Assembly (NCBI GenBank): GCA_020853025.1
Contig: JADYZP010000044.1
Location: 62,001 to 126,000, forward strand
DNA length: 64,000 nt
Source: Burkholderiales bacterium
GTDB taxonomy: Bacteria; Pseudomonadota; Gammaproteobacteria; Burkholderiales; Casimicrobiaceae
Reading direction: 5' to 3'
In this document: piece by piece, positions 1-64,000 of the stretch
Numbering within the stretch: position 1 is the first letter of the stretch
Layout of the letters: each line of letters begins with the position of its first letter
Notes under the pieces: model-generated
What the model was told of the DNA's origin: nothing
The model's database searches: none
The model's input: only the letters and a program-made list of their open reading frames with translations
Position numbers and translations under genes: made by a program

Positions 1-1276
1 CGTCGTGGCGATGCTGTGGCTCGACTGGCGGCTGATGCTGATCGTGCTGCTGCTGGTCCCGGTCACCGCGGTCATCGTCTGGGGCTATCAGCGGCTGTCC
101 GCCGCCGCGGTCACCCGATCGCGCGAACTGCGCAGCGACATCAACGCGCAGATGGCCGAAGGCATCGCCGGCATGAGCGTGCTGCAGGCGACCGGTGCCG
201 TCAGGCGCTTTGCCGCGCGCTTCGCCCGCACCAACAACGCGCATTACGACGCGCGCATGGGCGAGATCCGCGCCAATGCCTGGCTGCTGCGGCCGGCGCT
301 GGATTTCGTGAACATCCTGCTGATCGTCGCGATTGTCGCGGTCGTGGGAACGCAGCCACTGCAGGGCATCGAAGTGGGGCTGCTGTACGCGTTTATCGCC
401 TACGTGGCGCGCGTCGTCGACCCGCTGATCCAGATCACGATGCAGTTCTCGCTGCTGCAGCAGTCGGTGATCGCCGCCGCGCGCGTCAACACGCTGTTGC
501 ACGAGGGCGCGACCGAGCGCGTCGCCTTCGAGCGCCGCATCACCGCCGGGCGGGTGGAGCTGGCCAACGTCACCTTCGGCTACGATCCGCAGCAGCCGGT
601 GCTGCACGACATCTCGCTGGCGATTCCGGCCGGCAGCTTCGTTGGCATCGTCGGGCACACCGGCAGCGGCAAGTCCACGCTGCTGTCGCTGCTGTTGCGC
701 TTCTACGCGCCGCAGGTCGGGCGCATCGAGATCGACGGCATCCCGGTCGAGCAGATCGGCGACGACCACTTCCGCGCCGACGCCGGGCTGGTTCCGCAGG
801 AGCCGTTCCTGCTGGCCGCCAGCGCGCGCGAGAACATCGACATGGGCCGCGGCCTGGCGGACGAGGCCATCGTCGCCGCGGCGCGGGCCGCGCGCGCGCA
901 CGGCTTCATCGAGCGGCTGGAATGCGGCTACGACACGTCGCTGGGCGAGGGCGGGGCGCGGCTGTCGGCGGGGCAGAAGCAGCTGATCGCCGTGGCGCGC
1001 GCGCTCGTGGGCCGGCCGCGCGTGCTGTTCCTCGACGAGGCGACGTCACGCATCGACAGCGAGACCGAGCAGCAGGTGCAGGCGGCACTCGCCGAGCTGC
1101 AGGCGCAGACGACGGTGATCGCCATCGCACACCGGCTGTCGACGATCCGCGCCGCCGACCGTATCGTGGTCCTCAATCACGGCCGGATCGCCGAGCAGGG
1201 GCCGCACGACGAGCTGATGGCGATCGACGGCGGAATCTATCAGCGGCTGTACCTGCTGCAGCAGATCGGCGAGTAG
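1..1276 (+). CDS. ABC exporter, fused membrane and ATPase domains (5' end missing)
   Basis: This is the C-terminal part of an ABC half-transporter of the MsbA/MdlB/LmrA type; the window starts inside the gene, in frame from base 2. About 424 residues remain of the usual ~590. The first ~155 residues hold the last transmembrane helices of the exporter domain. The nucleotide-binding domain follows, with Walker A GHTGSGKST, signature LSAGQ, Walker B VLFLDEAT and an H-loop AIAHRLS. Such proteins dimerise in the inner membrane and export lipids, drugs or peptides; nothing here shows the substrate. The gene is followed by a hairpin and a convergent gene, so it is the last gene of its transcript. 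Family confidence is high; exact orthology is unknown. Confidence 0.9.
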   Translation, partial: VVAMLWLDWRLMLIVLLLVPVTAVIVWGYQRLSAAAVTRSRELRSDINAQMAEGIAGMSVLQATGAVRRFAARFARTNNAHYDARMGEIRANAWLLRPALDFVNILLIVAIVAVVGTQPLQGIEVGLLYAFIAYVARVVDPLIQITMQFSLLQQSVIAAARVNTLLHEGATERVAFERRITAGRVELANVTFGYDPQQPVLHDISLAIPAGSFVGIVGHTGSGKSTLLSLLLRFYAPQVGRIEIDGIPVEQIGDDHFRADAGLVPQEPFLLAASARENIDMGRGLADEAIVAAARAARAHGFIERLECGYDTSLGEGGARLSAGQKQLIAVARALVGRPRVLFLDEATSRIDSETEQQVQAALAELQAQTTVIAIAHRLSTIRAADRIVVLNHGRIAEQGPHDELMAIDGGIYQRLYLLQQIGE

Positions 1277-1305
1277 CGACGGCGATCGCTCGCCTGCGGA
1301 GCAGG

Positions 1306-1337
1306 AAAACGCCCGGGCGGGTTTCCCCGCCCGGGCG
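1306..1337 (-). terminator. intrinsic terminator between convergent genes
   Basis: A perfect 12-bp stem (1310-1321 with 1326-1337) closes a 4-base loop. Read on the minus strand it is followed by TTTT, the complement of AAAA at 1306-1309, so it fits a Rho-independent terminator for the exported-protein gene ending at 1365. No T-run follows on the plus strand, but the hairpin could also slow transcripts from the ABC exporter gene. Confidence 0.75.
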
Positions 1338-1364
1338 CCATTGCAGAGGCCGAGATGCGTCAGG

Positions 1365-2519
1365 TCAGCGGCCGGGGACGCGGCAGCAGACCGACGTCGC
1401 TGTGAAGGACGAGGGACCACCCCCGGTATTGTTGAAGAAGCAGGTATTGCCGGAAGTGCCGACAAGGTGAACCGCGTAGTGCGCCGGGAAACACGTGGTG
1501 ACGACTCGCGTGAATCCCGCTGCACAGGCAGGCGAAGAAGCGGAAATACCGGCGCCCGCCGCAATCGGGATCGATGCGCTGGTCAGCGTCGTGCAATCCA
1601 GCGCGGTCGCCTCATTCACGATGAAGTAGCCGACGACATCGACCACGTAATCCACCGGCGAGCCCGAGTTGTTGTACAGCGCGATGTCGCGCTTGGTCCC
1701 GCTGCCGGGGAAGGCGGCAATGGATCGATTGGTCGGAATCACCGTCGTGTTGGTCGCGCGATCCCCCGGATTCCAGACAACCACCGCGCCGCCGTTGAGC
1801 GTCGTTCCGCCGTTCCACGCCTGCATGGCACCCGTCGATACCGTGTTGACCGCGGTGACGATCGCCACCACCGAGTCCGGTTTCGTCCCAAGGCCAAAGG
1901 CCGACCCGACGCAGTTGCCGGTCGTCGACGTGCCGGTGCCGCCCTGATCTGCAGCCCAGGAATAGCCGCCGAAGATGCTGCCATCCAGCACCCAGAGCTG
2001 CCGCCCGGTGAACGGTTGCAGCTTTCCCGGGCCGTTGCGCGAGTCCGCCACCCGGCACGGTCCCACCGTGCTGATGTAGACACGGTCGGACGACCCGACG
2101 CCGAGCTTTGGCTGCACCCCCGAAGATTGCGCGCTGGCCGCCGCGTCGGTCTCGGCCACGGCCTGCTCCGCCTGTACCTTGGTTGCGTTGGCGAGCAGGG
2201 CAACGACATCGACTATGCCGCCGGGAGCGCTGGCCTCGCGTACCGAGGCCAGAATCTTTTGTTGTTCGGCGGCCGACAGCGACCGAAATTGAAACTGCAG
2301 CTGCTCGCGATACACGAGCGCGCCGGCCTCGGTCAGGTTGGCCGCGGCTAGCTGCGTCTTCAAGGCGGCATCGATCGCGGCGTCGATGAGCGCGTTGCCT
2401 CCGACCGCCGCCGGCGGCGCCGCCTCCATCACGCCCTTCGCCTGCGCGGTCGCCATGCCGAGCGTCAGCAGCGCCGCGAACGCGCCTATCGCAACCAGAG
2501 TGTGTTTGTTCGTCCTCAT
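1365..2519 (-). CDS. exported protein of unknown function
   Basis: A 384-residue secreted protein. The chosen ATG at 2519 is preceded by AAGGAG at good spacing and begins a clear signal peptide: a basic start, a hydrophobic core and AQA near residue 27. An upstream in-frame extension exists but would bury the signal peptide. After a helical, Ala-rich region (about residues 40-150) comes a beta-rich part. It starts with GPCRVADSRNGPG, a pattern seen in hypothetical secreted proteins where RVxDTR-like motifs recur. The C-terminal 80 residues hold at least six cysteines, suggesting disulfides outside the cytoplasm. It is transcribed alone, with a terminator just after it. No function can be assigned. 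Confidence 0.75.
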   Translation of the reverse strand: MRTNKHTLVAIGAFAALLTLGMATAQAKGVMEAAPPAAVGGNALIDAAIDAALKTQLAAANLTEAGALVYREQLQFQFRSLSAAEQQKILASVREASAPGGIVDVVALLANATKVQAEQAVAETDAAASAQSSGVQPKLGVGSSDRVYISTVGPCRVADSRNGPGKLQPFTGRQLWVLDGSIFGGYSWAADQGGTGTSTTGNCVGSAFGLGTKPDSVVAIVTAVNTVSTGAMQAWNGGTTLNGGAVVVWNPGDRATNTTVIPTNRSIAAFPGSGTKRDIALYNNSGSPVDYVVDVVGYFIVNEATALDCTTLTSASIPIAAGAGISASSPACAAGFTRVVTTCFPAHYAVHLVGTSGNTCFFNNTGGGPSSFTATSVCCRVPGR

Positions 2520-2682
2520 CGTAGCTCCTTGTAAAAAGTGCCCGTTGACGTCCAGCCCGCATTGCGCTGGTGGAAGTACACTAATCCAATTGACGTCGGA
2601 ATCCAAGCGATTGCTTGGTGAATTTTCCGCCATGTTCCGCCCACCCGTGCCGCGAGGACGGCGCAGTTGAGCGCGTCGCGGT

Positions 2683-3837
2683 TCAAGCCCCTGCCGCGCT
2701 GTCTCCACCCAGCGCGACGTCGACCATCATCTCGTTGGCGAGCGCCTCCATCGAATGGCGCACTTCGTCGTTGGTCACCGACTTCGGCACCAGCAGCACC
2801 GCCTTCACCTTGAACAGGTGCTCGGCGGTCATCGCGCCGCTGACGATCTCAGTGTGCAATTCGATAATCGACACGCCGCGCTGCGCGAGCGCGGCCGACA
2901 TGTCGCGGACGATACCCGGGCGGTCGTGGCCGATGACTTCGAGCTTGACCACACGGCGTCCCTCGGGGGCGGACGTGCCCCCACTTTTTTCGATGACGAT
3001 GCGCAGCTCCGACGACTCGAGTCCGCGCAGCGCCGCGGCCAGCGCGTCGGCGTTCTCCGGTGGCACTTCGAAATGCACCATGCCGGCGAACTGGCCGGCG
3101 AGGGTCGCCATCCGGCTGCCGGCCCAGTTGGCGCCGAAGCCCTGCGCCTTGGCGGACAGCAGGCTGACGATGCCGGGCCGGTCGGGCCCGATCACGGTAA
3201 CCACCAGCGATGTGATCATGTTCTGGTTCTCCTCCGACAGCGAAACGGTCCTGCGGATCATCGGCGCGCGGGTCGCGTAGCGCTCGTCCTGCGCGAAGGC
3301 GGGCAATGCGCCATGCTGCGCCGCGTGGCGGACGACGTCTGCGATCAGTTTCAAGCCCATTGGCGCCAGCGCGCGTTCCCACAGGCTGCGTGCCGATTCG
3401 CCCTTGCCGACGAAGCACCAGTCCTGCGCAGCGACGGCCCCCGCATCCCAGCCGTCGGCCAGGTGATAGACGGAGCCGCCGGCGATCGGATCGCCTTCGA
3501 GGATCGTCCATTCCACCGCGGCGATCCCGCGATGCCGGGGCAGCAGCGACGGATGGTAGCCGATCCCTCCGAGCCGCGAGCGCGCGAGCGCCTCGTTGCT
3601 GATGCGCGCGTGCGTGTGCGCGGCGACGATGAGGTCGGTGCCTTCGGCGATCGCGTCGGCGGGAACGACCTTGGGATTGGCGAGCACGTGGGTCGCGATG
3701 CCCGCGGCCTGTGCGGCAGCGGCCAGCCGATCGTCGGCCGCGGGGACGACCACCCGCGCGATCTCGATACCGTCGTTGCGAAGCGCCGCGAAGACCGTGG
3801 CTCCGAAGTAGCGTGACCCGACCACCGTGCACTGCAT
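2683..3837 (-). CDS. formyltransferase-like domain fused to two ACT domains (GcvR-like)
   Basis: One uninterrupted 384-codon frame encodes two units. Residues 1-205 resemble the formyltransferase fold of PurN/Fmt, with GYHPSLLPRHRG (His95) and DGWDAG (Asp131) as likely catalytic loop and acid. The Asn that usually lies two residues before the catalytic His is Gly here. Residues 207-384 carry two ACT domains, VVTVIGPDRPGIV and LEVIGHDRPGIV, as in the glycine-cleavage repressor GcvR. Residue 207 is a Met (3219) preceded by GGAGGAGA at a good ribosome-binding distance, so a separate ACT protein may also be made. A one-carbon or glycine-linked sensing role is inferred only. It is divergent from the rhomboid gene. 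Confidence 0.75.
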   Translation of the reverse strand: MQCTVVGSRYFGATVFAALRNDGIEIARVVVPAADDRLAAAAQAAGIATHVLANPKVVPADAIAEGTDLIVAAHTHARISNEALARSRLGGIGYHPSLLPRHRGIAAVEWTILEGDPIAGGSVYHLADGWDAGAVAAQDWCFVGKGESARSLWERALAPMGLKLIADVVRHAAQHGALPAFAQDERYATRAPMIRRTVSLSEENQNMITSLVVTVIGPDRPGIVSLLSAKAQGFGANWAGSRMATLAGQFAGMVHFEVPPENADALAAALRGLESSELRIVIEKSGGTSAPEGRRVVKLEVIGHDRPGIVRDMSAALAQRGVSIIELHTEIVSGAMTAEHLFKVKAVLLVPKSVTNDEVRHSMEALANEMMVDVALGGDSAAGA

Positions 3838-3897
3838 CGAGGCTCCCTAGCGTATCTGCGGCCAGGCACTTGCCCACGGCGCCGACAGGTTGATGGA

Positions 3898-3928
3898 ATT
3901 CGGCTCGATTATAGAATAGAAGCCGAAT
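3898..3928. promoter_or_regulatory. inverted repeat over a possible minus-strand -10 box
   Basis: ATTCGGCT (3898-3905) and AGCCGAAT (3921-3928) form an 8-15-8 inverted repeat in the divergent gap between the formyltransferase-ACT gene and the rhomboid gene. The spacer reads TATAAT on the minus strand (3913-3908), about 70 bases before the minus-strand start at 3837. This looks like a promoter flanked by operator half-sites. No -35 box close to consensus is visible. Confidence 0.35.
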
Positions 3929-4096
3929 GCCGCTTGCCGGCATGATCGACGTCATGATCGGCGCAAACGCCAGCTTCCGGCATGCGGCAAGTCGTTGCGA
4001 CGCGCCCATTGCAAAGGCGTATGGCGAACCGAACTTCAGCACATTGGCGGAGAATGTGGCCTACGTCGCGTTGCCAATCGCCGCGCCGTGCCGTTC

Positions 4097-4828
4097 ATGC
4101 CGCCACCCACCGACGAGTTGCCACCCGTGCCCCCGGCTGCGTCGCGCGCCGACTTCCGTGCCGCGCTCGCGGTCGCGCTGGCCTTCGTCGCCGCGCTTGT
4201 CGTGATCCACGTGCTGGGCGCGGCGCTGGGGCTCGACCTGCAGCGCTTCGGCGTGCACCCGCGCGAATGGTCCGGGCTCGCCGGCATCATCGCCGCGCCG
4301 ATGCTGCACGGGAACTTCGCGCATCTCGTGTCCAACGCGTTGCCGCTCGCCGTCGTCGGCACGGTGATGCTCTACCTGTATCCGGACGCTTCGCGCATTG
4401 TGCTGCCCGCCGTCTACCTCGGCCCGGGCCTCGCGGTCTGGCTGTTCGGTCGCGATTCGATCCACATCGGCGCCAGCGGACTGGTCTACGGCGTGGTCGG
4501 CTACGTTTTCGTCGCCGGAGTGCTCCGGCGCGACCGGCGCGCCATCGCCGCTTCGATGCTGGTCGCGTTCATGTACGGCGCGCTGGTCTGGGGCGTGTTG
4601 CCGATCAAGGCTGGCGTGTCGTGGGAGACGCATCTGGCGGCGGCACTGATCGGCGTCGCTCTCGCGTTCTTACTGCGGCATCGCGACCCCGCAATGCAGC
4701 GCCGCTATGCGTGGGAGGACGAGCCCGAGGTGCAGGACGAGGCCTTCGGTGGCGACGGCACGCAGCCCGTCGCCGATCCTGCTGCTGCAGCGGCGGGCGA
4801 TGATCCCGAGGCTCGCGGCGAACGCTGA
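4097..4828 (+). CDS. rhomboid-family intramembrane serine protease
   Basis: A 243-residue inner-membrane protease that cleaves membrane-spanning substrates within the bilayer. The rhomboid signature is complete: HGNFAHLVSN (His71, Asn73, His76, Asn80), the nucleophile in GASG (Ser127), and His179 in WETHLAAALIG. About six hydrophobic segments precede a charged, Ala-rich cytoplasmic tail of ~50 residues. The ATG at 4097 was chosen because it begins a Pro-rich start just before the first helix; upstream in-frame codons encode no plausible sequence. The substrate cannot be predicted. Confidence 0.9.
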   Translation: MPPPTDELPPVPPAASRADFRAALAVALAFVAALVVIHVLGAALGLDLQRFGVHPREWSGLAGIIAAPMLHGNFAHLVSNALPLAVVGTVMLYLYPDASRIVLPAVYLGPGLAVWLFGRDSIHIGASGLVYGVVGYVFVAGVLRRDRRAIAASMLVAFMYGALVWGVLPIKAGVSWETHLAAALIGVALAFLLRHRDPAMQRRYAWEDEPEVQDEAFGGDGTQPVADPAAAAAGDDPEARGER

Positions 4829-4887
4829 CGCAGGCTCCCGGCAACGACACGCCGGGTGTCGCGCGTGGATCATTCGCGGGGTCCGCG

Positions 4888-4901
4888 GCACGACGTCGTG
4901 C
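4888..4901. promoter_or_regulatory. 14-bp perfect palindrome upstream of the antiporter gene
   Basis: GCACGACGTCGTGC is a perfect palindrome 46 bp before the antiporter start. It overlaps a second palindrome, TCGTGCACGA (4896-4905). The position fits an operator in the short gap between the rhomboid and antiporter genes. No regulator is recognisable from the motif, and a chance GC-rich palindrome is possible. Confidence 0.3.
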
Positions 4902-4947
4902 ACGATAGGATTACCCTTTGCCATCCGGCTTCGCTATGCTACGGCCG

Positions 4948-6372
4948 ATGAAATCATTGCCCGTACTGCTCACCGGACTCGCCACATCGCTTTTTGCGAT
5001 TTCCGCCATGGCCGCCGGAGCGGTACCGGCGCTCGACGGCGCCGGACTCTCGCTGCTCTGGGTCGCGCCCTTTGCCGGGCTTCTGCTCTCGATCGCGGTG
5101 TTTCCGCTGGTGGCAGGCGATTTCTGGCACCACCACTTCGGCAAGGTGACTGCATTCTGGGGGTTCGTGTTCCTCGTGCCCTTTGTCGCGCAGTTCGGCG
5201 TCACCACGGCCCTCCATGAACTGCTGCATACACTGCTCGCCGAGTACGTGCCGTTCATCATCCTGCTGCTCGCGCTCTACACCTGCACCGGCGGCATCCA
5301 CGTCAAGGGCAACATGCGAGGCACGCCGGCGTTGAACACGGCGATCCTCGCGCTGGGCACCATGTTCGCCAGCGTCATGGGCACCACCGGCGCATCGATG
5401 CTGCTGATTCGTCCGCTGCTGCGGGCGAACGACGGCCGCCGCCACAATAAGCACGTCGTGATCTTTTTCATCTTCCTCGTCGCCAACATCGGAGGCTCGC
5501 TGACGCCGCTGGGCGACCCGCCGCTGTTCCTGGGCTTTCTCAAAGGTGTCGACTTCTTCTGGACGACGCAGGCGTTGTTCTGGCCGATGTTCACGGCCGC
5601 GGTGATCCTGCTGGCCGTCTTCTTCGTTCTCGACAGCTTTTACTACCGGCTGCCCGGCGAGATGCGGCGCGACCCGACGCCGGACTCGCCGGTTCGTGTC
5701 GACGGCATGCTCAACCTGCTGCTGCTGGGGCCGCTGGTGCTGGTCTGCGTGCTGATCTCCGGAGTCTGGAAGCCGGGCATCGGCTTTTCGGTATTCGGCA
5801 CCGAGGTCGAGCTGCAGAACGTCCTGCGCGACGTGGCGCTGCTCGCCATCGTCTGGCTGTCGTGGCGATTCACGCCGCGGTCGCTGCGCCACGCGCACCA
5901 CTTCGAATGGGCGCCGATGGTCGAGGTCGCGAAACTCTTTGCCGGAATATTCCTGACCATCATTCCGGCCATCGCGATTCTGCGCGCCGGTGCCGACGGA
6001 TCCATGGCACCGCTGCTGGCGATGGTGACAAACGTTGATGGCAAGCCCAACGACGCCGCCTACTTCTGGGCCACGGGTGCATTGTCGAGTTTTCTCGACA
6101 ACGCGCCGACGTACCTCATCTTCTTCAACCTGGCCGGCGGTGATGCGGCCACGTTGATGGGACCGCTGGCGACGACGTTGACCGCGATCTCGGCGGGCGC
6201 CGTGTTCATGGGCGCCAACACCTACATCGGCAATGCGCCGAACTTCATGGTCAAGTCGGTTGCGCATGCCCGCGGCGTGAAGATGCCGGGGTTCTTCGGG
6301 TACATGGGCTGGTCGAGCCTCATCCTGCTGCCGGTCTTCGCATTGCTGACGGTGATTTTTTTCAGCGGATGA
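4948..6372 (+). CDS. NhaD/CitM-type sodium:proton antiporter
   Basis: A 474-residue polytopic inner-membrane protein of the ion-transporter superfamily, most like the NhaD-type Na+/H+ antiporters annotated in betaproteobacteria. It has a hydrophobic, signal-like N-terminus and about a dozen membrane segments. The two conserved re-entrant regions are recognisable: NIGGSLTPLGDPPLFLGF near residue 180, and the SFLDNAPTYLIFFN region followed by GANTYIGNAPNFMVK near the C-terminus. The start at 4948 was preferred over in-frame codons at 4918 and 4936 because it places the first helix at the N-terminus. Na+/H+ exchange is a family inference; a C4-dicarboxylate or arsenite-like substrate cannot be excluded. 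It is probably transcribed alone. Confidence 0.8.
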   Translation: MKSLPVLLTGLATSLFAISAMAAGAVPALDGAGLSLLWVAPFAGLLLSIAVFPLVAGDFWHHHFGKVTAFWGFVFLVPFVAQFGVTTALHELLHTLLAEYVPFIILLLALYTCTGGIHVKGNMRGTPALNTAILALGTMFASVMGTTGASMLLIRPLLRANDGRRHNKHVVIFFIFLVANIGGSLTPLGDPPLFLGFLKGVDFFWTTQALFWPMFTAAVILLAVFFVLDSFYYRLPGEMRRDPTPDSPVRVDGMLNLLLLGPLVLVCVLISGVWKPGIGFSVFGTEVELQNVLRDVALLAIVWLSWRFTPRSLRHAHHFEWAPMVEVAKLFAGIFLTIIPAIAILRAGADGSMAPLLAMVTNVDGKPNDAAYFWATGALSSFLDNAPTYLIFFNLAGGDAATLMGPLATTLTAISAGAVFMGANTYIGNAPNFMVKSVAHARGVKMPGFFGYMGWSSLILLPVFALLTVIFFSG

Positions 6373-6494
6373 TGCGCGCGACGCCGGTGATCGCGGGGTG
6401 AATCCCGGCCCGGTGATGGCCATGACGTCGGGAAGAGAATCGGCGATAATCCGGCCGCCGGTCCGGTCCGGCAATCATCCAGCAGGAGGTCCTG

Positions 6495-7787
6495 ATGAAA
6501 GCGTATAGGCAGGTCGTGGTACTTGCGGCCGCTGTCTTCGCGGGCGCAGCGCTCGCCGACACCATCACCGTCGTCACGTCGTTTCCGAAGGAGCTGACCA
6601 GCGCCTACAAGGCGGCCTACGAAAAGAAGTATCCGAACGACAAGCTGGAGATCCTGAACAAAGGCACATCCTCCGGTATCGCCTTCGTCCGCGAACAGCC
6701 GGCCGGCGCCCGCGCCGAGGTGTTCTGGGCTTCCGCACCCGACGCTTTCGAAGTGCTCGCCGCCGGCAATCTGCTCGAAAAGGTAGATATCCCTTCCAGC
6801 GGGATTCCGGACAAGATCGGCAGCTACCCGATCAACGACCCGGAGGGCTATTACCGCGGGCAGGCGCTCGCCGGCTATGGCCTCATGTGGAACACGCGCT
6901 ATCTGCAGGCGCACAAGCTGCCGCCGCCAAAGGAATGGGCGGACTTGACCAAGCCCGTGTATTTCGGCCACGTCGCGACGTCCGCGCCGTCGCGATCCGG
7001 CACCACGCAACTGACCTACGAGACGATCCTGCAGGGCGAAGGCTGGGACGCCGGATGGACGCAAATCCTGCAGATCGGCGGCAACTCGGCGGCGGTGACC
7101 GAGCGCAGCTTCGGCGTGCCCGACGGCGTGCAGAACGGCCAGTTCGGCATCGGCTTGGTCGTCGATTTCTTCGGTCTCGCGGCCATGGCTTCCGGATTCC
7201 CCGTCGAATTCGTGTATCCGTCGGTCACCGCGATCGTGCCGGCAAATATCGGGGCGATCGCCGGCTCGAAAAACCCCGAGGGTGCGAAGCGCTTCATCGC
7301 CTTCACGCTGTCGGAGGAAGGCCAGCAGCTGCTGCTCAGTCCCAAGATCTCGCGCCTGCCGGTGCTGCCCGCGGCCTATGCCAAGGCGCCTGCCGGCTAT
7401 CCGAATCCTTTCGACGGCACGATCAAGGCCAAGGTGAATTTCGATTCGGCACTGTCGGAATCGCACTACTACGTGGTGTCGTCGCTGTTCGACCAGATCA
7501 TCACGTTCCGCCTGAAGGAACTGCAGGCGGCGACCAAGGCGATCCAGGATGCCGACAAGCGCTTGGGCGGACGCCAGAGCAAGGAACTGGACGAAGCCAA
7601 GCGCCTCGCCTGGACCGCGCCGGTGAGCGCTGCGCAGTCGAAGGACAAGGAGTTGCTCGCCACCTTCAAGTCCAAGAAGGGCGACGACGCCACCATCCGG
7701 CGCCGGACGCAGATCGAGGAGGAATGGAGCAGTAAGGCCAAGGCGAATTACGCCCGGGCCGTGGAGCTGGCGAACGCCGTGAAATGA
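6495..7787 (+). CDS. Fe3+-type ABC transporter, periplasmic binding protein
   Basis: This 430-residue secreted solute-binding protein resembles the AfuA/FbpA iron group. It has a signal peptide ending ALA near residue 21, then the mature start DTITVVTSFPKE, and the later stretch PANIGAIAGSKNPEGAKRFIAF typical of the family. AGGAGG lies just before the ATG. Its length exceeds the usual ~340 residues: from about residue 325 there is a charged, helical C-terminal extension with many Lys and Gln. Stop and next start overlap by 4 bp (ATGA), so it is translated with the permease. Iron is the family-based guess; phosphonate-type or other anions are alternatives. Confidence 0.85.
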   Translation: MKAYRQVVVLAAAVFAGAALADTITVVTSFPKELTSAYKAAYEKKYPNDKLEILNKGTSSGIAFVREQPAGARAEVFWASAPDAFEVLAAGNLLEKVDIPSSGIPDKIGSYPINDPEGYYRGQALAGYGLMWNTRYLQAHKLPPPKEWADLTKPVYFGHVATSAPSRSGTTQLTYETILQGEGWDAGWTQILQIGGNSAAVTERSFGVPDGVQNGQFGIGLVVDFFGLAAMASGFPVEFVYPSVTAIVPANIGAIAGSKNPEGAKRFIAFTLSEEGQQLLLSPKISRLPVLPAAYAKAPAGYPNPFDGTIKAKVNFDSALSESHYYVVSSLFDQIITFRLKELQAATKAIQDADKRLGGRQSKELDEAKRLAWTAPVSAAQSKDKELLATFKSKKGDDATIRRRTQIEEEWSSKAKANYARAVELANAVK

Positions 7788-9454
7788 TCGTCGCGGTAGC
7801 GCTGGCGATCGGCGCGTTCCTGGTCGTGTTCCTGGTCGTTCCGATCGCCAGCGTCGTCTACACCGCGTTCACCAGCGGCGACGGCGGCTTCACGCTGAGC
7901 CACGTCGTGACATTCTTCCAGATCTCGCTGATGCGCGAGTCGTTCTGGAACAGCCTGTACGTTGCCGGGATGTCGGTGCTTATCGCCTCGGCGATTGCAG
8001 TCCCGCTGGCCTACTTCACCGTGCGCTACCGCTTCCGCGGCGCGCTGCTCGTGCAGACGCTGGGCGTGCTGCCGCTGATCATGCCGCCGTTCGTCGGCGC
8101 GGTCGCCATGCAGCTGCTGTTCGGACGCTCCGGCTCGGTGAACCTGCTGCTGAACGATGCGTTCGGTTTCAGTATTCCGTTCATGGCGGGATTGAACGGC
8201 GTGATCTTCGTCGAGAGCCTGCACTACTTCCCGTTCATCCTCTTGAACCTCGCGGTGTCGCTGCGCAACATCGACGGCGCGATGGAAGAGTCGGCGCAGA
8301 ATCTTGGCACATCGGGATTCAGGCTCTTCCGCCGCATCGTGTTTCCGCTGGCGCTGCCCGGCTACGTGGCGGGCGCATCGCTGGTTTTCGTCAAGGTTTT
8401 CGACGATCTGGGCACGCCGCTGGTGCTCGGCGTCAGTAACATGCTGGCGCCGCAGGCGTTCCTGCGCATCACTTCGGTGGGACTCGAGGACCCGATCGGC
8501 TACGTGATCAGCGTGCTCATGATCGTCTTCTCGGTGGCCGCGCTGGGACTCGCGGCGCGCATTCTCAAGGGACGCGATTACGCGACGCTGCAGCGTGGCG
8601 GTACGTCGCTGCAGAAGCGCTCGCTGTCGCCGATGCAGACGGTGGCCGCATACGCCTGGATCGGCCTGGTGCTGCTGCTGGTGCTGTCGCCGCACATCGG
8701 CATCCTGCTCATATCGTTTACCAAGGTGTGGAGCTACAGCGTGCTGCCGGAAGGGATCACACTCGCGCACTACGCGACGGTGTTCGAGCAGTCGTCGCAC
8801 ATGATCACCAACACGCTGCTCTATTGCGGACTGGCGGCGCTGTTCAACGTCATCCTGGGCACGGCGATCGCCTACATCATCCTGCGCACCAAGCTGCCGG
8901 GCCGCCAGATGCTCGACTGGACGGCATCGGCTGCGCTGGCGGTTCCCGGCGTGGTGCTCGGCATCGGCTACCTGCGCACCTTCCGCGGCCTCGAACTGCC
9001 GTTCACCGACACCGCACTGACCGCGAGCTGGATTGCGCTGGTGCTGGCCTACACGGTGCGGCGACTGCCGTACGCGCTGCGCTCATGCATGGCCGCGCTG
9101 CAACAGATGCACGTTTCTTTGGAGGAAGCGGCTGAGAATCTCGGCGCGGCGAAGCTGCGCACCATACGCCGCATCGTCGTGCCGTTGATGGCGGGAGGCA
9201 TTCTCGCCGGCTTCGTCACCAGTTTCATCACTGCGGCGGTCGAATTGTCGGCCACCATCATGCTGTCGGCGTCGGCCAGCCAGGCACCGATGTCCTATGG
9301 CATCTACCTGTATTTGCAGAGCATCGCAGGGCGCGGGCCAGGTGCCGCACTCGGCGTGATCGCGGTCGTGATCGTCGGCCTGGGCACCTACGCATCGCAT
9401 CGGCTGCTGCAGGCGCAGTCGACGGCCGGCGAGCAACGATTGGTCAACACCTGA
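7784..9454 (+). CDS. Fe3+-type ABC transporter, fused permease
   Basis: A 556-residue inner-membrane permease of the FbpB type made of two homologous halves of about six helices each. Each half carries an EAA loop that contacts the ATPase: EESAQNLGTSGFRLFRRIV near residue 170 and EEAAENLGAAKLRTIRRIV near residue 445. The ATG overlaps the stop of the binding-protein gene (ATGA), and the ATPase gene follows 13 bp later, giving a complete importer operon. Confidence 0.9.
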   Translation: MIVAVALAIGAFLVVFLVVPIASVVYTAFTSGDGGFTLSHVVTFFQISLMRESFWNSLYVAGMSVLIASAIAVPLAYFTVRYRFRGALLVQTLGVLPLIMPPFVGAVAMQLLFGRSGSVNLLLNDAFGFSIPFMAGLNGVIFVESLHYFPFILLNLAVSLRNIDGAMEESAQNLGTSGFRLFRRIVFPLALPGYVAGASLVFVKVFDDLGTPLVLGVSNMLAPQAFLRITSVGLEDPIGYVISVLMIVFSVAALGLAARILKGRDYATLQRGGTSLQKRSLSPMQTVAAYAWIGLVLLLVLSPHIGILLISFTKVWSYSVLPEGITLAHYATVFEQSSHMITNTLLYCGLAALFNVILGTAIAYIILRTKLPGRQMLDWTASAALAVPGVVLGIGYLRTFRGLELPFTDTALTASWIALVLAYTVRRLPYALRSCMAALQQMHVSLEEAAENLGAAKLRTIRRIVVPLMAGGILAGFVTSFITAAVELSATIMLSASASQAPMSYGIYLYLQSIAGRGPGAALGVIAVVIVGLGTYASHRLLQAQSTAGEQRLVNT

Positions 9455-9467
9455 GCGGAGGCAGGCG

Positions 9468-10529
9468 ATGGCAAAGGTGAAGGTCGAGGCGCGCGGCATC
9501 GAGCTGTCCTACGGGAGCACGCGGGTGCTGCGCGACATCACGCTCACCGTCGAACCCGGCGAGTTCTTCGCGCTGCTCGGGCCCTCCGGTTCGGGCAAAT
9601 CGACGCTGCTGCGGCTGATCGCGGGCTTCGCGCAGCACCAGGCGGGGCAGCTGCTGATCGGCGGCAACGACGTCACCGGCATTGCGCCGTGGAAGCGCAA
9701 CGTCGGCATGGTGTTCCAGAATTACGCGCTGTGGCCGCACATGACGGTGGCGCGCAACGTCGCCTTCGGGCTCGAGGAGCGCAAGCTTCCGCGCGACGTG
9801 GTGCGCCAGCGCACCGATGCCGCGCTCGAGCTGGTGGGACTCACCGGCTACGAGTCGCGGCGACCCAACCAGCTCTCCGGCGGCCAGCAGCAACGCGTCG
9901 CGCTCGCGCGCACGCTCGCCATCGAGCCGCAGCTGCTGCTGCTCGACGAGCCGCTGTCGAACCTCGACGCCAAGCTGCGCGTGCAGATGCGCCAGGAATT
10001 GCTGCGGCTGCACCGGCGACTGTCGATTACGACCATCTTCGTCACGCACGACCAGGAAGAGGCGATGACCATCTGCGATCGCATTGCGGTCATGGACCAG
10101 GGGGTGATCCAGCAGATCGGGACGCCGATCGAGCTCTTCGACCACCCGGTGAATCGTTTTGTCGCGCAGTTCGTCGGTTCGTTGAACCTGTTCGAAGGCA
10201 ACTTGACCGCTGGCCGCTTCGCGTCACCGACACTCGGCGAATGCGAACTGCCGCCGTCGGTGGAACGCGCCGCCAGGTCCGACGTGCACCTCGCGTTTCG
10301 CCCGCATGTGGTGCGATTGAACGAAATTCCGGACAGCGATGGCTTGCGACTGGAAGGTCAGATTGCAGGTTCGGAGTTCATGGGTGAATTCGTGCGCTAC
10401 GAAATCCGTGTCCATCAGGCGATCGTCATCGCCGACCAGTCGCACGCACGCGGTGCGGACAGGATCGCCGACGGCACGCCGGTGCGGTTGAGCGTTCCGG
10501 CCGGAGAATTGCGGGTGATGGAGGCGTGA
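9468..10529 (+). CDS. Fe3+-type ABC transporter, ATPase
   Basis: A 353-residue ATP-binding subunit of the FbpC/PotA group, energising the importer encoded just upstream. It shows Walker A GPSGSGKST, the Q-loop region MVFQNYALWPHMTV, signature LSGGQQQR, Walker B LLLLDEPLSNLDAKLR and a switch histidine in FVTHDQEEA. Residues 240-353 form the TOBE-like regulatory part. A GCGGAGGC sequence precedes the ATG. It is the last gene of the operon. Confidence 0.92.
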   Translation: MAKVKVEARGIELSYGSTRVLRDITLTVEPGEFFALLGPSGSGKSTLLRLIAGFAQHQAGQLLIGGNDVTGIAPWKRNVGMVFQNYALWPHMTVARNVAFGLEERKLPRDVVRQRTDAALELVGLTGYESRRPNQLSGGQQQRVALARTLAIEPQLLLLDEPLSNLDAKLRVQMRQELLRLHRRLSITTIFVTHDQEEAMTICDRIAVMDQGVIQQIGTPIELFDHPVNRFVAQFVGSLNLFEGNLTAGRFASPTLGECELPPSVERAARSDVHLAFRPHVVRLNEIPDSDGLRLEGQIAGSEFMGEFVRYEIRVHQAIVIADQSHARGADRIADGTPVRLSVPAGELRVMEA

Positions 10530-10763
10530 GCGGGGTCCGGTGCGCTGACGCCGAGGAAGAGCCCGGTGATCGCGAGCGCCAGCATCGGGAACTGGAAATC
10601 GAGGACCGTCCCCGCCGCGGTGCTCTCATCAGACGAACGTATGCATGGCCGGCGCGGTCGACGCAGCCATCGCGTATCATATGACGCAACGCTGAAGACG
10701 CTTCGTTCGATTGCAGCCGTGAGTGGTAAAGCGGGCGGCGACGGCGCCCGAGGAGGATCAAGG

Positions 10764-11762
10764 ATGTACGCGCAACTGGTCGACACCGGCACGTCCAAGC
10801 TGCGCTCGCTGGCAGACATGTCGCCCGAGGAGCGCGCGTTCCAGCAGCGCATCGACGCCGACGTCAAGGTCGAGGCGAAGGACTGGATGCCCGACGCCTA
10901 CCGCCGTACGCTGGTGCGGCAGATCCAGCAGCACGCGCATTCCGAGATCGTCGGCATGCTGCCGGAAGGCAACTGGATCACTCGCGCGCCGACCTTGAAG
11001 CGCAAGGCGATCCTGATGGCCAAGGTCCAGGACGAGGGTGGACACGGCCTCTACCTCTACGCTGCCGCCGAAACGCTCGGCGTGTCGCGCGACCAGTTGA
11101 TCGACGACCTGCACGCCGGCCGTGTCAAGTACTCGTCGATCTTCAACTATCCGACGCTGACCTGGGCGGATGTCGGCGCCATCGGCTGGCTGGTCGACGG
11201 CGCCGCGATCATGAACCAGATTCCGCTCTGCCGCTGCTCGTACGGGCCGTATGCGCGAGCGATGGTGCGCATCTGCAAGGAGGAATCGTTCCACCAGCGG
11301 CAGGGCTACGACATCATGCTGGCGCTGTGCAACGGCACGACGGAGCAGAAGGCGTTGGCGCAGGACGCACTGAATCGCTGGTGGTGGCCATCGCTGATGA
11401 TGTTCGGACCACCCGACGCCGACAGCGTGCACAGCGCGCAATCGGCGCAGTGGAAGATCAAGCTCTTGTCCAACGACGAGTTGCGGCAGCGCTTTGTCGA
11501 CCAGACAGTGCCGCAGGCGGATCATCTGGGCATCACGATGCCCGACGCGGACCTCAAGTGGGACGCCGAGCGCGGCCACTATGACTTCGGCGCGATCGAC
11601 TGGAGCGAATTCCAGAATGTGTTGAAGGGCAACGGGCCGTGCAATCGCGAGCGGCTCGCGGCGCGCGTCAAGGCGTGGGACGATGGCGCCTGGGTGCGCG
11701 AGGCTGCAGTCGCGCACGCGGCAAAGCGCGCGAAGGATCGAGGAGACCGCCATGTCCACTGA
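10764..11762 (+). CDS. paaA: phenylacetyl-CoA 1,2-epoxidase subunit PaaA
   Basis: The catalytic, di-iron subunit of the PaaABCE epoxidase, which adds one oxygen atom to the aromatic ring of phenylacetyl-CoA. The 332-residue protein is a ferritin-like helical bundle with ligand-type motifs [22 protein letters not shown] and [11 protein letters not shown]. The start at 10764 is set by AGGAGG a few bases upstream and by the conserved N-terminus; the 66 in-frame codons before it are low-complexity and lie in intergenic sequence. It opens a ten-gene operon; no paaR or paaX regulator is adjacent. Confidence 0.97.
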
Positions 11763-12036
11763 ATGGCCGCTGTGGGAGGTCTTCATCAGGTCGCAGCACG
11801 GGCTGGCACACAAGCACGTCGGCAGCCTGCACGCGAGCGACGCCGAAATGGCGGTGAAGAACGCGCGCGACGTCTACACCCGGCGCAGCGAGGGTGTGTC
11901 GATCTGGGTCGCGCGCTCCAGCGACATCACCGCATCGTCTCCAGGCGATCGCGAGGCTCTGTTCGAGCCGGCCAATACCAAGGTTTATCGGCATCCAACG
12001 TTCTATCCGATGCCCGATGGGGTGAAACATCTTTGA
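11752..12036 (+). CDS. paaB: phenylacetyl-CoA epoxidase subunit PaaB
   Basis: A 94-residue subunit of the epoxidase complex, of typical length, beginning [14 protein letters not shown] and containing the conserved [20 protein letters not shown] stretch. In related systems PaaB bridges PaaAC units. The ATG lies inside the end of paaA (11-bp overlap), preceded by GAGGAGACC, so translation is probably coupled. Confidence 0.96.
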
Positions 12037-12041
12037 AGACA

Positions 12042-12851
12042 ATGGCGGACGCGGTTCCTCCCGTTGCCATGACCGGCGACGACGCGCTCCTCGACTACCT
12101 GCTGCGCCTTGGCGACAGCGACGTCGTGCTCGCGCAACGCCTCGGCGAATGGGTCGGGCACGGTCCGGTGCTGGAAGAGGATATCGCTCTGACCAACGTC
12201 GGATTGGACCTCCTCGGCCAGGGCCGGATGTGGCTCACCTACGCGGGCGAAGTCGAGGCGCGCAGCTGCGGCCGCGGTCGCAGCGAGGACCAGCTCGCGT
12301 TTCTGCGCGACGGCGGTGCCTACCGCAACCTGCAGCTGGTCGAGTTGCCCAACGGCGATTTCGCGGCGACGATGGTGCGGCAGTTCTACTTCGATCACAT
12401 GCATCTGTCGCTGCTGCGCGCGCTGACCGGCTCGGCCGACGCGCGGGTGGCAGAAATCGCGGCGAAGGCGGTCAAGGAAGTCGCCTACCACGTCGAGCGC
12501 AGCGACGACTGGGTGATCCGGCTGGGCGATGGGACTTCTGAATCGCATATGCGCATGCAGCAGGCGGTGGATCGGCTGTGGCCTTATACCGGCGAGATGT
12601 TTGCCGTCGACGCCATCGAGTCGGCGCTGATCGAGACCGGGATTGCCGCCGATGCCAGCGCGCTGCGTGAACCGTGGCTTGCCGCCATCGATGCGGTTCT
12701 CGCCGAGGCGACGCTGACGCCGCCGACGGGCGAATGGATGCAAGGCGCGCACGGTCGCGGCGGCAAGCAGGGCATCCATACCGAGCACCTGGGCCACCTG
12801 CTGGCCGAGCTGCAATTCCTGCAACGCGCCTATCCCGGCGCGCAGTGGTAG
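12042..12851 (+). CDS. paaC: phenylacetyl-CoA epoxidase structural subunit PaaC
   Basis: A 269-residue ferritin-like protein that forms the stable heterodimer with PaaA but is catalytically inactive in characterised homologues. Recognisable stretches are DNALLxYLLRLGD-like at the N-terminus, FLRDGGAYRNLQLVELPNGDF, and KEVAYHVERSDDWVIRLGDGT. The ATG at 12042, 5 bp after paaB, gives the usual length; a second in-frame ATG lies 27 bp later. Confidence 0.95.
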   Translation: MADAVPPVAMTGDDALLDYLLRLGDSDVVLAQRLGEWVGHGPVLEEDIALTNVGLDLLGQGRMWLTYAGEVEARSCGRGRSEDQLAFLRDGGAYRNLQLVELPNGDFAATMVRQFYFDHMHLSLLRALTGSADARVAEIAAKAVKEVAYHVERSDDWVIRLGDGTSESHMRMQQAVDRLWPYTGEMFAVDAIESALIETGIAADASALREPWLAAIDAVLAEATLTPPTGEWMQGAHGRGGKQGIHTEHLGHLLAELQFLQRAYPGAQW

Positions 12852-12853
12852 CG

Positions 12854-13414
12854 ATGGTGTCGACGGACCAGCACGCGGAACAGCGGGCACTGGTCGACGC
12901 CACCTACGATGAGCGGGCAATAGTCGCGCTGGCTTGGGAAGCGCTGGGCACGGTGCCGGATCCCGAAGTACCGGTAATTTCGATCGTCGAACTCGGCATC
13001 GTCCGCGGCGTGGCCTTCGACGGCGGCCGCCTGCGCGTCGAGGTGACGCCGACGTATTCCGGCTGTCCCGCCACCGAGTTGATCGAAACGATGATCCGCG
13101 AGCGGCTGGCGGCGAGCGGCCTGCGGGACGTCGACCTGGTGCGGCGGCTGTCACCGTCGTGGACCACCGACTGGCTGGCGCCGGAAGGCAAGGCCAAGCT
13201 CGTCGCTTTCGGCATCGCGCCGCCGCATCGGGTAGAGAACCGTATCGACGTCGCCGGCATCGGTCCGCTGCGTCGCACCGACGCCGTCGTGCCGTGCCCG
13301 CGCTGCGCGTCGCCACGGACACGGCTGCTGTCGCAGTTCGGCTCGACGGCGTGCAAGGCGCAATACCGCTGCGAAGACTGCCGCGAGCCTTTCGACTACT
13401 TCAAGCCGCATTGA
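12854..13414 (+). CDS. paaD: PaaD, maturation factor of the epoxidase
   Basis: A 186-residue DUF59/MIP18-type protein thought to help assemble the iron-sulfur centre of PaaE or the di-iron site. The N-terminal part has the DUF59 pattern DPEVPVISIVELGIVRGV and PTYSGCPATELIE, with the conserved Cys. The C-terminus carries a zinc-ribbon-like CPRC...C...CEDC arrangement, as in other PaaD proteins. The ATG is 2 bp after the paaC stop. Confidence 0.94.
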   Translation: MVSTDQHAEQRALVDATYDERAIVALAWEALGTVPDPEVPVISIVELGIVRGVAFDGGRLRVEVTPTYSGCPATELIETMIRERLAASGLRDVDLVRRLSPSWTTDWLAPEGKAKLVAFGIAPPHRVENRIDVAGIGPLRRTDAVVPCPRCASPRTRLLSQFGSTACKAQYRCEDCREPFDYFKPH

Positions 13415-13416
13415 CG

Positions 13417-14487
13417 ATGGGCAGGTTCCACCCGCTGTCCATAGCCCGCATCGACCGCGAGACGCGCGATGCGGTCTCCATCACCTTCGCGGTCCCGGAA
13501 ACGCTACGGGAACAGTTCCGCTTTACGCAGGGCCAGCACCTGACGCTGCGCGCCAGCGTCGGCGGCGCCGACCTGCGGCGCTCGTACTCGATCTGCTCGG
13601 CCGTGCAGGACGACGCGTTGAGGATCGCCATCAAGAAGGATCCAATGGGCGCCTTCTCGACTTGGGCCAATGCGACGCTGAGGGTTGGCGACGTCATCGA
13701 CGTCATGCCGCCGCTCGGCCACTTCAACGTGGCACTCGACGCGAAGCTGGCGCGGCATTATCTGGGCTTCGCTGCCGGCAGCGGCATCACGCCGCTGCTG
13801 TCGATCGTGAAGACGTCGCTCGCCGCCGAGCCGTCCTGCCGATTCACGCTCGTCTACGGCAACCGCTCGTCGGCGACCGTGATGTTCAGGGAGGAGCTGG
13901 CGGCGCTGAAGGACATGTATCTGGAGCGCTTCAATCTCGTCCACGTGCTGTCGCGCGAGGCGCAGGACATCGAATTGATGCACGGCCGCATCGACCGCGC
14001 CAAGGCCGATGCGCTGCTGGCGCAGTGGGTGCCGCTCACACAGATCGATACGGCCTTTGTCTGCGGGCCGCAGCCGATGATGGACGCCGTCGTCGCGGCG
14101 CTGGCCGCCCGCGGCGTTGCCGAGGCGAAGGTCAAGGTCGAGCGCTTTGCCGCCAGCATTCCGAAGCACATGCACGTCGCTGCTGCGCCACGCGAACCGG
14201 GTCACGCCGAATGCGAGGTTAGCGTGACCATCGACGGCGCCACGCGCAGTTTCGTCGTCGCGACGTCGAAAGAGAACATCGTCGAAGCGGGCCTGCGCAA
14301 TGGCATCGAATTGCCGTATTCGTGCCGCGGTGGCGTGTGCGCGACCTGCCGCTGTCGGCTGACGGCAGGCGAGGTCGACATGGACGTCAATTTCGCGCTC
14401 GAGGACTACGAACTCGCGCGCGGGTACATCCTGGCGTGCCAGAGTTATCCGGTCACCGACCGGGTGGCCGTCACTTTCGACGACTGA
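13417..14487 (+). CDS. paaE: phenylacetyl-CoA epoxidase reductase PaaE
   Basis: The 356-residue reductase that passes electrons from NADPH to PaaA. It joins a ferredoxin-NADP reductase module (flavin motif RRSYSIC, nucleotide motif GSGITPLLSI, C-terminal CGPQPMMDAV) to a plant-type [2Fe-2S] ferredoxin (SCRGGVCATCRC and a later Cys in LACQSYP). The ATG lies 2 bp after the paaD stop, which places paaABCDE in one tightly packed unit. Confidence 0.96.
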   Translation: MGRFHPLSIARIDRETRDAVSITFAVPETLREQFRFTQGQHLTLRASVGGADLRRSYSICSAVQDDALRIAIKKDPMGAFSTWANATLRVGDVIDVMPPLGHFNVALDAKLARHYLGFAAGSGITPLLSIVKTSLAAEPSCRFTLVYGNRSSATVMFREELAALKDMYLERFNLVHVLSREAQDIELMHGRIDRAKADALLAQWVPLTQIDTAFVCGPQPMMDAVVAALAARGVAEAKVKVERFAASIPKHMHVAAAPREPGHAECEVSVTIDGATRSFVVATSKENIVEAGLRNGIELPYSCRGGVCATCRCRLTAGEVDMDVNFALEDYELARGYILACQSYPVTDRVAVTFDD

Positions 14488-14552
14488 AGCCGCCGCTTTT
14501 TCCCGGTACCATTGCACGCCAAGACTTGCCCAAGCCCAACGAGGAGTCCCCC

Positions 14553-16217
14553 GTGTCGCATTTGCTGTTCGAACGCCATGCCGCAACGCTGGAACGCGCG
14601 GTGCAGGCCATCCATGAACGCGTGTACTGGAGCGCTTATCCTGAGTCGGCCAGCCCGAAGAACTACGGCGAGGGCGCGGCCGAAGCCGGCCGTGCGGCTT
14701 TCGACGCACTGCTCGGCAAGCGTTTTCCGCTGACGCAGCCGGCGACCGTGGGCGACGTGGGCGGCGAATGCTCGCCGTTCGGTCCGACGCTGGGGGTGAC
14801 CTATCCGAAGCCCGACATCGATGGCCTCTTCGCCGCCGTCGCGCGCGCGCAGGAATCGTGGAAGAAGCTGCCGCCGCAAGCCTGGGCCGGCGTCTGCGTG
14901 GAAATACTCGCCCGGATCAACAAGGCGAGCTTCGAGATCGCTCATGCGGTCATGCACACGACCGGCCAGGCGTTCATGATGGCGTTCCAGGCCGGCGGGC
15001 CGCACGCGCAGGACCGCGGCCTCGAGGCGGTAGCCTACGCCTGGGACGAGTTGTGCCGCATTCCCCCCCAGGCGCTGTGGGAGAAGCCGCAGGGCAAGGG
15101 CGAGCCGATACGGATGGAAAAGAACTTCCGCGTCGTCCCGCGCGGCATCGGGCTGGTCATCGGCTGCTGCACGTTCCCGACGTGGAACGCCTATCCCGGC
15201 CTGTTCGCGAGCCTGGCCACCGGCAACGCGGTGATCGTCAAGCCGCACCCGGCGGCGATCCTGCCGCTGGCGATCACCGTCAAGATCGCGCGCGAGGTGC
15301 TGGCCGAGGCTGGCGCCGACCCGAATGTGGTGACGCTGTTCGCACACGAAGCCGGGGGCACCGTCGCGCAGGATCTGGCGCTGCGGCCGGAAGTGCGCAT
15401 CATCGACTTCACCGGCAGCATCGCCAACGGCCGCTGGCTCGAAGAGCACGCAAGACAGGCGCAGGTCTACACGGAAAAGGCCGGCGTCAACCAGATCGTC
15501 ATCGATGGCGCTGCGGACTTCAAGGCGGTCGCGCGCAACATCGCGTTCTCGCTTTCGCTCTACACCGGGCAGATGTGCACGGCGCCGCAGAACATCTACG
15601 TGCCGTCTGCCGGCATCGGCACCGCCGACGGCCACCTTTCCTTCGAAGAGGTCGCCGAAGGCATTGCCGACGGCGTACGGCGGTTGCTCGCCGACCCTGC
15701 GCGCGCGGTCGAGGTGCTCGGCGCCGTCCAGAATGACGGCATACTGCGGCGGCTCGAGGGCGCCCGCTCGCTGGGCACGCTGCTGCTCGACACGCAGGCG
15801 ATCACGCATCCTGCGTTTCCCGACGCGACCATCCGCACGCCGTTGCTGGTCAAGCTCGACGTCGGTGACCGCGCCACCTACCTGAACGAGTGGTTTGGCC
15901 CGATCGCCTTCGTGATCGCCACGGCGAGCACGCAGGAAAGCCTGGCCATCGTGCGTGACACCGTGCGCGGACACGGCGCGCTGACGCTGTCGGTCTACGC
16001 GACCGACAGCGCGGTCATCGAGCGCGCAATCGAAGTGGCCGAGGACGTTGGCGTCGCGCTGTCGATCAATCTGACCGGCGGCGTCTTCGTCAACCAGTCG
16101 GCAGCGTTCTCCGACTTCCACGGCACGGGCGCCAACCCGGCGGCGAATGCAACGTTGACCGACGCCGCCTATGTCGCCAACCGCTTTCGCGTGGTTCAGC
16201 ATCGCCGGCACGTCTGA
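14553..16217 (+). CDS. paaN: PaaN-type aldehyde dehydrogenase of phenylacetate degradation
   Basis: A 554-residue aldehyde dehydrogenase of the PaaN group known from Azoarcus and Burkholderia. It probably oxidises the semialdehyde-CoA formed after ring opening. Unlike E. coli PaaZ it has no C-terminal MaoC hydratase domain, so the oxepin ring-opening enzyme must be elsewhere. The nucleophile region is YTGQMCTAPQNIYV, and TGSIANGRWLEEHA matches the NAD-binding part. The start is GTG, chosen because GAGGAG lies 8 bases upstream and no in-frame ATG occurs near the N-terminus. Confidence 0.9.
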   Translation: MSHLLFERHAATLERAVQAIHERVYWSAYPESASPKNYGEGAAEAGRAAFDALLGKRFPLTQPATVGDVGGECSPFGPTLGVTYPKPDIDGLFAAVARAQESWKKLPPQAWAGVCVEILARINKASFEIAHAVMHTTGQAFMMAFQAGGPHAQDRGLEAVAYAWDELCRIPPQALWEKPQGKGEPIRMEKNFRVVPRGIGLVIGCCTFPTWNAYPGLFASLATGNAVIVKPHPAAILPLAITVKIAREVLAEAGADPNVVTLFAHEAGGTVAQDLALRPEVRIIDFTGSIANGRWLEEHARQAQVYTEKAGVNQIVIDGAADFKAVARNIAFSLSLYTGQMCTAPQNIYVPSAGIGTADGHLSFEEVAEGIADGVRRLLADPARAVEVLGAVQNDGILRRLEGARSLGTLLLDTQAITHPAFPDATIRTPLLVKLDVGDRATYLNEWFGPIAFVIATASTQESLAIVRDTVRGHGALTLSVYATDSAVIERAIEVAEDVGVALSINLTGGVFVNQSAAFSDFHGTGANPAANATLTDAAYVANRFRVVQHRRHV

Positions 16218-16258
16218 AGCCGGATCACCTTCGTTTTCAACACTTCTTTCGAGTCGCG

Positions 16259-17056
16259 ATGCGCTACGAATCGATCGTCTACGACTGCGCCGGCGGCATC
16301 GCGCGCATCACGCTCAACCGTCCCGACCGGCTGAACAGCTTCACCGCGGCGATGCACGGCGAATTGCGCGACGCGCTGGCTCGGGTGGCCGCGGACCCGA
16401 CGGCGCGCGTGCTGCTGCTGAGCGGAGCGGGGCGCGGTTTCTGCGCCGGGCAGGACCTGGCCGACCGCGCGGTGGCGCCGGGTACCGAACCGGTCGACCT
16501 GGGCCTGTCGATCGAAACGCACTACCGGCCGCTGGTGCTCGCGCTGCGCGGCCTGCCGCTGCCGGTCGTGTGCGCGGTCAATGGCGTAGCTGCAGGCGCC
16601 GGCGCCAACATCGCACTCGCCTGCGACATCGTGATCGCAGCGAAGTCCGCGAGCTTCATCCAGGCTTTCTGCCGGATCGGGCTGGTGCCGGATTCAGGCG
16701 GCACCTACTTCCTGCCGCGCCTGGTCGGCAGCGCGCGTGCGCTGGGTCTCGCGCTGCTCGGCGACAAGCTGCCGGCGCAGCAGGCCGCCGACTGGGGCCT
16801 GATCTGGCAATGCGTCGACGATGCGGCGCTGACTCGGACCGTCGATGCGTTGCTCGAGCAACTCGCCCAGGCGCCGACGCGTGGACTCGCCGCGATCAAG
16901 CGCGCGCTGCACGCTTCGGCCGATGCGACGCTCGAGTCGCAGCTCGACCTCGAACGCGACCTGCAGCGCGAACTCGGCCGCAGCGCCGACTACCAGGAAG
17001 GTGTCGCCGCATTCATCGCCAAGCGGCCACCGAACTTTACAGGCCACCCAGGATGA
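16259..17056 (+). CDS. paaG: PaaG, ring-1,2-epoxyphenylacetyl-CoA isomerase
   Basis: A 265-residue crotonase-fold enzyme that converts the epoxide to the seven-membered oxepin-CoA. The crotonase pattern is clear: LNRPDRLNSF, GRGFCAGQDL for the CoA-binding oxyanion hole, NGVAAGAGANIALACD, and GLVPDSGGTYFLPRLVG, which is typical of PaaG rather than PaaF. Its stop overlaps the next ATG by 4 bp. Confidence 0.93.
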   Translation: MRYESIVYDCAGGIARITLNRPDRLNSFTAAMHGELRDALARVAADPTARVLLLSGAGRGFCAGQDLADRAVAPGTEPVDLGLSIETHYRPLVLALRGLPLPVVCAVNGVAAGAGANIALACDIVIAAKSASFIQAFCRIGLVPDSGGTYFLPRLVGSARALGLALLGDKLPAQQAADWGLIWQCVDDAALTRTVDALLEQLAQAPTRGLAAIKRALHASADATLESQLDLERDLQRELGRSADYQEGVAAFIAKRPPNFTGHPG

Positions 17057-18597
17057 TGACGACAGCAGAAGCATTGCCGCGCGACGCCGCGGTAGGCGTC
17101 ATAGGCGCCGGCGCGATGGGCGCGGGCATCGCGCAGGTCGCCGCGCAGGCGGGCCATCGCGTGCAGCTCTTTGACAACCGGATGGGCGCCGCCGACGATG
17201 CCAAGGCGAAGATCGCGCAAACGCTGTCCACCCTCGCAGCGAAGGGCAAGATCGCCAAGGCCGATGCCGACGCAGCGGCGGCGCGCATCGTCGCCGTTCA
17301 CGCGCTGGGCGACATGGTCAGCGCGCGTCTGGTGATCGAGGCCATCGTCGAAGACATGGAGACCAAGCGCCGACTGCTGCGCGAGCTCGAGGTGGTCGTC
17401 GCACCCGACGCGATCCTCGCCAGCAACACGTCGTCGCTGTCGATCACCGGGCTCGCGGCCGGGATGAAGCACCCGGGACGCATCGTCGGCATGCATTTTT
17501 TCAATCCCGCGCCGGTGTTGCCGCTGGTCGAGGTGGTGAGCGGGCTCGCGACCGATCCCGAGGTCGCCGCGGCAATCCATGCCACGGCGAAGGCATGGGG
17601 AAAAGTCCCCGTGCACGCGCTGTCGACGCCGGGCTTCATCGTCAATCGCTGCGCTCGCCCGTTCTACGGCGAGGCATTGAAGATGCTGGCCGAACGCGTC
17701 GCCGACCCGGCGACCATCGACGCTGTGATGCGCGACTCCGGCGGCTTCCGGATGGGGCCGTTCGAGCTGATGGATCTCCTGGGACACGATGTGAACCTCG
17801 CGGTCACCAAGAGCGTCTGGGAGGCGTATTTCCATGACCCGCGATTCACCCCGTCGGTGCTGCAGCAGGAACTCGTCGCTGGCGGCCATCTCGGCCGCAA
17901 ATCCGGCCGCGGCTTCTACGACTACGCAGCCGGAGCGATCAAGCCGCTGCCGCAAGCCGAGGCCCGGCAGCCGCGTCCGCTACGGATTCGCGCCGCGGGC
18001 GAGAGTCCACTGACGATGGGCCTGCGCGAGCGTTTCGCCGCGGCCGGCTTCGACGTCGCAGCGATGCCCGCCGATGCCGCGATCGCAGCCGCCTATTTCG
18101 TCATCGACGATGCACTGCTGGTACCCACCGACGGGCGCACGGCCACCACTATCGCTGCGGCTGCCGGGCAGCCGAACGTGGTCGTCTACGACCTCGCCTT
18201 CGACTACGCGACCTGTCCGCGCCTGGCGCTCGCGCGCGCTGACCCGTGCGCGGATGCGGCCGTCGCCGCTGCCGTCGGCGCCGTGCAGGAGGCGGGAATC
18301 GCGGTCACGGTCATCGACGACGCCGCCGGCCTGGTCGTGATGCGCACCGTCGCCATGCTCGCCAACGAAGCAGCCGACGCGGTCACACAGGGTGTCGCCG
18401 ACGCCCGCGACATCGATCTGGCGATGCGCAACGGCGTCAACTATCCGCGCGGACCGCTCGCCTGGGCCGACGCCATCGGCATCGCGCAGGTCTGCGCGGT
18501 GCTGCGCCATCTTGCCGCCCACTATGGCGGCGATCGCTACCGGACTTCACCGTTGCTCGCGCGGCGCTGCGCGACCGGCGCCCGGGTCGGCAAGTGA
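17053..18597 (+). CDS. paaH: PaaH, 3-hydroxyadipyl-CoA dehydrogenase
   Basis: A 514-residue NAD-dependent dehydrogenase that oxidises 3-hydroxyadipyl-CoA to 3-oxoadipyl-CoA. It has the Rossmann motif GVIGAGAMGAGIAQ, the SNTSSLSIT and MHFFNPAPVLPLVEVV catalytic regions, and two C-terminal 3HCDH domains, which explains the length. ATGATG at 17053 overlaps the paaG stop; either ATG may be used. The thiolase PaaJ, needed for the following step, is not in this cluster. Confidence 0.93.
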   Translation: MMTTAEALPRDAAVGVIGAGAMGAGIAQVAAQAGHRVQLFDNRMGAADDAKAKIAQTLSTLAAKGKIAKADADAAAARIVAVHALGDMVSARLVIEAIVEDMETKRRLLRELEVVVAPDAILASNTSSLSITGLAAGMKHPGRIVGMHFFNPAPVLPLVEVVSGLATDPEVAAAIHATAKAWGKVPVHALSTPGFIVNRCARPFYGEALKMLAERVADPATIDAVMRDSGGFRMGPFELMDLLGHDVNLAVTKSVWEAYFHDPRFTPSVLQQELVAGGHLGRKSGRGFYDYAAGAIKPLPQAEARQPRPLRIRAAGESPLTMGLRERFAAAGFDVAAMPADAAIAAAYFVIDDALLVPTDGRTATTIAAAAGQPNVVVYDLAFDYATCPRLALARADPCADAAVAAAVGAVQEAGIAVTVIDDAAGLVVMRTVAMLANEAADAVTQGVADARDIDLAMRNGVNYPRGPLAWADAIGIAQVCAVLRHLAAHYGGDRYRTSPLLARRCATGARVGK

Positions 18598-19052
18598 GTA
18601 CCGTGGACGACGGGGCGTCGTCTCCGTTGCCCGCGGACGCGCAGGCGCTGGCGCAGCGCGTCGCTGCCGCGATGTACGCCCGCGACCACGCCTCGCAGGG
18701 ACTGGATATCCGGATTGTCGAGGTTCGGCCCGGAATGGCGGTTCTGACCATGATGGTGCGCACCGACATGGTGAACGGCCACGCGATCTCGCATGGCGGC
18801 TTCGTGTTCACCCTCGCCGACAGCGCCTTCGCCTACGCGTGCAACAGCTACAACATCAACACGGTGGCAGCCGGCTGCGCGATCGAGTTCCTGGCGCCGT
18901 CGCGTGCGGGTGACGTGCTGACCGCGACGGCGCGCGAACATACGCTCTCCGGCCGCAACGGCATCTACGACGTCGACGTCAAGAACCAGAACGGCGATAC
19001 CATCGCGGTGTTCCGTGGCAAGAGCACACGGATCAAGGGCGCCGTCGTCTGA
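18594..19052 (+). CDS. paaI: PaaI hotdog-fold thioesterase
   Basis: A 152-residue hotdog thioesterase that in other bacteria clears phenylacetyl-CoA and ring-hydroxylated dead-end CoA esters, freeing CoA. The family motif is HAISHGGFVFTLADSAFAYACN. Start: GTG at 18594, which overlaps the paaH stop as GTGA; a second in-frame GTG lies at 18603. Length and position inside the operon support the assignment. Confidence 0.93.
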   Translation: MSTVDDGASSPLPADAQALAQRVAAAMYARDHASQGLDIRIVEVRPGMAVLTMMVRTDMVNGHAISHGGFVFTLADSAFAYACNSYNINTVAAGCAIEFLAPSRAGDVLTATAREHTLSGRNGIYDVDVKNQNGDTIAVFRGKSTRIKGAVV

Positions 19053-19090
19053 CGGGCGCGCCGATTCGACAGATCGAGGAGGAACCGAAA

Positions 19091-20395
19091 ATGACGGCGA
19101 GAACGCCCCGTCCCGAGGAACTGGAGCCGATCGAGCGCGCGAGCCGCGATGAATTGCGGTCGCTGCAATTGCAGCGCCTGCGTTGGACGCTCGGGCATGC
19201 CTACGACAACGTGCCGCATTATCGGCACGCCTTCGATGCGAAGGGAGTGCATCCACGCGAGCTTCTCGATCTGGACGATCTGGCACGCTTTCCGTTCACG
19301 GTCAAGACCGACCTGCGCGACAACTACCCGTTCGGGATGTTCGCGGTCCCGCGCGAGCAGGTCGTGCGCGTGCATGCGTCGTCGGGCACCACCGGCAAGC
19401 CGACGGTGGTCGGCTACACCCGCAACGACATCGAGACCTGGGCGAGCGTCATGGCGCGCTCGATCCGTGCGGCCGGCGGACGCGCCGGCGACGTTCTGCA
19501 AGTCGCCTATGGCTACGGCCTGTTCACCGGCGGGCTCGGCGCGCACTACGGTGCGGAAAAGCTGGGCTGCACGGTCATTCCGATGTCCGGAGGACAGACG
19601 GAGAGGCAGGTGCAGCTGATCATGGACTTCAAACCCACGGTCATCATGGTGACGCCGTCGTACATGCTCGCGATCGCCGAAGAGATGGAACGGCAGGGTA
19701 TCGACCCCACGAAGTCGTCGCTGGAGATCGGCATCTTCGGTGCCGAACCCTGGACCCCGACGATGCGCGAGACGATCGAGGCGCGGCTGGCGATGGACGC
19801 GATCGACATCTACGGCCTGTCCGAGGTGATCGGACCGGGTGTCGCGCAGGAGTGCATCGAGACCAAGGACGGGCTCACCGTCTGGGAGGACCACTTCTAT
19901 CCGGAGGTCGTCGATCCCGAAACCGGTGCGGTGCTGCCCGCGGGCGAGAAGGGCGAACTCGTGTTCACGTCGCTGACCAAGGAGGCGCTGCCGATCATCC
20001 GCTACCGCACGCGCGACCTGACGCGCCTGCTGCCGCCGACGGCGCGCTCGATGCGCCGGATCGAGAAAATCACCGGCCGCTCCGACGACATGATGATCAT
20101 CCGCGGCGTCAACGTGTTCCCGACGCAGATCGAGGAACTGATGCTCCGCGACGCAGCGTTGGCGCCGCACTACCAGATCGAGATCACACGGCCGGCGAGC
20201 CTCGACGAGATGACCGTGCTCGTCGAGCGCATCCCGGCAGCCGGCAGCGCGGATGGCGACGCGGCCGGCCACAGACTACAGCGGCACATCAAGAGCATGA
20301 TCGGCGTCAGCGCAACGGTGACGGTGCTGGGACCCGGCGGTATCGAGCGCTCACTCGGCAAGGCGCGACGTATCGTCGACAAGCGGCCGAAGTGA
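19091..20395 (+). CDS. paaK: phenylacetate-CoA ligase PaaK
   Basis: The 434-residue AMP-forming ligase that activates phenylacetate to phenylacetyl-CoA, the first step of the pathway. Motifs include the ATP-binding loop SSGTTGKPTVVGYT, then YGLSEVIGPGVAQEC, and IIRGVNVFPTQIEE in the C-terminal domain. GAGGAGG precedes the ATG. It closes the recognisable paa operon; the thioesterase gene 18 bp downstream may belong to the same transcript. Confidence 0.96.
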   Translation: MTARTPRPEELEPIERASRDELRSLQLQRLRWTLGHAYDNVPHYRHAFDAKGVHPRELLDLDDLARFPFTVKTDLRDNYPFGMFAVPREQVVRVHASSGTTGKPTVVGYTRNDIETWASVMARSIRAAGGRAGDVLQVAYGYGLFTGGLGAHYGAEKLGCTVIPMSGGQTERQVQLIMDFKPTVIMVTPSYMLAIAEEMERQGIDPTKSSLEIGIFGAEPWTPTMRETIEARLAMDAIDIYGLSEVIGPGVAQECIETKDGLTVWEDHFYPEVVDPETGAVLPAGEKGELVFTSLTKEALPIIRYRTRDLTRLLPPTARSMRRIEKITGRSDDMMIIRGVNVFPTQIEELMLRDAALAPHYQIEITRPASLDEMTVLVERIPAAGSADGDAAGHRLQRHIKSMIGVSATVTVLGPGGIERSLGKARRIVDKRPK

Positions 20396-20413
20396 TTTCA
20401 CCGTAGGGGCGAT

Positions 20414-20839
20414 ATGGCGGCCTGCCGGCATCACATCAGTCATTTCACCGTCGAATTCGGCGACTGCGATCCGGCACAGATCGTGTTCTATCCCAACTAC
20501 TTCCGCTGGATGGATGCGGCGTCGCTGCGCTATTTTCGGGCGGCCGGGTTGCCGTCGTGGCGCGAACTCGAGGCGAGATTCGGCATCATCGGCACGCCGC
20601 TGGTCGATGCGTCGGCGCGCTTTCTGCGCCCGGCGACGTACGGGGACGCGATCGACGTGCGCACCGCCATCGACGAATGGCGCGGCCGCAGCTTCGTGAT
20701 GTCGCACCTCATTCGCCGGGGCGACGACGTGCTGGTCGAGGGCCGCGAGATACGCGTGTTCGCTCGGCGGCGTGTCGATGATCCGTCGCGCATCCAGGCG
20801 GTGGTGCCGCCGGACATCGTACGCCAGTGGTGTGCATGA
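20414..20839 (+). CDS. 4-hydroxybenzoyl-CoA-thioesterase-like hotdog protein
   Basis: A 141-residue acyl-CoA thioesterase of the 4HBT family. FGDCDPAQIVFYPNYFRWMD holds the catalytic-type Asp17, in the same place as in Pseudomonas 4-hydroxybenzoyl-CoA thioesterase. It follows paaK closely and is the second thioesterase after paaI, so it may hydrolyse another aromatic or dead-end CoA ester. The true substrate is unknown. Confidence 0.85.
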   Translation: MAACRHHISHFTVEFGDCDPAQIVFYPNYFRWMDAASLRYFRAAGLPSWRELEARFGIIGTPLVDASARFLRPATYGDAIDVRTAIDEWRGRSFVMSHLIRRGDDVLVEGREIRVFARRRVDDPSRIQAVVPPDIVRQWCA

Positions 20840-20867
20840 ACCGGTAATTCCCCAGCAGGAAACGTCG

Positions 20868-21413
20868 ATGCACGAGCCGCCACCGCCACAAGCGGAGGAT
20901 CCGGGGTCCCGGTTCGGACCAGGCGGCCGCGTGCTGCTCGCCGCCTCGAAGTTCCTGGCGATCGCCGGCGGGCTGGTCTTCGTCGGACTGGTGATCATGT
21001 CGATCGTCTCGATCACCGGCCGCAAGCTCTTCGCTTGGCCGGTGCCCGGTGACGTCGAGGTGCTGCAGATGTGCGCGGCGGCCGCGTCCGCGTGCTTTTT
21101 CGCCTATTGCCACATGATCAACGGCGACGTGAAGGTCGACTTCTTCACGCACCACCTGTCGCCGCGAAAGGTGGCGGCAATGGACGCCTTCGGATCGCTG
21201 CTGCTCGGTCTCTTCGGCGCGCTGATCGCGTGGCGCACCGCGGCGGGAGCCATGGTCGTCCGCGAATACAGCGAAACCTCCGCCATACTCGGCTGGCCGG
21301 TGTGGATCGCGCAGTCGCTGATGGTGCCGGGCTTCGCGCTGCTGGGCGCGGCGGGCTTCTACACGGCCGTTCGCCACCTGCGCATCGCGATGCGCCCCGG
21401 ACCCGCCCGATGA
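20868..21413 (+). CDS. TRAP transporter small permease (DctQ type)
   Basis: A 181-residue inner-membrane protein with four predicted helices, the small subunit of a tripartite ATP-independent periplasmic transporter. Conserved features are the GRKLFAWPVPGDVEV loop and a C-terminal basic tail. Its stop overlaps the large-permease ATG (ATGA). The upstream thioesterase and paa genes are on the same strand, so an organic-acid substrate such as an aromatic acid is a reasonable guess only. Confidence 0.88.
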   Translation: MHEPPPPQAEDPGSRFGPGGRVLLAASKFLAIAGGLVFVGLVIMSIVSITGRKLFAWPVPGDVEVLQMCAAAASACFFAYCHMINGDVKVDFFTHHLSPRKVAAMDAFGSLLLGLFGALIAWRTAAGAMVVREYSETSAILGWPVWIAQSLMVPGFALLGAAGFYTAVRHLRIAMRPGPAR

Positions 21414-22741
21414 CGGGTACCACCCTGGGCTTCGTCATCTTCGGCGTCATGCTGGCGCTGATGGTCGTCCGCGTGCCGATCGGCATCGCCATGTTCACGG
21501 TCGGCGCGGCGGGCTACGTCTACCTGACCGGCGGCAGCGTCGACACGCTGCTCAACTCGCTCAAGAGTCTGGCCTACGCGCGGCTGTCCAACTACGACCT
21601 GGTCGTCATTCCGCTGTTCCTGCTGATGGGCCAGTTCGCGACGCACGGCGGGCTGTCGAAGGCGTTGTTCCGTTGCGTCAGCGCGTTCCTGGGCCACCGC
21701 AAGGGCGGCGTGGCAATGGCGGCGGTCGGAGCCTGCGCGGGATTCGGTGCGATCTGCGGCTCGTCGCTCGCCACCGCGGCGACGATGGGGCAGGTCGCGC
21801 TGCCGGAACTGCGCCGCTTCGGCTATTCCGGGTCGCTGGCCACCGGCGCGCTGGCGGCGGGCGGCACGCTCGGCATCATGATCCCGCCGTCGGTGCCGCT
21901 GGTCATCTACGCGATCCTGACGCAGGAGTCGATCGGCAAGCTGTTCATGGCCGCAGTGTTGCCCGGACTCATCGCGATGCTGGGCTACATGCTGGTGATC
22001 CGGATCATCGTCGCCTGGAAGCCGTCGGCCGGACCTGCCGGCCTCGAAGTACCGTGGCCCGAGAAGCTCCGCAGCCTGTTACGGGTGTTCCCGGTGCTGA
22101 TCGTCTTCCTGGTCGTGATCGTCGGCATTTACGGCGGCTGGGCCAATCCGACCGAGGCCGCCGCCATCGGCGCCGCCGCCTGCGGGGTCCTGGCCGTGGT
22201 TTCCGGCGGCATGCGCGGACGAGGCCTCATTGCCAGCGCGCTGGGGACCGCGCAGGCGACGGCGATGATCTTCCTGGTGCTCCTTGGCGCCGACATGCTG
22301 AACACCACGCTCGCGCTGTCGCAGATGCCGGGAGAACTCGCGACCTGGGTCAAGGCCAGCGGCCTGCCGCCGCTTTTCGTGATGGTCATGATCCTGATCA
22401 TCTATATCTTCCTGGGATGTGTGATGGACTCGCTGGCGATGATCCTGCTGACGATCCCGATCTTCTATCCGATGATCATGGGGCTCGACTTCTGGGGCAT
22501 GCCGGCGCAGGACAAGTCGATCTGGTTCGGCATCCTCGCGCTGATGGTCGTCGAGATCGGTCTCGTCCATCCGCCGGTGGGCATGAACGTCTACATCATC
22601 AACCGTCTCGCCAAAGACGTTCCGCTGACCGAGACTTTCAAGGGCGTCGTTCCGTTCCTGCTGTCGGACTTCGCGCGCATCGTGCTGTTGCTGTATTTCC
22701 CGATCATTTCGCTCTACCTGGTGCATGCGTTCAGGCAATAG
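21410..22741 (+). CDS. TRAP transporter large permease (DctM type)
   Basis: A 443-residue membrane protein with about twelve helices that forms the transport channel with the DctQ partner. Family stretches include AICGSSLATAATMGQVALPEL and GGTLGIMIPPSVPLVIYAI, and near the end LVHPPVGMNVYIIN. It overlaps the small permease gene by 4 bp. No periplasmic binding protein (DctP type) is adjacent; the nearest downstream secreted protein is not of that family. Confidence 0.92.
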   Translation: MTGTTLGFVIFGVMLALMVVRVPIGIAMFTVGAAGYVYLTGGSVDTLLNSLKSLAYARLSNYDLVVIPLFLLMGQFATHGGLSKALFRCVSAFLGHRKGGVAMAAVGACAGFGAICGSSLATAATMGQVALPELRRFGYSGSLATGALAAGGTLGIMIPPSVPLVIYAILTQESIGKLFMAAVLPGLIAMLGYMLVIRIIVAWKPSAGPAGLEVPWPEKLRSLLRVFPVLIVFLVVIVGIYGGWANPTEAAAIGAAACGVLAVVSGGMRGRGLIASALGTAQATAMIFLVLLGADMLNTTLALSQMPGELATWVKASGLPPLFVMVMILIIYIFLGCVMDSLAMILLTIPIFYPMIMGLDFWGMPAQDKSIWFGILALMVVEIGLVHPPVGMNVYIINRLAKDVPLTETFKGVVPFLLSDFARIVLLLYFPIISLYLVHAFRQ

Positions 22742-22909
22742 TCCTCTCCGGCAGGAGGAGATCGGGCGTGTCTTCGATGCGACGACGCTCGGCGGGATGT
22801 CCGGGGTCCGTAGCGATATCGCGGGGCTGTGGAGGGTTCACCATCCATGCCGTAGAATCCGCGGACCCGGATGCGGCACGAAGGCTGCATCGCCACTCAT
22901 GGATCCCCG

Positions 22910-25369
22910 ATGCGACTGTCGATGACGTTATCCGCCGCGCTGCGTGCCGTGGTACTCGCCTGCGTCGGACTTGTGACGCTGATGTCGGTGTCGGCGGCAG
23001 TTCCGGTGGCGCCGTCGACTGCAGCACCGCCGACCGCCTGGCCGCGCGAGCTTGCCCTTGCCGGCGCGACGGCGCGCGTCTATCCGCCGCAGGTCACGCG
23101 CTGGGCCGGCGGCAGTATCGACTTCCGCGCACCGATCGCGATCAAGCCGGCGGGCGCCGGCGACGAGACCGTTGGCGTGCTCTTCGTCACCGCCCGCACG
23201 CACGTCGATCGCGTCACGCGCACGGTGGTCCTCGACGACTTCAGGATCACCCGCAGCGAGTTTCCGGCGCTGCCGGACCGTGGCGCCGCCTACGTGGACG
23301 AACTCGCGAAGCGCTTCGGCTCCGCCGTGCGCACGGTATCGCTCGAGCGTCTGGAACTGTCGCTGGCGGCCGGGGGCGCCTCCACGCCGACGGTGGCCGT
23401 GCGCAACGATCCACCGCGTGTGATCGTCGCCAACGTGCCATCGATCCTTATCCCCATCGACGGCAAGCCGGCGTGGAAGCCGGTGCCGGGAAGTGCGGGC
23501 TTCCAGCGGGTCGTCAACACGCGCGCACTGATCCTGAAAAGCTCCGCCGCGCCCGAGGTCTTCCTGCGTGTTTACGACGGCTGGCTGATGGCGAACACGC
23601 TGGAGGGGCCGTGGACACAGCCGCTGCTGGCGCCGCAGGGCATCGACGCCGTGGCGAAGAAGATCGCGGCAAACGGAGTCGTTGACCTTCTCGACGGCGG
23701 ACCCGGCGCCGACCCGAAGCCGTCGCTGGCGAAGGGGATACCGGCGATCGTCACCAGCGAAGTGCCGGCGGAATTGGTCGAGTTCCACGGCGCGCCCGAT
23801 TTCGTACCGGTCGTCGGCACCGGCCTGCACTGGGCGGCGAACACGACGCGCGACGTGCTGCGCGACGTCACCTCCGGTGCCTACTACGTGCTGCTCGCAG
23901 GCCGCTGGTTTCGCAGTACCGCGCTGACCGGCCCGTGGACCTTTGTCGCGAGCAATGCGCTGCCAGCGGATTTCGCGAGGATTCCTCCGGCATCGCTGGC
24001 CGGTGCCGTGCTGCCGGCAGTCGCGGGAACGACGCCGGCTCGCGAGGCGGCGATCGCGAACACGATTGCGCAGACCGCCACGGTGCCGCTGAAGAACGGG
24101 CCGAAATTCACCGCGAGATTCGACGGGGTGCCGCAGTTCGCGGCGATTCCCGGAACTTCGTTGTCGTATGCGACCAACGCTGCCGTGCCGGTGATTCAGT
24201 CCGGTCCGGCGGCGTTTCATGCGGTAAATGCGGGTGTCTGGTTCACGGCGCCGGCAGCGACCGGGCCGTGGACGATCGCGACTTCGGTGCCGTCGGCGAT
24301 CTACTCGATCCCGCCGGAGTCGCCGATCTTCTACGTCACTTTCGTGCACATCTACGGCGCGACCGCAGATGCGGTCTTCGAAGGCTATACGCCGGGTTAT
24401 CTGGGCGCGATGATCGCGCCGACCGGTACGGTCGTCTTCGGCACCGGCTACGCCTACCCGTCGTGGATCGGCAATGCGTGGTACCCGTCGCCGGTGACCT
24501 ACGGCGTGGCCGCGATGCCGGTATTCAACCGCTATGTCGGCTATAGCTACGGCTTCGCGATGGGTCTCGCCACCGCGGACTGGACGCCCGGCAAAGCGCG
24601 TGGCGTGAGCCTGCATCCCGGCTATTGGGGCGCGTACCCGTGCTGCGGCACGACCAGCGCCAACGTCTATCGTTACTGGGGCCGCGTCGCGGCAGCGCAG
24701 TCAGGCCGCAAGGGGGCGCCGGGCGGGTCGCCGAAGGGCGCCGCAGTCGTATCGGCCGCGACAGCGCCCCCCGCGCCCGCGCCGGCGGCGAGTCGCGGCT
24801 ACGACATGACAATGATCACCTCCGCCGACAGCGGCAATCCCGGACCGGTCGTGGTCGGCAGCAATGCACCGCCGACGCCCGCGTATATCTCCGCCAATGC
24901 CTACTACGCGAGCCTCGGCGAGTCGCCACCGGCCCCATCGAAGGCTGCGGGCAACGATGTCTACGCCGATGCCGCCGGCCACGTCTATCGTCACGACGGC
25001 CATGCCTGGCAGCGCCAGCAGGCCAACGGCTGGACGGCGGAGCCGGCGCCGCCCGCAGGCGCGGTCGCCGAAACGCAAGCTCGAGACAGGGCGACGCAAG
25101 CCGCGCTGCAGGCCGGATCGTTCGGGATGAGCAACACGACGCGGTTCAGCGGCAATCGCGGCGACGGCTGGACCGCGCGCGACGCCGGCAGCGGCGGCTA
25201 CAGCCGCACGCTCGGCGGCAGCGGCGGCATCAGTGCCGAGGCGTGGAACTACAACGACGCGGTGATGAACAACGAATTCGACATCGCGGCCAACGGCGGC
25301 TGGTGGAGCCAGGGCGTCTACATCGGAGGTTTCGGCTGGGGCGGACGCTACGGAGGCGTCGTGCCGTAG
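22910..25369 (+). CDS. large secreted protein with three GPWT-type repeats
   Basis: An 819-residue exported protein with a signal peptide in the first ~30 residues from the ATG at 22910. A related module is found three times between about nt 23470 and 24330. Each copy ends with a Trp-containing strand and GPWT: GWLMANTLEGPWT, RWFRSTALTGPWT and VWFTAPAATGPWT. A Tyr/Gly-rich region follows, then a Pro/Ala linker, a DVYADAAGHVYRHDG segment and a Gly-rich C-terminus. Such proteins are sometimes annotated as carbohydrate-binding or wall-associated, from which a surface role is inferred. The role is unknown. It is apparently monocistronic. Confidence 0.75.
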   Translation: MRLSMTLSAALRAVVLACVGLVTLMSVSAAVPVAPSTAAPPTAWPRELALAGATARVYPPQVTRWAGGSIDFRAPIAIKPAGAGDETVGVLFVTARTHVDRVTRTVVLDDFRITRSEFPALPDRGAAYVDELAKRFGSAVRTVSLERLELSLAAGGASTPTVAVRNDPPRVIVANVPSILIPIDGKPAWKPVPGSAGFQRVVNTRALILKSSAAPEVFLRVYDGWLMANTLEGPWTQPLLAPQGIDAVAKKIAANGVVDLLDGGPGADPKPSLAKGIPAIVTSEVPAELVEFHGAPDFVPVVGTGLHWAANTTRDVLRDVTSGAYYVLLAGRWFRSTALTGPWTFVASNALPADFARIPPASLAGAVLPAVAGTTPAREAAIANTIAQTATVPLKNGPKFTARFDGVPQFAAIPGTSLSYATNAAVPVIQSGPAAFHAVNAGVWFTAPAATGPWTIATSVPSAIYSIPPESPIFYVTFVHIYGATADAVFEGYTPGYLGAMIAPTGTVVFGTGYAYPSWIGNAWYPSPVTYGVAAMPVFNRYVGYSYGFAMGLATADWTPGKARGVSLHPGYWGAYPCCGTTSANVYRYWGRVAAAQSGRKGAPGGSPKGAAVVSAATAPPAPAPAASRGYDMTMITSADSGNPGPVVVGSNAPPTPAYISANAYYASLGESPPAPSKAAGNDVYADAAGHVYRHDGHAWQRQQANGWTAEPAPPAGAVAETQARDRATQAALQAGSFGMSNTTRFSGNRGDGWTARDAGSGGYSRTLGGSGGISAEAWNYNDAVMNNEFDIAANGGWWSQGVYIGGFGWGGRYGGVVP

Positions 25370-25390
25370 CGCAAGCTCGAGGCTTGCGCT
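25368..25390. terminator. hairpin between convergent genes
   Basis: A perfect 9-bp stem (25368-25376 with 25382-25390) closes a 5-base loop. It begins inside the TAG stop of the large secreted protein and lies before the 3' end of the CitE-like gene on the other strand. There is no T-run on either side, so it may be a weak or Rho-assisted bidirectional terminator. Confidence 0.45.
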
Positions 25391-25465
25391 TGCCGCATCC
25401 GGCTGAACCCGGACCCACGAACTCAAACCTGACCCACGAGGCAGGAGAATTCGCCGTCGGCTCGC

Positions 25466-26287
25466 TCAGGCCTGACCGCGCTTTGCGCGGTCGGCAATCG
25501 CCTGCGCCTTGCGCAGCACCGGACGGTCGACCATGCGGCCGTCGACGACGATCGCGCCTTTGGCGCCTGCCGCAGCGGCCAGTACCCGCCGCGCCCAATC
25601 GACTTCGGCGGCGGTCGGCTGCCACGCCTGATGGATGGCGGCGACCTGGCGCGGATGGATGCACATCTTGGCGCCGAAGCCCAGCGCGCGAGCGCTTTCT
25701 AGATCGTCCAGCAGTCGAGCCTCGTCGTTGATCGCCGGCGTGACGCCAGCGATCGGCGTCGGCAACCCCGCGCAGCGAGAAGCGATGGCGATCCGCGACG
25801 CCGCGTAGTCGAGTCCGCGCTCGTCTCCCGACAGGCCCAGGTCCACCGCGTAGTCGAGCGTGCCGAAGGCCAGGCGCAGCACGCCCTCGGCAGCGGCGAT
25901 GCGGTCGACGTCGCGCACCCCCAGTGCGGTTTCGATCAGCGGCAGCACGCCGCCGCCGCCCGGCAGCGCCCGCAGCACCAGCGCGATCTCCTCGGGGGAC
26001 TCGGTCTTCGGCAACATCGCGAAGCGCAACTTCGTGGCCTGCAGGAGTTCGAGGTCACGGGCGAACCACGCGGTCGCCGCATCGTTGATGCGCACGACCA
26101 GGCGCTCCGCCAGTTCCGCATGCGCTTCGACGAAGTCGCCGACCTCGACGCGCGCGCGGTCCTTGGCATCCGGCGCCACCGCATCCTCGAGGTCGATGAT
26201 CACGGCACCGGCGCCGGAAGCCACCGCCTTGGCGAATCGCTCGGGACGATCGCCGGGGACGAAGAGATAGGTGAGGGGAGTGTCCAT
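25466..26287 (-). CDS. CitE-like CoA-ester lyase
   Basis: A 273-residue TIM-barrel lyase of the HpcH/HpaI-CitE family. Expected motifs are YLFVPGDRPERFAKA at the N-terminus (CoA binding), IIDLEDAV (metal-binding Asp/Glu) and GFGAKMCIHPRQV. Relatives cleave malyl-, citramalyl- or beta-methylmalyl-CoA to an acyl-CoA plus pyruvate or glyoxylate. It is the last gene of a minus-strand set with a MaoC-like hydratase and a CaiB-type transferase, which fits (S)- or (R)-citramalyl-CoA lyase. The ATG at 26287 has only a weak ribosome-binding site. Confidence 0.85.
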   Translation of the reverse strand: MDTPLTYLFVPGDRPERFAKAVASGAGAVIIDLEDAVAPDAKDRARVEVGDFVEAHAELAERLVVRINDAATAWFARDLELLQATKLRFAMLPKTESPEEIALVLRALPGGGGVLPLIETALGVRDVDRIAAAEGVLRLAFGTLDYAVDLGLSGDERGLDYAASRIAIASRCAGLPTPIAGVTPAINDEARLLDDLESARALGFGAKMCIHPRQVAAIHQAWQPTAAEVDWARRVLAAAAGAKGAIVVDGRMVDRPVLRKAQAIADRAKRGQA

Positions 26288-26313
26288 GCGCGTCTGTCGA
26301 TCGGGCAGCGACG

Positions 26314-27495
26314 TCAGATCGCGCGTTCGGCGCGCAAGGCGGCGATGGCGTCGGCGGCATAGCCCAGTTCGCGCAGTATGGCGTCGGTGTGCTCGCCAAG
26401 TGCGGGTACCGCGTCCATCCGCGGCTCGCCGTCCGCCCACGATCCCGGCGGCAGCAGCGCGGGAATCGGACCCGCAGGCGAGCCGATGTCGCGCCAGCGT
26501 CCGCGTGCGCGCAACTGCGGATGCGCCCATACGTCGTTCATCGTGTTGACCTGCGCATTGGCGATCTGCGCGGCGTCGAGCCGTGCGATGACCTCGACGG
26601 CCGTCAACGGCGCGAAGGCGGCGACGACAATGGCGCGCAATGCGTCGCGTGCCGCGCTGCGCTTCGAATTGCTGGAAAACCGCGCATCGGTTGCGAGTTC
26701 CGGTTGCAGCAGCACCTTCTCGCAAAAAACCGCCCATTCGCGCTCGTTCTGCAGTCCGAGCATGACGGTCCTGCCGTCGCCGGCCGGGAACGGGCCGTAC
26801 GGATAGATCGTCGCGTGGCTGGCGCCGGTGCGCTTCGGTGGCGGCGCGCCGTCGAGGGCGTAGTAGAGCGGGTAGTTCATCCATTCGACCAGCGATTCGA
26901 GCATCGAGATGTCGATGTGCTGTCCGCGTCCGGTCTTCGCGCGCTGCATCAACGCGGCGAGGATGTTCGAGTATGCGTACATGCCGGCGGCGATGTCGGC
27001 GATCGACGCACCGGCCTTCGATGGTTCCTGTTCGGTGCCGGTCACCGAGACGAAGCCCGACTCGCTCTGGATCATCAGGTCGTAGGCCTTCTTGTCGCGG
27101 TAGGGGCCGTCGCTGCCGTAGCCCGAGACGTCGCAGACGATCAACGACGGCTTCTTCGCGGCGAGCACGTCGTAGGCGAGTCCCAGGCGTGCAGCGGCGC
27201 CCGGAGCCAGGTTCTGCACGACGACGTCGGCCCGCTCGCCGATCAATCGGTGCAGGACCTTCTGCGCATCGGGATGCTTGACGTCGAGCGTCAGGCTCTC
27301 CTTCGAACGGTTGGTCCAGACGAAATGCGACGCCAGCCCGTGCACGCGCTCGTCGTAGCCGCGCGCGAAATCGCCGACGCCCGGCCGCTCGATCTTGATC
27401 ACGCGAGCGCCCAGGTCGGCGAGTTGCCGCGTGCAGAAAGGCGCCGCGATGGCGTGCTCCAGCGTGACAACGGTGATTCCAGCCAGGGGTCTCAT
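26314..27495 (-). CDS. CaiB/BaiF-type (class III) CoA-transferase
   Basis: A 393-residue class III CoA-transferase. The conserved N-terminus RPLAGITVVTLEHAIAAPFC, the SGYGSDGPYRDKKAYD region containing the catalytic Asp, and DISMLESLVEWM are all present. With the flanking hydratase and lyase it probably loads CoA onto a C5 dicarboxylate such as itaconate or mesaconate from succinyl-CoA; that substrate is inferred from neighbours. It lies 10 bp after the hydratase gene and 26 bp before the lyase gene. Confidence 0.87.
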   Translation of the reverse strand: MRPLAGITVVTLEHAIAAPFCTRQLADLGARVIKIERPGVGDFARGYDERVHGLASHFVWTNRSKESLTLDVKHPDAQKVLHRLIGERADVVVQNLAPGAAARLGLAYDVLAAKKPSLIVCDVSGYGSDGPYRDKKAYDLMIQSESGFVSVTGTEQEPSKAGASIADIAAGMYAYSNILAALMQRAKTGRGQHIDISMLESLVEWMNYPLYYALDGAPPPKRTGASHATIYPYGPFPAGDGRTVMLGLQNEREWAVFCEKVLLQPELATDARFSSNSKRSAARDALRAIVVAAFAPLTAVEVIARLDAAQIANAQVNTMNDVWAHPQLRARGRWRDIGSPAGPIPALLPPGSWADGEPRMDAVPALGEHTDAILRELGYAADAIAALRAERAI

Positions 27496-27505
27496 CAGTG
27501 TCTGT

Positions 27506-28351
27506 CTAGCGAAGTTGCGCGGTGGCGTCCATGGTCAGGAAGCCTTCGTGATCCTGCGCCCAGAGGCGCACGGTCGTCCCGTCTGGCTGCGGCTCGCCGC
27601 AGACGAAAAATGGATGGAGGTCGAAGGTCGGGCGCACCGCGCGGAACTCGTAGCGACCGAGTTGTGCGTCGGGCCGCTCCCGGCGCAGGAGGTCGAGCAG
27701 CAAGGTCGCCATCAGGGGCCCGTGAACGACGAGTCCCGGATAGCCTTCCACCTGTGTCACGTAGCGGCGGTCGTAATGGATGCGGTGGCCGTTGAAGGTC
27801 AAGGCTGAATAGCGGAACAGCAGCACTTCGTCGGGCGTCCACTGGCGCCGCCACGCCGATGCCGACGGTGCGGCCTTTGGCGGCGGAGCCACTTCGCCGG
27901 CGTTGGGCGCCTCGCGGTAGACGATGTCGTGGAATTCGGTCAACGCAATCGCTGCCTCGCCGTGCCGACGGATCTCATGGCGCACGCGGACGAAGACCAG
28001 CGGTCCGCTGCGGCCTTTTTTTTCGGTGACGTCGATGATCGTGGAGGTGCGCGACAGCACATCGCCAATGCGCAGCGGCGCGTGGAACTCGAACTGGCTG
28101 CCTGCCCACATTCGCCTGGGCAACGGCACCGGCGGCAGGAAGCCCCCGCGCTTCGCGTGGCCGTCGGAGCCGAGGTCCGCCTGCCGGTGCAGCGGCAGGA
28201 AGTACAGCCAGTGCCACAGCTCCGGCAGCCGGGTGCCGGCTGCAGGCCGCTCCGGGTCGCGGTCGAGCGCGGCCGACAGCGCCGCAAAGGGTGTGGCGGC
28301 GGCGATGTCGTCGATCGTTTCCGACCGGCCGATCCATTCCCCGAGGTTCAT
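27506..28351 (-). CDS. MaoC/FAS1-like hydratase (mesaconyl- or itaconyl-CoA hydratase type)
   Basis: A 281-residue double-hotdog hydratase like mesaconyl-C4-CoA hydratase and HTD2. The second hotdog carries the hydratase motif in LFRYSALTFNGHRIHYDRRYV, then GYPGLVVHGPLMATLLLD. The first hotdog has RMWAGSQFEFHAPLRIGD. It is the promoter-proximal gene of a three-gene minus-strand operon. Hydration of itaconyl- or mesaconyl-CoA to citramalyl-CoA is the expected reaction. The start at 28351 was preferred over one 33 bp upstream because MNLGEWIGR begins the conserved sequence. Confidence 0.85.
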   Translation of the reverse strand: MNLGEWIGRSETIDDIAAATPFAALSAALDRDPERPAAGTRLPELWHWLYFLPLHRQADLGSDGHAKRGGFLPPVPLPRRMWAGSQFEFHAPLRIGDVLSRTSTIIDVTEKKGRSGPLVFVRVRHEIRRHGEAAIALTEFHDIVYREAPNAGEVAPPPKAAPSASAWRRQWTPDEVLLFRYSALTFNGHRIHYDRRYVTQVEGYPGLVVHGPLMATLLLDLLRRERPDAQLGRYEFRAVRPTFDLHPFFVCGEPQPDGTTVRLWAQDHEGFLTMDATAQLR

Positions 28352-28509
28352 GACGCTGACTTTCGCGGTGACGTTGCCGCACATGATACGGCGACTTCAG
28401 CGCCCGCGCCTGCCAGACGGTCGCAAGCACTCCAGTTTGCGGCGCGATGCTCACCGAGATGTCTTTGGACTATCATGGGCTTCCGCATTGAAGGGCTTTC
28501 GGAGTCACG

Positions 28510-28893
28510 ATGAACCTTGAGAAGGTCATATTCGGATTCTTCATCATCTTCGCCTGTACGCTCAACTTCGGCTTTTTCATCGGTGATATGCGGCAGGTGG
28601 AGCTGCACCACCCGATGGAGCTGTTCGCGGCAGTGGTGGTGAACCTGATCGCGACGGTACTGAAGTTCGGCGACCGCACGCAGTTGGGCGCGACGCACCT
28701 CGCGACCAGCCTGGTCGCCTCGTTCCAGCTCGTGGCCGCCTCGCTGGTCTGGGTCTGGCAGCTCTATGTCATCGGTGAGCCCATGAACGGTGACGTCATA
28801 TCGACGGTCGTGTCGCTGTCCGGCGGCGCGCTGATCGCCAACCTGTTCTCGGTAACCCTGCTGATGGGGGAGACCTTGCGCCAGGGCCGATAG
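28510..28893 (+). CDS. DUF6394-like inner-membrane protein
   Basis: A 127-residue protein with three predicted membrane helices. It resembles the DUF6394 family, often encoded next to TrkA-domain potassium channels, as here (25 bp upstream of the channel gene). It contains FGFFIGDMRQVELHHPMEL and VVNLIATVLKFGDRTQLGA. It may be a channel partner; no biochemical function is known to me. Confidence 0.75.
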   Translation: MNLEKVIFGFFIIFACTLNFGFFIGDMRQVELHHPMELFAAVVVNLIATVLKFGDRTQLGATHLATSLVASFQLVAASLVWVWQLYVIGEPMNGDVISTVVSLSGGALIANLFSVTLLMGETLRQGR

Positions 28894-28918
28894 CACCTTT
28901 GCCGCCGGGTGATCGCCG

Positions 28919-30619
28919 ATGAGCGACATCCTGTTCCTGATCCTGCGGCGCCTGCGTGCGCCGCTGATTACCCTGATCACCGTCTATGCGATCTCGGTGG
29001 GCGGGCTCGCGCTGATTCCGGGCATCGAAATCGACGGCCAGCGAGCCCCGATGACCATCTTCCACGCCTTCTACGTGATGAGCTACACGGCGACGACGAT
29101 CGGCTTCGGCGAAGTCCCGCATGCGTTCTCCGAGGCGCAGCGTCTGTGGGTGATCTTTGCCATCTACCTGTCGGTGATCGGTTGGGCGTACACGCTGGGA
29201 TCGATGATCGCGCTGGCGAACAATGCACCGTTTCGCCTGACGCTGGCGCGCGGGTTCTTCATCTGGCGCGTGCGCGGAATTGGCGAACCCTTCTACATCC
29301 TTTGCGGTTACGGGCAAAGCGGCTCGCGGCTGGCGCGGGCACTCGACCGGATGGGCAATCGGCTGGTGATCGTCGAGCCTTTGGCCGATCGATCAGGGCG
29401 TATCGCCATTCAGGATTACGCGATGTCGCCGCTCACGCTCACCGCCGATGCCCGGCTCGCCGACGTCCTCGTCGACTGCGGCATCCGCAGTCCGCTGTGC
29501 CTCGGGCTCATCGCGCTGGCCGGCGAAGACAGTATCAACCAGGCGATCGCCATCGGCGCCCGAGTCCTCAACCCCAATATCATGATCGTCGCGCGTGCCA
29601 AGTCCGGCGTGGCCAAGGCCAACCTCGAATCCTTTGGCGGCGTCTCGGTGATCAACCCTTTCGAGACCTTCGCCTTCAACGTCGGCGTCAGCCTTCGCTC
29701 GCCGGTGATCCTGCAGATCGAGGACTGGCTGACTGCCGCGCCAGGTTCGCCGTGTCCGCCCTCCGTCCAGCCGCCGCGCGGCCGCTGGGTGCTGGTGGGC
29801 TTCGGCCGCTTCGGGCATGCGCTGGCCGAGGTGCTCGACCGCGAAGGCATCGAGTGGAAGGCCTTCGACCCGATGCTGCCGACCGATCCGGACGCGCGCC
29901 TGCTGCATGGCGATTACACCGAGAACATCCTGCACGACGCAGGCATCGAAGCTGCGAACGTCCTCGTAGCAGGATCCGACAGCGACGCGGTCAATCTCGG
30001 CGCGACGACGCTGGCGCGGCGCGTGAAGCCCGATATTTTCGTCATCATTCGGCAAAACCAGATGCAGGACCGCGCGCTGGTCGAAGCCGCGCAGGCCGAC
30101 CTCAAGTTCGTGCAGTCCGACGTCATGGTCCACGAGTGCCTGCAGGTGCTGAAGACGCCGATGCTCGGCCGCTTCATTGCGTATCTGCGCGAGGCCGACA
30201 ACGCGGTGGCTGCGGCCACGCTGGAACGGGTGCGGCACGAGGTGGGCAATTCATCACCGCGTGCCTGGAGGTTCGAATGCGACGTCCTGCAGCCGGGCAT
30301 CTTTTTCGCGTTCTTCCAGCAGGGCGACGTGCGGTTTAGGATCCGCCATCTGCTCGCCGATCCCACGAATCCGCAGGATCGGCTGCGCGCGGCCGCGCTA
30401 TTGCTCGAACGCGAAGGCGAGCACTGGCTGCTGCCCGACGACGACACGCTGCTCAAACCCGGCGATCGGGTCCTGTTCGTGGGCGACGGTGTCGCGGTGC
30501 GCCTGCAGGAACGTTATCTGAAGGAACCGGGCACCGTATCGTGGGTATGCTCGGGCAACGAGCCGCCGCGCAGCATGGTCTTCCGTTGGTGGCACCGTCG
30601 CTTTCGCGGCGAGGGTTAG
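28919..30619 (+). CDS. potassium channel with two RCK (TrkA-N) domains
   Basis: A 566-residue inner-membrane ion channel. Residues 1-110 hold two helices around the selectivity filter TATTIGFGEVP. Two nucleotide-binding RCK domains follow, with Rossmann motifs ILCGYGQSGSRLARAL (near 125) and VLVGFGRFGHALAEVL (near 290), and a TrkA-C-like region lies at the C-terminus. The filter TIGFGE differs slightly from the classical TVGYG but is common in bacterial channels. It is probably co-transcribed with the DUF6394 gene. Gating by nucleotides is inferred from the family. Confidence 0.88.
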   Translation: MSDILFLILRRLRAPLITLITVYAISVGGLALIPGIEIDGQRAPMTIFHAFYVMSYTATTIGFGEVPHAFSEAQRLWVIFAIYLSVIGWAYTLGSMIALANNAPFRLTLARGFFIWRVRGIGEPFYILCGYGQSGSRLARALDRMGNRLVIVEPLADRSGRIAIQDYAMSPLTLTADARLADVLVDCGIRSPLCLGLIALAGEDSINQAIAIGARVLNPNIMIVARAKSGVAKANLESFGGVSVINPFETFAFNVGVSLRSPVILQIEDWLTAAPGSPCPPSVQPPRGRWVLVGFGRFGHALAEVLDREGIEWKAFDPMLPTDPDARLLHGDYTENILHDAGIEAANVLVAGSDSDAVNLGATTLARRVKPDIFVIIRQNQMQDRALVEAAQADLKFVQSDVMVHECLQVLKTPMLGRFIAYLREADNAVAAATLERVRHEVGNSSPRAWRFECDVLQPGIFFAFFQQGDVRFRIRHLLADPTNPQDRLRAAALLLEREGEHWLLPDDDTLLKPGDRVLFVGDGVAVRLQERYLKEPGTVSWVCSGNEPPRSMVFRWWHRRFRGEG

Positions 30620-30672
30620 CGCGCGGCTCGGCCCGGGTAACAACGAGATCATCGACGCGAATCCTTTCCCTT

Positions 30673-30744
30673 TCCTGGCTCCGGCTGCCAGGACAACTTT
30701 CGAATACACTCGCTGCGGACGTATGCTCGGGGCTTCGACCCCGA
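30673..30744 (+). promoter_or_regulatory. putative promoter/operator region of the biotin-enzyme cassette
   Basis: TCCTGGC (30673-30679) and GCCAGGA (30687-30693) form a 7-7-7 inverted repeat. A -10-like TACACT follows at 30705-30710, so the repeat sits where a -35 box would be. A small hairpin, TCGGGG-CTTCGA-CCCCGA (30727-30744), lies in the probable leader. AAGGAG then precedes the ATG at 30782. The arrangement suggests a regulated promoter; alternatively the first repeat could end the potassium-channel transcript. Confidence 0.35.
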
Positions 30745-30781
30745 AATACCACGCATTTTCCTGGAAAGGAGCAACGGCAGG

Positions 30782-31840
30782 ATGGAACAGATTTCACGCT
30801 ACGGCACACCGTCGACCAGGCTGATCTCGATGCTCAAGTGCTTGGAGTACCCGATGCGGAACGTGCGCGAGGGCGACAAATTCGTCATTCTCACCGATGA
30901 TCAGATGGATCCTCTCATCTGGCAGGCGACGATGGCCACGCTCCACAGCCGTGGCGCCGAATGCCTGCTTTGCCTCTATCCGCGGCGCAGCCATCACTGT
31001 GCCGATCCATCCCCGCTTGCCCTCGGTGCGGCCAGAGCGGCGGACGTCATACTTGCACTGACCACCACGGCACTCAACAGCGGCACCCCCGGGCTGCGTC
31101 AAATTCGTTCCGAAGGCAGCGGCAAGGGCAAGACGCCTGTATGGTTGTTCGAAGAGTTGAACCAGGAGATTCTCATCGACGGCGGTGGGGCATCCACGGC
31201 GGCCGAGGTGGAGGAGATGTGCGAAATCCAGCGTCGCGTCGGTGCGATCTACGACAACGGCAAACAGATCCACGTCACCTCATCCAGCGGCACCGACCTG
31301 GTTGCCGACATCTCCGGCTACGCGCCGGGCGCACTCGCGCGCCGGTGGGGTGAGATTCCCTTCGAGCGCCACCCGGAGACGGGAAAGCTTGGTTCCGGTA
31401 CCTGGCCCTTCGGCGAGGTGCACGTGGAGCCACTCCCGGATTCGGCCAACGGCGTGGTGGTCTGGGACGAGACCGCGCATTACCCGCCCGGGCAGTGGAA
31501 GCAGCCGGTGCGCCTCTCGATCGAAAACGGACGCGTCGTCGACATCAGCGGCGGACACGAGGCGCGGGAGATTCGCGGCTATCTGGAGCGCTACGGAGAC
31601 GACAACTCCTGGCGTGTCGGCGGGGAGATCGCCATAGGCACCAATCGCCGCTGCCTTCCCTACACCGGGTGCATGCGCAGCGAGAAGAAGCGATACGGGG
31701 CCATGCACTTCGGCATCGGTCACGGCGCCGACCGGGGATTGGTGAACAGCGTCCTGCGGCTCGAGGGCATCACCGATCGAGTCACCATCGTCGTCGATGG
31801 CAAGCACACGGTGGCGCGGGATGGCGAGATCCTGGTATAG
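30782..31840 (+). CDS. M29 aminopeptidase / NicX-like protein with altered metal site
   Basis: A 352-residue protein related to the M29 metallo-aminopeptidases and to 2,5-dihydroxypyridine dioxygenase (NicX). Of the family metal ligands, the two Glu and one His seem retained: FGEV (Glu212), GGEIAIGTN (Glu282) and AMHFGIG (His309). The later HxD motif appears as RLE (Arg326, Glu328), so the usual second site is changed; this alignment is by eye. It begins a cassette with biotin-dependent carboxylase genes, 30 bp before the first, on one strand. Role unknown: it may hydrolyse or cleave the carboxylated product, or bind the substrate. Confidence 0.7.
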   Translation: MEQISRYGTPSTRLISMLKCLEYPMRNVREGDKFVILTDDQMDPLIWQATMATLHSRGAECLLCLYPRRSHHCADPSPLALGAARAADVILALTTTALNSGTPGLRQIRSEGSGKGKTPVWLFEELNQEILIDGGGASTAAEVEEMCEIQRRVGAIYDNGKQIHVTSSSGTDLVADISGYAPGALARRWGEIPFERHPETGKLGSGTWPFGEVHVEPLPDSANGVVVWDETAHYPPGQWKQPVRLSIENGRVVDISGGHEAREIRGYLERYGDDNSWRVGGEIAIGTNRRCLPYTGCMRSEKKRYGAMHFGIGHGADRGLVNSVLRLEGITDRVTIVVDGKHTVARDGEILV

Positions 31841-31870
31841 CCGGTCCCGGTACATGATGACGCCGGCACC

Positions 31871-32317
31871 ATGATTGCGCGCGTAACGCAGGAGGACCTC
31901 GTCGACATCCTGCAGGCCTTCGAGGCTTCGGGGTTTACGCGCCTGGAGCTGACCTTGGGGCCGCTTCGTGTTGCCGCGAAACGTGTAGGCGCCGCAGACG
32001 GCGGCGGCGTCGAATCGCTCGCCAGCGCCGCGCAGGTTGTCGCGCCGCTATTGGGTATCTTTCAGGCAGGTTCCCATTCCAATGCACCGGCGCTCGTGCG
32101 CCCCGGAACCCGCGTTCAGGCAGACACGATCATCGGGTTCATCAGCGTCATGCGAAAACTGACGGCGGTCAAGGCCGGTAGGCGCGGGACCGTGGCGCAG
32201 GTTCTCGTAGAGGACGGTCAATTCGTCGAGTATGGGCAGACGCTGCTGCAGGTCAGCACCCAATCCGCCGCTGCGGAGAGCGAGCGCCCGGAATCGCACT
32301 GCGTGAATGCGCGATGA
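31871..32317 (+). CDS. biotin-carrier-like protein lacking the biotinyl lysine
   Basis: A 148-residue protein laid out like an AccB carrier. It has an N-terminal helix-strand region (VTQEDLVDILQAFEASGF) paralogous to that of the carrier encoded at 33808, a linker, and a C-terminal biotinyl-domain fold. Where carriers have E-(A/V)-M-K, this has SVMRK, so Arg95 lies at the biotinylation position and Lys96 one residue later. It ends overlapping the biotin carboxylase start by 4 bp. It could be a structural or regulatory subunit rather than a carboxyl carrier. Confidence 0.72.
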   Translation: MIARVTQEDLVDILQAFEASGFTRLELTLGPLRVAAKRVGAADGGGVESLASAAQVVAPLLGIFQAGSHSNAPALVRPGTRVQADTIIGFISVMRKLTAVKAGRRGTVAQVLVEDGQFVEYGQTLLQVSTQSAAAESERPESHCVNAR

Positions 32318-33723
32318 GCTTCAAGCGCGTACTGATCGCGAATCGGGGTGAAATCGCCGTTCGCATCATCCGTGCCTGTCGCATGCTGGGCATCGAGACC
32401 GTCGCCACGGTGTCGGACGCAGATCGCGATAGCCTTCCCGCACGACTGGCGGATCGCAGCGTGTGCATCGGGCCTGCGCGCGCCGCTGCAAGCTATCTGA
32501 GCGTGGATACGGTGGTGACCGCCGCGGTCGGCTGCGGATGTGACGCCCTCCACCCGGGCTACGGGTTCCTGGCCGAGAACGCCGCGTTGGCCGAAGCGTG
32601 CGAGCAGGCCGGCGTAGCTTTCGTCGGGCCCCGTCCAGCGACCCTCCGGGAGATGGGCAACAAGATCCGGGCCAGAACGCTGGCGGTCCGGACCGGGGTA
32701 CCGGTCGTTCCCGGGTCTGGCGATGTTGCCGACTACGAGCGGGCCCGCGAAGTCGTGCACGATATCGGTCTACCCATTCTGCTGAAGGCAGCCGCCGGCG
32801 GTGGCGGCCGGGGAATGCAGGTCGTGCGTGAAATCGACGAACTGCGCGGGGCGTTCGAGACCGCCAGCGCCGAGGCGCGTGCGGCGTTCGGCGACGGCAC
32901 GCTCTACGTCGAACGTTTGATTAGCAACGCGAGGCACATCGAGGTCCAGATCCTCGGCGACCGCTACGGAAAGGTAGTGCACGTCGGCGAACGCGACTGC
33001 ACGTTGCAGAGGCGGCACCAGAAGATCGTGGAGGAGGGGCCGGCGGTGCTCATCCCGGATCGGCTGCGCAACGGCATACGTCAGGCGGCTGTGGATTTGG
33101 CCCTCAGCATGGACTACGAGAATGCCGGAACGGTGGAATTCATTGTCGACCAGGACCGGGACGAGTTCTTCTTCCTCGAGACCAATACGCGCATTCAGGT
33201 CGAGCATCCGGTCACCGAGGCGCTTACCGGCATCGACCTGGTGCGCGACCAGCTGCGTATCGCCGCCGGCGAGCCGCTGGCGTTCGACCAGGCGCAGATT
33301 CGACTCCAAGGTCACGCAATCGAGTGCCGAATCAACGCCGAGGCGGTATACGATGGCTTTCGACCGTCGCCTGGCCGAATCCGCGAATGGCGGCCTCCCG
33401 TGTATCCGTACGTGCGTCTGGACACGCATTGTTACCCCGGATACGTCGTTCCCCCGTTCTACGACTCGCTATTGGCAAAGCTGGTAGTCGTCGGCGAGAA
33501 TCGTGCGCAGGCGATTGCACGCATGCAACGGGCACTGCACGAATTCTCGGTCGACGGCATCGAGACGACGCTGCCGTTTCTGCGGGCGCTGCTGCAGCGG
33601 CCCGAATACACGGCGGGCGCTGTGCACACCCGCTGGGTGGAAGCGGTCATTGCCGAGCCGGACTTCGCCGACGGGCTCGGTCGTCGGGACGTGCAGACGA
33701 TCGCCGCCCGGCAGCCGACGTAG
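32314..33723 (+). CDS. biotin carboxylase (AccC family)
   Basis: A 469-residue ATP-grasp enzyme that carboxylates biotin on a carrier protein using ATP and bicarbonate. All landmarks are present: KRVLIANRGEIAVRI, the Gly-rich loop KAAAGGGGRGMQVV, HIEVQILGD, RDCTLQRRHQKIVEE and ETNTRIQVEHPVTE with the catalytic Glu and Arg. Length is slightly above the 449 of E. coli AccC. It is embedded in an operon with two carrier-like proteins and a carboxyltransferase and is unlikely to be the housekeeping acetyl-CoA carboxylase subunit, though that cannot be excluded. Confidence 0.9.
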   Translation: MSFKRVLIANRGEIAVRIIRACRMLGIETVATVSDADRDSLPARLADRSVCIGPARAAASYLSVDTVVTAAVGCGCDALHPGYGFLAENAALAEACEQAGVAFVGPRPATLREMGNKIRARTLAVRTGVPVVPGSGDVADYERAREVVHDIGLPILLKAAAGGGGRGMQVVREIDELRGAFETASAEARAAFGDGTLYVERLISNARHIEVQILGDRYGKVVHVGERDCTLQRRHQKIVEEGPAVLIPDRLRNGIRQAAVDLALSMDYENAGTVEFIVDQDRDEFFFLETNTRIQVEHPVTEALTGIDLVRDQLRIAAGEPLAFDQAQIRLQGHAIECRINAEAVYDGFRPSPGRIREWRPPVYPYVRLDTHCYPGYVVPPFYDSLLAKLVVVGENRAQAIARMQRALHEFSVDGIETTLPFLRALLQRPEYTAGAVHTRWVEAVIAEPDFADGLGRRDVQTIAARQPT

Positions 33724-33807
33724 ATTCGGTCCAGCGGGATCGTCGTGGAAAGTGCTCCTCTTGCGGTTTCATTGCAGCATTCGACCGATACACAGGAACA
33801 AGTGCCC

Positions 33808-34344
33808 ATGCCGGATTTGACCTTCCAGGATGTTCTCGACATCCTGCGCCTCATCGATTCAGGGCAGTTCCAGGAGCTCGAAATCGAATTTGATGGCACC
33901 AGGGTGAAGGTGACGCGCCACACCGGAACCACGGCCGGCGGCACCGGGCCGGCAACGGAAAGCGTCGGTGAAGTGATGCAGCCGCCGGAGCCGGCAACGG
34001 TTCTTGACGCGCAGGAGCAGGGTGCCGGGCCGAAGGCCGGCGATGCACAGCCCTCGACGTCGAAAGCACCGGCCCAGCGGCCGCTTGTCGAAATTCCGAA
34101 CAGGATCGACGTCAAGCCCCCGATGGCCGGCACCTACTACGCGGCGCCGGCGCCCAACGCGGCACCATTTGTCGACGTGGATCGCCGTGTCCGCAAGGGC
34201 GACTCGTTGGGCATCGTCGAGGTCATGAAGCTGTTCACACCGGTTCTGGCCCCCTGCGACGGCACCGTTCGGCTTATCTTCGTCAACAACGAGGAATTCG
34301 TGCAAAGCGACCAAACGCTGATGGTCATGCAAGCCGATGCCTGA
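33808..34344 (+). CDS. biotin carboxyl carrier protein (AccB-like)
   Basis: A 178-residue carrier with a complete biotinylation motif EVMKLF; Lys141 is the predicted attachment site. The N-terminus (LTFQDVLDILRLIDSGQF) matches AccB-type carriers and the degenerate carrier upstream. A Pro/Ala/Gln-rich flexible linker (about 45-100) joins it to the biotinyl domain, which contains the GTYY...AAPFV thumb-like segment. The ATG at 33808 was chosen over an in-frame GTG 63 bp earlier because it begins the conserved N-terminus. Confidence 0.88.
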   Translation: MPDLTFQDVLDILRLIDSGQFQELEIEFDGTRVKVTRHTGTTAGGTGPATESVGEVMQPPEPATVLDAQEQGAGPKAGDAQPSTSKAPAQRPLVEIPNRIDVKPPMAGTYYAAPAPNAAPFVDVDRRVRKGDSLGIVEVMKLFTPVLAPCDGTVRLIFVNNEEFVQSDQTLMVMQADA

Positions 34345-34407
34345 CGATCTCGTTTGCAGCGCGCATGATCGGATGCGGCACCGGCATCGACGAATGGAGG
34401 CAAGACG

Positions 34408-35892
34408 TTGAAGAAGCTGCGCATTCTGGATGAAACGCTGCGCAACGGACAGCAGTCGCTGTGGGCCACGCGCATGAAGACGAAATCGATGCTGCCCATC
34501 GCTCCCGTCATGGACGAGGCGGGCTTCGACACCATCGGCGTGATGGCGGGCGTTTCTTTCGAAACATCGGCGATGTACCTGTTCGAAGACCCGTGGGAGC
34601 GCATTCGACTGCTGCGGCAGCATATGCCGAAAACGCGGCTCGATGTCCTCGTGCGCGCCAGAAACCTGTGGGGTTGGCAGAGTCAGCCGTACGACGTGCA
34701 GACGCTGTACCTGGAAACTTTGCTCCGTAACGGCGTGGACAGCTTCAAGGTGTTCGACGGACTGAACGACCTGCGCAACATGGAGTGGCTGATCAAGGAG
34801 GGACGAAGGCTCGGCTTCAAGGTAAAGGGCCTGGTCGGCTATAACGACAGCCCGGCGCACTCGGACGCGTACCTTGCCGACAAGGCGAAGGAGTTCGCGG
34901 ACCACGGGGTCGATGCGCTGATTCTGTCGGACTCGGCGGGGGTGATGGCGCCGGAGCGGGTACGCAGCGCCTTCGCGGCCATTCGCGAAGCCATCGGCGC
35001 CCTGGAGGTCCACTTCCACAGCCATACGACCACGGGGCTGACCAAGGATGGCTGCCGTGAGGCCATCCGATCCGGTGTCGACGTGATCTGGACTGCGGCG
35101 AGGCCGCTGGCCTACGGCACCTCCATTCCCTGGACGCTGGACATTGTCCGGATGGCGCGCGAAGAAGGCAGACAGATCGACGTCGACGAGAAGGTGGTTC
35201 GACAGATCGACGACTGGTTCTATTGGGTCGCGCATGAGGAGCGACGTCCGATCCCCGAGGAAGTGCGGTTCGATCCGGCGTTCTATCAGCGGTACGTCGG
35301 ACATCAGATACCGGGCGGAATGATTTCCAATCTGTGCAGACAGCTGCAGGACCTTCGCCTCGAACATCGCTTGCCCGAAGTGCTGGAAGAGGCGTCCCGC
35401 GTGCGCGCGGAGTTGGGCTACCCGCACATGTCGACGCCGTTTTCGCAGTTCGTCGGCGTGCAGGCGGTGCTGAACGTGACGGGAGGCAAGCGCTACGCCA
35501 CCGTTCCGGAGGCGGTTCGCCTCTACGCGCGCGGGTACTTCGGCAGGCATATCCATCCTCTGGATCCGGAGGTGCTCGACATTCTGGTCGGCGATGCTCC
35601 GCTGATCGACTCCCTCGAAGGCCTGGACGAGCCGGCACTGCCCAGGATCCGCGCGGAACACGGCCCGTTCGAGTCCGACGAAGACCTGCTGCTGTTCCTG
35701 TTTCTGAACCCTGCCGCATACGGTAATTTCAGGAAAAACAGGAAGCCGATAACCTGGAATCCCCGACGCTGCCCGGTGACGGCGTTGGTGAAGGAACTGG
35801 TCAATCGCACCGACCTGGCATCGGTCGAGGTGGAGCGCGGTTCATTGAAGCTCGCGCTGTCGGGTCCCCGGGACGGGAGCCGCCGCGCATGA
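34408..35892 (+). CDS. pyruvate-carboxylase/OadA-type carboxyltransferase with altered active site
   Basis: A 494-residue protein of the HMGL-like plus PYC/OADA type, without its own biotinyl domain. It starts at TTG, with TGGAGG 8 bases upstream. The barrel begins DETLRNGQQSLWATRM where homologues have D(T/V)xLRDAHQS, so the metal-ligand Asp is Asn13. The lysine that is carboxylated in oxaloacetate decarboxylase and pyruvate carboxylase (IKDMAG) is Ser174 in LSDSAG. The two metal-binding His of HSH (204, 206) remain. The C-terminal SQFVGVQAVLNVTGG and RHIHPLDPEVL regions are conserved. The acceptor substrate is unknown and probably not pyruvate. Confidence 0.82.
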   Translation: MKKLRILDETLRNGQQSLWATRMKTKSMLPIAPVMDEAGFDTIGVMAGVSFETSAMYLFEDPWERIRLLRQHMPKTRLDVLVRARNLWGWQSQPYDVQTLYLETLLRNGVDSFKVFDGLNDLRNMEWLIKEGRRLGFKVKGLVGYNDSPAHSDAYLADKAKEFADHGVDALILSDSAGVMAPERVRSAFAAIREAIGALEVHFHSHTTTGLTKDGCREAIRSGVDVIWTAARPLAYGTSIPWTLDIVRMAREEGRQIDVDEKVVRQIDDWFYWVAHEERRPIPEEVRFDPAFYQRYVGHQIPGGMISNLCRQLQDLRLEHRLPEVLEEASRVRAELGYPHMSTPFSQFVGVQAVLNVTGGKRYATVPEAVRLYARGYFGRHIHPLDPEVLDILVGDAPLIDSLEGLDEPALPRIRAEHGPFESDEDLLLFLFLNPAAYGNFRKNRKPITWNPRRCPVTALVKELVNRTDLASVEVERGSLKLALSGPRDGSRRA

Positions 35893-37235
35893 GGCCCGCA
35901 CGGACGAACCCGATAGCGGTCATCATCGCCGTCGGCGCCCTGACCGCGGCCTGCGCGACCGCGCAATGCCCGCCGCAGGTCCCGGCACAGGGTGCCGCGC
36001 TGCCGGGACCTTTGCCGTTGTTTCCGGCGGACAACGGGTGGAACCTCGACGTGTCGGCGGCGCCGGTCGATCCGGCGTCGGCGAGCTTCATCGCCTTTAT
36101 CGACAATGGCGGAACGCGCCACCTGCGGCCGGACTTCGGCGGCGTCGCGACGCCTTCGGGCAGTGAGATCTACGGCATGCCCTACGCCGTCGTCGACGGC
36201 GCGCAGCCGAAGCTGCCGGTCCATTTCGACTATCCCGACGAGAGCGACGGCGTGGATAGTACGGGACGGGCGATCGACTTCTACCCGATCCCCGCGCGCG
36301 CGATTGGTGAGTCGCAATGGATCGAAGGCGGCGCTCCCGGCTCGGTCGACCAGCGCAGCGAGAATGACCGGCACCTGCTGATCGTCGACTGCACGCACCG
36401 GCACCTCTACGAGCTCTACAACGTTTACCACGACAGCCAATCCGGGCGCTGGTACGCGGGATCGGGCGCGTTCTTCGACCTTGACAGCAACGCCCGCCGC
36501 CCCGAAGGCTGGACGTCGGCCGACGCCGCGGGCCTGGCCATCCTGCCCGGTCTCGTTCGCTACGACGAGGCGTGGAATCCGGCCGTGACGGACATCGGAC
36601 ACGCGTTTCGTGTGACGGTACGCGCCACCAACGGCTACGTGTTTCCCGCGTCGCACCGTGCCGGATCGACGGCCGGCGCCTTGCCTATGGGCGCACGGTT
36701 GCGCCTCAAGGCAGTTGTCGACGGCAAGGATCCAGCGCTGCGCAGCAATGACCCCAATGTCCGCAAGATCTTTCGCGCCTTGCAGAAGCACGGCCTTATC
36801 GTCGCCGACAACGGCAGCGATCTCTACGTCACCGGCACCTTCGACACTCGGTGGAACAACGACATCCTCAATCCGGCGTTCGCCTTGCTGACCGCCCGTG
36901 ACTTCGACATCATCCGGCTGGGGTGGAATCCGCGCGCGACGGCGGCAGCGCTGGCATCGATAGCATTGCTGCCGTCCGCGGTTGCCGGCGGCCGCTCGTC
37001 GTTCGCCGTGGTGACGCTGTCCGCGCCGGCAGGCGGGCAGGGTGCTCGCGTTTTACTGCGCAGTTCCAATCCGGAGCTGGCTGCGGTTCCCGCCACGGTC
37101 GTCGTTGCCGCCGGCGCCACGTCGGCGCACGCGATGGTGAAGACGCGCCCGACGCGCCGCGCTGCCACGGTGACGCTATCGGCGGACCTCGATGGAACGA
37201 CGCAGACTTCCGCGCTGACAGTCAGCGTTCGCTAG
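35889..37235 (+). CDS. secreted lipoprotein coupled to the carboxyltransferase gene
   Basis: A 448-residue protein with a lipoprotein signal: hydrophobic IAVIIAVGALTAAC, where Cys22 would be lipidated. After the signal comes PLPLFPADNGWNLDVSAAPVD, a pattern seen in uncharacterised secreted proteins. There is a large domain with conserved His and Tyr (HLLIVDCTHRHLYELYN) and then a C-terminal Ig-like beta domain from about residue 365. The ATG overlaps the carboxyltransferase stop (ATGA), so translation is likely coupled to the biotin cassette. Its function is unknown. Confidence 0.75.
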   Translation: MRPARTNPIAVIIAVGALTAACATAQCPPQVPAQGAALPGPLPLFPADNGWNLDVSAAPVDPASASFIAFIDNGGTRHLRPDFGGVATPSGSEIYGMPYAVVDGAQPKLPVHFDYPDESDGVDSTGRAIDFYPIPARAIGESQWIEGGAPGSVDQRSENDRHLLIVDCTHRHLYELYNVYHDSQSGRWYAGSGAFFDLDSNARRPEGWTSADAAGLAILPGLVRYDEAWNPAVTDIGHAFRVTVRATNGYVFPASHRAGSTAGALPMGARLRLKAVVDGKDPALRSNDPNVRKIFRALQKHGLIVADNGSDLYVTGTFDTRWNNDILNPAFALLTARDFDIIRLGWNPRATAAALASIALLPSAVAGGRSSFAVVTLSAPAGGQGARVLLRSSNPELAAVPATVVVAAGATSAHAMVKTRPTRRAATVTLSADLDGTTQTSALTVSVR

Positions 37236-37321
37236 GCGCCCTCTTAGCGGCGGGGGTGCCGCCGTTGGTGATACCATCCGGCGCTGCGCGCGACCTGACG
37301 CGTCACTGGAGGATTCGAGGC

Positions 37322-38275
37322 ATGCAGGAGAAGAAATTCGCGTCCCAGGCCGACCTCGAGGAGAAAAAGGTCAGCTTCGATCGCCTGTCCGACCACGCCT
37401 ACGCGTATACGGCGGAAGGCGACCCGAATACCGGCATCGTCATCGGCGATAACGCCGTGATGGTGATCGACACGCAGGCAACCCCGGTGATGGCGCAGGA
37501 CGTCATCCGGCGCATCCGCGAAGTCACCGACCTGCCGATCCGCTACGTCGTGCTGTCGCACTATCACGCGGTGCGCGTGCTCGGCGCTGCCGGTTACGCG
37601 CCCGAACACATCATCGCCAGTCGCGATACCTACGAGCTCATCATCGAGCGCGGTGAGCAGGACATGAAAAGCGAGATCGAGCGCTTTCCGCGCCTCTTTC
37701 GCGCGGTCGAGTCGGTGCCCGGCCTGACGTGGCCGACGATCGTCTTCGAACGCCGGATGACGCTGTGGCTGGGCAAGCTGCAGGTCGAATTGATGCAGCC
37801 CGGCCGCGGGCACACGCGCGGCGACACCATCGCCTGGCTGCCGCAGGAAAAAATCCTGTTCTCCGGCGATTTGGTCGAGTACGCGGCGACACCGTATACC
37901 GGAGACGCCTACCTCGCCGACTGGCCGGCGACGCTGGACGCGCTGGCGGCGCTGGAGCCCGAAAAGCTGGTGCCGGGCCGCGGCGCGTCGCTGCAGGACA
38001 AGGCGGCGGTCAAGGCGGGGCTCGACGGCACGCGCGCGTTCGTGACGGCGATGTACGAAAGCGTCCGGCAGGGGGCGCGGGCCGGCAAGGACCTGCGCAC
38101 CGTGTACCGGGAGACCTACGCGGCGCTGAAGCCGCGCTTCGGCGATTGGGTGATCTTCGATCACTGCCTGCCTTTCGACGTCACGCGCGCCTACGACGAG
38201 GCCACAGACTTCCCGCATCCACGCATCTGGACCGCGGAGCGCGACCGGGAGATGTGGCGGTCGCTGGAAGGCTGA
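37322..38275 (+). CDS. metallo-beta-lactamase-fold protein with a changed HxHxDH motif
   Basis: A 317-residue protein of the MBL fold, similar to SoxH/quinoprotein-relay-type proteins found near homogentisate genes. The fold is recognisable from VIDTQATPVMAQ, GRGHTRGDTIAWLP and ILFSGDLVEY. The metal motif that should read HxHxDH is HYHAVR, so the Asp and third His are replaced. Metal binding may be partial and hydrolase activity is doubtful. It stands 51 bp before the flavin hydroxylase gene and may belong to the same transcript. Confidence 0.8.
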   Translation: MQEKKFASQADLEEKKVSFDRLSDHAYAYTAEGDPNTGIVIGDNAVMVIDTQATPVMAQDVIRRIREVTDLPIRYVVLSHYHAVRVLGAAGYAPEHIIASRDTYELIIERGEQDMKSEIERFPRLFRAVESVPGLTWPTIVFERRMTLWLGKLQVELMQPGRGHTRGDTIAWLPQEKILFSGDLVEYAATPYTGDAYLADWPATLDALAALEPEKLVPGRGASLQDKAAVKAGLDGTRAFVTAMYESVRQGARAGKDLRTVYRETYAALKPRFGDWVIFDHCLPFDVTRAYDEATDFPHPRIWTAERDREMWRSLEG

Positions 38276-38326
38276 AACGCGCGCACCCGCGCCGGCGGCG
38301 CAGCGTCGCCCGGTATTTCACGCACC

Positions 38327-39955
38327 ATGTACCAGTATCCGACCTACGAATACCGGCGCCCGCCCGAACTGGACGGCACGTCGCGGCACTGCCCGGTCGT
38401 CGTGGTCGGCGCCGGTCCGGTGGGCCTTACTGTCGCCATCGACCTCGCACAGCGCGGCATCGCCGTGCTGTTGATCGACGACGACAACACGGTCAGCATG
38501 GGCTCGCGGGCAATCTGCTATTCGAAGCGGACGCTGGAGATCCTCGACCGCCTGGGCTGCGGCGAGACCGTGGCGAGCAAGGGTGTGCGCTGGCATGTCG
38601 GCAAGGTGTATCAGGGCAGCGAACTCGCCTACCAGTTCGACCTGCTGCCGGACTCCGGTCATCGCCGGCCGGCCTTCGTCAACCTGCAGCAGTATCATTT
38701 CGAGGAATGCCTGGTCCGCCGCGCGCAGGACTTGCCCGCACTCGAAATCCGCTGGCGGCAGCGGGTCAGCGAAGTCACGCAGCAGGCCGACCGCGTCGAC
38801 CTCAGCGTGACCACCGACGACGGCGAATATGCGCTCTCCTGTGACTGGCTGATCGCCTGCGATGGCGCGCGCAGCCCGGTGCGCCAGATGCTGGGGCTCG
38901 ATTTCGAGGGCCAGGTGTTTCGCGACCGGTTCCTGATCGCCGACATCCACATGACGTCGGACTTCCCGGCCGAGCGCCGTTTCTGGTTCGATCCTCCATT
39001 TCATCCCAACCAGTCGGTGCTCCTGCATCGGCAGCCCGACGATATCTGGCGGGTGGACTTCCAGCTGGGCTGGGACGCGGATCCTGAACTCGAAAAGCGC
39101 GCCGACCGCATCATGCCGCGGCTGCGCGCGATGCTCGGTCCCGACGCACGCTTCGAGATCGAGTGGGCGAGCGTCTACACTTTCTCCTGCCGCAGAATGC
39201 AGAAGTTCCGGCATGGTCGCCTCCTGTTCGCCGGCGATTCCGCGCACCTGGTGAGTCCCTTCGGCGCACGTGGCGCCAACAGCGGCATCCAGGACGCCGA
39301 CAATCTCGCCTGGAAGCTCGAACTCGTTTTGCGCGGACTGGCGCCGGAGGTGCTTCTCGACAGCTACGACAGCGAGCGCGTCGCCGCGGCCGACGAAAGC
39401 CTCGCCAACTCGACGCGGGCGACCGACTTCATCACGCCGAAAAGTCCGGTTTCACGCTGTTTTCGCGATGCCGTGCTCGCGCTGGCGCGCCGCCATCCGT
39501 TTGCGCGCGGCCTGGTCAACAGCGGCCGGCTGTCGGTGCCCTCGGTGCTCGCGCGTTCGCCGCTCAACACCGCCGATCGCGACACCTTCGCCGGGGCGAT
39601 GCTGCCAGGTACGGTGGCGGCCGATGCGCCGGTCGAGGGCGAAGCCGGCGCCTGGCTGCTCGAGTACCTGGGCGGTGGTTTCGTGCTGCTCGTCTTCGGA
39701 GATGCCGTCGACGACACGGCGGCGCGCGCGGTATCCGAGGATCCGATCGGCTGCCGTGTCGTGCAGGTGGGAGGCGCTCAGGGCGCTGCGCGCCTTCGCG
39801 TGCGTGACGTGCAGGGCCTGGCAGCCGCGCGCTATGATGGCAAGGCGGGCACCTGTTATCTGCTGCGTCCCGACCAGCATGTCTGCGCGCGCTGGCGCGC
39901 CTTCGACGCGGACGCCGTGCGCGCGGCGCTGGCATGCGCAACGGCGCAGGTTTAG
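38327..39955 (+). CDS. FAD-dependent aromatic hydroxylase, MhaA/MhpA-like
   Basis: A 542-residue class A flavoprotein monooxygenase. It has the FAD fingerprint VVVGAGPVGLTVAIDLAQRG, the DG motif CDGARSPVRQML, and LLFAGDSAHLVSPFGARGANSG, plus a C-terminal thioredoxin-like domain from about residue 400. Size and gene order (followed by a 73-residue protein and hmgA) match the two-component 3-hydroxyphenylacetate 6-hydroxylase MhaAB of Pseudomonas putida U, which makes homogentisate. That assignment is by context; 3-(3-hydroxyphenyl)propionate-type substrates are possible. Confidence 0.82.
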   Translation: MYQYPTYEYRRPPELDGTSRHCPVVVVGAGPVGLTVAIDLAQRGIAVLLIDDDNTVSMGSRAICYSKRTLEILDRLGCGETVASKGVRWHVGKVYQGSELAYQFDLLPDSGHRRPAFVNLQQYHFEECLVRRAQDLPALEIRWRQRVSEVTQQADRVDLSVTTDDGEYALSCDWLIACDGARSPVRQMLGLDFEGQVFRDRFLIADIHMTSDFPAERRFWFDPPFHPNQSVLLHRQPDDIWRVDFQLGWDADPELEKRADRIMPRLRAMLGPDARFEIEWASVYTFSCRRMQKFRHGRLLFAGDSAHLVSPFGARGANSGIQDADNLAWKLELVLRGLAPEVLLDSYDSERVAAADESLANSTRATDFITPKSPVSRCFRDAVLALARRHPFARGLVNSGRLSVPSVLARSPLNTADRDTFAGAMLPGTVAADAPVEGEAGAWLLEYLGGGFVLLVFGDAVDDTAARAVSEDPIGCRVVQVGGAQGAARLRVRDVQGLAAARYDGKAGTCYLLRPDQHVCARWRAFDADAVRAALACATAQV

Positions 39956-39968
39956 GAAGCCAGGCGCG

Positions 39969-40190
39969 ATGGCCACACTCGACACCCAAGCCAATATCCC
40001 CGCCCCCGACGACTTCTACGAAGCGCTGATCGGGCTCCACCGCGACTTGAGCGACGCGCAAAGCGCGCTGGTCAATGCCAAGCTGATCCTGCTGCTTGCC
40101 AACCACATCGGCGACCCGCAGGTGCTGCGCGAAGCAATGGCGGCGGCACGCGAGGATGTGCTCGTTTCCGTGCCGACGCACGCTTCCTGA
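39969..40190 (+). CDS. small DUF2783-type protein, possible coupling subunit (MhaB-like)
   Basis: A 73-residue, mostly helical acidic protein with no membrane segment. It is preceded by AGGAAG and lies 13 bp after the hydroxylase gene. It resembles the DUF2783 family, commonly found between an FAD hydroxylase and homogentisate dioxygenase. The small MhaB coupling protein of P. putida U occupies the same place, so a partner role for the hydroxylase is inferred. Confidence 0.75.
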
Positions 40191-40215
40191 CACGCCTCGA
40201 ATGAAAGGGACACCC

Positions 40216-41571
40216 ATGGCCACCGCCACTGCCGTCCGTGCCACCGCGACTCCGGCCGCCAGCGGCGCCGATGCGTCGCCTCCCGCGTATCAGTCGGGCT
40301 TTGGCAACGAGTTTGCGACCGAAGCCATCGCCGGTGCGCTGCCGGTCGGACAGAACTCGCCGCAGCGTCCTCCGTACGGGCTTTACGCCGAGCAGATCTC
40401 CGGCTCCGCGTTCACCGCACCGCGCGCAGCCAATCGCCGCACGTGGACGTACCGGATCCGGCCCGCCGCGATGCACGAGCCATTCCGGCCGCTCGGCAAC
40501 GGTCGTATCGTCAGCCGTTTCGGCGAAGTGCCGACACCACCGAACCAGCTGCGCTGGGATCCGTTGCCGCTGCCGACGGAGGCGACCGACTTCGTCGACG
40601 GCCTGGTGACGATGGCCGGCATCGGGGACCCTGCGGCGATGTCCGGTTGCGCGCTGCACGTCTTTGCGGCGAACCGGTCGATGGCGCAGCGCCATTTCTC
40701 CAATTCCGACGGCGAGATGCTCATCGTTCCACAGCACGGCCGCCTGCGCTTCCTCACCGAACTGGGGCGCATCGACGTCGAGCCGCAGGAGATCGTCGTG
40801 ATCCCCCGCGGCGTCCGTTTTCGCGTCGAATTGCAGGATGCGGCAGCGCGCGGCTACGTCTGCGAGAATTACGGCGCCCATCTGCGACTGCCCGACCTCG
40901 GCGTCATCGGTTCCAACGGGCTTGCCAATCCGCGTGACTTCCTGACGCCGCAGGCTTGGTACGAGGATCGGGAAGGATCCTTCGAACTCGTGACCAAGTT
41001 CGTCGGCAATCTGTGGACTGCGGACGTCGATCATTCGCCACTCGACGTCGTTGCCTGGCACGGCAACTATGCACCCTACAAGTACGACCTGCGGCGCTTC
41101 AACGCCATTGGATCGATCAGCTTCGACCACCCGGACCCGTCGATCTTCCTGGTGCTGCAGTCGCAGACCGACACTCCGGGTGTCGACGCCATCGACTTCG
41201 CGATCTTTCCACCGCGAATCCTGGCGATGGAGCACACCTTCCGGCCGCCATGGTTCCATCGCAACGTGGCGAGCGAGTTCATGGGGCTCGTCCACGGCGC
41301 CTACGACGCCAAGGCCGAGGGCTTCCTGCCCGGTGGTGCGAGCCTGCACAACTGCATGACCGGACACGGCCCGGATGCCGAGACCTTCGACCGCGCAAGC
41401 CGCGCCGATCTTTCGACGCCGACGCGGATCACCGACACGATGGCGATCATGTTCGAGACGCGCAACGTGATCCGGCCGACCCGCTTCGCGCTCGAATCGG
41501 CACAGTTGCAGGGCGAGTATTACCGCTGCTGGCAGGATCTGCCGAAGCAGTTCGATCCGGAACGACGTTGA
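40216..41571 (+). CDS. hmgA: homogentisate 1,2-dioxygenase
   Basis: A 451-residue non-haem iron dioxygenase that opens the ring of homogentisate to maleylacetoacetate. Family motifs: [13 protein letters not shown] at the N-terminus, [15 protein letters not shown], and in the C-terminal half [17 protein letters not shown] with [11 protein letters not shown], where iron ligands lie. The ATG at 40216 is favoured over 40201 because AAAGGGA lies just before it. The next pathway enzymes, maleylacetoacetate isomerase and fumarylacetoacetase, are not in the window. Confidence 0.95.
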
Positions 41572-41677
41572 GCGCAGTGCGCAATGCAATGACACGCTCG
41601 AACGCTGGCGAATAACCCCATCGTCACCCCGACCCTCTTCCGCCCTGGCGGGAGAGGGCGCTCACGCAGAGGCTCCC

Positions 41678-42457
41678 ATGTCCGAATACCAATACATCAT
41701 CGTCGAGACCCGCGATCGCGTCGGCATCATCCGGCTCAATCGTCCGCAGCGGTTGAACGCGCTCGACGACGCGCTGGCGCGTGAACTGTCGGCGGCGCTG
41801 CATGCGTTCGACGCCGACCCGGCGATCGGCTGTATCGTGCTGACCGGCAACGAGCGCGCCTTCGCCGCGGGCGCCGACATCGGTGCGATGGCGCAATGGG
41901 ACTATGCGAAAGTGCTCGGCGACGATTACATCACGCGCGACTGGGAAGAGGTGCGCCGAATCCGCAAGCCGGTGATTGCCGCCGTTGCCGGCTTTGCGCT
42001 GGGCGGCGGCTGCGAACTCGCGATGGCCTGCGACACGATCATCGCCGCCGACAGCGCGAAGTTCGGACAGCCCGAGGTCACGATCGGCACCATACCCGGC
42101 ATGGGCGGCACGCAGCGGCTGCCGCGCGCGGTCGGCAAGGCGAAGGCCATGGACTGGTGCCTGACCGGCCGCATGCTGGACGCCGCCGAAGCCGAGCGCG
42201 CCGGGCTCGTCGCGCGCGTCGTTCCCGCCGACAGGCTCGAGGACGAGGCGCTGGCGATGGCCGCGAAAGTCGGCTCTTTTTCGCTGCCGGTGGTGATGAA
42301 GATCAAGGAGGCGATCAATCGCGCCTTCGAGTCGCCGCTTGCTGAAGGGCTGCTGTTCGAGCGCCGCGAGTTCCACTCGACCTTCGCGCTCGATGATCAG
42401 AAGGAGGGCATGCGCGCCTTCGTCGAGAAGCGCACGCCGGAGTTCCGGCATCGCTAG
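41678..42457 (+). CDS. enoyl-CoA hydratase (PaaF/EchA-like)
   Basis: A 259-residue crotonase. It has NRPQRLNALDDAL, the oxyanion-hole segment ERAFAAGADIGAM, the first catalytic Glu in FALGGGCELAMACD and the second in FGQPEVTIGTIPGMGGTQRL. Both Glu residues are present, so it is a true hydratase. It could supply the 2,3-dehydroadipyl-CoA hydratase (PaaF) step missing from the paa cluster, or act in fatty acid oxidation. It stands alone after hmgA. Confidence 0.88.
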   Translation: MSEYQYIIVETRDRVGIIRLNRPQRLNALDDALARELSAALHAFDADPAIGCIVLTGNERAFAAGADIGAMAQWDYAKVLGDDYITRDWEEVRRIRKPVIAAVAGFALGGGCELAMACDTIIAADSAKFGQPEVTIGTIPGMGGTQRLPRAVGKAKAMDWCLTGRMLDAAEAERAGLVARVVPADRLEDEALAMAAKVGSFSLPVVMKIKEAINRAFESPLAEGLLFERREFHSTFALDDQKEGMRAFVEKRTPEFRHR

Positions 42458-42488
42458 CGCGTCGATCCGGTAGAATCGACGGAATCCG

Positions 42489-43175
42489 TTGCGATTCCAC
42501 CCACTTCGAGTGTCTTCCCGTCTTTTGCATTGTCGCGGCGTGGCCCTGAGCACGATCGTCCTGGCGGCGATGCTCGCGGCCGGCTGCGCGTCGGTCGGGC
42601 CGGCGTCGCTGCAGACACGGGTGCAATATACGTGGACGGATCCGAAGTACGCGGCGCCGCCGCTGTCGAAGGTTTTCGTCATCAGCATGATGGAGGTCGA
42701 GCCGGGCGGCCGCGAACACGTCGAAGACGCCATCGTCGCGCGACTCGCCAGCGCCGGAGTCGCCGGGGTGGCGTCGCATACGGTGCTGTCGCAGGATCCG
42801 CAGCAGCCAGGTCAATCACTGTCCGCCGCGATCGCCGCTTCCGGCGCCGGCGGCGTGCTGCTGGTCGAGGTGCGCGCGGTCGGCGCCTACGAGCCCTATA
42901 CCGTCGGGGAGACGATCACGTCGATCTCGCCGGACACGATGGCGTCGTACAGGTATCTGCAGCGGCAGAACGTCTACCAGACGGGCGACTACAAGGTCGC
43001 CCAGATTCAGAGCGCGCTGTACCAGCCGTCGATGGGCAAGCAGGTATGGACGCTGTACACGAATTCCTACGACGCCTCCGATCTTGCGCGTAATCTGCCC
43101 GACTTCACCTTCAAGCTGGTGGGCGCGATGCACAAGGACAGGATCATCGCCGCAGCGCCGAAGCCCGCCTCCTGA
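42489..43175 (+). CDS. putative outer-membrane lipoprotein (first of two paralogues)
   Basis: A lipoprotein of up to 228 residues with lipobox LAAGC. The start is uncertain: TTG at 42489 gives the longest frame, while GTG at 42540 gives a compact signal (ALSTIVLAAMLAAGC). The mature protein begins with a strand pattern, YTWTDPKYAAPPLSKVFVISM. This resembles the next gene's AWFDASYKGGPFRKVVVIA, so both belong to one family of small exported proteins. Function unknown. It is separated from the second paralogue by 25 bp. Confidence 0.72.
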   Translation: MRFHPLRVSSRLLHCRGVALSTIVLAAMLAAGCASVGPASLQTRVQYTWTDPKYAAPPLSKVFVISMMEVEPGGREHVEDAIVARLASAGVAGVASHTVLSQDPQQPGQSLSAAIAASGAGGVLLVEVRAVGAYEPYTVGETITSISPDTMASYRYLQRQNVYQTGDYKVAQIQSALYQPSMGKQVWTLYTNSYDASDLARNLPDFTFKLVGAMHKDRIIAAAPKPAS

Positions 43176-43200
43176 TTCAGCCAACCCCAAGGTCCCCGCC

Positions 43201-43824
43201 ATGCCCGCACTGCGTTGCTTCGCCGCAATCCTCGTGGCGGCCATGCTCGCCGCCTGCCAGACGACATCGATCCAGTCGGCGTGGTTCGATGCGAGCTACA
43301 AAGGCGGGCCGTTCAGGAAAGTGGTCGTCATCGCGAGCGACGGCACGACCGCCGACAGCCGCGTGTTCGAGGACATCTTCGTGCAGAAGCTGGTCGCGGC
43401 CGGCGTGCAGGCGGTGCCCGGCTATACGACGGTGCCGGCTGAAGCGCGCCGTTCCGAGGCGCCGTTCGCCGCGGCGGTGCAGGCCACCGGCGCCGATGGC
43501 GTCATCCTGGTTCGGCTGCTCCGCGTCGACACCAGGACGCAGGTATCGACGGTCATGCTGCCTGGACCGATGATGGGTCCGTGGGGCGGCTTCTACGGTC
43601 CGGGATTCTATGGCGGCGGGTTCTACGCGGTGCCCAGCGTTTCGCAATACCAGGTCGCGTCGGTCGAAATCAACGTCTATTCGGTCCCGACACGGGCGCT
43701 GGTCTGGGCGGCGACGACGCAGACGGTCGATCCGACGACGGTGGCGAAGGAGGCGCCCGGCTACGCCGATATGATCATCGCCCAGTTGCGCGCGCGCGGT
43801 CTCGTGCCGCCGGCTGGGAAGTAA
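43201..43824 (+). CDS. putative outer-membrane lipoprotein (second paralogue)
   Basis: A 207-residue lipoprotein with lipobox LAAC (Cys near residue 19). The mature domain has the same layout as the preceding protein: a first strand, an ADGVILVRLLRV core, a Gly/Phe/Tyr-rich loop (GFYGPGFYGGGFYA), and VYSVPTRALVWAATTQT. This is the DUF4136-like pattern of periplasmic proteins. Its 3' end overlaps the convergent IclR gene by 50 bp. Confidence 0.78.
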   Translation: MPALRCFAAILVAAMLAACQTTSIQSAWFDASYKGGPFRKVVVIASDGTTADSRVFEDIFVQKLVAAGVQAVPGYTTVPAEARRSEAPFAAAVQATGADGVILVRLLRVDTRTQVSTVMLPGPMMGPWGGFYGPGFYGGGFYAVPSVSQYQVASVEINVYSVPTRALVWAATTQTVDPTTVAKEAPGYADMIIAQLRARGLVPPAGK

Positions 43825-44755
43825 CGCGATCTGGCGCCGCGCGCGAAGGCGCGGCAACACGACCGCCCAGCGCTTCGGTCAGGCCACGCGCGCTGGCGCG
43901 GACCAGTGCGCCGAGCGTGGGAATGCGCTTTGCGGTGATGCGCGTGGTCGGCCCGGCGAGTGAGATTGCGGCCCACGCGTCGCCGTGTTCGTCAACCACC
44001 GCCGTCGCCACGCAACGCAGGCCCGCCGCGTGCTCCTCGTCGTCGATCGCGTAGCCACGGGCACGGATCAGCGCGATCTCCTTTGCCAGCGCGGCATGCG
44101 ACGTGATCGTGCGCGGCGTGTGCCGCGTGAGCGGCTGTCGGCCGAGGAGGGCAGTCATCCGGCGCTCGTTCATCGCCGCCAACATCGCCTTGCCCACGGC
44201 CGACGCGTGTATCGGCACCCGCGCGCCCAGTTTCGCGCTCATCCGCATCAACTCGCGGCATTGCACCTGCTCGACGAACACGGCCTCGCCGGATTCGATG
44301 ACGGCGAGATTGGTGGTTTCGCCGGAGCGCTCCATCAATGCCTCCAGATGCGCAAACGCCTGTACGGCCAGGTTGCGCTGCGCAAGAAAGGCACTACCGA
44401 CACGAAATGCGCGAACACCGATACGCCACTGCCCGGTCGCGCCGATCTGCACGTAGCCTGCGGCCTGCAGCGTGGCGAGCAGTCGGTGAGCAGTCGGTGC
44501 CGGGATCCCGAGTCGTGCGGCGAGTGCGGTCAGCGTGGCGCCGGCATCGGTGGCGGCCAGCGCCTCGAGCACCGCGAGTCCGCGCGACAGTGCCTGCGTG
44601 TGGCCGGCGGACTTGTCGACGGCCGTGCGTACGATGTCGGCACGCGAGCGTTCCGGCGTTGCGTTGTGCTTGGGACGGGCGATGGAGCGGATGTGCGCGG
44701 GCAAGGGAGCTTGAGCGGCGGGACTCGACGGGGAGAGCTTGCGCGATCTTAACAT
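43775..44755 (-). CDS. IclR-family transcriptional regulator
   Basis: A 326-residue regulator. The N-terminal winged helix-turn-helix (ALSRGLAVLEALAA ... IPAPTAHRLLATLQAAGYV) is followed by the effector-binding IclR domain (FVEQVQCRELMRMSAKLGARVPIHASAVGKAMLAAM and GYAIDDEEHAAGLRCVATAV). The N-terminus before the DNA-binding domain is long (about 50 basic residues) and the start codon is uncertain. It is divergent from an MFS gene, and an IclR-like operator lies between them, suggesting self-control and control of the transporter. It may also act on the nearby homogentisate genes. Confidence 0.88.
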   Translation of the reverse strand: MLRSRKLSPSSPAAQAPLPAHIRSIARPKHNATPERSRADIVRTAVDKSAGHTQALSRGLAVLEALAATDAGATLTALAARLGIPAPTAHRLLATLQAAGYVQIGATGQWRIGVRAFRVGSAFLAQRNLAVQAFAHLEALMERSGETTNLAVIESGEAVFVEQVQCRELMRMSAKLGARVPIHASAVGKAMLAAMNERRMTALLGRQPLTRHTPRTITSHAALAKEIALIRARGYAIDDEEHAAGLRCVATAVVDEHGDAWAAISLAGPTTRITAKRIPTLGALVRASARGLTEALGGRVAAPSRAAPDRVTSQPAARDRARATGR

Positions 44756-44780
44756 CGCCGCGCGGCGTCGCAGTGGTTTG

Positions 44781-44795
44781 TGAAAGCCGGTTTCA
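44781..44795. promoter_or_regulatory. putative IclR-type operator
   Basis: TGAAAGCCGGTTTCA is a 15-bp imperfect palindrome with TGAAA/TTTCA arms, the size and style of known IclR and KdgR operators. It lies 26 bp before the IclR start codon and upstream of the divergent MFS gene, an expected place for autoregulation. Assignment is from pattern and position only. Confidence 0.45.
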
Positions 44796-44858
44796 TGTAT
44801 TCGGATCTTGTCCGGCCACGGTAGAATCGGCACCCGTTACCCGCGAGAGCCGCATCGC

Positions 44859-44954
44859 ATGTCCGCGCCGCACGACACGCCGTTCGCCAGCATCGACGTG
44901 CACAACGTCCGGAGCCGCGGCGCCGTGGTCGACCAACGGTACGCCGGAACGTGA
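44859..44954 (+). CDS. possible 31-residue upstream ORF coupled to the MFS gene
   Basis: An ATG-started frame of 31 codons ends with TGA overlapping the GTG start of the MFS transporter (GTGA at 44951-44954). Such an arrangement favours translational coupling and could explain why the MFS gene uses a GTG without a strong ribosome-binding site. The peptide has no recognisable domain, and its own ribosome-binding site is weak, so it may be non-coding. Confidence 0.3.
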   Translation: MSAPHDTPFASIDVHNVRSRGAVVDQRYAGT

Positions 44955-46183
44955 GCGCCAGGAGTGTCGCAGCCAGCGCCGGCCACCGCCGCGGGCGCGC
45001 ACCTTACCTGTGGCGCCGCGTCTGCGCGCTCGGCGTCGCGCAGATCGTGTCCTGGGGAACGCTGTTCTACACGATCGCAGTACTCGGTTCCGCGATGCGT
45101 GCGGATACCGGTGTCGGCGAGTTGTGGCTCTTCGGCAGCTTCACCGCGGGTCTGTTCGTTTCCGGTATCGTGTCGCCGCTGGTCGGCCGTGCGATCGATG
45201 CGCGCGGCGGCCGCGGCGTACTTGCCGCCGGATCGCTGTGCGGAGCGCTCGCTTGCGCGGTGCTCGCCGCAGCGCAGGGGCCGGTCAGCGTCTTGCTGGG
45301 CTGGGTGCTGGCAGGGGTGGCGATGGCCGGATGCCTCTACGACCCCGCGTTCGCGACGCTGCACCAGATGTCGGGTGGAGCCTACCGTCGCGCCGTTACC
45401 GCGCTGACCTTGTTCGGGGGCTTCGCGAGCACGGTTTTCTGGCCGCTCTCGCTGTACCTGCAGGATACCGTTGGCTGGCGGATGAGCTATGCCATCTACG
45501 CGGTTCTGCATCTCGCTCTTTGCCTGCCGATACATGTGTTCGGCGTGCCGGTGAAGCGACGCGAGTCGACGCCGGAGTGCGCCGCCGGGACGGAGGTCGA
45601 AGCGTCCGTGCAGCATCCGCACGGCGGCCCGACCTTCGTCTGGCTGGCGGTCGCGCTGTCGCTCGCTGCCTTCATCAGTTCGGCAATCTCGGCACATCTG
45701 ATCGGCCTGCTGACGGCTACCGGCCTCGCCGCGCGCGACGCAGTGCTCATCGGTTCGCTGATCGGGCCGATGCAGGTGGCGGGCCGGATCATGGAATTCT
45801 CGTTCAATCGCCATGTGCGAGCGCTGGCGGTGGGCAGCTTCGCGTTCGCGCTGATGGCCGTTGCGCTGGCCGCATTCACGCAGGTGCGAGGGGTCTGGAT
45901 CGTCGCGCTCGCCTTCGTCATTGCCTACGGCTGGGCCAACGGCATCATGACCATCGTTCGCGGCACGGTGCCGGCGGAACTCTTCGGCCAGCGCGACTAC
46001 GGTGCGTTGCTGGGACGCCTGGCACTGCCGCAGTTCGTCTTCAAGGCGGTGGCACCCTTCGCATTGACGCTGTTGTTCCTGACCGACCCGGCGCGCGTGT
46101 TGACCCCCTATGCGCTGCTGCTGCTCGGCGTGCTGGCGCTGGTCGCGTACCGGACTGCCGCGTCGGTGGCACGGCAACGGTAG
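44951..46183 (+). CDS. MFS transporter
   Basis: A 410-residue major-facilitator permease with twelve predicted helices. The loop between helices 2 and 3 has the family motif in VGRAIDARGGRGVLAAG. A hydrophilic central loop (about residues 195-215) separates the halves. The GTG start at 44951 fits the basic cytoplasmic N-terminus. Divergence from an IclR regulator suggests uptake or efflux of an inducing organic acid. The substrate is unknown. Confidence 0.85.
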   Translation: MSARSVAASAGHRRGRAPYLWRRVCALGVAQIVSWGTLFYTIAVLGSAMRADTGVGELWLFGSFTAGLFVSGIVSPLVGRAIDARGGRGVLAAGSLCGALACAVLAAAQGPVSVLLGWVLAGVAMAGCLYDPAFATLHQMSGGAYRRAVTALTLFGGFASTVFWPLSLYLQDTVGWRMSYAIYAVLHLALCLPIHVFGVPVKRRESTPECAAGTEVEASVQHPHGGPTFVWLAVALSLAAFISSAISAHLIGLLTATGLAARDAVLIGSLIGPMQVAGRIMEFSFNRHVRALAVGSFAFALMAVALAAFTQVRGVWIVALAFVIAYGWANGIMTIVRGTVPAELFGQRDYGALLGRLALPQFVFKAVAPFALTLLFLTDPARVLTPYALLLLGVLALVAYRTAASVARQR

Positions 46184-46203
46184 CGGTAGCGGTAGCGCGG
46201 TAG
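46178..46203 (+). repeat. short CGGTAG tandem repeat at the MFS stop codon
   Basis: Four CGGTAG units (three adjacent, one after a 2-base gap) start at the MFS stop codon, so the first TAG is the stop. Slippage here would hardly alter the protein, because the first copy already ends it. It is probably an accidental low-complexity tract. Confidence 0.55.
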
Positions 46204-46349
46204 CAACGCGCGTCCCGCGCGACGCGCTGCCGGTAGCCGGCCTCGTGATTGCGTCTCGCGGATTCTCCGGTAGACTTGGCTCCGCCATCGTCGTTGCGCT
46301 GGCCTGGCGCGTTTACCGCAATTCGTGCGATTTCGCGAAAGGAGTTCCG

Positions 46350-46907
46350 ATGTCGACCTGGATCGTCATTGCCGCGCTTGCCGCGGTCGCCGTCTACGTC
46401 GTCTCGCTCTACAATCGACTGGTCAAGAACCGGCAGATGAGCGAGGAGGGCTGGAGCGGCATCGACGTGCAGCTGAAGCGCCGTGCCGATCTCATCCCCA
46501 GCCTGGTCGACACTGTCAAGGGCTACGCGGGTCACGAGCGCGAGTTGCTCGAGCGGGTGACGCAGTTGCGGGCGCAGATCGGCGGTGTGCCGGAGGGTGA
46601 CGTCGCCGAACGCGGCAAGCTCGAGGGGCTGTTGACCGGCGCCATCGGTCGACTGCTCGCTGTCGCGGAGAACTATCCGGCCTTGAAGGCGAGCGAGAAT
46701 TTCCTGAAGCTGCAGGAAGCGCTCGCCGATATCGAAAACGAAATCCAGATGGCGAGGCGCTACTACAACGGTGCCGTTCGCAATCTCAACGTGATGGTCG
46801 AGTCCTTCCCGTCGAACCTGGTCGCCGGCGGATTTGGCTTCACCAAGCGCGAATACTTCGAGATCGGCGACGCCGCCGACCGGGCGGTACCCAAGGTTTC
46901 GTTCTGA
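46350..46907 (+). CDS. lemA: LemA family protein
   Basis: A 185-residue membrane-anchored protein: one N-terminal helix (WIVIAALAAVAVYVVSLYN) and then a helical domain with RADLIPSLVDTVKGYAGHE and ARRYYNGAVRNLNVMVESFPSN. AAAGGAG precedes the ATG. It is encoded 4 bp before a DUF2207 membrane protein, a frequent pair in proteobacteria; the two probably work together at the envelope, but the function is not established. Confidence 0.93.
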   Translation: MSTWIVIAALAAVAVYVVSLYNRLVKNRQMSEEGWSGIDVQLKRRADLIPSLVDTVKGYAGHERELLERVTQLRAQIGGVPEGDVAERGKLEGLLTGAIGRLLAVAENYPALKASENFLKLQEALADIENEIQMARRYYNGAVRNLNVMVESFPSNLVAGGFGFTKREYFEIGDAADRAVPKVSF

Positions 46908-46911
46908 GATC

Positions 46912-48933
46912 ATGCGCTGGCTGCGGCGTTGGCCGACACGCGCACCGGAGGCGGGCCTTCATGCGCTCGTGTCGGCGCTGGCGCCGCTCGTTTTCGCCGC
47001 CGCCGCACTTGCCGCGCCGATGGCCATCGCCGCCGAGGCGATCGAGCACTTCGAATCGCACATCGAAGTCGACCGCGACGGCACGCTGACCGTCACCGAA
47101 ACGATCCGGGTGCGCGCCGAGGGTCGAGAGATCAAGCGCGGTATCTACCGCGATTTCCCGCTGACGTTTCGCGACGCAGAGGGCCGCCGGCGGCAGGTGA
47201 GTTTCGAACTGCTCGACGTCACGCGGAACGGTCAGCCGGAGCCGCATTTCACCCGCAGCCACGGCGACGGCCTGCGCATCTATGCGGGTGAGGAAAAGGT
47301 GTTTCTGCGTCCGGGCGTCCACACCTACGGCATCCGCTACCGGACCGGCCGACAGATCCGCTTCCTCGCCGGCCACGACGAATTATTCTGGAACGTCACC
47401 GGCAACGAGTGGGCGTTTCCCATACTTTTTGCGAAGACGGACATCCACCTGCCCGACGACGCGGCGCCGGTACGCTGGACCGCGTATACCGGAGCGTTCG
47501 GCGAGCGTGGCGATGCGTGGCAGGGTGAGGTCACCGGCGACGGCGTGCTGCAGGTCGCTACGACCCGGCCGCTTGCCCCGCGCCAGGGGTTGTCGGTCGT
47601 CGTCGAAATCCCGGGCGGCCTGGTCGTCCAGCCAGCAGGACTGGTGCGGATGCGCTATGCCTTTCTCGACTACAAGGGATTCATACTCGGTGGCCTGGGC
47701 GCACTCGCAGTGCTTGCGTATTACCTGATCGCGTGGAGCGCCGTCGGCCGTGACCCGCCCAAGGGTACGATCATCCCTTTGTTCCATCCTCCCGACGGCA
47801 TTTCACCGGCGCTGGCAGGCTATGTGCGCGACTGGGGGTGGGAAGGCGGCTGGCGCGGCTTCACGGCCGCGGTGGTTTCGCTGGCCGTCAAGGGCTTGCT
47901 CGTCGTCGACGATGCCGGCGGCGAACTGACACTCAGTCGCCGCGGCCCGCGAACGGATTCCGGCGGCGCCAAGTTGCCATCCGGCGAGCAGGCAATCCTC
48001 GGTTGGGTCGACACGCACGGCGGAACCGTAGGCATCGACAAGTCCAGCGGCGCGAGTCTCGCCGCGATATTCGCGCGCTTCAAGTCCAGCATCGAAAAGG
48101 AAAATCGCCACCGCTTTTTCCGCCGCAATCTTGGTTACTTTCTGTTCGGCGCGGCGATGACCGCCGCGACCGTCTTCGCCGTTCTGAAGTTCGGCAACTT
48201 GAGCGATGCGGAAATCGCCGTGCTCGTCATCGGCGCCCTCGTCTGCGGCGTGATCGGCGCCATGGTCATGCCGCTACTGCGCGTTCTCATGGGCCGTCGC
48301 AGCCTGCGCACGATCATCGCCGCGGGCGTCAATCTCACCGTGATCGTCGTCATCGCGACGATCGTCTACATGTTCTTCGCCGACAGTCGCATGCAGCCGC
48401 CGGAGGGATTCGCGCGCCACGCGTTCGAAGAAATCCTCGGCAACGGCTTTCCGATGGCGCTGATCGGCGGGCTCGCGGTGCTCAACGGGTTGTTCTACTA
48501 CCTGTTGCGCGCGCCCACTGCCGCCGGCCGAGTGGTGATGGACCGGATCGAGGGGCTGGAACTGTACCTGCGCACCGCCGAGACCGAACGCATGAACATC
48601 AAGGATGCGCCGGACGTGACGACCGAAACCTTCGAGCGACTGCTGCCCTACGCGATCGCGCTGGGGGCCGAGAAACCCTGGTCCGAGGCCTTTGCCCGTG
48701 CCTTCGCACGCGCGCATCCGGGCGAGGATGTGATGGATGGGTATCGCCCGGTCTGGCACGGCGGTCGCGGTTGGTCGGGAAGCAGTTTCGGATCGTCGAT
48801 GGCGGGTGCGGTGTCGGCATCGCAAAGCGCCTTCACCAGTTCGCTGCCGGCGCCGCAGTCTTCGTCGTCCGGGTTCTCGGGCGGCGGCGGGTCCGGCGGT
48901 GGCGGTGGAGGAGGGGGCGGCGGGGGCTGGTAG
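46912..48933 (+). CDS. DUF2207 membrane protein
   Basis: A 673-residue protein with a signal peptide (cleavage near AIAAEA, residue ~40) and an extracytoplasmic DUF2207 domain (IEVDRDGTLTVTETIRV, KRGIYRDFPLTF). A helix near 265 follows, then several more helices between 410 and 545, and a cytoplasmic or periplasmic tail ending in a long Gly tract and Trp. The Gly-rich end is typical of this family. It forms a pair with lemA, 4 bp upstream. Confidence 0.9.
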   Translation: MRWLRRWPTRAPEAGLHALVSALAPLVFAAAALAAPMAIAAEAIEHFESHIEVDRDGTLTVTETIRVRAEGREIKRGIYRDFPLTFRDAEGRRRQVSFELLDVTRNGQPEPHFTRSHGDGLRIYAGEEKVFLRPGVHTYGIRYRTGRQIRFLAGHDELFWNVTGNEWAFPILFAKTDIHLPDDAAPVRWTAYTGAFGERGDAWQGEVTGDGVLQVATTRPLAPRQGLSVVVEIPGGLVVQPAGLVRMRYAFLDYKGFILGGLGALAVLAYYLIAWSAVGRDPPKGTIIPLFHPPDGISPALAGYVRDWGWEGGWRGFTAAVVSLAVKGLLVVDDAGGELTLSRRGPRTDSGGAKLPSGEQAILGWVDTHGGTVGIDKSSGASLAAIFARFKSSIEKENRHRFFRRNLGYFLFGAAMTAATVFAVLKFGNLSDAEIAVLVIGALVCGVIGAMVMPLLRVLMGRRSLRTIIAAGVNLTVIVVIATIVYMFFADSRMQPPEGFARHAFEEILGNGFPMALIGGLAVLNGLFYYLLRAPTAAGRVVMDRIEGLELYLRTAETERMNIKDAPDVTTETFERLLPYAIALGAEKPWSEAFARAFARAHPGEDVMDGYRPVWHGGRGWSGSSFGSSMAGAVSASQSAFTSSLPAPQSSSSGFSGGGGSGGGGGGGGGGGW

Positions 48934-49032
48934 GCGCGGGTTGTGTTGGATAGCGGCGGCAAGCATTAACGGCGAGCGGTACGGAATTTGCGCTACGCTG
49001 TCAGGGTCGTAAGAGACTTCAAAGGCCCGTCC

Positions 49033-50727
49033 ATGTTCCGCTTCCTGCAGTTGATTTACTCCGCCGCAGCACTCGCCGTGATCGTCGCGGCGCCTTGCGC
49101 CGGCGCGACTCCCATGGACGCGGTGCCACCGTTGCCGCGCGGGCCGAACGCGGTCGCGTGCAACAACGTCGCACAGGACTTTTCGCGGTTGCCACCGGGA
49201 GATTTGCCGAGCGACTACTGGGAAGGGCACCCCGGGCGCTACGTGACCGACCTGCTGGCAGAGCCAGCGAGTTCAATGATCGTCGGCGTGCCGATCCCCG
49301 ACGACCACGAGTTGTTCGGTTCCTACCGCGGACAGACCTATCCATATCTGGTGCTCGTCTGCTATCCGACGCCGGCGAGCAATCCGCGCCCCGACTACGT
49401 GCTGCCGACCGGAGGCGTCGTTCCGCACATGCAGCGTGCCGGCGACGCGCCGGTCTTCGCCGACGCCGCCGCCCGCTATCCGGTGCTGCTGTTCTCGCAT
49501 GGCCTTGCCGGCAGTCCGATTTCCGGCGCCTACCTCGAAGTCCTGGCCGTTTTTGCGAGCTGGGGCTACGCCGTGGTGGCGCCATTCCACGGCGACACGC
49601 GCTATGCCGACATCGACCTCGACGGCTTCAAGGATTACGTCTACGCGCTGCTGCACATGAAGGACTTCGTGGCGATGCAGGCGGTTCGCCCGCTGTCGCT
49701 ATCGCGCGCTCTCGACGCCGTGCTCGCGGATCCTGGCTTCGCGGCGCATGTGGATCCGGACCGCGTTGGCGGCTTCGGCGCGAGCCTGGGAGGCGAATCG
49801 CTGCTGCTGATGGCTGGCGCGCAGCTGACGACGACCATCGGGCAGTCGTCGAAGTCGGTGGAGTTCGATCCGCGTCTTGGCGCGGCCGTTGGCTACGTCC
49901 CGTATTTTGGACGGAAAGTGTTCCCGGCGTTCGGACGCGACAACAAGGGACTGACGCCGGTGCGGCTGCCGTTCCTCGCGATCAGCGGAACCGCGGATAC
50001 GACGGCCCCGATCGGTGCCGTCGACGACGGATTTCAATTCCTGACTTCGACGCGGCAACTGGTCGCGCTGGAAGGCGTCGAGCACGGCTTCGCCGTGGAC
50101 TTCACCGACGACATCTTCACCTGGTCGCTGGTTTTTCTGACCGGCCAGTTATCCGGCGACGAGGTCGCGCGCGCCACCAGCGCGCGCATGACAGCGGTCG
50201 CCGGCGGCGGCGATGACAGGCAGTTGATCGACTACATGGCGCCGTCGGCCGAGCGCTCTGGCGAGCGGATCGCCATCGAATACTTCAACGATTCACTCGG
50301 CCACTACTTCATCACTGCCGAACCGGCCGAGGCGGCGAGTCTGGATGCCGGAGCCCCGGTTGCCGGTTGGCATCGGTCGGGCTTCGACTTCAAGGTTCGT
50401 CCGGCAGGCGATCCACGCGGACGCGCCGCGTGTCGCTTTTTCGGAACACCCGGCATAGGCCCCAACTCGCACTTCTACACGATCGACTCGGATGAATGCG
50501 CAAAGGTGAAAGCCGACCCGTTCTGGACCTATGAATCGATTGCCTTCAATGCCGACGCGCCAATCGCCGGCGACTGCCCCGATGACCGGATCCCGGTGAT
50601 TCGTGTCTACAACAACGGGATCGACGGTCAGGCCAGCCATCGCTATACGACGAGTCGCCACGAAGTCCGCCAGCTCGTCGACGCGGGCTGGGGCATCGAG
50701 GGCACGGTGTTCTGCGCCATTCCCTGA
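49033..50727 (+). CDS. secreted alpha/beta hydrolase with a DUF5648-like C-terminal domain
   Basis: A 564-residue exported enzyme with a signal peptide to about residue 25. Residues 60-370 form an alpha/beta hydrolase like PAF-acetylhydrolase or dienelactone hydrolase. It has LLFSHGLAGSP (oxyanion region), the nucleophile elbow GGFGASLGGES, an acid in ISGTADTTAP, and a His in EGVEHGF. Residues 420-564 hold Trp/Tyr/Phe-rich beta repeats (YFNDSLGHYFITAEPAEAAS ... SHFYTIDSDEC ... ASHRYTTSRHEVRQLV), the DUF5648 pattern, often attached to secreted proteins. An esterase acting on an external substrate is likely. Confidence 0.82.
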   Translation: MFRFLQLIYSAAALAVIVAAPCAGATPMDAVPPLPRGPNAVACNNVAQDFSRLPPGDLPSDYWEGHPGRYVTDLLAEPASSMIVGVPIPDDHELFGSYRGQTYPYLVLVCYPTPASNPRPDYVLPTGGVVPHMQRAGDAPVFADAAARYPVLLFSHGLAGSPISGAYLEVLAVFASWGYAVVAPFHGDTRYADIDLDGFKDYVYALLHMKDFVAMQAVRPLSLSRALDAVLADPGFAAHVDPDRVGGFGASLGGESLLLMAGAQLTTTIGQSSKSVEFDPRLGAAVGYVPYFGRKVFPAFGRDNKGLTPVRLPFLAISGTADTTAPIGAVDDGFQFLTSTRQLVALEGVEHGFAVDFTDDIFTWSLVFLTGQLSGDEVARATSARMTAVAGGGDDRQLIDYMAPSAERSGERIAIEYFNDSLGHYFITAEPAEAASLDAGAPVAGWHRSGFDFKVRPAGDPRGRAACRFFGTPGIGPNSHFYTIDSDECAKVKADPFWTYESIAFNADAPIAGDCPDDRIPVIRVYNNGIDGQASHRYTTSRHEVRQLVDAGWGIEGTVFCAIP

Positions 50728-50752
50728 GTTGTGCCGCCGCACGCGTCTTGCC

Positions 50753-50772
50753 GGCACCACGACACCGGTGCC
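50753..50772. terminator. possible hairpin between convergent genes
   Basis: GGCACC (50753-50758) and GGTGCC (50767-50772) form a 6-bp stem with an 8-base loop, extended on both sides by bulged pairing of TGCC/GGCA. It lies between the hydrolase and ClpX-like genes, which converge. No T-run follows, so this is a weak call. Confidence 0.3.
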
Positions 50773-50793
50773 CGCCGGCAGGAATCCAACGGG

Positions 50794-51810
50794 TCAGCGT
50801 GCCAGCGGCGCGTTTACCGGCGCGGCCTTCCTCGAATACGTCGGTTCGCTGAACAGCGACGCGATGGTCACCGCCGCGATGTCGGGCTGGTCGGGAACGA
50901 CGAACAGGATCGGCGTAATTAGTTCCTCGAAAATACCGCGCAGGCTGCGCGCGCCGGTCTTGTACTCGATGGCGAGTTCGGCGATCTGCTCGAAGACACG
51001 CGCTTCGACCGCCAGCTCCACACCTTCATCCGAGAAGATCTCGCGAAACTGGTTGTAGATCGAGTTTTTCGGCTCGACCATGATGCGCACCATCATTTCG
51101 CGCGTCAGATCGTGGAAACGGGCGATGATCGGCAGGCGGCCGGTGAACTCGGGAATCAGCCCGAAGGTGAAGAGATCAGTCGGTTTCACCCGCGTATTCA
51201 GCCGATCGAGGATGCGCTGATTGTCACCGCGCTGGGTGGCGATGAAGCCATAGCCGTGCGTCTGCGACGCGATGATCTCGTCCAGGCCCACGAAAGCACC
51301 ACCGCAGATGAACAAAATATTGGTCGTGTCGATGTAGGCGCCGCTGCGCAGCTTGACCTGCGCGCCCTCCATGATCTTGAGCAGCGCATGCTGCACGCTC
51401 TCGCCCGAACTGCCGCGCTGCTCGCCGTCGGTTGCCTTGAGCTTGTCGATCTCGTCGATGAAGACGATGCCGCTGCCGGCGCGGTCGACGTCGCCGCCGG
51501 CCTTGTCGACCAGTCGCTCGAGTACCGCCTCGATTTCCTCGTTGACGTAGCGCGTGTGCGCGAGCGATGTCGCCTCGGCGGTGACGAAGGGCACGTCGAG
51601 CAGCGTCGACAGCGTTTCGCAGGTCAGCGTCTTGCCGGTGCCGGACGAGCCGATCAGCAACACGTTGCTCTTGGCCATGCGCACGCCATCGGCGCGGGCG
51701 CGCGCGATCTTCCTGAAATGCGAATAGACGGCCACGGCAAGGATACGCTTGGCGTCCTCCTGTCCGATCACGTACTGGTCGAGGTAGCGGGCGATGACAC
51801 TGGGCTTCAT
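50794..51810 (-). CDS. divergent ClpX-like AAA+ ATPase without zinc domain
   Basis: A 338-residue AAA+ protein related to ClpX. It starts directly at the AAA+ core, so the ClpX zinc-binding adaptor domain is absent. Walker A GSSGTGKT (Lys60), Walker B GIVFIDEID, sensor-1 NILFICGGAF, the box VII Arg in GLIPEFTGRLP and sensor-2 GARSLRGIFEEL are intact. The pore loop is RYVN instead of GYVG, the RKH loop region is deleted, and the ClpP-docking IGF loop reads YGF. It is probably an ATP-driven unfoldase or remodeller with its own partner, not the housekeeping ClpX. It stands alone on the minus strand. Confidence 0.85.
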   Translation of the reverse strand: MKPSVIARYLDQYVIGQEDAKRILAVAVYSHFRKIARARADGVRMAKSNVLLIGSSGTGKTLTCETLSTLLDVPFVTAEATSLAHTRYVNEEIEAVLERLVDKAGGDVDRAGSGIVFIDEIDKLKATDGEQRGSSGESVQHALLKIMEGAQVKLRSGAYIDTTNILFICGGAFVGLDEIIASQTHGYGFIATQRGDNQRILDRLNTRVKPTDLFTFGLIPEFTGRLPIIARFHDLTREMMVRIMVEPKNSIYNQFREIFSDEGVELAVEARVFEQIAELAIEYKTGARSLRGIFEELITPILFVVPDQPDIAAVTIASLFSEPTYSRKAAPVNAPLAR

Positions 51811-51991
51811 GGTGGTCGCAGGCGGCGCGGTTCTGACGTGCCACACTCTAGCGAATCCCGGGCAGCCGGTCGAGCGTGAAGGTCACGGCGTGGACTTCGT
51901 ACCGGCATCCGACCGCGCAGTCGTTGTTGCCGGCGCCCTGATCGGACGCTTCGTTGCGCGCGGGTAGTCGCGTGTCGTCGGCGCGCGGCGC

Positions 51992-53602
51992 CTAGACCCA
52001 CCAAAGCAGGCCGGCGATGGCAATGGCCGCCAGCGCACCCCACAACAGTGCCGCGTAATCCGAGGGTCGCCATCGCCGCGGCAGAAGGTCGGGATCGCGC
52101 AAGTCATCGGGAAACGGGCGCGGCGGCACCGGCACGATTTGCACCAGCGCCGGATCCCTCGGCACGCGCGCCCGATACTCATGGAGGCTGACCACCGGCG
52201 TGTCGCCGATGACGCGGCTCGATGGAAACTGCGGAAAGCGCAGGTATACCAGCGCCTCGACGTCGTCGGCGAGCATCCGCGCCAGACGTCCATCGTCCGC
52301 TTCGCGAGGCTGGTGCCGAAGCAGCGACAGCAGGCTCGCGAAGGCCTCCTCGAGTGCGGCCGCCGGCAGCAGCCTTGTCCGGTCGCTGACCAGATAGTCG
52401 AAGGCGAGTTTCGCCTTGCGCAATGACGCTTCCCGGATCAGGAGGAAGGGAAAGGAGAGCCATGCGAGCACGCGGTTCGACGCGCTGCGCATGGGAACCG
52501 ACCAGCCGAGCGCCCGCAGCACGTCGACGCTGATGCTCGTGCAGTTCTGGCTCGGGTGATAGTAGTCGAGCTGATGGCGGTAGAACTGGTTGTAGACGCG
52601 ATTCAATGCAGACTGGACGAGCACGGCCGCGCGCTCGTCGCGGAGCACGGCGACCAGCAGGTAGGAGGGCCGGTACCAGGCCTGGCCGCTGTTGAGATCG
52701 CCGAGGTAATTGTCGAGAGGCGTCGGGGCGGCGAGGATTCCCTTTTCGCTTTCGACATCGAGCGAGTAGTAGTTGTTGACCAGCCAGTCGCCGATCGCGC
52801 CGTCGGAGCGCACGCGGCCGGTGACCAGCGCAAAATGCCCGCCATGCGCCTCGTCGTCGTCGCCCTGCGCGCCGTTGACCATCAGCGCCAGCACCGGGCT
52901 GCCGGTAGAGTGCTTCGGCTGGGTGTCGCGCTGCCACAACGTCGCGGCAAGAAACGGACTCGCGGCACCGCCGTGCGGCGCGTCGCGCATCAGGCCGCGC
53001 AGGCTTGCCGCCGGCGACGATGGATCGGCCAGCGCCTGCAGCGGCGGCGCGGCGGGGCCCAACCGAAAGTCCTCCGGCCACAGCGTGCGGGCGACGAAGG
53101 CGTCGTTCGAGGACTCGCCGCGAACCGTGATCGTGCGCTGCGCGAAGTACGCAACCGACGACGAATCAAAATAGGATCGGTTGAGCGGAATCTTCGGTGT
53201 CACGCGGAAGCCGACTTCGCCGGTGGCGGCGGCCAGCGAGTTCCCGTCCACTGTGAGCCGGGCGCGACGGATGACCTGCGGCGCGGCGATCCAGATCAGC
53301 GGCGGGTAATCGATCGTCGCGCCGGCGGCGCGTTGCTGCAGCCACTGCCGCAGGTCGTCGAAGGCGGGCATGCCGGTCGCGAATCCGGCGATCTGGAACT
53401 GCGCAGCGGGTACGGCGATGGTCTGGTCGCGGAAGTACCACAGCGCCTGGCGGATCGCCGAAGCGTCGCTGCAGGCGCCGGTGGTGATGCGAAAATCCGC
53501 GGCTGGGTAGAGGCCGAATTCGCCGCCGGCGGTCGCGGCCTCGGCGGTCATCGTCCTTTGCGAGCCACGAGGCGAGCTGTCGTGCAGCGGGAAACTGTCC
53601 AT
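51992..53602 (-). CDS. membrane-anchored protein with His and NC motifs (DUF4105-like?)
   Basis: A 536-residue protein ending in one hydrophobic helix (YAALLWGALAAIAIAGLLWW). It has no convincing signal peptide from the ATG at 53602. Two regions look catalytic: AHGGHFALVTGRV near residue 265 and DYYHPSQNCTSISVDVLRALG near 360. A His then a Cys in NCTS, in that order, recalls permuted papain-like proteins and the DUF4105 (Lnb N-terminal) group. The topology and any peptidase or amidase role are unproven. It is divergent from egtD. Confidence 0.6.
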   Translation of the reverse strand: MDSFPLHDSSPRGSQRTMTAEAATAGGEFGLYPAADFRITTGACSDASAIRQALWYFRDQTIAVPAAQFQIAGFATGMPAFDDLRQWLQQRAAGATIDYPPLIWIAAPQVIRRARLTVDGNSLAAATGEVGFRVTPKIPLNRSYFDSSSVAYFAQRTITVRGESSNDAFVARTLWPEDFRLGPAAPPLQALADPSSPAASLRGLMRDAPHGGAASPFLAATLWQRDTQPKHSTGSPVLALMVNGAQGDDDEAHGGHFALVTGRVRSDGAIGDWLVNNYYSLDVESEKGILAAPTPLDNYLGDLNSGQAWYRPSYLLVAVLRDERAAVLVQSALNRVYNQFYRHQLDYYHPSQNCTSISVDVLRALGWSVPMRSASNRVLAWLSFPFLLIREASLRKAKLAFDYLVSDRTRLLPAAALEEAFASLLSLLRHQPREADDGRLARMLADDVEALVYLRFPQFPSSRVIGDTPVVSLHEYRARVPRDPALVQIVPVPPRPFPDDLRDPDLLPRRWRPSDYAALLWGALAAIAIAGLLWWV

Positions 53603-53772
53603 ACGCGATTCTATCGAGAGCCGTGGCAATGAGTGGAAGCTGCAACAAGACTCCCATCGTCGCGCTTTCGCGGTGACGACGGAGGAGTGTCGTGCAGTCG
53701 AGTGATCGTCGGCAACGGGCGCCGCGTGCCGGTTATGATTCAATGCGCTGGCATGCCTCCACTTTCCACCGC

Positions 53773-54729
53773 ATGAGCCGACACCGGATCTCCCGACGCC
53801 TCGCCCACGACGCCGCCGTCGAGCGCGAAGAACTCATTGCCGGGCTGCAGGCGACCCCGGCGACGATCGCACCCAAGCACTTCTACGATGAACTGGGCTG
53901 CGCGCTGTACGCGGCGATCTGCGCATTGCCCGAGTACTACCCGACCCGCACCGAGCGGGCGATCTTCGACCGCCATCGCGACGCCATCGCCGCGTGCGCC
54001 GGCCGTGGCCGGCAATTCGTCGACCTGGGATCCGGCGACGGAGCCAAGGCGCTCGCCTGGCTGCCGGTGCTCGAAGTCGACCGCTATTTTGCGGTGGATT
54101 TCGCGGCCGAGGCGATCGCGAAGTCGCTGGCGGCCATGGCGATCGAGTTCCCGGGCATCGAAATGCAGGGAATCGTCGTGGACTTCACGCGCAACCTCGA
54201 TCTCGGCGAGGACCTCGGGCAGCGCCCGACGACGTTCTTCTACCCGGGGTCGTCGATCGGCAATTTCGCACCCGATGAGGCGCGGCGCTTCCTGCGTGAT
54301 ATCCACCGACATTGCGAAGGCTGCGACGGCAGCGGCCTGCTGATCGGCGTCGATACCAAGAAGGATGTTGCCCGACTGACCGCTGCCTACGACGACCCGA
54401 TCGGCGTCACCGCCGCGTTCAACCGCAACGTATTGCGCCACGTCAACCGCATCCTCGGCAGCGATTTCCGGCCCGAGGCCTTCGCCCACCGCTGCCTCTA
54501 CGACGAACGCGCCGGCCGCGTGGAAATGCATCTCGAGGCGTGCCGGTCGCAACGCGTCGCGCTGCCCGGAACCGCGCGCGACTTCGCCGCCGGCGAGCGC
54601 ATCCACACCGAGAATTCGTACAAGTACACACCGGAGGAATTCGCCGCACTGCTGCGCGACGCCGGCTATGCGAGCCTTCGCTGCTGGCAGGACGAAAAAG
54701 GCGACTTCGCCGTGTTCTACGCCGCCTGA
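53773..54729 (+). CDS. egtD: L-histidine N-alpha-methyltransferase (EgtD)
   Basis: A 318-residue SAM-dependent methyltransferase that converts histidine to hercynine (trimethyl-histidine). It has the motif VDLGSGDGAKALAWL, and FFYPGSSIGNF plus the C-terminal NSYKYTPEEFAALLRDAGY match the EgtD family. The ATG at 53773 gives the usual length; an in-frame ATG 30 bp earlier is possible. Hercynine is the acceptor for selenium or sulfur insertion, so egtD completes the route encoded by the neighbouring senABC genes. It converges on senC with a 29-bp gap. Confidence 0.92.
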   Translation: MSRHRISRRLAHDAAVEREELIAGLQATPATIAPKHFYDELGCALYAAICALPEYYPTRTERAIFDRHRDAIAACAGRGRQFVDLGSGDGAKALAWLPVLEVDRYFAVDFAAEAIAKSLAAMAIEFPGIEMQGIVVDFTRNLDLGEDLGQRPTTFFYPGSSIGNFAPDEARRFLRDIHRHCEGCDGSGLLIGVDTKKDVARLTAAYDDPIGVTAAFNRNVLRHVNRILGSDFRPEAFAHRCLYDERAGRVEMHLEACRSQRVALPGTARDFAAGERIHTENSYKYTPEEFAALLRDAGYASLRCWQDEKGDFAVFYAA

Positions 54730-54758
54730 TCGCGCGCCAGCCTCCGTCCCGAGTACTG

Positions 54759-55814
54759 TCAGCGGACGGCAACGCGCGGGACGCCTGCCACCACTTCGCC
54801 AATGTCCGCGGCCTCGGCAAAGCCGTCGTCGCGAAAAACGGCGAGCACGTCGTCGACCGCCTCCGGCGCGCACGCGAGCAGGAGGCCGCCCGAAGTCTGC
54901 GGGTCGGTGAGCAATGCGCGCTCGGCGTCGCCGATCGAGGCTGCGAGGTCGATGTCCTCGCCGTAGCCGCTCCAGTTGCGGCCGGAGGCGCCCGTGATGC
55001 AGCCGCCGCGCGCGAGCTCGAGCGTCCCCGGATGCAGCGGCACGCGTGCAAAATCGACCACCGCACCCACCTGCGAGCCGCGACAGATCTCGAGCAGATG
55101 GCCGAGCAGTCCGAAGCCGGTGACGTCGGTCAGCGCATGCACGCAGTCCTGCGTGCCGAACGCGATTCCCGGCGTGTTGAGCTGCGTCGTGCTGGCGAGC
55201 ATGGCCGCGTAGCGTTCAGCCGACAACTGCTCCTTCTTCAATGCGGCGCTGTAGATGCCTACCCCCAGCGGCTTGCCGAGGATCAGCCGGTCACCGGGAC
55301 GCGCACCGGCGTTGCGCTTGAGATTTCGCGGGTCGACCAGGCCGATCGCGACCAGGCCGTAGATCGGTTCCACCGAGTCGATCGTGTGGCCGCCGGCGAT
55401 CGGTATTCCCGCCTTGGCGCAGACCGCTTCGCCGCCTTCGAGTATCCGGCGTATGGTTTCGAGCGGTATCTGGTTGACCGGCATCCCGACCAGCGCCAGC
55501 GCGAACAGCGGCGTGCCGCCCATTGCGTAGACGTCGGAGATCGCGTTGGTCGCGGCGATGGCGCCGAAGTCGAAGGGGTCGTCGACGATGGGCATGAAAA
55601 AGTCGGTGGTGGCGACGATCGCCTGCGTCTCGTTGATCTGGTAGACGGCGGCGTCGTCGGCTGTCTCGATGCCGACCAGCAACTGCTTCGGCAGCAGCGA
55701 CATCTCCGACTTGCCGATGATCTGCTGCAGCACCGCGGGCGCGATCTTGCAGCCGCAGCCGCCGCCGTGCGAGTACGAAGTCAGGCGTAGGGGCATGGAA
55801 TCCGGGGCGTTCAT
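54759..55814 (-). CDS. senC: selenophosphate synthase of the selenoneine locus (SenC/SelD)
   Basis: A 351-residue SelD-family enzyme that makes selenophosphate from selenide and ATP. The N-terminal SHGGGCGCKI holds Cys20 and Cys22 with the adjacent Lys23, so it uses Cys, not selenocysteine. AVVATTDFF-like and GGHTIDSVEPIYGLVAIG regions and TDVTGFGLLGH bind ATP and metal. AAGGAG precedes the ATG. It follows senB on the minus strand (102-bp gap) and would supply selenium to SenB. It may also serve tRNA or selenoprotein selenium metabolism. Confidence 0.9.
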   Translation of the reverse strand: MNAPDSMPLRLTSYSHGGGCGCKIAPAVLQQIIGKSEMSLLPKQLLVGIETADDAAVYQINETQAIVATTDFFMPIVDDPFDFGAIAATNAISDVYAMGGTPLFALALVGMPVNQIPLETIRRILEGGEAVCAKAGIPIAGGHTIDSVEPIYGLVAIGLVDPRNLKRNAGARPGDRLILGKPLGVGIYSAALKKEQLSAERYAAMLASTTQLNTPGIAFGTQDCVHALTDVTGFGLLGHLLEICRGSQVGAVVDFARVPLHPGTLELARGGCITGASGRNWSGYGEDIDLAASIGDAERALLTDPQTSGGLLLACAPEAVDDVLAVFRDDGFAEAADIGEVVAGVPRVAVR

Positions 55815-55916
55815 GGTGCTCCTTGGAAAAAGTGGCCGCGCCGGGCGCTGGCGATCCGACATTCTATTCCGCTATGCAGGCGTCTCTCCTGGCGGTGACA
55901 AGCGCCGGCCAGCAGG

Positions 55917-56948
55917 TCAGCCTTCGTTCATGCGAACGTCGACGCCTGGTCCGCGCTGGCTGCGAATGGCCTCACCGATGGCGCGGCGCAGTAACCGGGC
56001 TTCGGCCGCCGGAGCGAAACGCGCGGCGCGACGGCGGCAACGTGCTTCGAGATCGGCGAGAAACGCGCGATCGACCAGAGCGCGCTCGGCGAGCGCCGCA
56101 AGCCCCGCCGCGTCGCCCACTTCGAAGTAGCCAGGATAGTCGGCACCGAGCATGCCGACGTTGCCGGACATGCGACTCGCCAACAGTGCCGTACCCGCGG
56201 TTACCGCCTCGACGACGACGTTGGAGCCGCCTTCCATCAACGACGGAACGATGAGCAGATGCGCGCGCTTGATCGCCTGCCGCGTCCACGCGAGCGTGCG
56301 CGGACCGAGCCAGCGCACGCGGGCATCGGCCGCCTCGAGTTCGCTGGCCGCGCGCGCCAGCGGCGCATCGAGCCCTGCGCCGACGATCGTCAACGTGATC
56401 GGTAACGCGGGAGCGAGACGCCGCCACGCGGCGAAAGCGGTCGCCGGATCCTTCTCCGGGCGCAGGTGGGCAACAAGCGCGCAATGCAGGCGATCGGAGC
56501 GCTTGCGCGGCCACGGCGTCAACGTTCGCGCCGACTGGTAGACGACGCGCGCCTTGGCGCGCACGGCCACCGGCAGATGTTCGATCGCATCGTCCTGCAA
56601 GACCAGCACCCGGTCGGCGATCTTGATCGACGCAAGGGCGTCATGATCGCCGGCCGGCAGGTCCCGATAGAGATCGGTGCCGGTCATGGTGACGAGCAGC
56701 GCGCGATCCGGATACGCTGCGCGCCAGGACGCGATCGCGGCGTGGCTGCGCCGCGCGTGCAGCGCCACCATGGCGACGGCGTCGGCAGCCGATGCCTCGG
56801 TCACCAACTGCGTCGCCGCTTGTACAATGACCCGATAGTCGGGCGCGAGCAGCCGCGCCCAGCGTGCCGCCGTGCGCCAGTTGCCGTTGTTGGCGTCGGC
56901 CAGGTACGGCGTGACCAGGAGCAGCGTGGGCGGGCGAGGACGCGGCAT
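55917..56948 (-). CDS. senB: selenosugar synthase (SenB)
   Basis: A 343-residue GT-B glycosyltransferase. It has LLLVTPYLADANNGNWRTAAR at the N-terminus, a VAHLRPEKDP segment and IVPSLMEGGSNVVVEAVTAG in the C-terminal nucleotide-sugar domain. In the published selenoneine pathway this enzyme couples selenophosphate and a UDP-sugar such as UDP-GlcNAc to a 1-selenosugar. Its assignment here rests on fold plus position between senC and senA. Its ATG shares the CATG at 56946-56949 with the oppositely oriented senA. Confidence 0.87.
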   Translation of the reverse strand: MPRPRPPTLLLVTPYLADANNGNWRTAARWARLLAPDYRVIVQAATQLVTEASAADAVAMVALHARRSHAAIASWRAAYPDRALLVTMTGTDLYRDLPAGDHDALASIKIADRVLVLQDDAIEHLPVAVRAKARVVYQSARTLTPWPRKRSDRLHCALVAHLRPEKDPATAFAAWRRLAPALPITLTIVGAGLDAPLARAASELEAADARVRWLGPRTLAWTRQAIKRAHLLIVPSLMEGGSNVVVEAVTAGTALLASRMSGNVGMLGADYPGYFEVGDAAGLAALAERALVDRAFLADLEARCRRRAARFAPAAEARLLRRAIGEAIRSQRGPGVDVRMNEG

Positions 56949-58239
56949 GGACGGACACCGGGAGCTTTCTGGCGGCGCACCGCGCAATGCGCAAGCGCTC
57001 GCGCAGGCGCTCGTCGATGCACGCGATTATACGTTGCGGATGTACGCACATCTGAACGTCGAACAGCGCGTGTTTCCACCGTTGTCGATCGTCAACCTGC
57101 CGGACTGGGAACTCGGGCACATCGGCTGGTTCCAGGAGTTCTGGTGCCGGCGTTACACAGCGGACGATCCGCGCGGGCGGCAGGTTCCTTCGCGTCTGTC
57201 GGCTGCCGACGCCTGGTGGGATTCAGCGCGGGTACCGCACGCGACGCGCTGGCAGCTTGCGCTGCCCACGTGGGATGCGATCCACGCGTATCTCGCCGCT
57301 ACACTCGATGACACGCTGGCGGCGCTGGCGTCGGCGCGCGACGGCGACACCTATTTCTTCGAGTTGGCGCTCTACCACGAGGACATGCACGTCGAGGCGC
57401 TGCTGATGACGCTGCAGACGCTCGCACTTCCGCCGCCGCCCCGCTGGCCGCAGGCGCAGACGTCGGCTGCGACCTCGGGCCCAACCCCTGCCGCAGCGGA
57501 CATCGCCTTCGCCGGCGGCACCTTCGTGCAGGGTACGCAGCAGGCGGACGATGCCGGTCGCTTCGTTTTCGACAACGAGAAATGGGGCCATGAAGTCACG
57601 CTCGCACCCTTCGCGATCGCGCAGCGCTGCGTGACCAATGACGAATTCGCCGCCTTCGTCGCCGACGGCGGCTACCGGCGCCGCGAGTTCTGGTCGCCGG
57701 CGGGTTGGCGGTGGCGCGAAGCGCGGCAAATGGAACATCCGGCGTACTGGCGACGCGTCGACGGCGGCTGGCAGCAGCAGCGCTTTGCGCGCTGGTCGAC
57801 GCTGGCCGGCGCGCAACCGGCGATGCACGTCAGCGCCTTCGAGGCCGAAGCCTGGTGTGCGTGGGCCGGCCGCCGGCTGCCGACCGAGGCGGAATGGGAG
57901 TTCGCTGCGTCGCGGGCCGCGGGCGCTGCGTCCAACCTCGATCTTCGTCGCAGCGGACCGGCCGCGTCGGCGGTACCGGAGCCTGGCCTTGCGCATGCGA
58001 TCGGCAACGTCTGGGAGTGGACGGCCAGCGCATTCGGCCCGTATCCGGGGTTTGCGCCGGATCCCTACGCCGAATACTCAGCGCCGTGGTTCGGTGACCA
58101 TCGGGTGCTGCGCGGAGGCTCCTTCGCGACGCGCTCGCGTCTGGTTCATCCGCGATTCCGCAATTTCTATCGCCCCGAGCGCAACGATGTCTTTGTCGGC
58201 TTCCGAAGCTGCGCGCTCGATGCGACCTCGAGCCGTTGA
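56947..58239 (+). CDS. senA: selenoneine synthase (SenA, EgtB homologue)
   Basis: A 430-residue non-haem iron enzyme of the EgtB family: a DinB-like N-terminal domain and a formylglycine-generating-enzyme-like C-terminal domain. Likely iron ligands are His58 (LGHIGWFQEF) and the HEDMHVE motif (His144, His148). The C-terminal half has GNVWEWTASAF and VLRGGSFATR. In the selenoneine pathway it joins the selenosugar to hercynine before release of selenoneine. Context (senB, senC, egtD) favours this over ergothioneine EgtB. GAGGAC lies before the ATG, inside senB. Confidence 0.88.
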   Translation: MDGHRELSGGAPRNAQALAQALVDARDYTLRMYAHLNVEQRVFPPLSIVNLPDWELGHIGWFQEFWCRRYTADDPRGRQVPSRLSAADAWWDSARVPHATRWQLALPTWDAIHAYLAATLDDTLAALASARDGDTYFFELALYHEDMHVEALLMTLQTLALPPPPRWPQAQTSAATSGPTPAAADIAFAGGTFVQGTQQADDAGRFVFDNEKWGHEVTLAPFAIAQRCVTNDEFAAFVADGGYRRREFWSPAGWRWREARQMEHPAYWRRVDGGWQQQRFARWSTLAGAQPAMHVSAFEAEAWCAWAGRRLPTEAEWEFAASRAAGAASNLDLRRSGPAASAVPEPGLAHAIGNVWEWTASAFGPYPGFAPDPYAEYSAPWFGDHRVLRGGSFATRSRLVHPRFRNFYRPERNDVFVGFRSCALDATSSR

Positions 58240-58500
58240 CCGGCCGGCGCGGTGTGAGGGTTTTCCCAATGCTCGCGATACCACGCAATCCGCGCGCCGC
58301 AACGCTGTTGTGCGAAAGACCATAAATATTTCAAGGATTTGCCCGCTTCCAGTGGGCGCCTTTCCTCGCCGCGCTCGGTAGCGTAGCATCATGAAAGTGA
58401 ATCCACGAACCAGACGGAAAACGCGGAAAATGCGTACGGGCGGTGCGAACGATGCGCAGTCCATGCGGTCGAACCGGTGCCGCATTCCGGGGGAGCCTGC

Positions 58501-60348
58501 TTGAAGCCGACGGATATTGCCCATCCCGATTATTTTCACAAGGTCGTCGATTGCCAGTGGGCGTGCCCGTCCCACACACCGGTTCCCGAATACATCCGGC
58601 TGATTGCTGCCGGACGCTACGACGACGCCTATCTGGTCAATTGGCAATCGAATGTCTTTCCGGGCATTCTCGGGCGCACCTGTGACCGGCCCTGCGAGCC
58701 CGCGTGCCGCCGCGGCCGCGTCGAGGAGGGCGGCGACCACAAGGCGAAGTCCGAGCCGGTCGCGATCTGCCGGCTGAAACGCGTCGCCGCCGATTTCAAG
58801 AGCGACATCCGCGCACGCCTGCCGCAGCGCGCCGCGCGACGCAACGGCAAGCGCATCGCGCTGGTCGGCGCCGGTCCGGCATCGCTGACCGTCGCCCGCG
58901 ACCTGGCGCCTCTGGGCTACGAACTCGTCGTCTTCGACGGTGACGCGCGCGCCGGCGGCATGATGCGCACGCAGATTCCCAAATTCCGGCTGCCCGACTC
59001 GGTGATCGACGAGGAGGTGGGCTACGTGCTCGACCTGGGGGTCGAATTTCGCGCCGGAGCGCGCGTCGACAGCCTGGGTGCGCTGCTCGGGGAAGGCTGG
59101 GACGCGGTTTTCGTCGGCAGCGGCGCGCCGCGCGGCCGCGACATCGACGTGCCGGGCCGTGCCGAGGCCGCGGCCAACGTCCATATCGGCATCGACTGGC
59201 TGGCCAGCGTCTCCTTCGGCCACACGACGCGCATCGGCCGTCGCGTCGTCGTGCTGGGCGGCGGCAACACGGCGATGGACTGCTGCCGCAGCGCCAAGCG
59301 CCTGGGCGGCGACGACGTGCAGGTCGTCGTGCGTTCCGGTTACGACGAGATGAAGGCGTCATCGTGGGAAAAGGAAGACGCGGCGCACGAAGGCATTCCG
59401 ATCCACAATTTCCTGGTTCCGAAGGCGATCACGCACGACGGCGGCAAGCTGACCGGCGTCACCTTCGAGAAGGTGGCGCCCGAGTACGACGCGAAGGGCC
59501 GACGGCGGCTGATCCCGACCGGCGAGCCGGACGTCCACTTTCCCTGCGACGACGTGCTGGTTGCGATCGGCCAGGAGAATGCGTTCCCGTGGGTCGAGCG
59601 CGACCTGGGGCTCGATTTCGACGAGCACGGCATGCCGGTCGTCGACCCGGCAACGATGAGTTCGACGCGGCCGGGCGTGTTCTTCGGCGGCGACGCGGCC
59701 TTCGGTCCCAAGAACATCATCTGGGCCGTCGCGCACGGTCATGACGCGGCGGTGTCGATCGATCTTTATTGCCGTGGCGAGGATGTCGGCAAGCGGCCGT
59801 CTCCGCTTTACAACCTCGTGTCGCAGAAGATGGGTATCCACGAGTGGAGCTACGACAACGCGATCACCGCCGATCGGCGTTTTCGCGTGCCACTCAAGGA
59901 CCCCAAGCTTGCACTGAAGAACATCAAGATCGAGGTCGAGCTGGGTTACGACGTTCGAGTCGCCTTCGCCGAGGCGCAGCGGTGCCTGAACTGCGACGTG
60001 CAGACGGTATTCTCGGGCAAGCTGTGCATCGAGTGCGATGCCTGCGTCGACATCTGCCCAATGGACTGCATCACCTTCACTACCAACGGTGACGAGACCG
60101 ACCTTCGCACGCGGCTCAAGGCGCCTGCGGTCAACCTGGCGCAGGACCTCTACGTGTCGGGTGAGCTGAAGACCGGCCGCGTCATGGTCAAGGACGAGGA
60201 CGTCTGCCTGCATTGCGGTCTGTGCGCCGAGCGCTGTCCGACCGGCGCCTGGGACATGCAGAAGTTCCTGTTCGAACCGGCGCACGCCGACGATCGCTGT
60301 CGCGCGCATCGTGCGCCGGCCACCGCGTATGCGGCAGCGGCCGACTGA
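58501..60348 (+). CDS. FAD/NAD(P) oxidoreductase with ferredoxin domains (KorC-like)
   Basis: A 615-residue GltD-type flavoprotein with extra iron-sulfur domains. The N-terminus has CQWACPSHTP and CDRPCEPACRR, GltD-like [4Fe-4S] ligands. The FAD motif is LVGAGPASLTVARDL, the nucleotide motif VVVLGGGNTAMDCCRSA, then FFGGDAAFGPKNI. The C-terminal region has two clusters, CIECDACVDICPMDC and CLHCGLCAERCP. With KorA and KorB (12 bp downstream) it forms a 2-oxoacid:NAD(P) or ferredoxin oxidoreductase like KorABC of Azoarcus. The start is TTG, supported by GGGGGAG just upstream; a GTG at 58477 is the alternative. Confidence 0.82.
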   Translation: MKPTDIAHPDYFHKVVDCQWACPSHTPVPEYIRLIAAGRYDDAYLVNWQSNVFPGILGRTCDRPCEPACRRGRVEEGGDHKAKSEPVAICRLKRVAADFKSDIRARLPQRAARRNGKRIALVGAGPASLTVARDLAPLGYELVVFDGDARAGGMMRTQIPKFRLPDSVIDEEVGYVLDLGVEFRAGARVDSLGALLGEGWDAVFVGSGAPRGRDIDVPGRAEAAANVHIGIDWLASVSFGHTTRIGRRVVVLGGGNTAMDCCRSAKRLGGDDVQVVVRSGYDEMKASSWEKEDAAHEGIPIHNFLVPKAITHDGGKLTGVTFEKVAPEYDAKGRRRLIPTGEPDVHFPCDDVLVAIGQENAFPWVERDLGLDFDEHGMPVVDPATMSSTRPGVFFGGDAAFGPKNIIWAVAHGHDAAVSIDLYCRGEDVGKRPSPLYNLVSQKMGIHEWSYDNAITADRRFRVPLKDPKLALKNIKIEVELGYDVRVAFAEAQRCLNCDVQTVFSGKLCIECDACVDICPMDCITFTTNGDETDLRTRLKAPAVNLAQDLYVSGELKTGRVMVKDEDVCLHCGLCAERCPTGAWDMQKFLFEPAHADDRCRAHRAPATAYAAAAD

Positions 60349-60360
60349 CGGCACCCGGTC

Positions 60361-62199
60361 ATGGACAACGCCACGCACATCAACGACTTCGTCGTCAAGT
60401 TCGCCAACGTCAACGGTTCCGGCTCGGCGTCGGCCAACGGCCTTTTCGCCCGCGCGATCCTGCGTATGGGCGTGCCGGTCGCGGCGCGCAACATCTTTCC
60501 GTCGAACATCCAGGGGCTGCCGACGTGGTACGAGGTGCGCGTCGTCGAGGACGGCTGGCGCGGTCGCCGCGGCGGCGTCGACCTGATGGTGGCGATGAAC
60601 CCGCAGACCTGGGAGAAGGACGTCGCCGAGGTCGATCCGGGAGGCTACCTGTTCCACGACTCGACCAAGGCGCTGCCGCCGTCGCGCTTTCGCGAAGACA
60701 TCACGACCTTCGGCATGCCGCTGACGGCGATCTGCAACGCCGAATACAGCGATGCGCGGCAGCGGCAGTTGTTCAAGAACATCGTCTACCTGGGTGCGCT
60801 GTCGGCGCTGCTCAACATCGATCCCACCGAAGTCGATCGGCTCTTCGGCGAGCAATACAAGGGCAAGGAGACGCTGCTCGCGTCCAACCGCCGTGCCTTC
60901 GGTCTTGGTCGCGACTACGCGCTCGAGCATTTCCCCTGCCCGCTGCCGATCCGCGTCCAGCGCTGCGATCGTGTCGGCGACCGCATCTTCATCGACGGCA
61001 ACAGCGCAGCCGCGCTGGGCTGCGTCTACGGCGGCGCCACCGTCGCCGCCTGGTATCCGATCACACCGTCGTCGTCGCTGGCCGAGACGTTCGCGAAGTA
61101 CTGCCGGAGCTACCGGACCGATCCTGCGACCAAGCAAAAGCGCTACGCAATCCTGCAGGCGGAAGACGAGTTGGCGTCGATCGGCATGGTCATCGGCGCC
61201 GCCTGGAACGGCGCACGCGCGTTCACCGCGACGTCGGGACCCGGGGTCTCGCTGATGCAGGAGTCGCTGGGGCTCGCCTATTTTGCCGAGATCCCGGTGG
61301 TGCTCTTCGACGTGCAGCGCGGCAGCCCGTCGACCGGCATGCCGACGCGCACGCAGCAGGCCGACCTTCTGTCCTGCGCCTACGCGTCGCACGGAGATAC
61401 CAAACATGTGTTGTTGCTGCCCGAGGATCCGACCGAGTCCTTCGCCATGGCGGCGCAGTCCTTCGACCTGGCCGACCGGCTGCAGACGCCGATCTTCGTC
61501 ATGCTCGACCTCGACATCGGCATGCAGGACTGGCTGACCGCACCCTTCCGCTGGGACGAGATGCACCGGATGGACCGAGGCAAGGTAATGACCGCAGCCG
61601 ACCTCGACGCCGGACGCGATTTCGGCCGCTACCTGGACGTTGACGGCGACGGCATTCCCTACCGCACGTATCCGGGCACGCATCCGACCAAGGGCAGTTA
61701 TTTCACCCGTGGGTCGACCAAGGACCGTTACGCGCGCTACACCGAGGAAGGGGTCGCCTACGTCGACAACATGCAGCGGCTGCTGCGCAAGTTCGAGACG
61801 GCGAAGAGCCTGGTTCCGCAGCCGGTGATCACCAAGGCCGCCAAGCGGACCAAGAGCGGCGTGATCTGGTTCGGCTCGACCGGTGCGGCAATGGCCGAGT
61901 CGCTGGCATTGCTGGAACAAGACGGCATCCACCTGGACCGGATGCGGCTGCGCGCGTTTCCCTTTGCCGACGCTGTCGGCGCGTTCATCGCCGCGCACGA
62001 CCGCGTGTTCGTCGTCGAGCAGAACCGCGACGCGCAGATGAAGGCGCTGCTGGTCAACGAGTGCGGGATCGATCCGTCGCGGCTGATTTCGGTCCTCCAC
62101 TACGACGGCACGCCGATCACCGCGCGCTTCCTCGTCCGCGAGATCGCCGAAAAGGCGCACCTGTTCAACGTCACGCCGCTGCGCAAGGTCGCCCCCTGA
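60361..62199 (+). CDS. korA: 2-oxoacid:acceptor oxidoreductase, gamma-alpha fusion (KorA)
   Basis: A 612-residue subunit. Residues 1-190 are the gamma domain (FVVKFANVNGSGSASANGLF) and the rest the alpha domain. The alpha part has WYPITPSSSLAETF, TATSGPGVSLMQESLGLAYFAEIP and DVQRGSPSTGMPTRTQQADL. It would oxidise 2-oxoglutarate (or another 2-oxoacid) to the acyl-CoA, with the TPP-binding beta subunit encoded downstream. 2-Oxoglutarate is inferred from the KorABC-type gene order. Confidence 0.88.
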   Translation: MDNATHINDFVVKFANVNGSGSASANGLFARAILRMGVPVAARNIFPSNIQGLPTWYEVRVVEDGWRGRRGGVDLMVAMNPQTWEKDVAEVDPGGYLFHDSTKALPPSRFREDITTFGMPLTAICNAEYSDARQRQLFKNIVYLGALSALLNIDPTEVDRLFGEQYKGKETLLASNRRAFGLGRDYALEHFPCPLPIRVQRCDRVGDRIFIDGNSAAALGCVYGGATVAAWYPITPSSSLAETFAKYCRSYRTDPATKQKRYAILQAEDELASIGMVIGAAWNGARAFTATSGPGVSLMQESLGLAYFAEIPVVLFDVQRGSPSTGMPTRTQQADLLSCAYASHGDTKHVLLLPEDPTESFAMAAQSFDLADRLQTPIFVMLDLDIGMQDWLTAPFRWDEMHRMDRGKVMTAADLDAGRDFGRYLDVDGDGIPYRTYPGTHPTKGSYFTRGSTKDRYARYTEEGVAYVDNMQRLLRKFETAKSLVPQPVITKAAKRTKSGVIWFGSTGAAMAESLALLEQDGIHLDRMRLRAFPFADAVGAFIAAHDRVFVVEQNRDAQMKALLVNECGIDPSRLISVLHYDGTPITARFLVREIAEKAHLFNVTPLRKVAP

Positions 62200-62233
62200 C
62201 GCGCGCCGATAGCTTACCTGCCACCTGATCTCC

Positions 62234-62310
62234 GATTCCCGATTCCCGAGTCCCGATTCCCGATTCCCGATTCCCGATTCCCGATTCCCGATTCCCGATT
62301 CCCGATTCCC
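62234..62310. repeat. eleven tandem 7-bp repeats (GATTCCC) before korB
   Basis: A 77-bp tract of eleven GATTCCC units fills most of the korA-korB gap; the third copy reads GAGTCCC. It ends four bases before the korB ATG, so the usual ribosome-binding position is replaced by repeat sequence. Copy-number change would shift spacing by 7 bp. Similar heptamer repeats are common in Xanthomonadales genomes; this is the only such array in the window. Confidence 0.95.
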
Positions 62311-62314
62311 GAAA

Positions 62315-63370
62315 ATGACCTACCTCGCCAAGCCGAAGCTCCGCCATCCCTCGCTGCCGAAGAACGCGCTCGGCTACACGCACCGCGACTACGAGGGCGC
62401 GATCTCGACGCTGTGCGCCGGTTGCGGGCACGATTCGATCTCGGCCGCGATCATCCAGGCATTTTTCGAGATGGACGTGCACCCGCACCGAGTGGCCAAG
62501 CTGTCGGGTATCGGCTGCTCGTCGAAGACGCCGACCTACTTTCTCGGCAACTCGCACGGTTTCAACAGCGTGCACGGACGGATGCCGTCGGTGCTCACCG
62601 GCGCCGCGCTCGCCAACCGCGACTTGATGTACCTCGGCGTGTCCGGCGACGGCGATTCGGCATCGATCGGGCTCGGGCAGTTCGCGCATGTCATGCGTCG
62701 TGGCGTCAACATGCTCTACATCGTCGAGAACAACGGCGTCTACGGACTCACCAAGGGGCAGTTCTCGGCGACCGCCGACAAGGGCAGCAAGAGCAAGCGC
62801 GGCGCGATCAACAGCGACGAGCCGATCGACCTCGCGATGCTCGCGATGACGCTGGGCGCAACCTTCGTCGCGCGCGGCTTCTCGGGCGACAAGGAACAGC
62901 TGATCCCGCTGATCAAGGCGGCGGTTGCGCACCACGGCGCGGCGTTCATCGACGTCCTGAGTCCCTGCGTCGCGTTCAACAACCACCCCGGCTCGACCAA
63001 GAGCTACGACTTCGTACGCGAGCACAACGAGTCGGTCAACCGCCTCGATTTCATCCCTGCGCGCGCGGAGATCACGACGAGCTACAAGCCGGGCGAAGTG
63101 CGCAGCATCGTGCTGCACGACGGCGGCAGCATTCGCCTGCGCAAGGTCGACGAGACTTACGATCCAGCGGATCGCGCGGCGGCGATCGGCTACATCGAGG
63201 CGCGCCGCGAGGCCGGCGAGGTGGTGACCGGTTTGCTGTACCTGCATGCCGACAGCACCGACATGCACGACGCGCTCGACACCGTCGCCCTGCCGCTCAA
63301 CTCGCTGGTGGACGCCGACCTCGTGCCCGGGAACGCGGCGCTGGCGGAGGTCAACGCCAGCCTGCGCTGA
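62315..63370 (+). CDS. korB: 2-oxoacid:acceptor oxidoreductase, beta subunit (KorB)
   Basis: The 351-residue TPP-binding subunit. It has LCAGCGHDSI and SGIGCSSKTPTYF (cluster or TPP loop cysteines), the TPP motif GVSGDGDSASIG...NMLYIVENNGVYGLTKGQ, and SPCVAFNNHPGSTKSY. It works with KorA. Its start follows the heptamer array and has no Shine-Dalgarno sequence; translation may depend on korA readthrough or a leader structure. Confidence 0.9.
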   Translation: MTYLAKPKLRHPSLPKNALGYTHRDYEGAISTLCAGCGHDSISAAIIQAFFEMDVHPHRVAKLSGIGCSSKTPTYFLGNSHGFNSVHGRMPSVLTGAALANRDLMYLGVSGDGDSASIGLGQFAHVMRRGVNMLYIVENNGVYGLTKGQFSATADKGSKSKRGAINSDEPIDLAMLAMTLGATFVARGFSGDKEQLIPLIKAAVAHHGAAFIDVLSPCVAFNNHPGSTKSYDFVREHNESVNRLDFIPARAEITTSYKPGEVRSIVLHDGGSIRLRKVDETYDPADRAAAIGYIEARREAGEVVTGLLYLHADSTDMHDALDTVALPLNSLVDADLVPGNAALAEVNASLR

Positions 63371-63543
63371 ACCGCGACGGGATCCGGCGGGAACAGCGGT
63401 AGTCGAATCCGCGCATCGTAGCGCCTGCAGCGCCGGTGGGGAAAGGATCCGACGAACCGCCGCTCGGGCGGATCCACCAGCCGTTGGCCGGCGACGAACC
63501 GGGAGCAGGAGCATCGCCGATCGCCGCGCGTAGAATTGGTCGC

Positions 63544-64000
63544 ATGCGTATCGCGTGGAGAATCCTGGCAGGCGCGCTGGTACTGGTCGCCGTATTGCTG
63601 GTCGGCGTTGTCGTCGTGCTGTCGACCGTCGACGTCGACACGCTGATCGGACCCGTGAAGGAGCGGGTCAAGGCCGCGACCGGTCGCGAGCTGCAGGTGC
63701 GCAGCGGTGCGCGCCTCACGCTTTCATTGCAGCCCAGGCTTGTGCTCAACGACGTGGCGCTCGGCAACGCACGGTGGGGCCACGAGAAGGAGATGATCAG
63801 CGCGCAGCGCGTCGAACTCGAGATGGCGCTGCTGCCGCTGCTGTCGCGGCGCTTCGAGCTGATCGAGCTGGTGCTGGTCCGACCCGTCATCGCGCTCGAG
63901 ACGAATGCGCAAGGGGAAGGGAACTGGTCGCTCGCGCCCGGCGCTCCGACAACGTCGGAGGCGAGCGCAGGTGCAGCTGCCGCGTCGAACGCCGGTTCTT
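63544..64000 (+). CDS. AsmA-family membrane protein (3' end missing)
   Basis: The first ~152 residues of a protein cut by the window end. An N-terminal membrane helix (ILAGALVLVAVLLVGVVVVL) is followed by the AsmA pattern: VKERVKAATGRELQV, LTLSLQPRLVLNDVALGNARWG, and RVELEMALLPLLSRRFELIELVL. AsmA-type proteins bridge the envelope and affect phospholipid transport. It is separated from korB by 173 bp and is probably an independent transcript. Confidence 0.85.
   Translation, partial: MRIAWRILAGALVLVAVLLVGVVVVLSTVDVDTLIGPVKERVKAATGRELQVRSGARLTLSLQPRLVLNDVALGNARWGHEKEMISAQRVELEMALLPLLSRRFELIELVLVRPVIALETNAQGEGNWSLAPGAPTTSEASAGAAAASNAGS

Follow-up and report, generated by a model that had tools for sequence, protein, structure and literature searches.

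Gene content of the locus

The window, a stretch of 64,000 nt from a Burkholderiales contig, carries genes for the parts of a biotin-dependent enzyme beside one for an M29-like protein, and the question raised by this locus is which of the genes belong together and what reaction they might serve. A preliminary description had listed six co-directional ORFs with two ATGA overlaps, and all six were found on the plus strand, with the overlaps at 32314-32317 and 35889-35892:

30782..31840, plus strand, M29-like protein, 352 aa (ORF list, Pfam and residue alignment)
31871..32317, plus strand, first carrier, 148 aa, biotinyl-like, its SVMRKL motif lacking the biotinyl Lys
32314..33723, plus strand, biotin carboxylase (BC) subunit, 469 aa, catalytic motifs intact
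33808..34344, plus strand, biotin carboxyl carrier protein (BCCP), 178 aa, with an EVMKLF motif
34408..35892, plus strand, carboxyltransferase (CT) subunit, HMGL-like and PYC_OADA, 494 aa, Asp to Asn (N13) and Lys to Ser (S174)
35889..37235, plus strand, putative lipoprotein, overlapping the CT stop; adjoins the cassette but is not a member

The listed ORF for BCCP begins at 33745, and the ATG at 33808 was chosen because it fits the relatives. The CT start codon is TTG, preceded by GGAGG. Both carriers matched Biotin_lipoyl (34.2 and 49.8 bits, cut-off 22.1) and the BC is complete (639.5 bits against an NCBIfam cut-off of 597), which, with the motif counts given below, confirms the described set of a complete BC, a normal carrier and a second one of inactive type. 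The M29-like protein gave a weak match to the M29 family (24.6 bits, cut-off 27). PYC_OADA and HMGL-like domains were found in the CT, which passed no NCBIfam cut-off, including those of the curated pyruvate carboxylase (PC) and oxaloacetate decarboxylase (OAD) families (best 392.6 versus 402 bits). The lipoprotein has an LTAAC sequence, which we take to be a lipobox, and no Pfam or NCBIfam match at E 0.001.

A conserved five-gene unit

The order M29-like protein, carrier without biotinyl Lys, BC, BCCP and CT is repeated at eight other loci, one of which (L019) is cut inside BCCP by the contig end, and chance does not explain this recurrence. All nine M29-like proteins found at ~70% identity or above sit in the cassette rather than in unrelated contexts. 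The lipoprotein gene was absent by tblastn from all 24 loci, including the eight other cassette loci, and so the proposed six-gene functional unit holds for five genes, with the lipoprotein ruled out as a member. The cassette is scarce in each genome set searched, and its hosts are scattered bacteria.

No such cluster, and no match to a characterized one, was found in the literature listings searched or in passages of PMC9618137. The cassette is an uncharacterized, rare pairing of a biotin enzyme with an M29-like protein, although its build is already known elsewhere. The nearest characterized systems of like build appear, on comparison by description, to be the aryl-ketone carboxylases HpeCBA, AcvCDE and XccBCA, catabolic enzymes whose BC, carrier and CT are distinct subunits with genes side by side (PMC9618137). 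Three-subunit carboxylases that are neither PC nor OAD had therefore been characterized before, and the novelty suggested in the preliminary description does not extend to the carboxylase type.

Importer genes are found nearby in six of the eight other loci, of the TRAP type in L010, L018 and L020 and of the ABC type in L014, L016 and L017, the latter assigned mostly by similarity between loci and by sequence reading. There was no clear importer near the L021 cassette, and none was recognized directly beside the window copy. The neighbors of the cassette, a GntR regulator among them, vary by genome and so spell out no pathway; importer and regulator families vary as well. Several neighbors indicate aromatic acids.

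An altered carboxyltransferase active site

N13 and S174 of the CT face D17 and K178 of OAD (counted on a printed alignment), so the two canonical residues said to be missing are indeed replaced. Both substitutions are invariant in the cassette copies (8/8) and occur in 0/20 of the other CTs compared; the active-site Asp and Lys lost here are present in 9/9 PC/OAD rows. The Asp at position 13, presumably a Zn ligand in PC and OAD, is kept in all 20 other CTs. K178 of OAD is the carboxyl-accepting, carbamylated lysine of PC/OAD CTs (PMC2881705). A Glu replaces this Lys in two Rhodococcus CTs, and Trp19 is common to 8/8 cassette CTs and 11/11 other non-PC/OAD CTs, the position being Ile or Leu in 9/9 PC/OAD rows. 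Two-subunit PC and the OAD alpha subunit share the CT and BC domain families of the cassette, but the cassette differs from them in having no equivalents of Asp13 and Lys174, a separate carrier gene and an M29-like partner.

A possible explanation, to be held tentatively, is a ketone carboxylase like HpeCBA, AcvCDE or XccBCA, in which the CT would add a carboxyl group at the carbon beside a ketone. The resulting beta-keto acid would have its C-C bond cleaved by the M29-like protein, standing in for a CoA ligase and thiolase/hydrolase. HpeCBA uses ATP and bicarbonate to carboxylate 4-phospho-acetophenones (PMC9618137). The three-subunit build is common to the cassette and six plasmid loci with carrier, BC and CT genes, some of which have hpe/acv-like neighbors; the closest is the hpe-like locus L024, whose PYC_OADA-type CT has Trp19. 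The 32-38% CT identity with these six loci, the sharing of Trp19 with other non-PC/OAD CTs and the loss of the Lys in Rhodococcus point the same way. However, Hpe, Acv and Xcc are described with kinase and phosphatase genes, and Hpe also with a CoA ligase gene; all three are absent inside the cassette, and the 25 annotated features of L010 include no kinase or phosphatase. L024 and similar plasmid loci also differ in keeping Asp13, which none of the 20 other CTs has lost, and in showing just one gene for a carrier and none for an M29-like protein.

Trees in which the plasmid-locus look-alikes stand in for Hpe, Acv and Xcc do not group the cassette CT with them: the CTs fall into three groups, unrooted and with long branches. 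L036 was left out of both trees, and L063, L026 and L029 also out of the second. A sister relationship of the cassette CT to the ketone-carboxylase look-alikes was seen in the first, midpoint-rooted tree only, and was dropped once the removal of three long rows for the second tree left three groups whose root is open.

Carriers, biotin carboxylase and selection

The biotinyl Lys is absent from the first carrier in 9/9 copies, with six different residues at that position, and the EVMKLF motif of BCCP, including the Lys, is present in 8/8. BC motifs, including ATP-grasp, are intact in 9/9 copies (row ownC28 was excluded from the BC and BCCP counts). In both pairs compared, dN/dS was lowest for the M29-like protein and the CT, and internal stops were absent; between L018 and L020 the values were ~0.04 for the M29-like protein, ~0.06 for the CT and ~0.40 for the first carrier. 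The first carrier is under selection despite the missing Lys, and is probably a structural subunit.

The loss of catalytic-type CT residues and of the biotinyl Lys could also be read as marks of a pyruvate carboxylase in decay, its CT and one carrier no longer functional. This is extremely improbable, as the invariance of the CT changes across genera, together with low dN/dS and the lack of internal stops in the two pairs, rules out a decaying gene set.

The M29-like protein

In the alignment of M29-like proteins, from which rows L008, L066, L068, L069 and the poorly aligning L070 were excluded, metal site 1 of M29 is kept (E212, E282 and H309), and the His-x-Asp of site 2 is replaced by Arg-x-Glu (R326 and E328). 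All five residues are invariant in 9/9 cassette proteins, leaving the EEHYHD set of M29 aminopeptidases incomplete. The fold and the Glu, Glu, His of site 1 are shared with AmpS, AmpT and PepS, from which the M29-like protein differs in being ~60 residues shorter, in its site-2 Arg-x-Glu and in falling under the Pfam cut-off.

An M29/NicX superfamily fold is predicted by a structure model with a pLDDT of 78.9, an earlier one (pLDDT 53.5) having been set aside as too poor. The TM score was 0.73 against NicX (2,5-dihydroxypyridine 5,6-dioxygenase) and 0.64 against AmpT, and Foldseek gave 7cn3 at E 8.9e-24 and 2ayi at E 4.2e-14, with NicX relatives present in the model's input alignment. Among solved structures, NicX is the best match in both fold and sequence, which would favor a NicX-type pathway, in which the M29-like protein would open a ring as an Fe(II) dioxygenase and its product would be handled by the carboxylase. 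The Fe(II) ligands of NicX are H265, S302, H318 and D320 (PMC7910607), which face E282, G311, R326 and E328, so that 0/4 are kept; a second alignment moves the last two positions by one residue, and neither is then His or Asp. A NicX-type dioxygenase identity is thereby ruled out, and such a pathway is very improbable. The description of the protein as M29/NicX-like stands for its fold and site 1, but not for a NicX-type activity. Since the NicX iron ligands are missing, site 1 is kept and site 2 is replaced, the residues make a hydrolase more likely than a dioxygenase; the protein could be a regulator or chaperone.

Proposed function

The gene and residue patterns lead us, with moderate confidence, to a reading in which the five genes may form one catabolic unit, coupling ATP-dependent carboxylation of an imported substrate other than pyruvate to hydrolysis by the M29-like protein. 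BC, as its intact motifs suggest, would use ATP to charge the biotin of BCCP with a carboxyl group from bicarbonate, and the altered CT would hand this to a small imported substrate; the loss of the CT Asp and Lys and the importers near the cassette argue for a non-pyruvate substrate, as had been proposed. The M29-like protein, a putative metal hydrolase with site 1 only, would hydrolyze the carboxylated product or act on the same intermediate, in keeping with the second step suggested earlier. The first, Lys-less carrier would have turned into a structural subunit. The probable role of the cassette is to degrade a compound taken up from outside, along an as yet undescribed route.

A rather unlikely alternative is N-carboxylation, in which the CT would act on an amide, lactam or ureide nitrogen, a reaction needing no metal-bound enolate, and an M29-like amidohydrolase would open the activated bond. 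Urea carboxylase and allophanate hydrolase likewise carboxylate and then hydrolyze, but their CT and hydrolase families are unrelated to those of the cassette, and to our knowledge the known N-carboxylating CTs belong to other families. The loss of the two PC/OAD residues, the about equal constraint on the M29-like protein and CT, and a peptidase-like site 1 in a family that hydrolyzes amide bonds (PMC7023490) favor it; the site-2 ligands are gone, however, and several neighbors suggest aromatic acids. Its fuller form, an ATP-driven amide- or lactam-opening system with an N-carboxylating CT, an M29-fold hydrolase of one metal site and the biotin-less carrier as a scaffold, is quite doubtful, and if true would introduce a reaction novel to the CT family as well as to the M29 fold.

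For the proposed catabolic unit, three features matter. PYC-type CTs are usually annotated as PC or OAD, and here a family without two of their residues is nevertheless strongly selected; the M29 fold keeps the half of the metal center opposite to that of NicX; and a conserved carrier is unable to hold biotin at the usual place. These can be tested in the environmental strains Xanthobacter tagetidis (ATCC 700314), Lutimaribacter pacificus and Sulfitobacter dubius.

A PC-like role is possible in four of the seven genomes searched, namely the window's genome, G014 and those of L016 and L020, where the search gave no further PYC-type CT. In the other three, a second CT of the PYC type lies in an open frame of 1161-1612 aa (169-179 bits). 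There the cassette is therefore no stand-in for PC, and its being the cell's pyruvate carboxylase is not favored.

Gene content and conservation of the cassette

A biotin-enzyme cassette of six genes, the last encoding a lipoprotein, had been proposed for window positions 30782-37235 in the preliminary description, and its six ORFs, their shared direction and both ATGA overlaps were all borne out. The best choice of start for the biotin carboxyl carrier protein (BCCP) gene is 33808, and the carboxyltransferase (CT) gene begins with a TTG codon at 34408. In Pfam and NCBIfam searches, both carriers matched Biotin_lipoyl and the biotin carboxylase (BC) was full-length, while the CT showed HMGL-like and PYC_OADA domains but reached no NCBIfam cut-off. 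The M29 match of the M29-like protein was below cut-off, and the lipoprotein had no match at E 0.001.

Relatives were sought with the M29-like protein as bait. A Sulfitobacter dubius plasmid encodes one at 70% identity, and the genes that follow it, for a carrier, BC, a second carrier and CT, are arranged as in the window; G014, a genome of the same genus as the window, carries one at 81%. When genome_contigs was scanned for two conserved peptide patterns, a search that detects close kin only, six loci matched (Xanthobacter tagetidis, Lutimaribacter pacificus, and Burkholderiaceae, alphaproteobacterial, Maricaulis and Rhodobacteraceae MAGs). There are nine copies including that of the window; eight are complete and one (L019) stops inside the BCCP gene. 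In L010 and L018 the first carrier has diverged too far from the window's for tblastn to find it, and was assigned by position, likeness to the other copies and, for L010, annotation. Co-occurrence, suggested earlier as a check on a functional unit, is observed, with M29-like, carrier, BC, carrier and CT genes recurring in the same order. The lipoprotein gene has to be dropped from the unit, as the search detected it beside no other copy. The cassette (30782-35892, + strand) is real, rare and conserved.

Distribution and specificity

Among 149 relatives, strong matches to the M29-like protein were confined to the window's own genome and G014, with weak matches in G010, G025 and G114 (E 7e-4 to 1.5e-6). 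At E 1e-20 the window's own genome was the sole match among 369 genomes of the class and among 398 of the phylum, two samples that overlap. A single-protein search at E 0.001 matched 15 of 299 phylum genomes, none above 44 bits except the window's own. In the family of G884, the genome carrying L018, three of 198 genomes matched at 1e-40: G884 itself, G1048, at coordinates identical to L019, and G926, more weakly (141 bits). The family of G883 gave one match in 74 genomes, G883 itself. With a CT profile, the window's own protein scored 987 bits and all others in the 398 phylum genomes 364 or less.

No carboxylase was found within 9-12 kb on each side of four M29-like relatives of 30-36% identity (L011, L012, L013 and L087), and no M29-like gene within 3-10 kb on each side of 12 other PYC-type CT loci, so the link between M29-like protein and carboxylase looks specific to the cassette family.

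Carriers and biotin carboxylase

The BC motifs, whose residues we take to have their usual roles, are intact in 9/9 copies, and BCCP has EVMKLF in 8/8. As described earlier for the window, the first carrier lacks the biotinyl Lys: read by eye from the translations, this position is R, G, N, D, R, R, E, C and G in the nine copies, and in the window a Lys sits one place further on. The first carrier is the fastest-evolving protein, and its dN/dS of ~0.40 in both pairs compared shows that it is still constrained; by the same measure, conservation is highest for the M29-like protein and CT in each of the two pairs.

Carboxyltransferase

In CTs of the oxaloacetate decarboxylase type the active-site Asp is a metal ligand. 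The absence of two canonical residues from the window's CT was confirmed, N13 and S174 standing opposite D17 and K178 of the solved alpha subunit of oxaloacetate decarboxylase (OAD; positions counted on the printed alignment), and both are present in 8/8 cassette CTs. In the OAD scheme K178 accepts the carboxyl group (accessible part of PMC2881705). Twenty other CTs have the Asp in 20/20 and the Lys in 18/20, with Glu in two Rhodococcus rows. Trp19 is shared by the 8/8 cassette CTs and 11 others outside the pyruvate carboxylase (PC)/OAD group, nine PC/OAD rows having Ile or Leu. The cassette and PC/OAD groups each had support of 100/100 in both trees, and the remaining CTs cohered at 82/68 (11 rows) and 96/93 (9 rows); in both trees the root and sister group are unfixed and the program flags long branches.

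The Rhodococcus plasmid loci L025 and L060, whose CTs have Glu for the active-site Lys, carry PPDK-like, carrier, BC, CT, OB-fold and thiolase genes. Another BCCP-BC-CT set lies on a Sulfitobacter faviae plasmid (L026, 6142-9452), near TRAP transporter and isochorismatase-family genes, and its CT is on its own long branch.

M29-like protein

The iron ligands of NicX are H265, S302, H318 and D320 (accessible part of PMC7910607). They align with E282, G311, R326 and E328 of the M29-like protein, one alignment moving the last two to L327 and G329. In AmpS, one metal is held by E253 and H348 and the other by H381 and D383, with E319 bridging (accessible part of PMC7023490). E212 and E282 align with the counterparts of these two Glu residues via weak PepS and AmpT alignments (E 0.01-0.05), and H309, from its motif and spacing, is the probable counterpart of H348. 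By this comparison NicX retains metal site 2, whereas the cassette protein would retain site 1. E212, E282, H309, R326 and E328 are invariant in 9/9 copies. The predicted model (pLDDT 78.9) resembles NicX and M29 peptidases, a likeness partly built in because NicX relatives sat in its input alignment. The M29-like proteins of L011 and L013 (Salipiger and Neorhizobium plasmids), with no carboxylase adjoining, also have Arg-x-Glu for His-x-Asp.

Relation to known systems

The biotin carboxylase HpeCBA has three subunits and uses ATP and bicarbonate to carboxylate 4-phospho-acetophenones; it has XccBCA and the acv genes as homologues (accessible part of PMC9618137). Among the plasmid loci, L024 has the gene content most like that described for these systems, and L023 and L027 resemble it in part. 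Among the papers listed in literature searches, with most subscription journals outside their reach, there was none on an M29/NicX plus biotin carboxylase cluster and no characterised match for the cassette, which had been taken to be undescribed. The best-supported reading is that the CT carboxylates a substrate other than pyruvate, on either carbon or nitrogen, and that the M29-like protein performs a coupled hydrolysis.

Genomic neighbourhood

The window's cassette, with no importer recognised directly adjoining it, lies between a phenylacetate-type and a homogentisate-type block; the gene groups around it are:

10566-20839, phenylacetate (paa)-like catabolic cluster: PaaB-like ORF, aldehyde dehydrogenase, enoyl-CoA hydratase-like protein, PaaK-like ligase (gene names partly our assumption; Pfam covered the dehydrogenase and ligase only)
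26314-28384, - strand: CoA-transferase III and FAS1-like dehydratase pair, upstream of the cassette on the opposite strand
37337-41571, downstream, adjoining the cassette: MBL-fold protein, FAD monooxygenase (PRK08132, 835 bits versus 416), homogentisate 1,2-dioxygenase

Of the other loci, L019 being too short for its neighbours to be read, 5/8 have a GntR regulator close to the cassette (L010, L014, L018, L020 and L021). Nearby transporters are of the TRAP family in L010, L018 and L020, and genes of ABC-type transporters occur in L014, L016 and L017; both L014 and L017 also have a gene of the enolase superfamily close by. The region upstream of the cassette encodes, in L010 as in L021, a PDR/VanB-type reductase, a binding protein of the NMT1-like kind and a MarR-type regulator, and both loci have a Rieske protein within ~14 kb, that of L021 being of the LigXa_C type.
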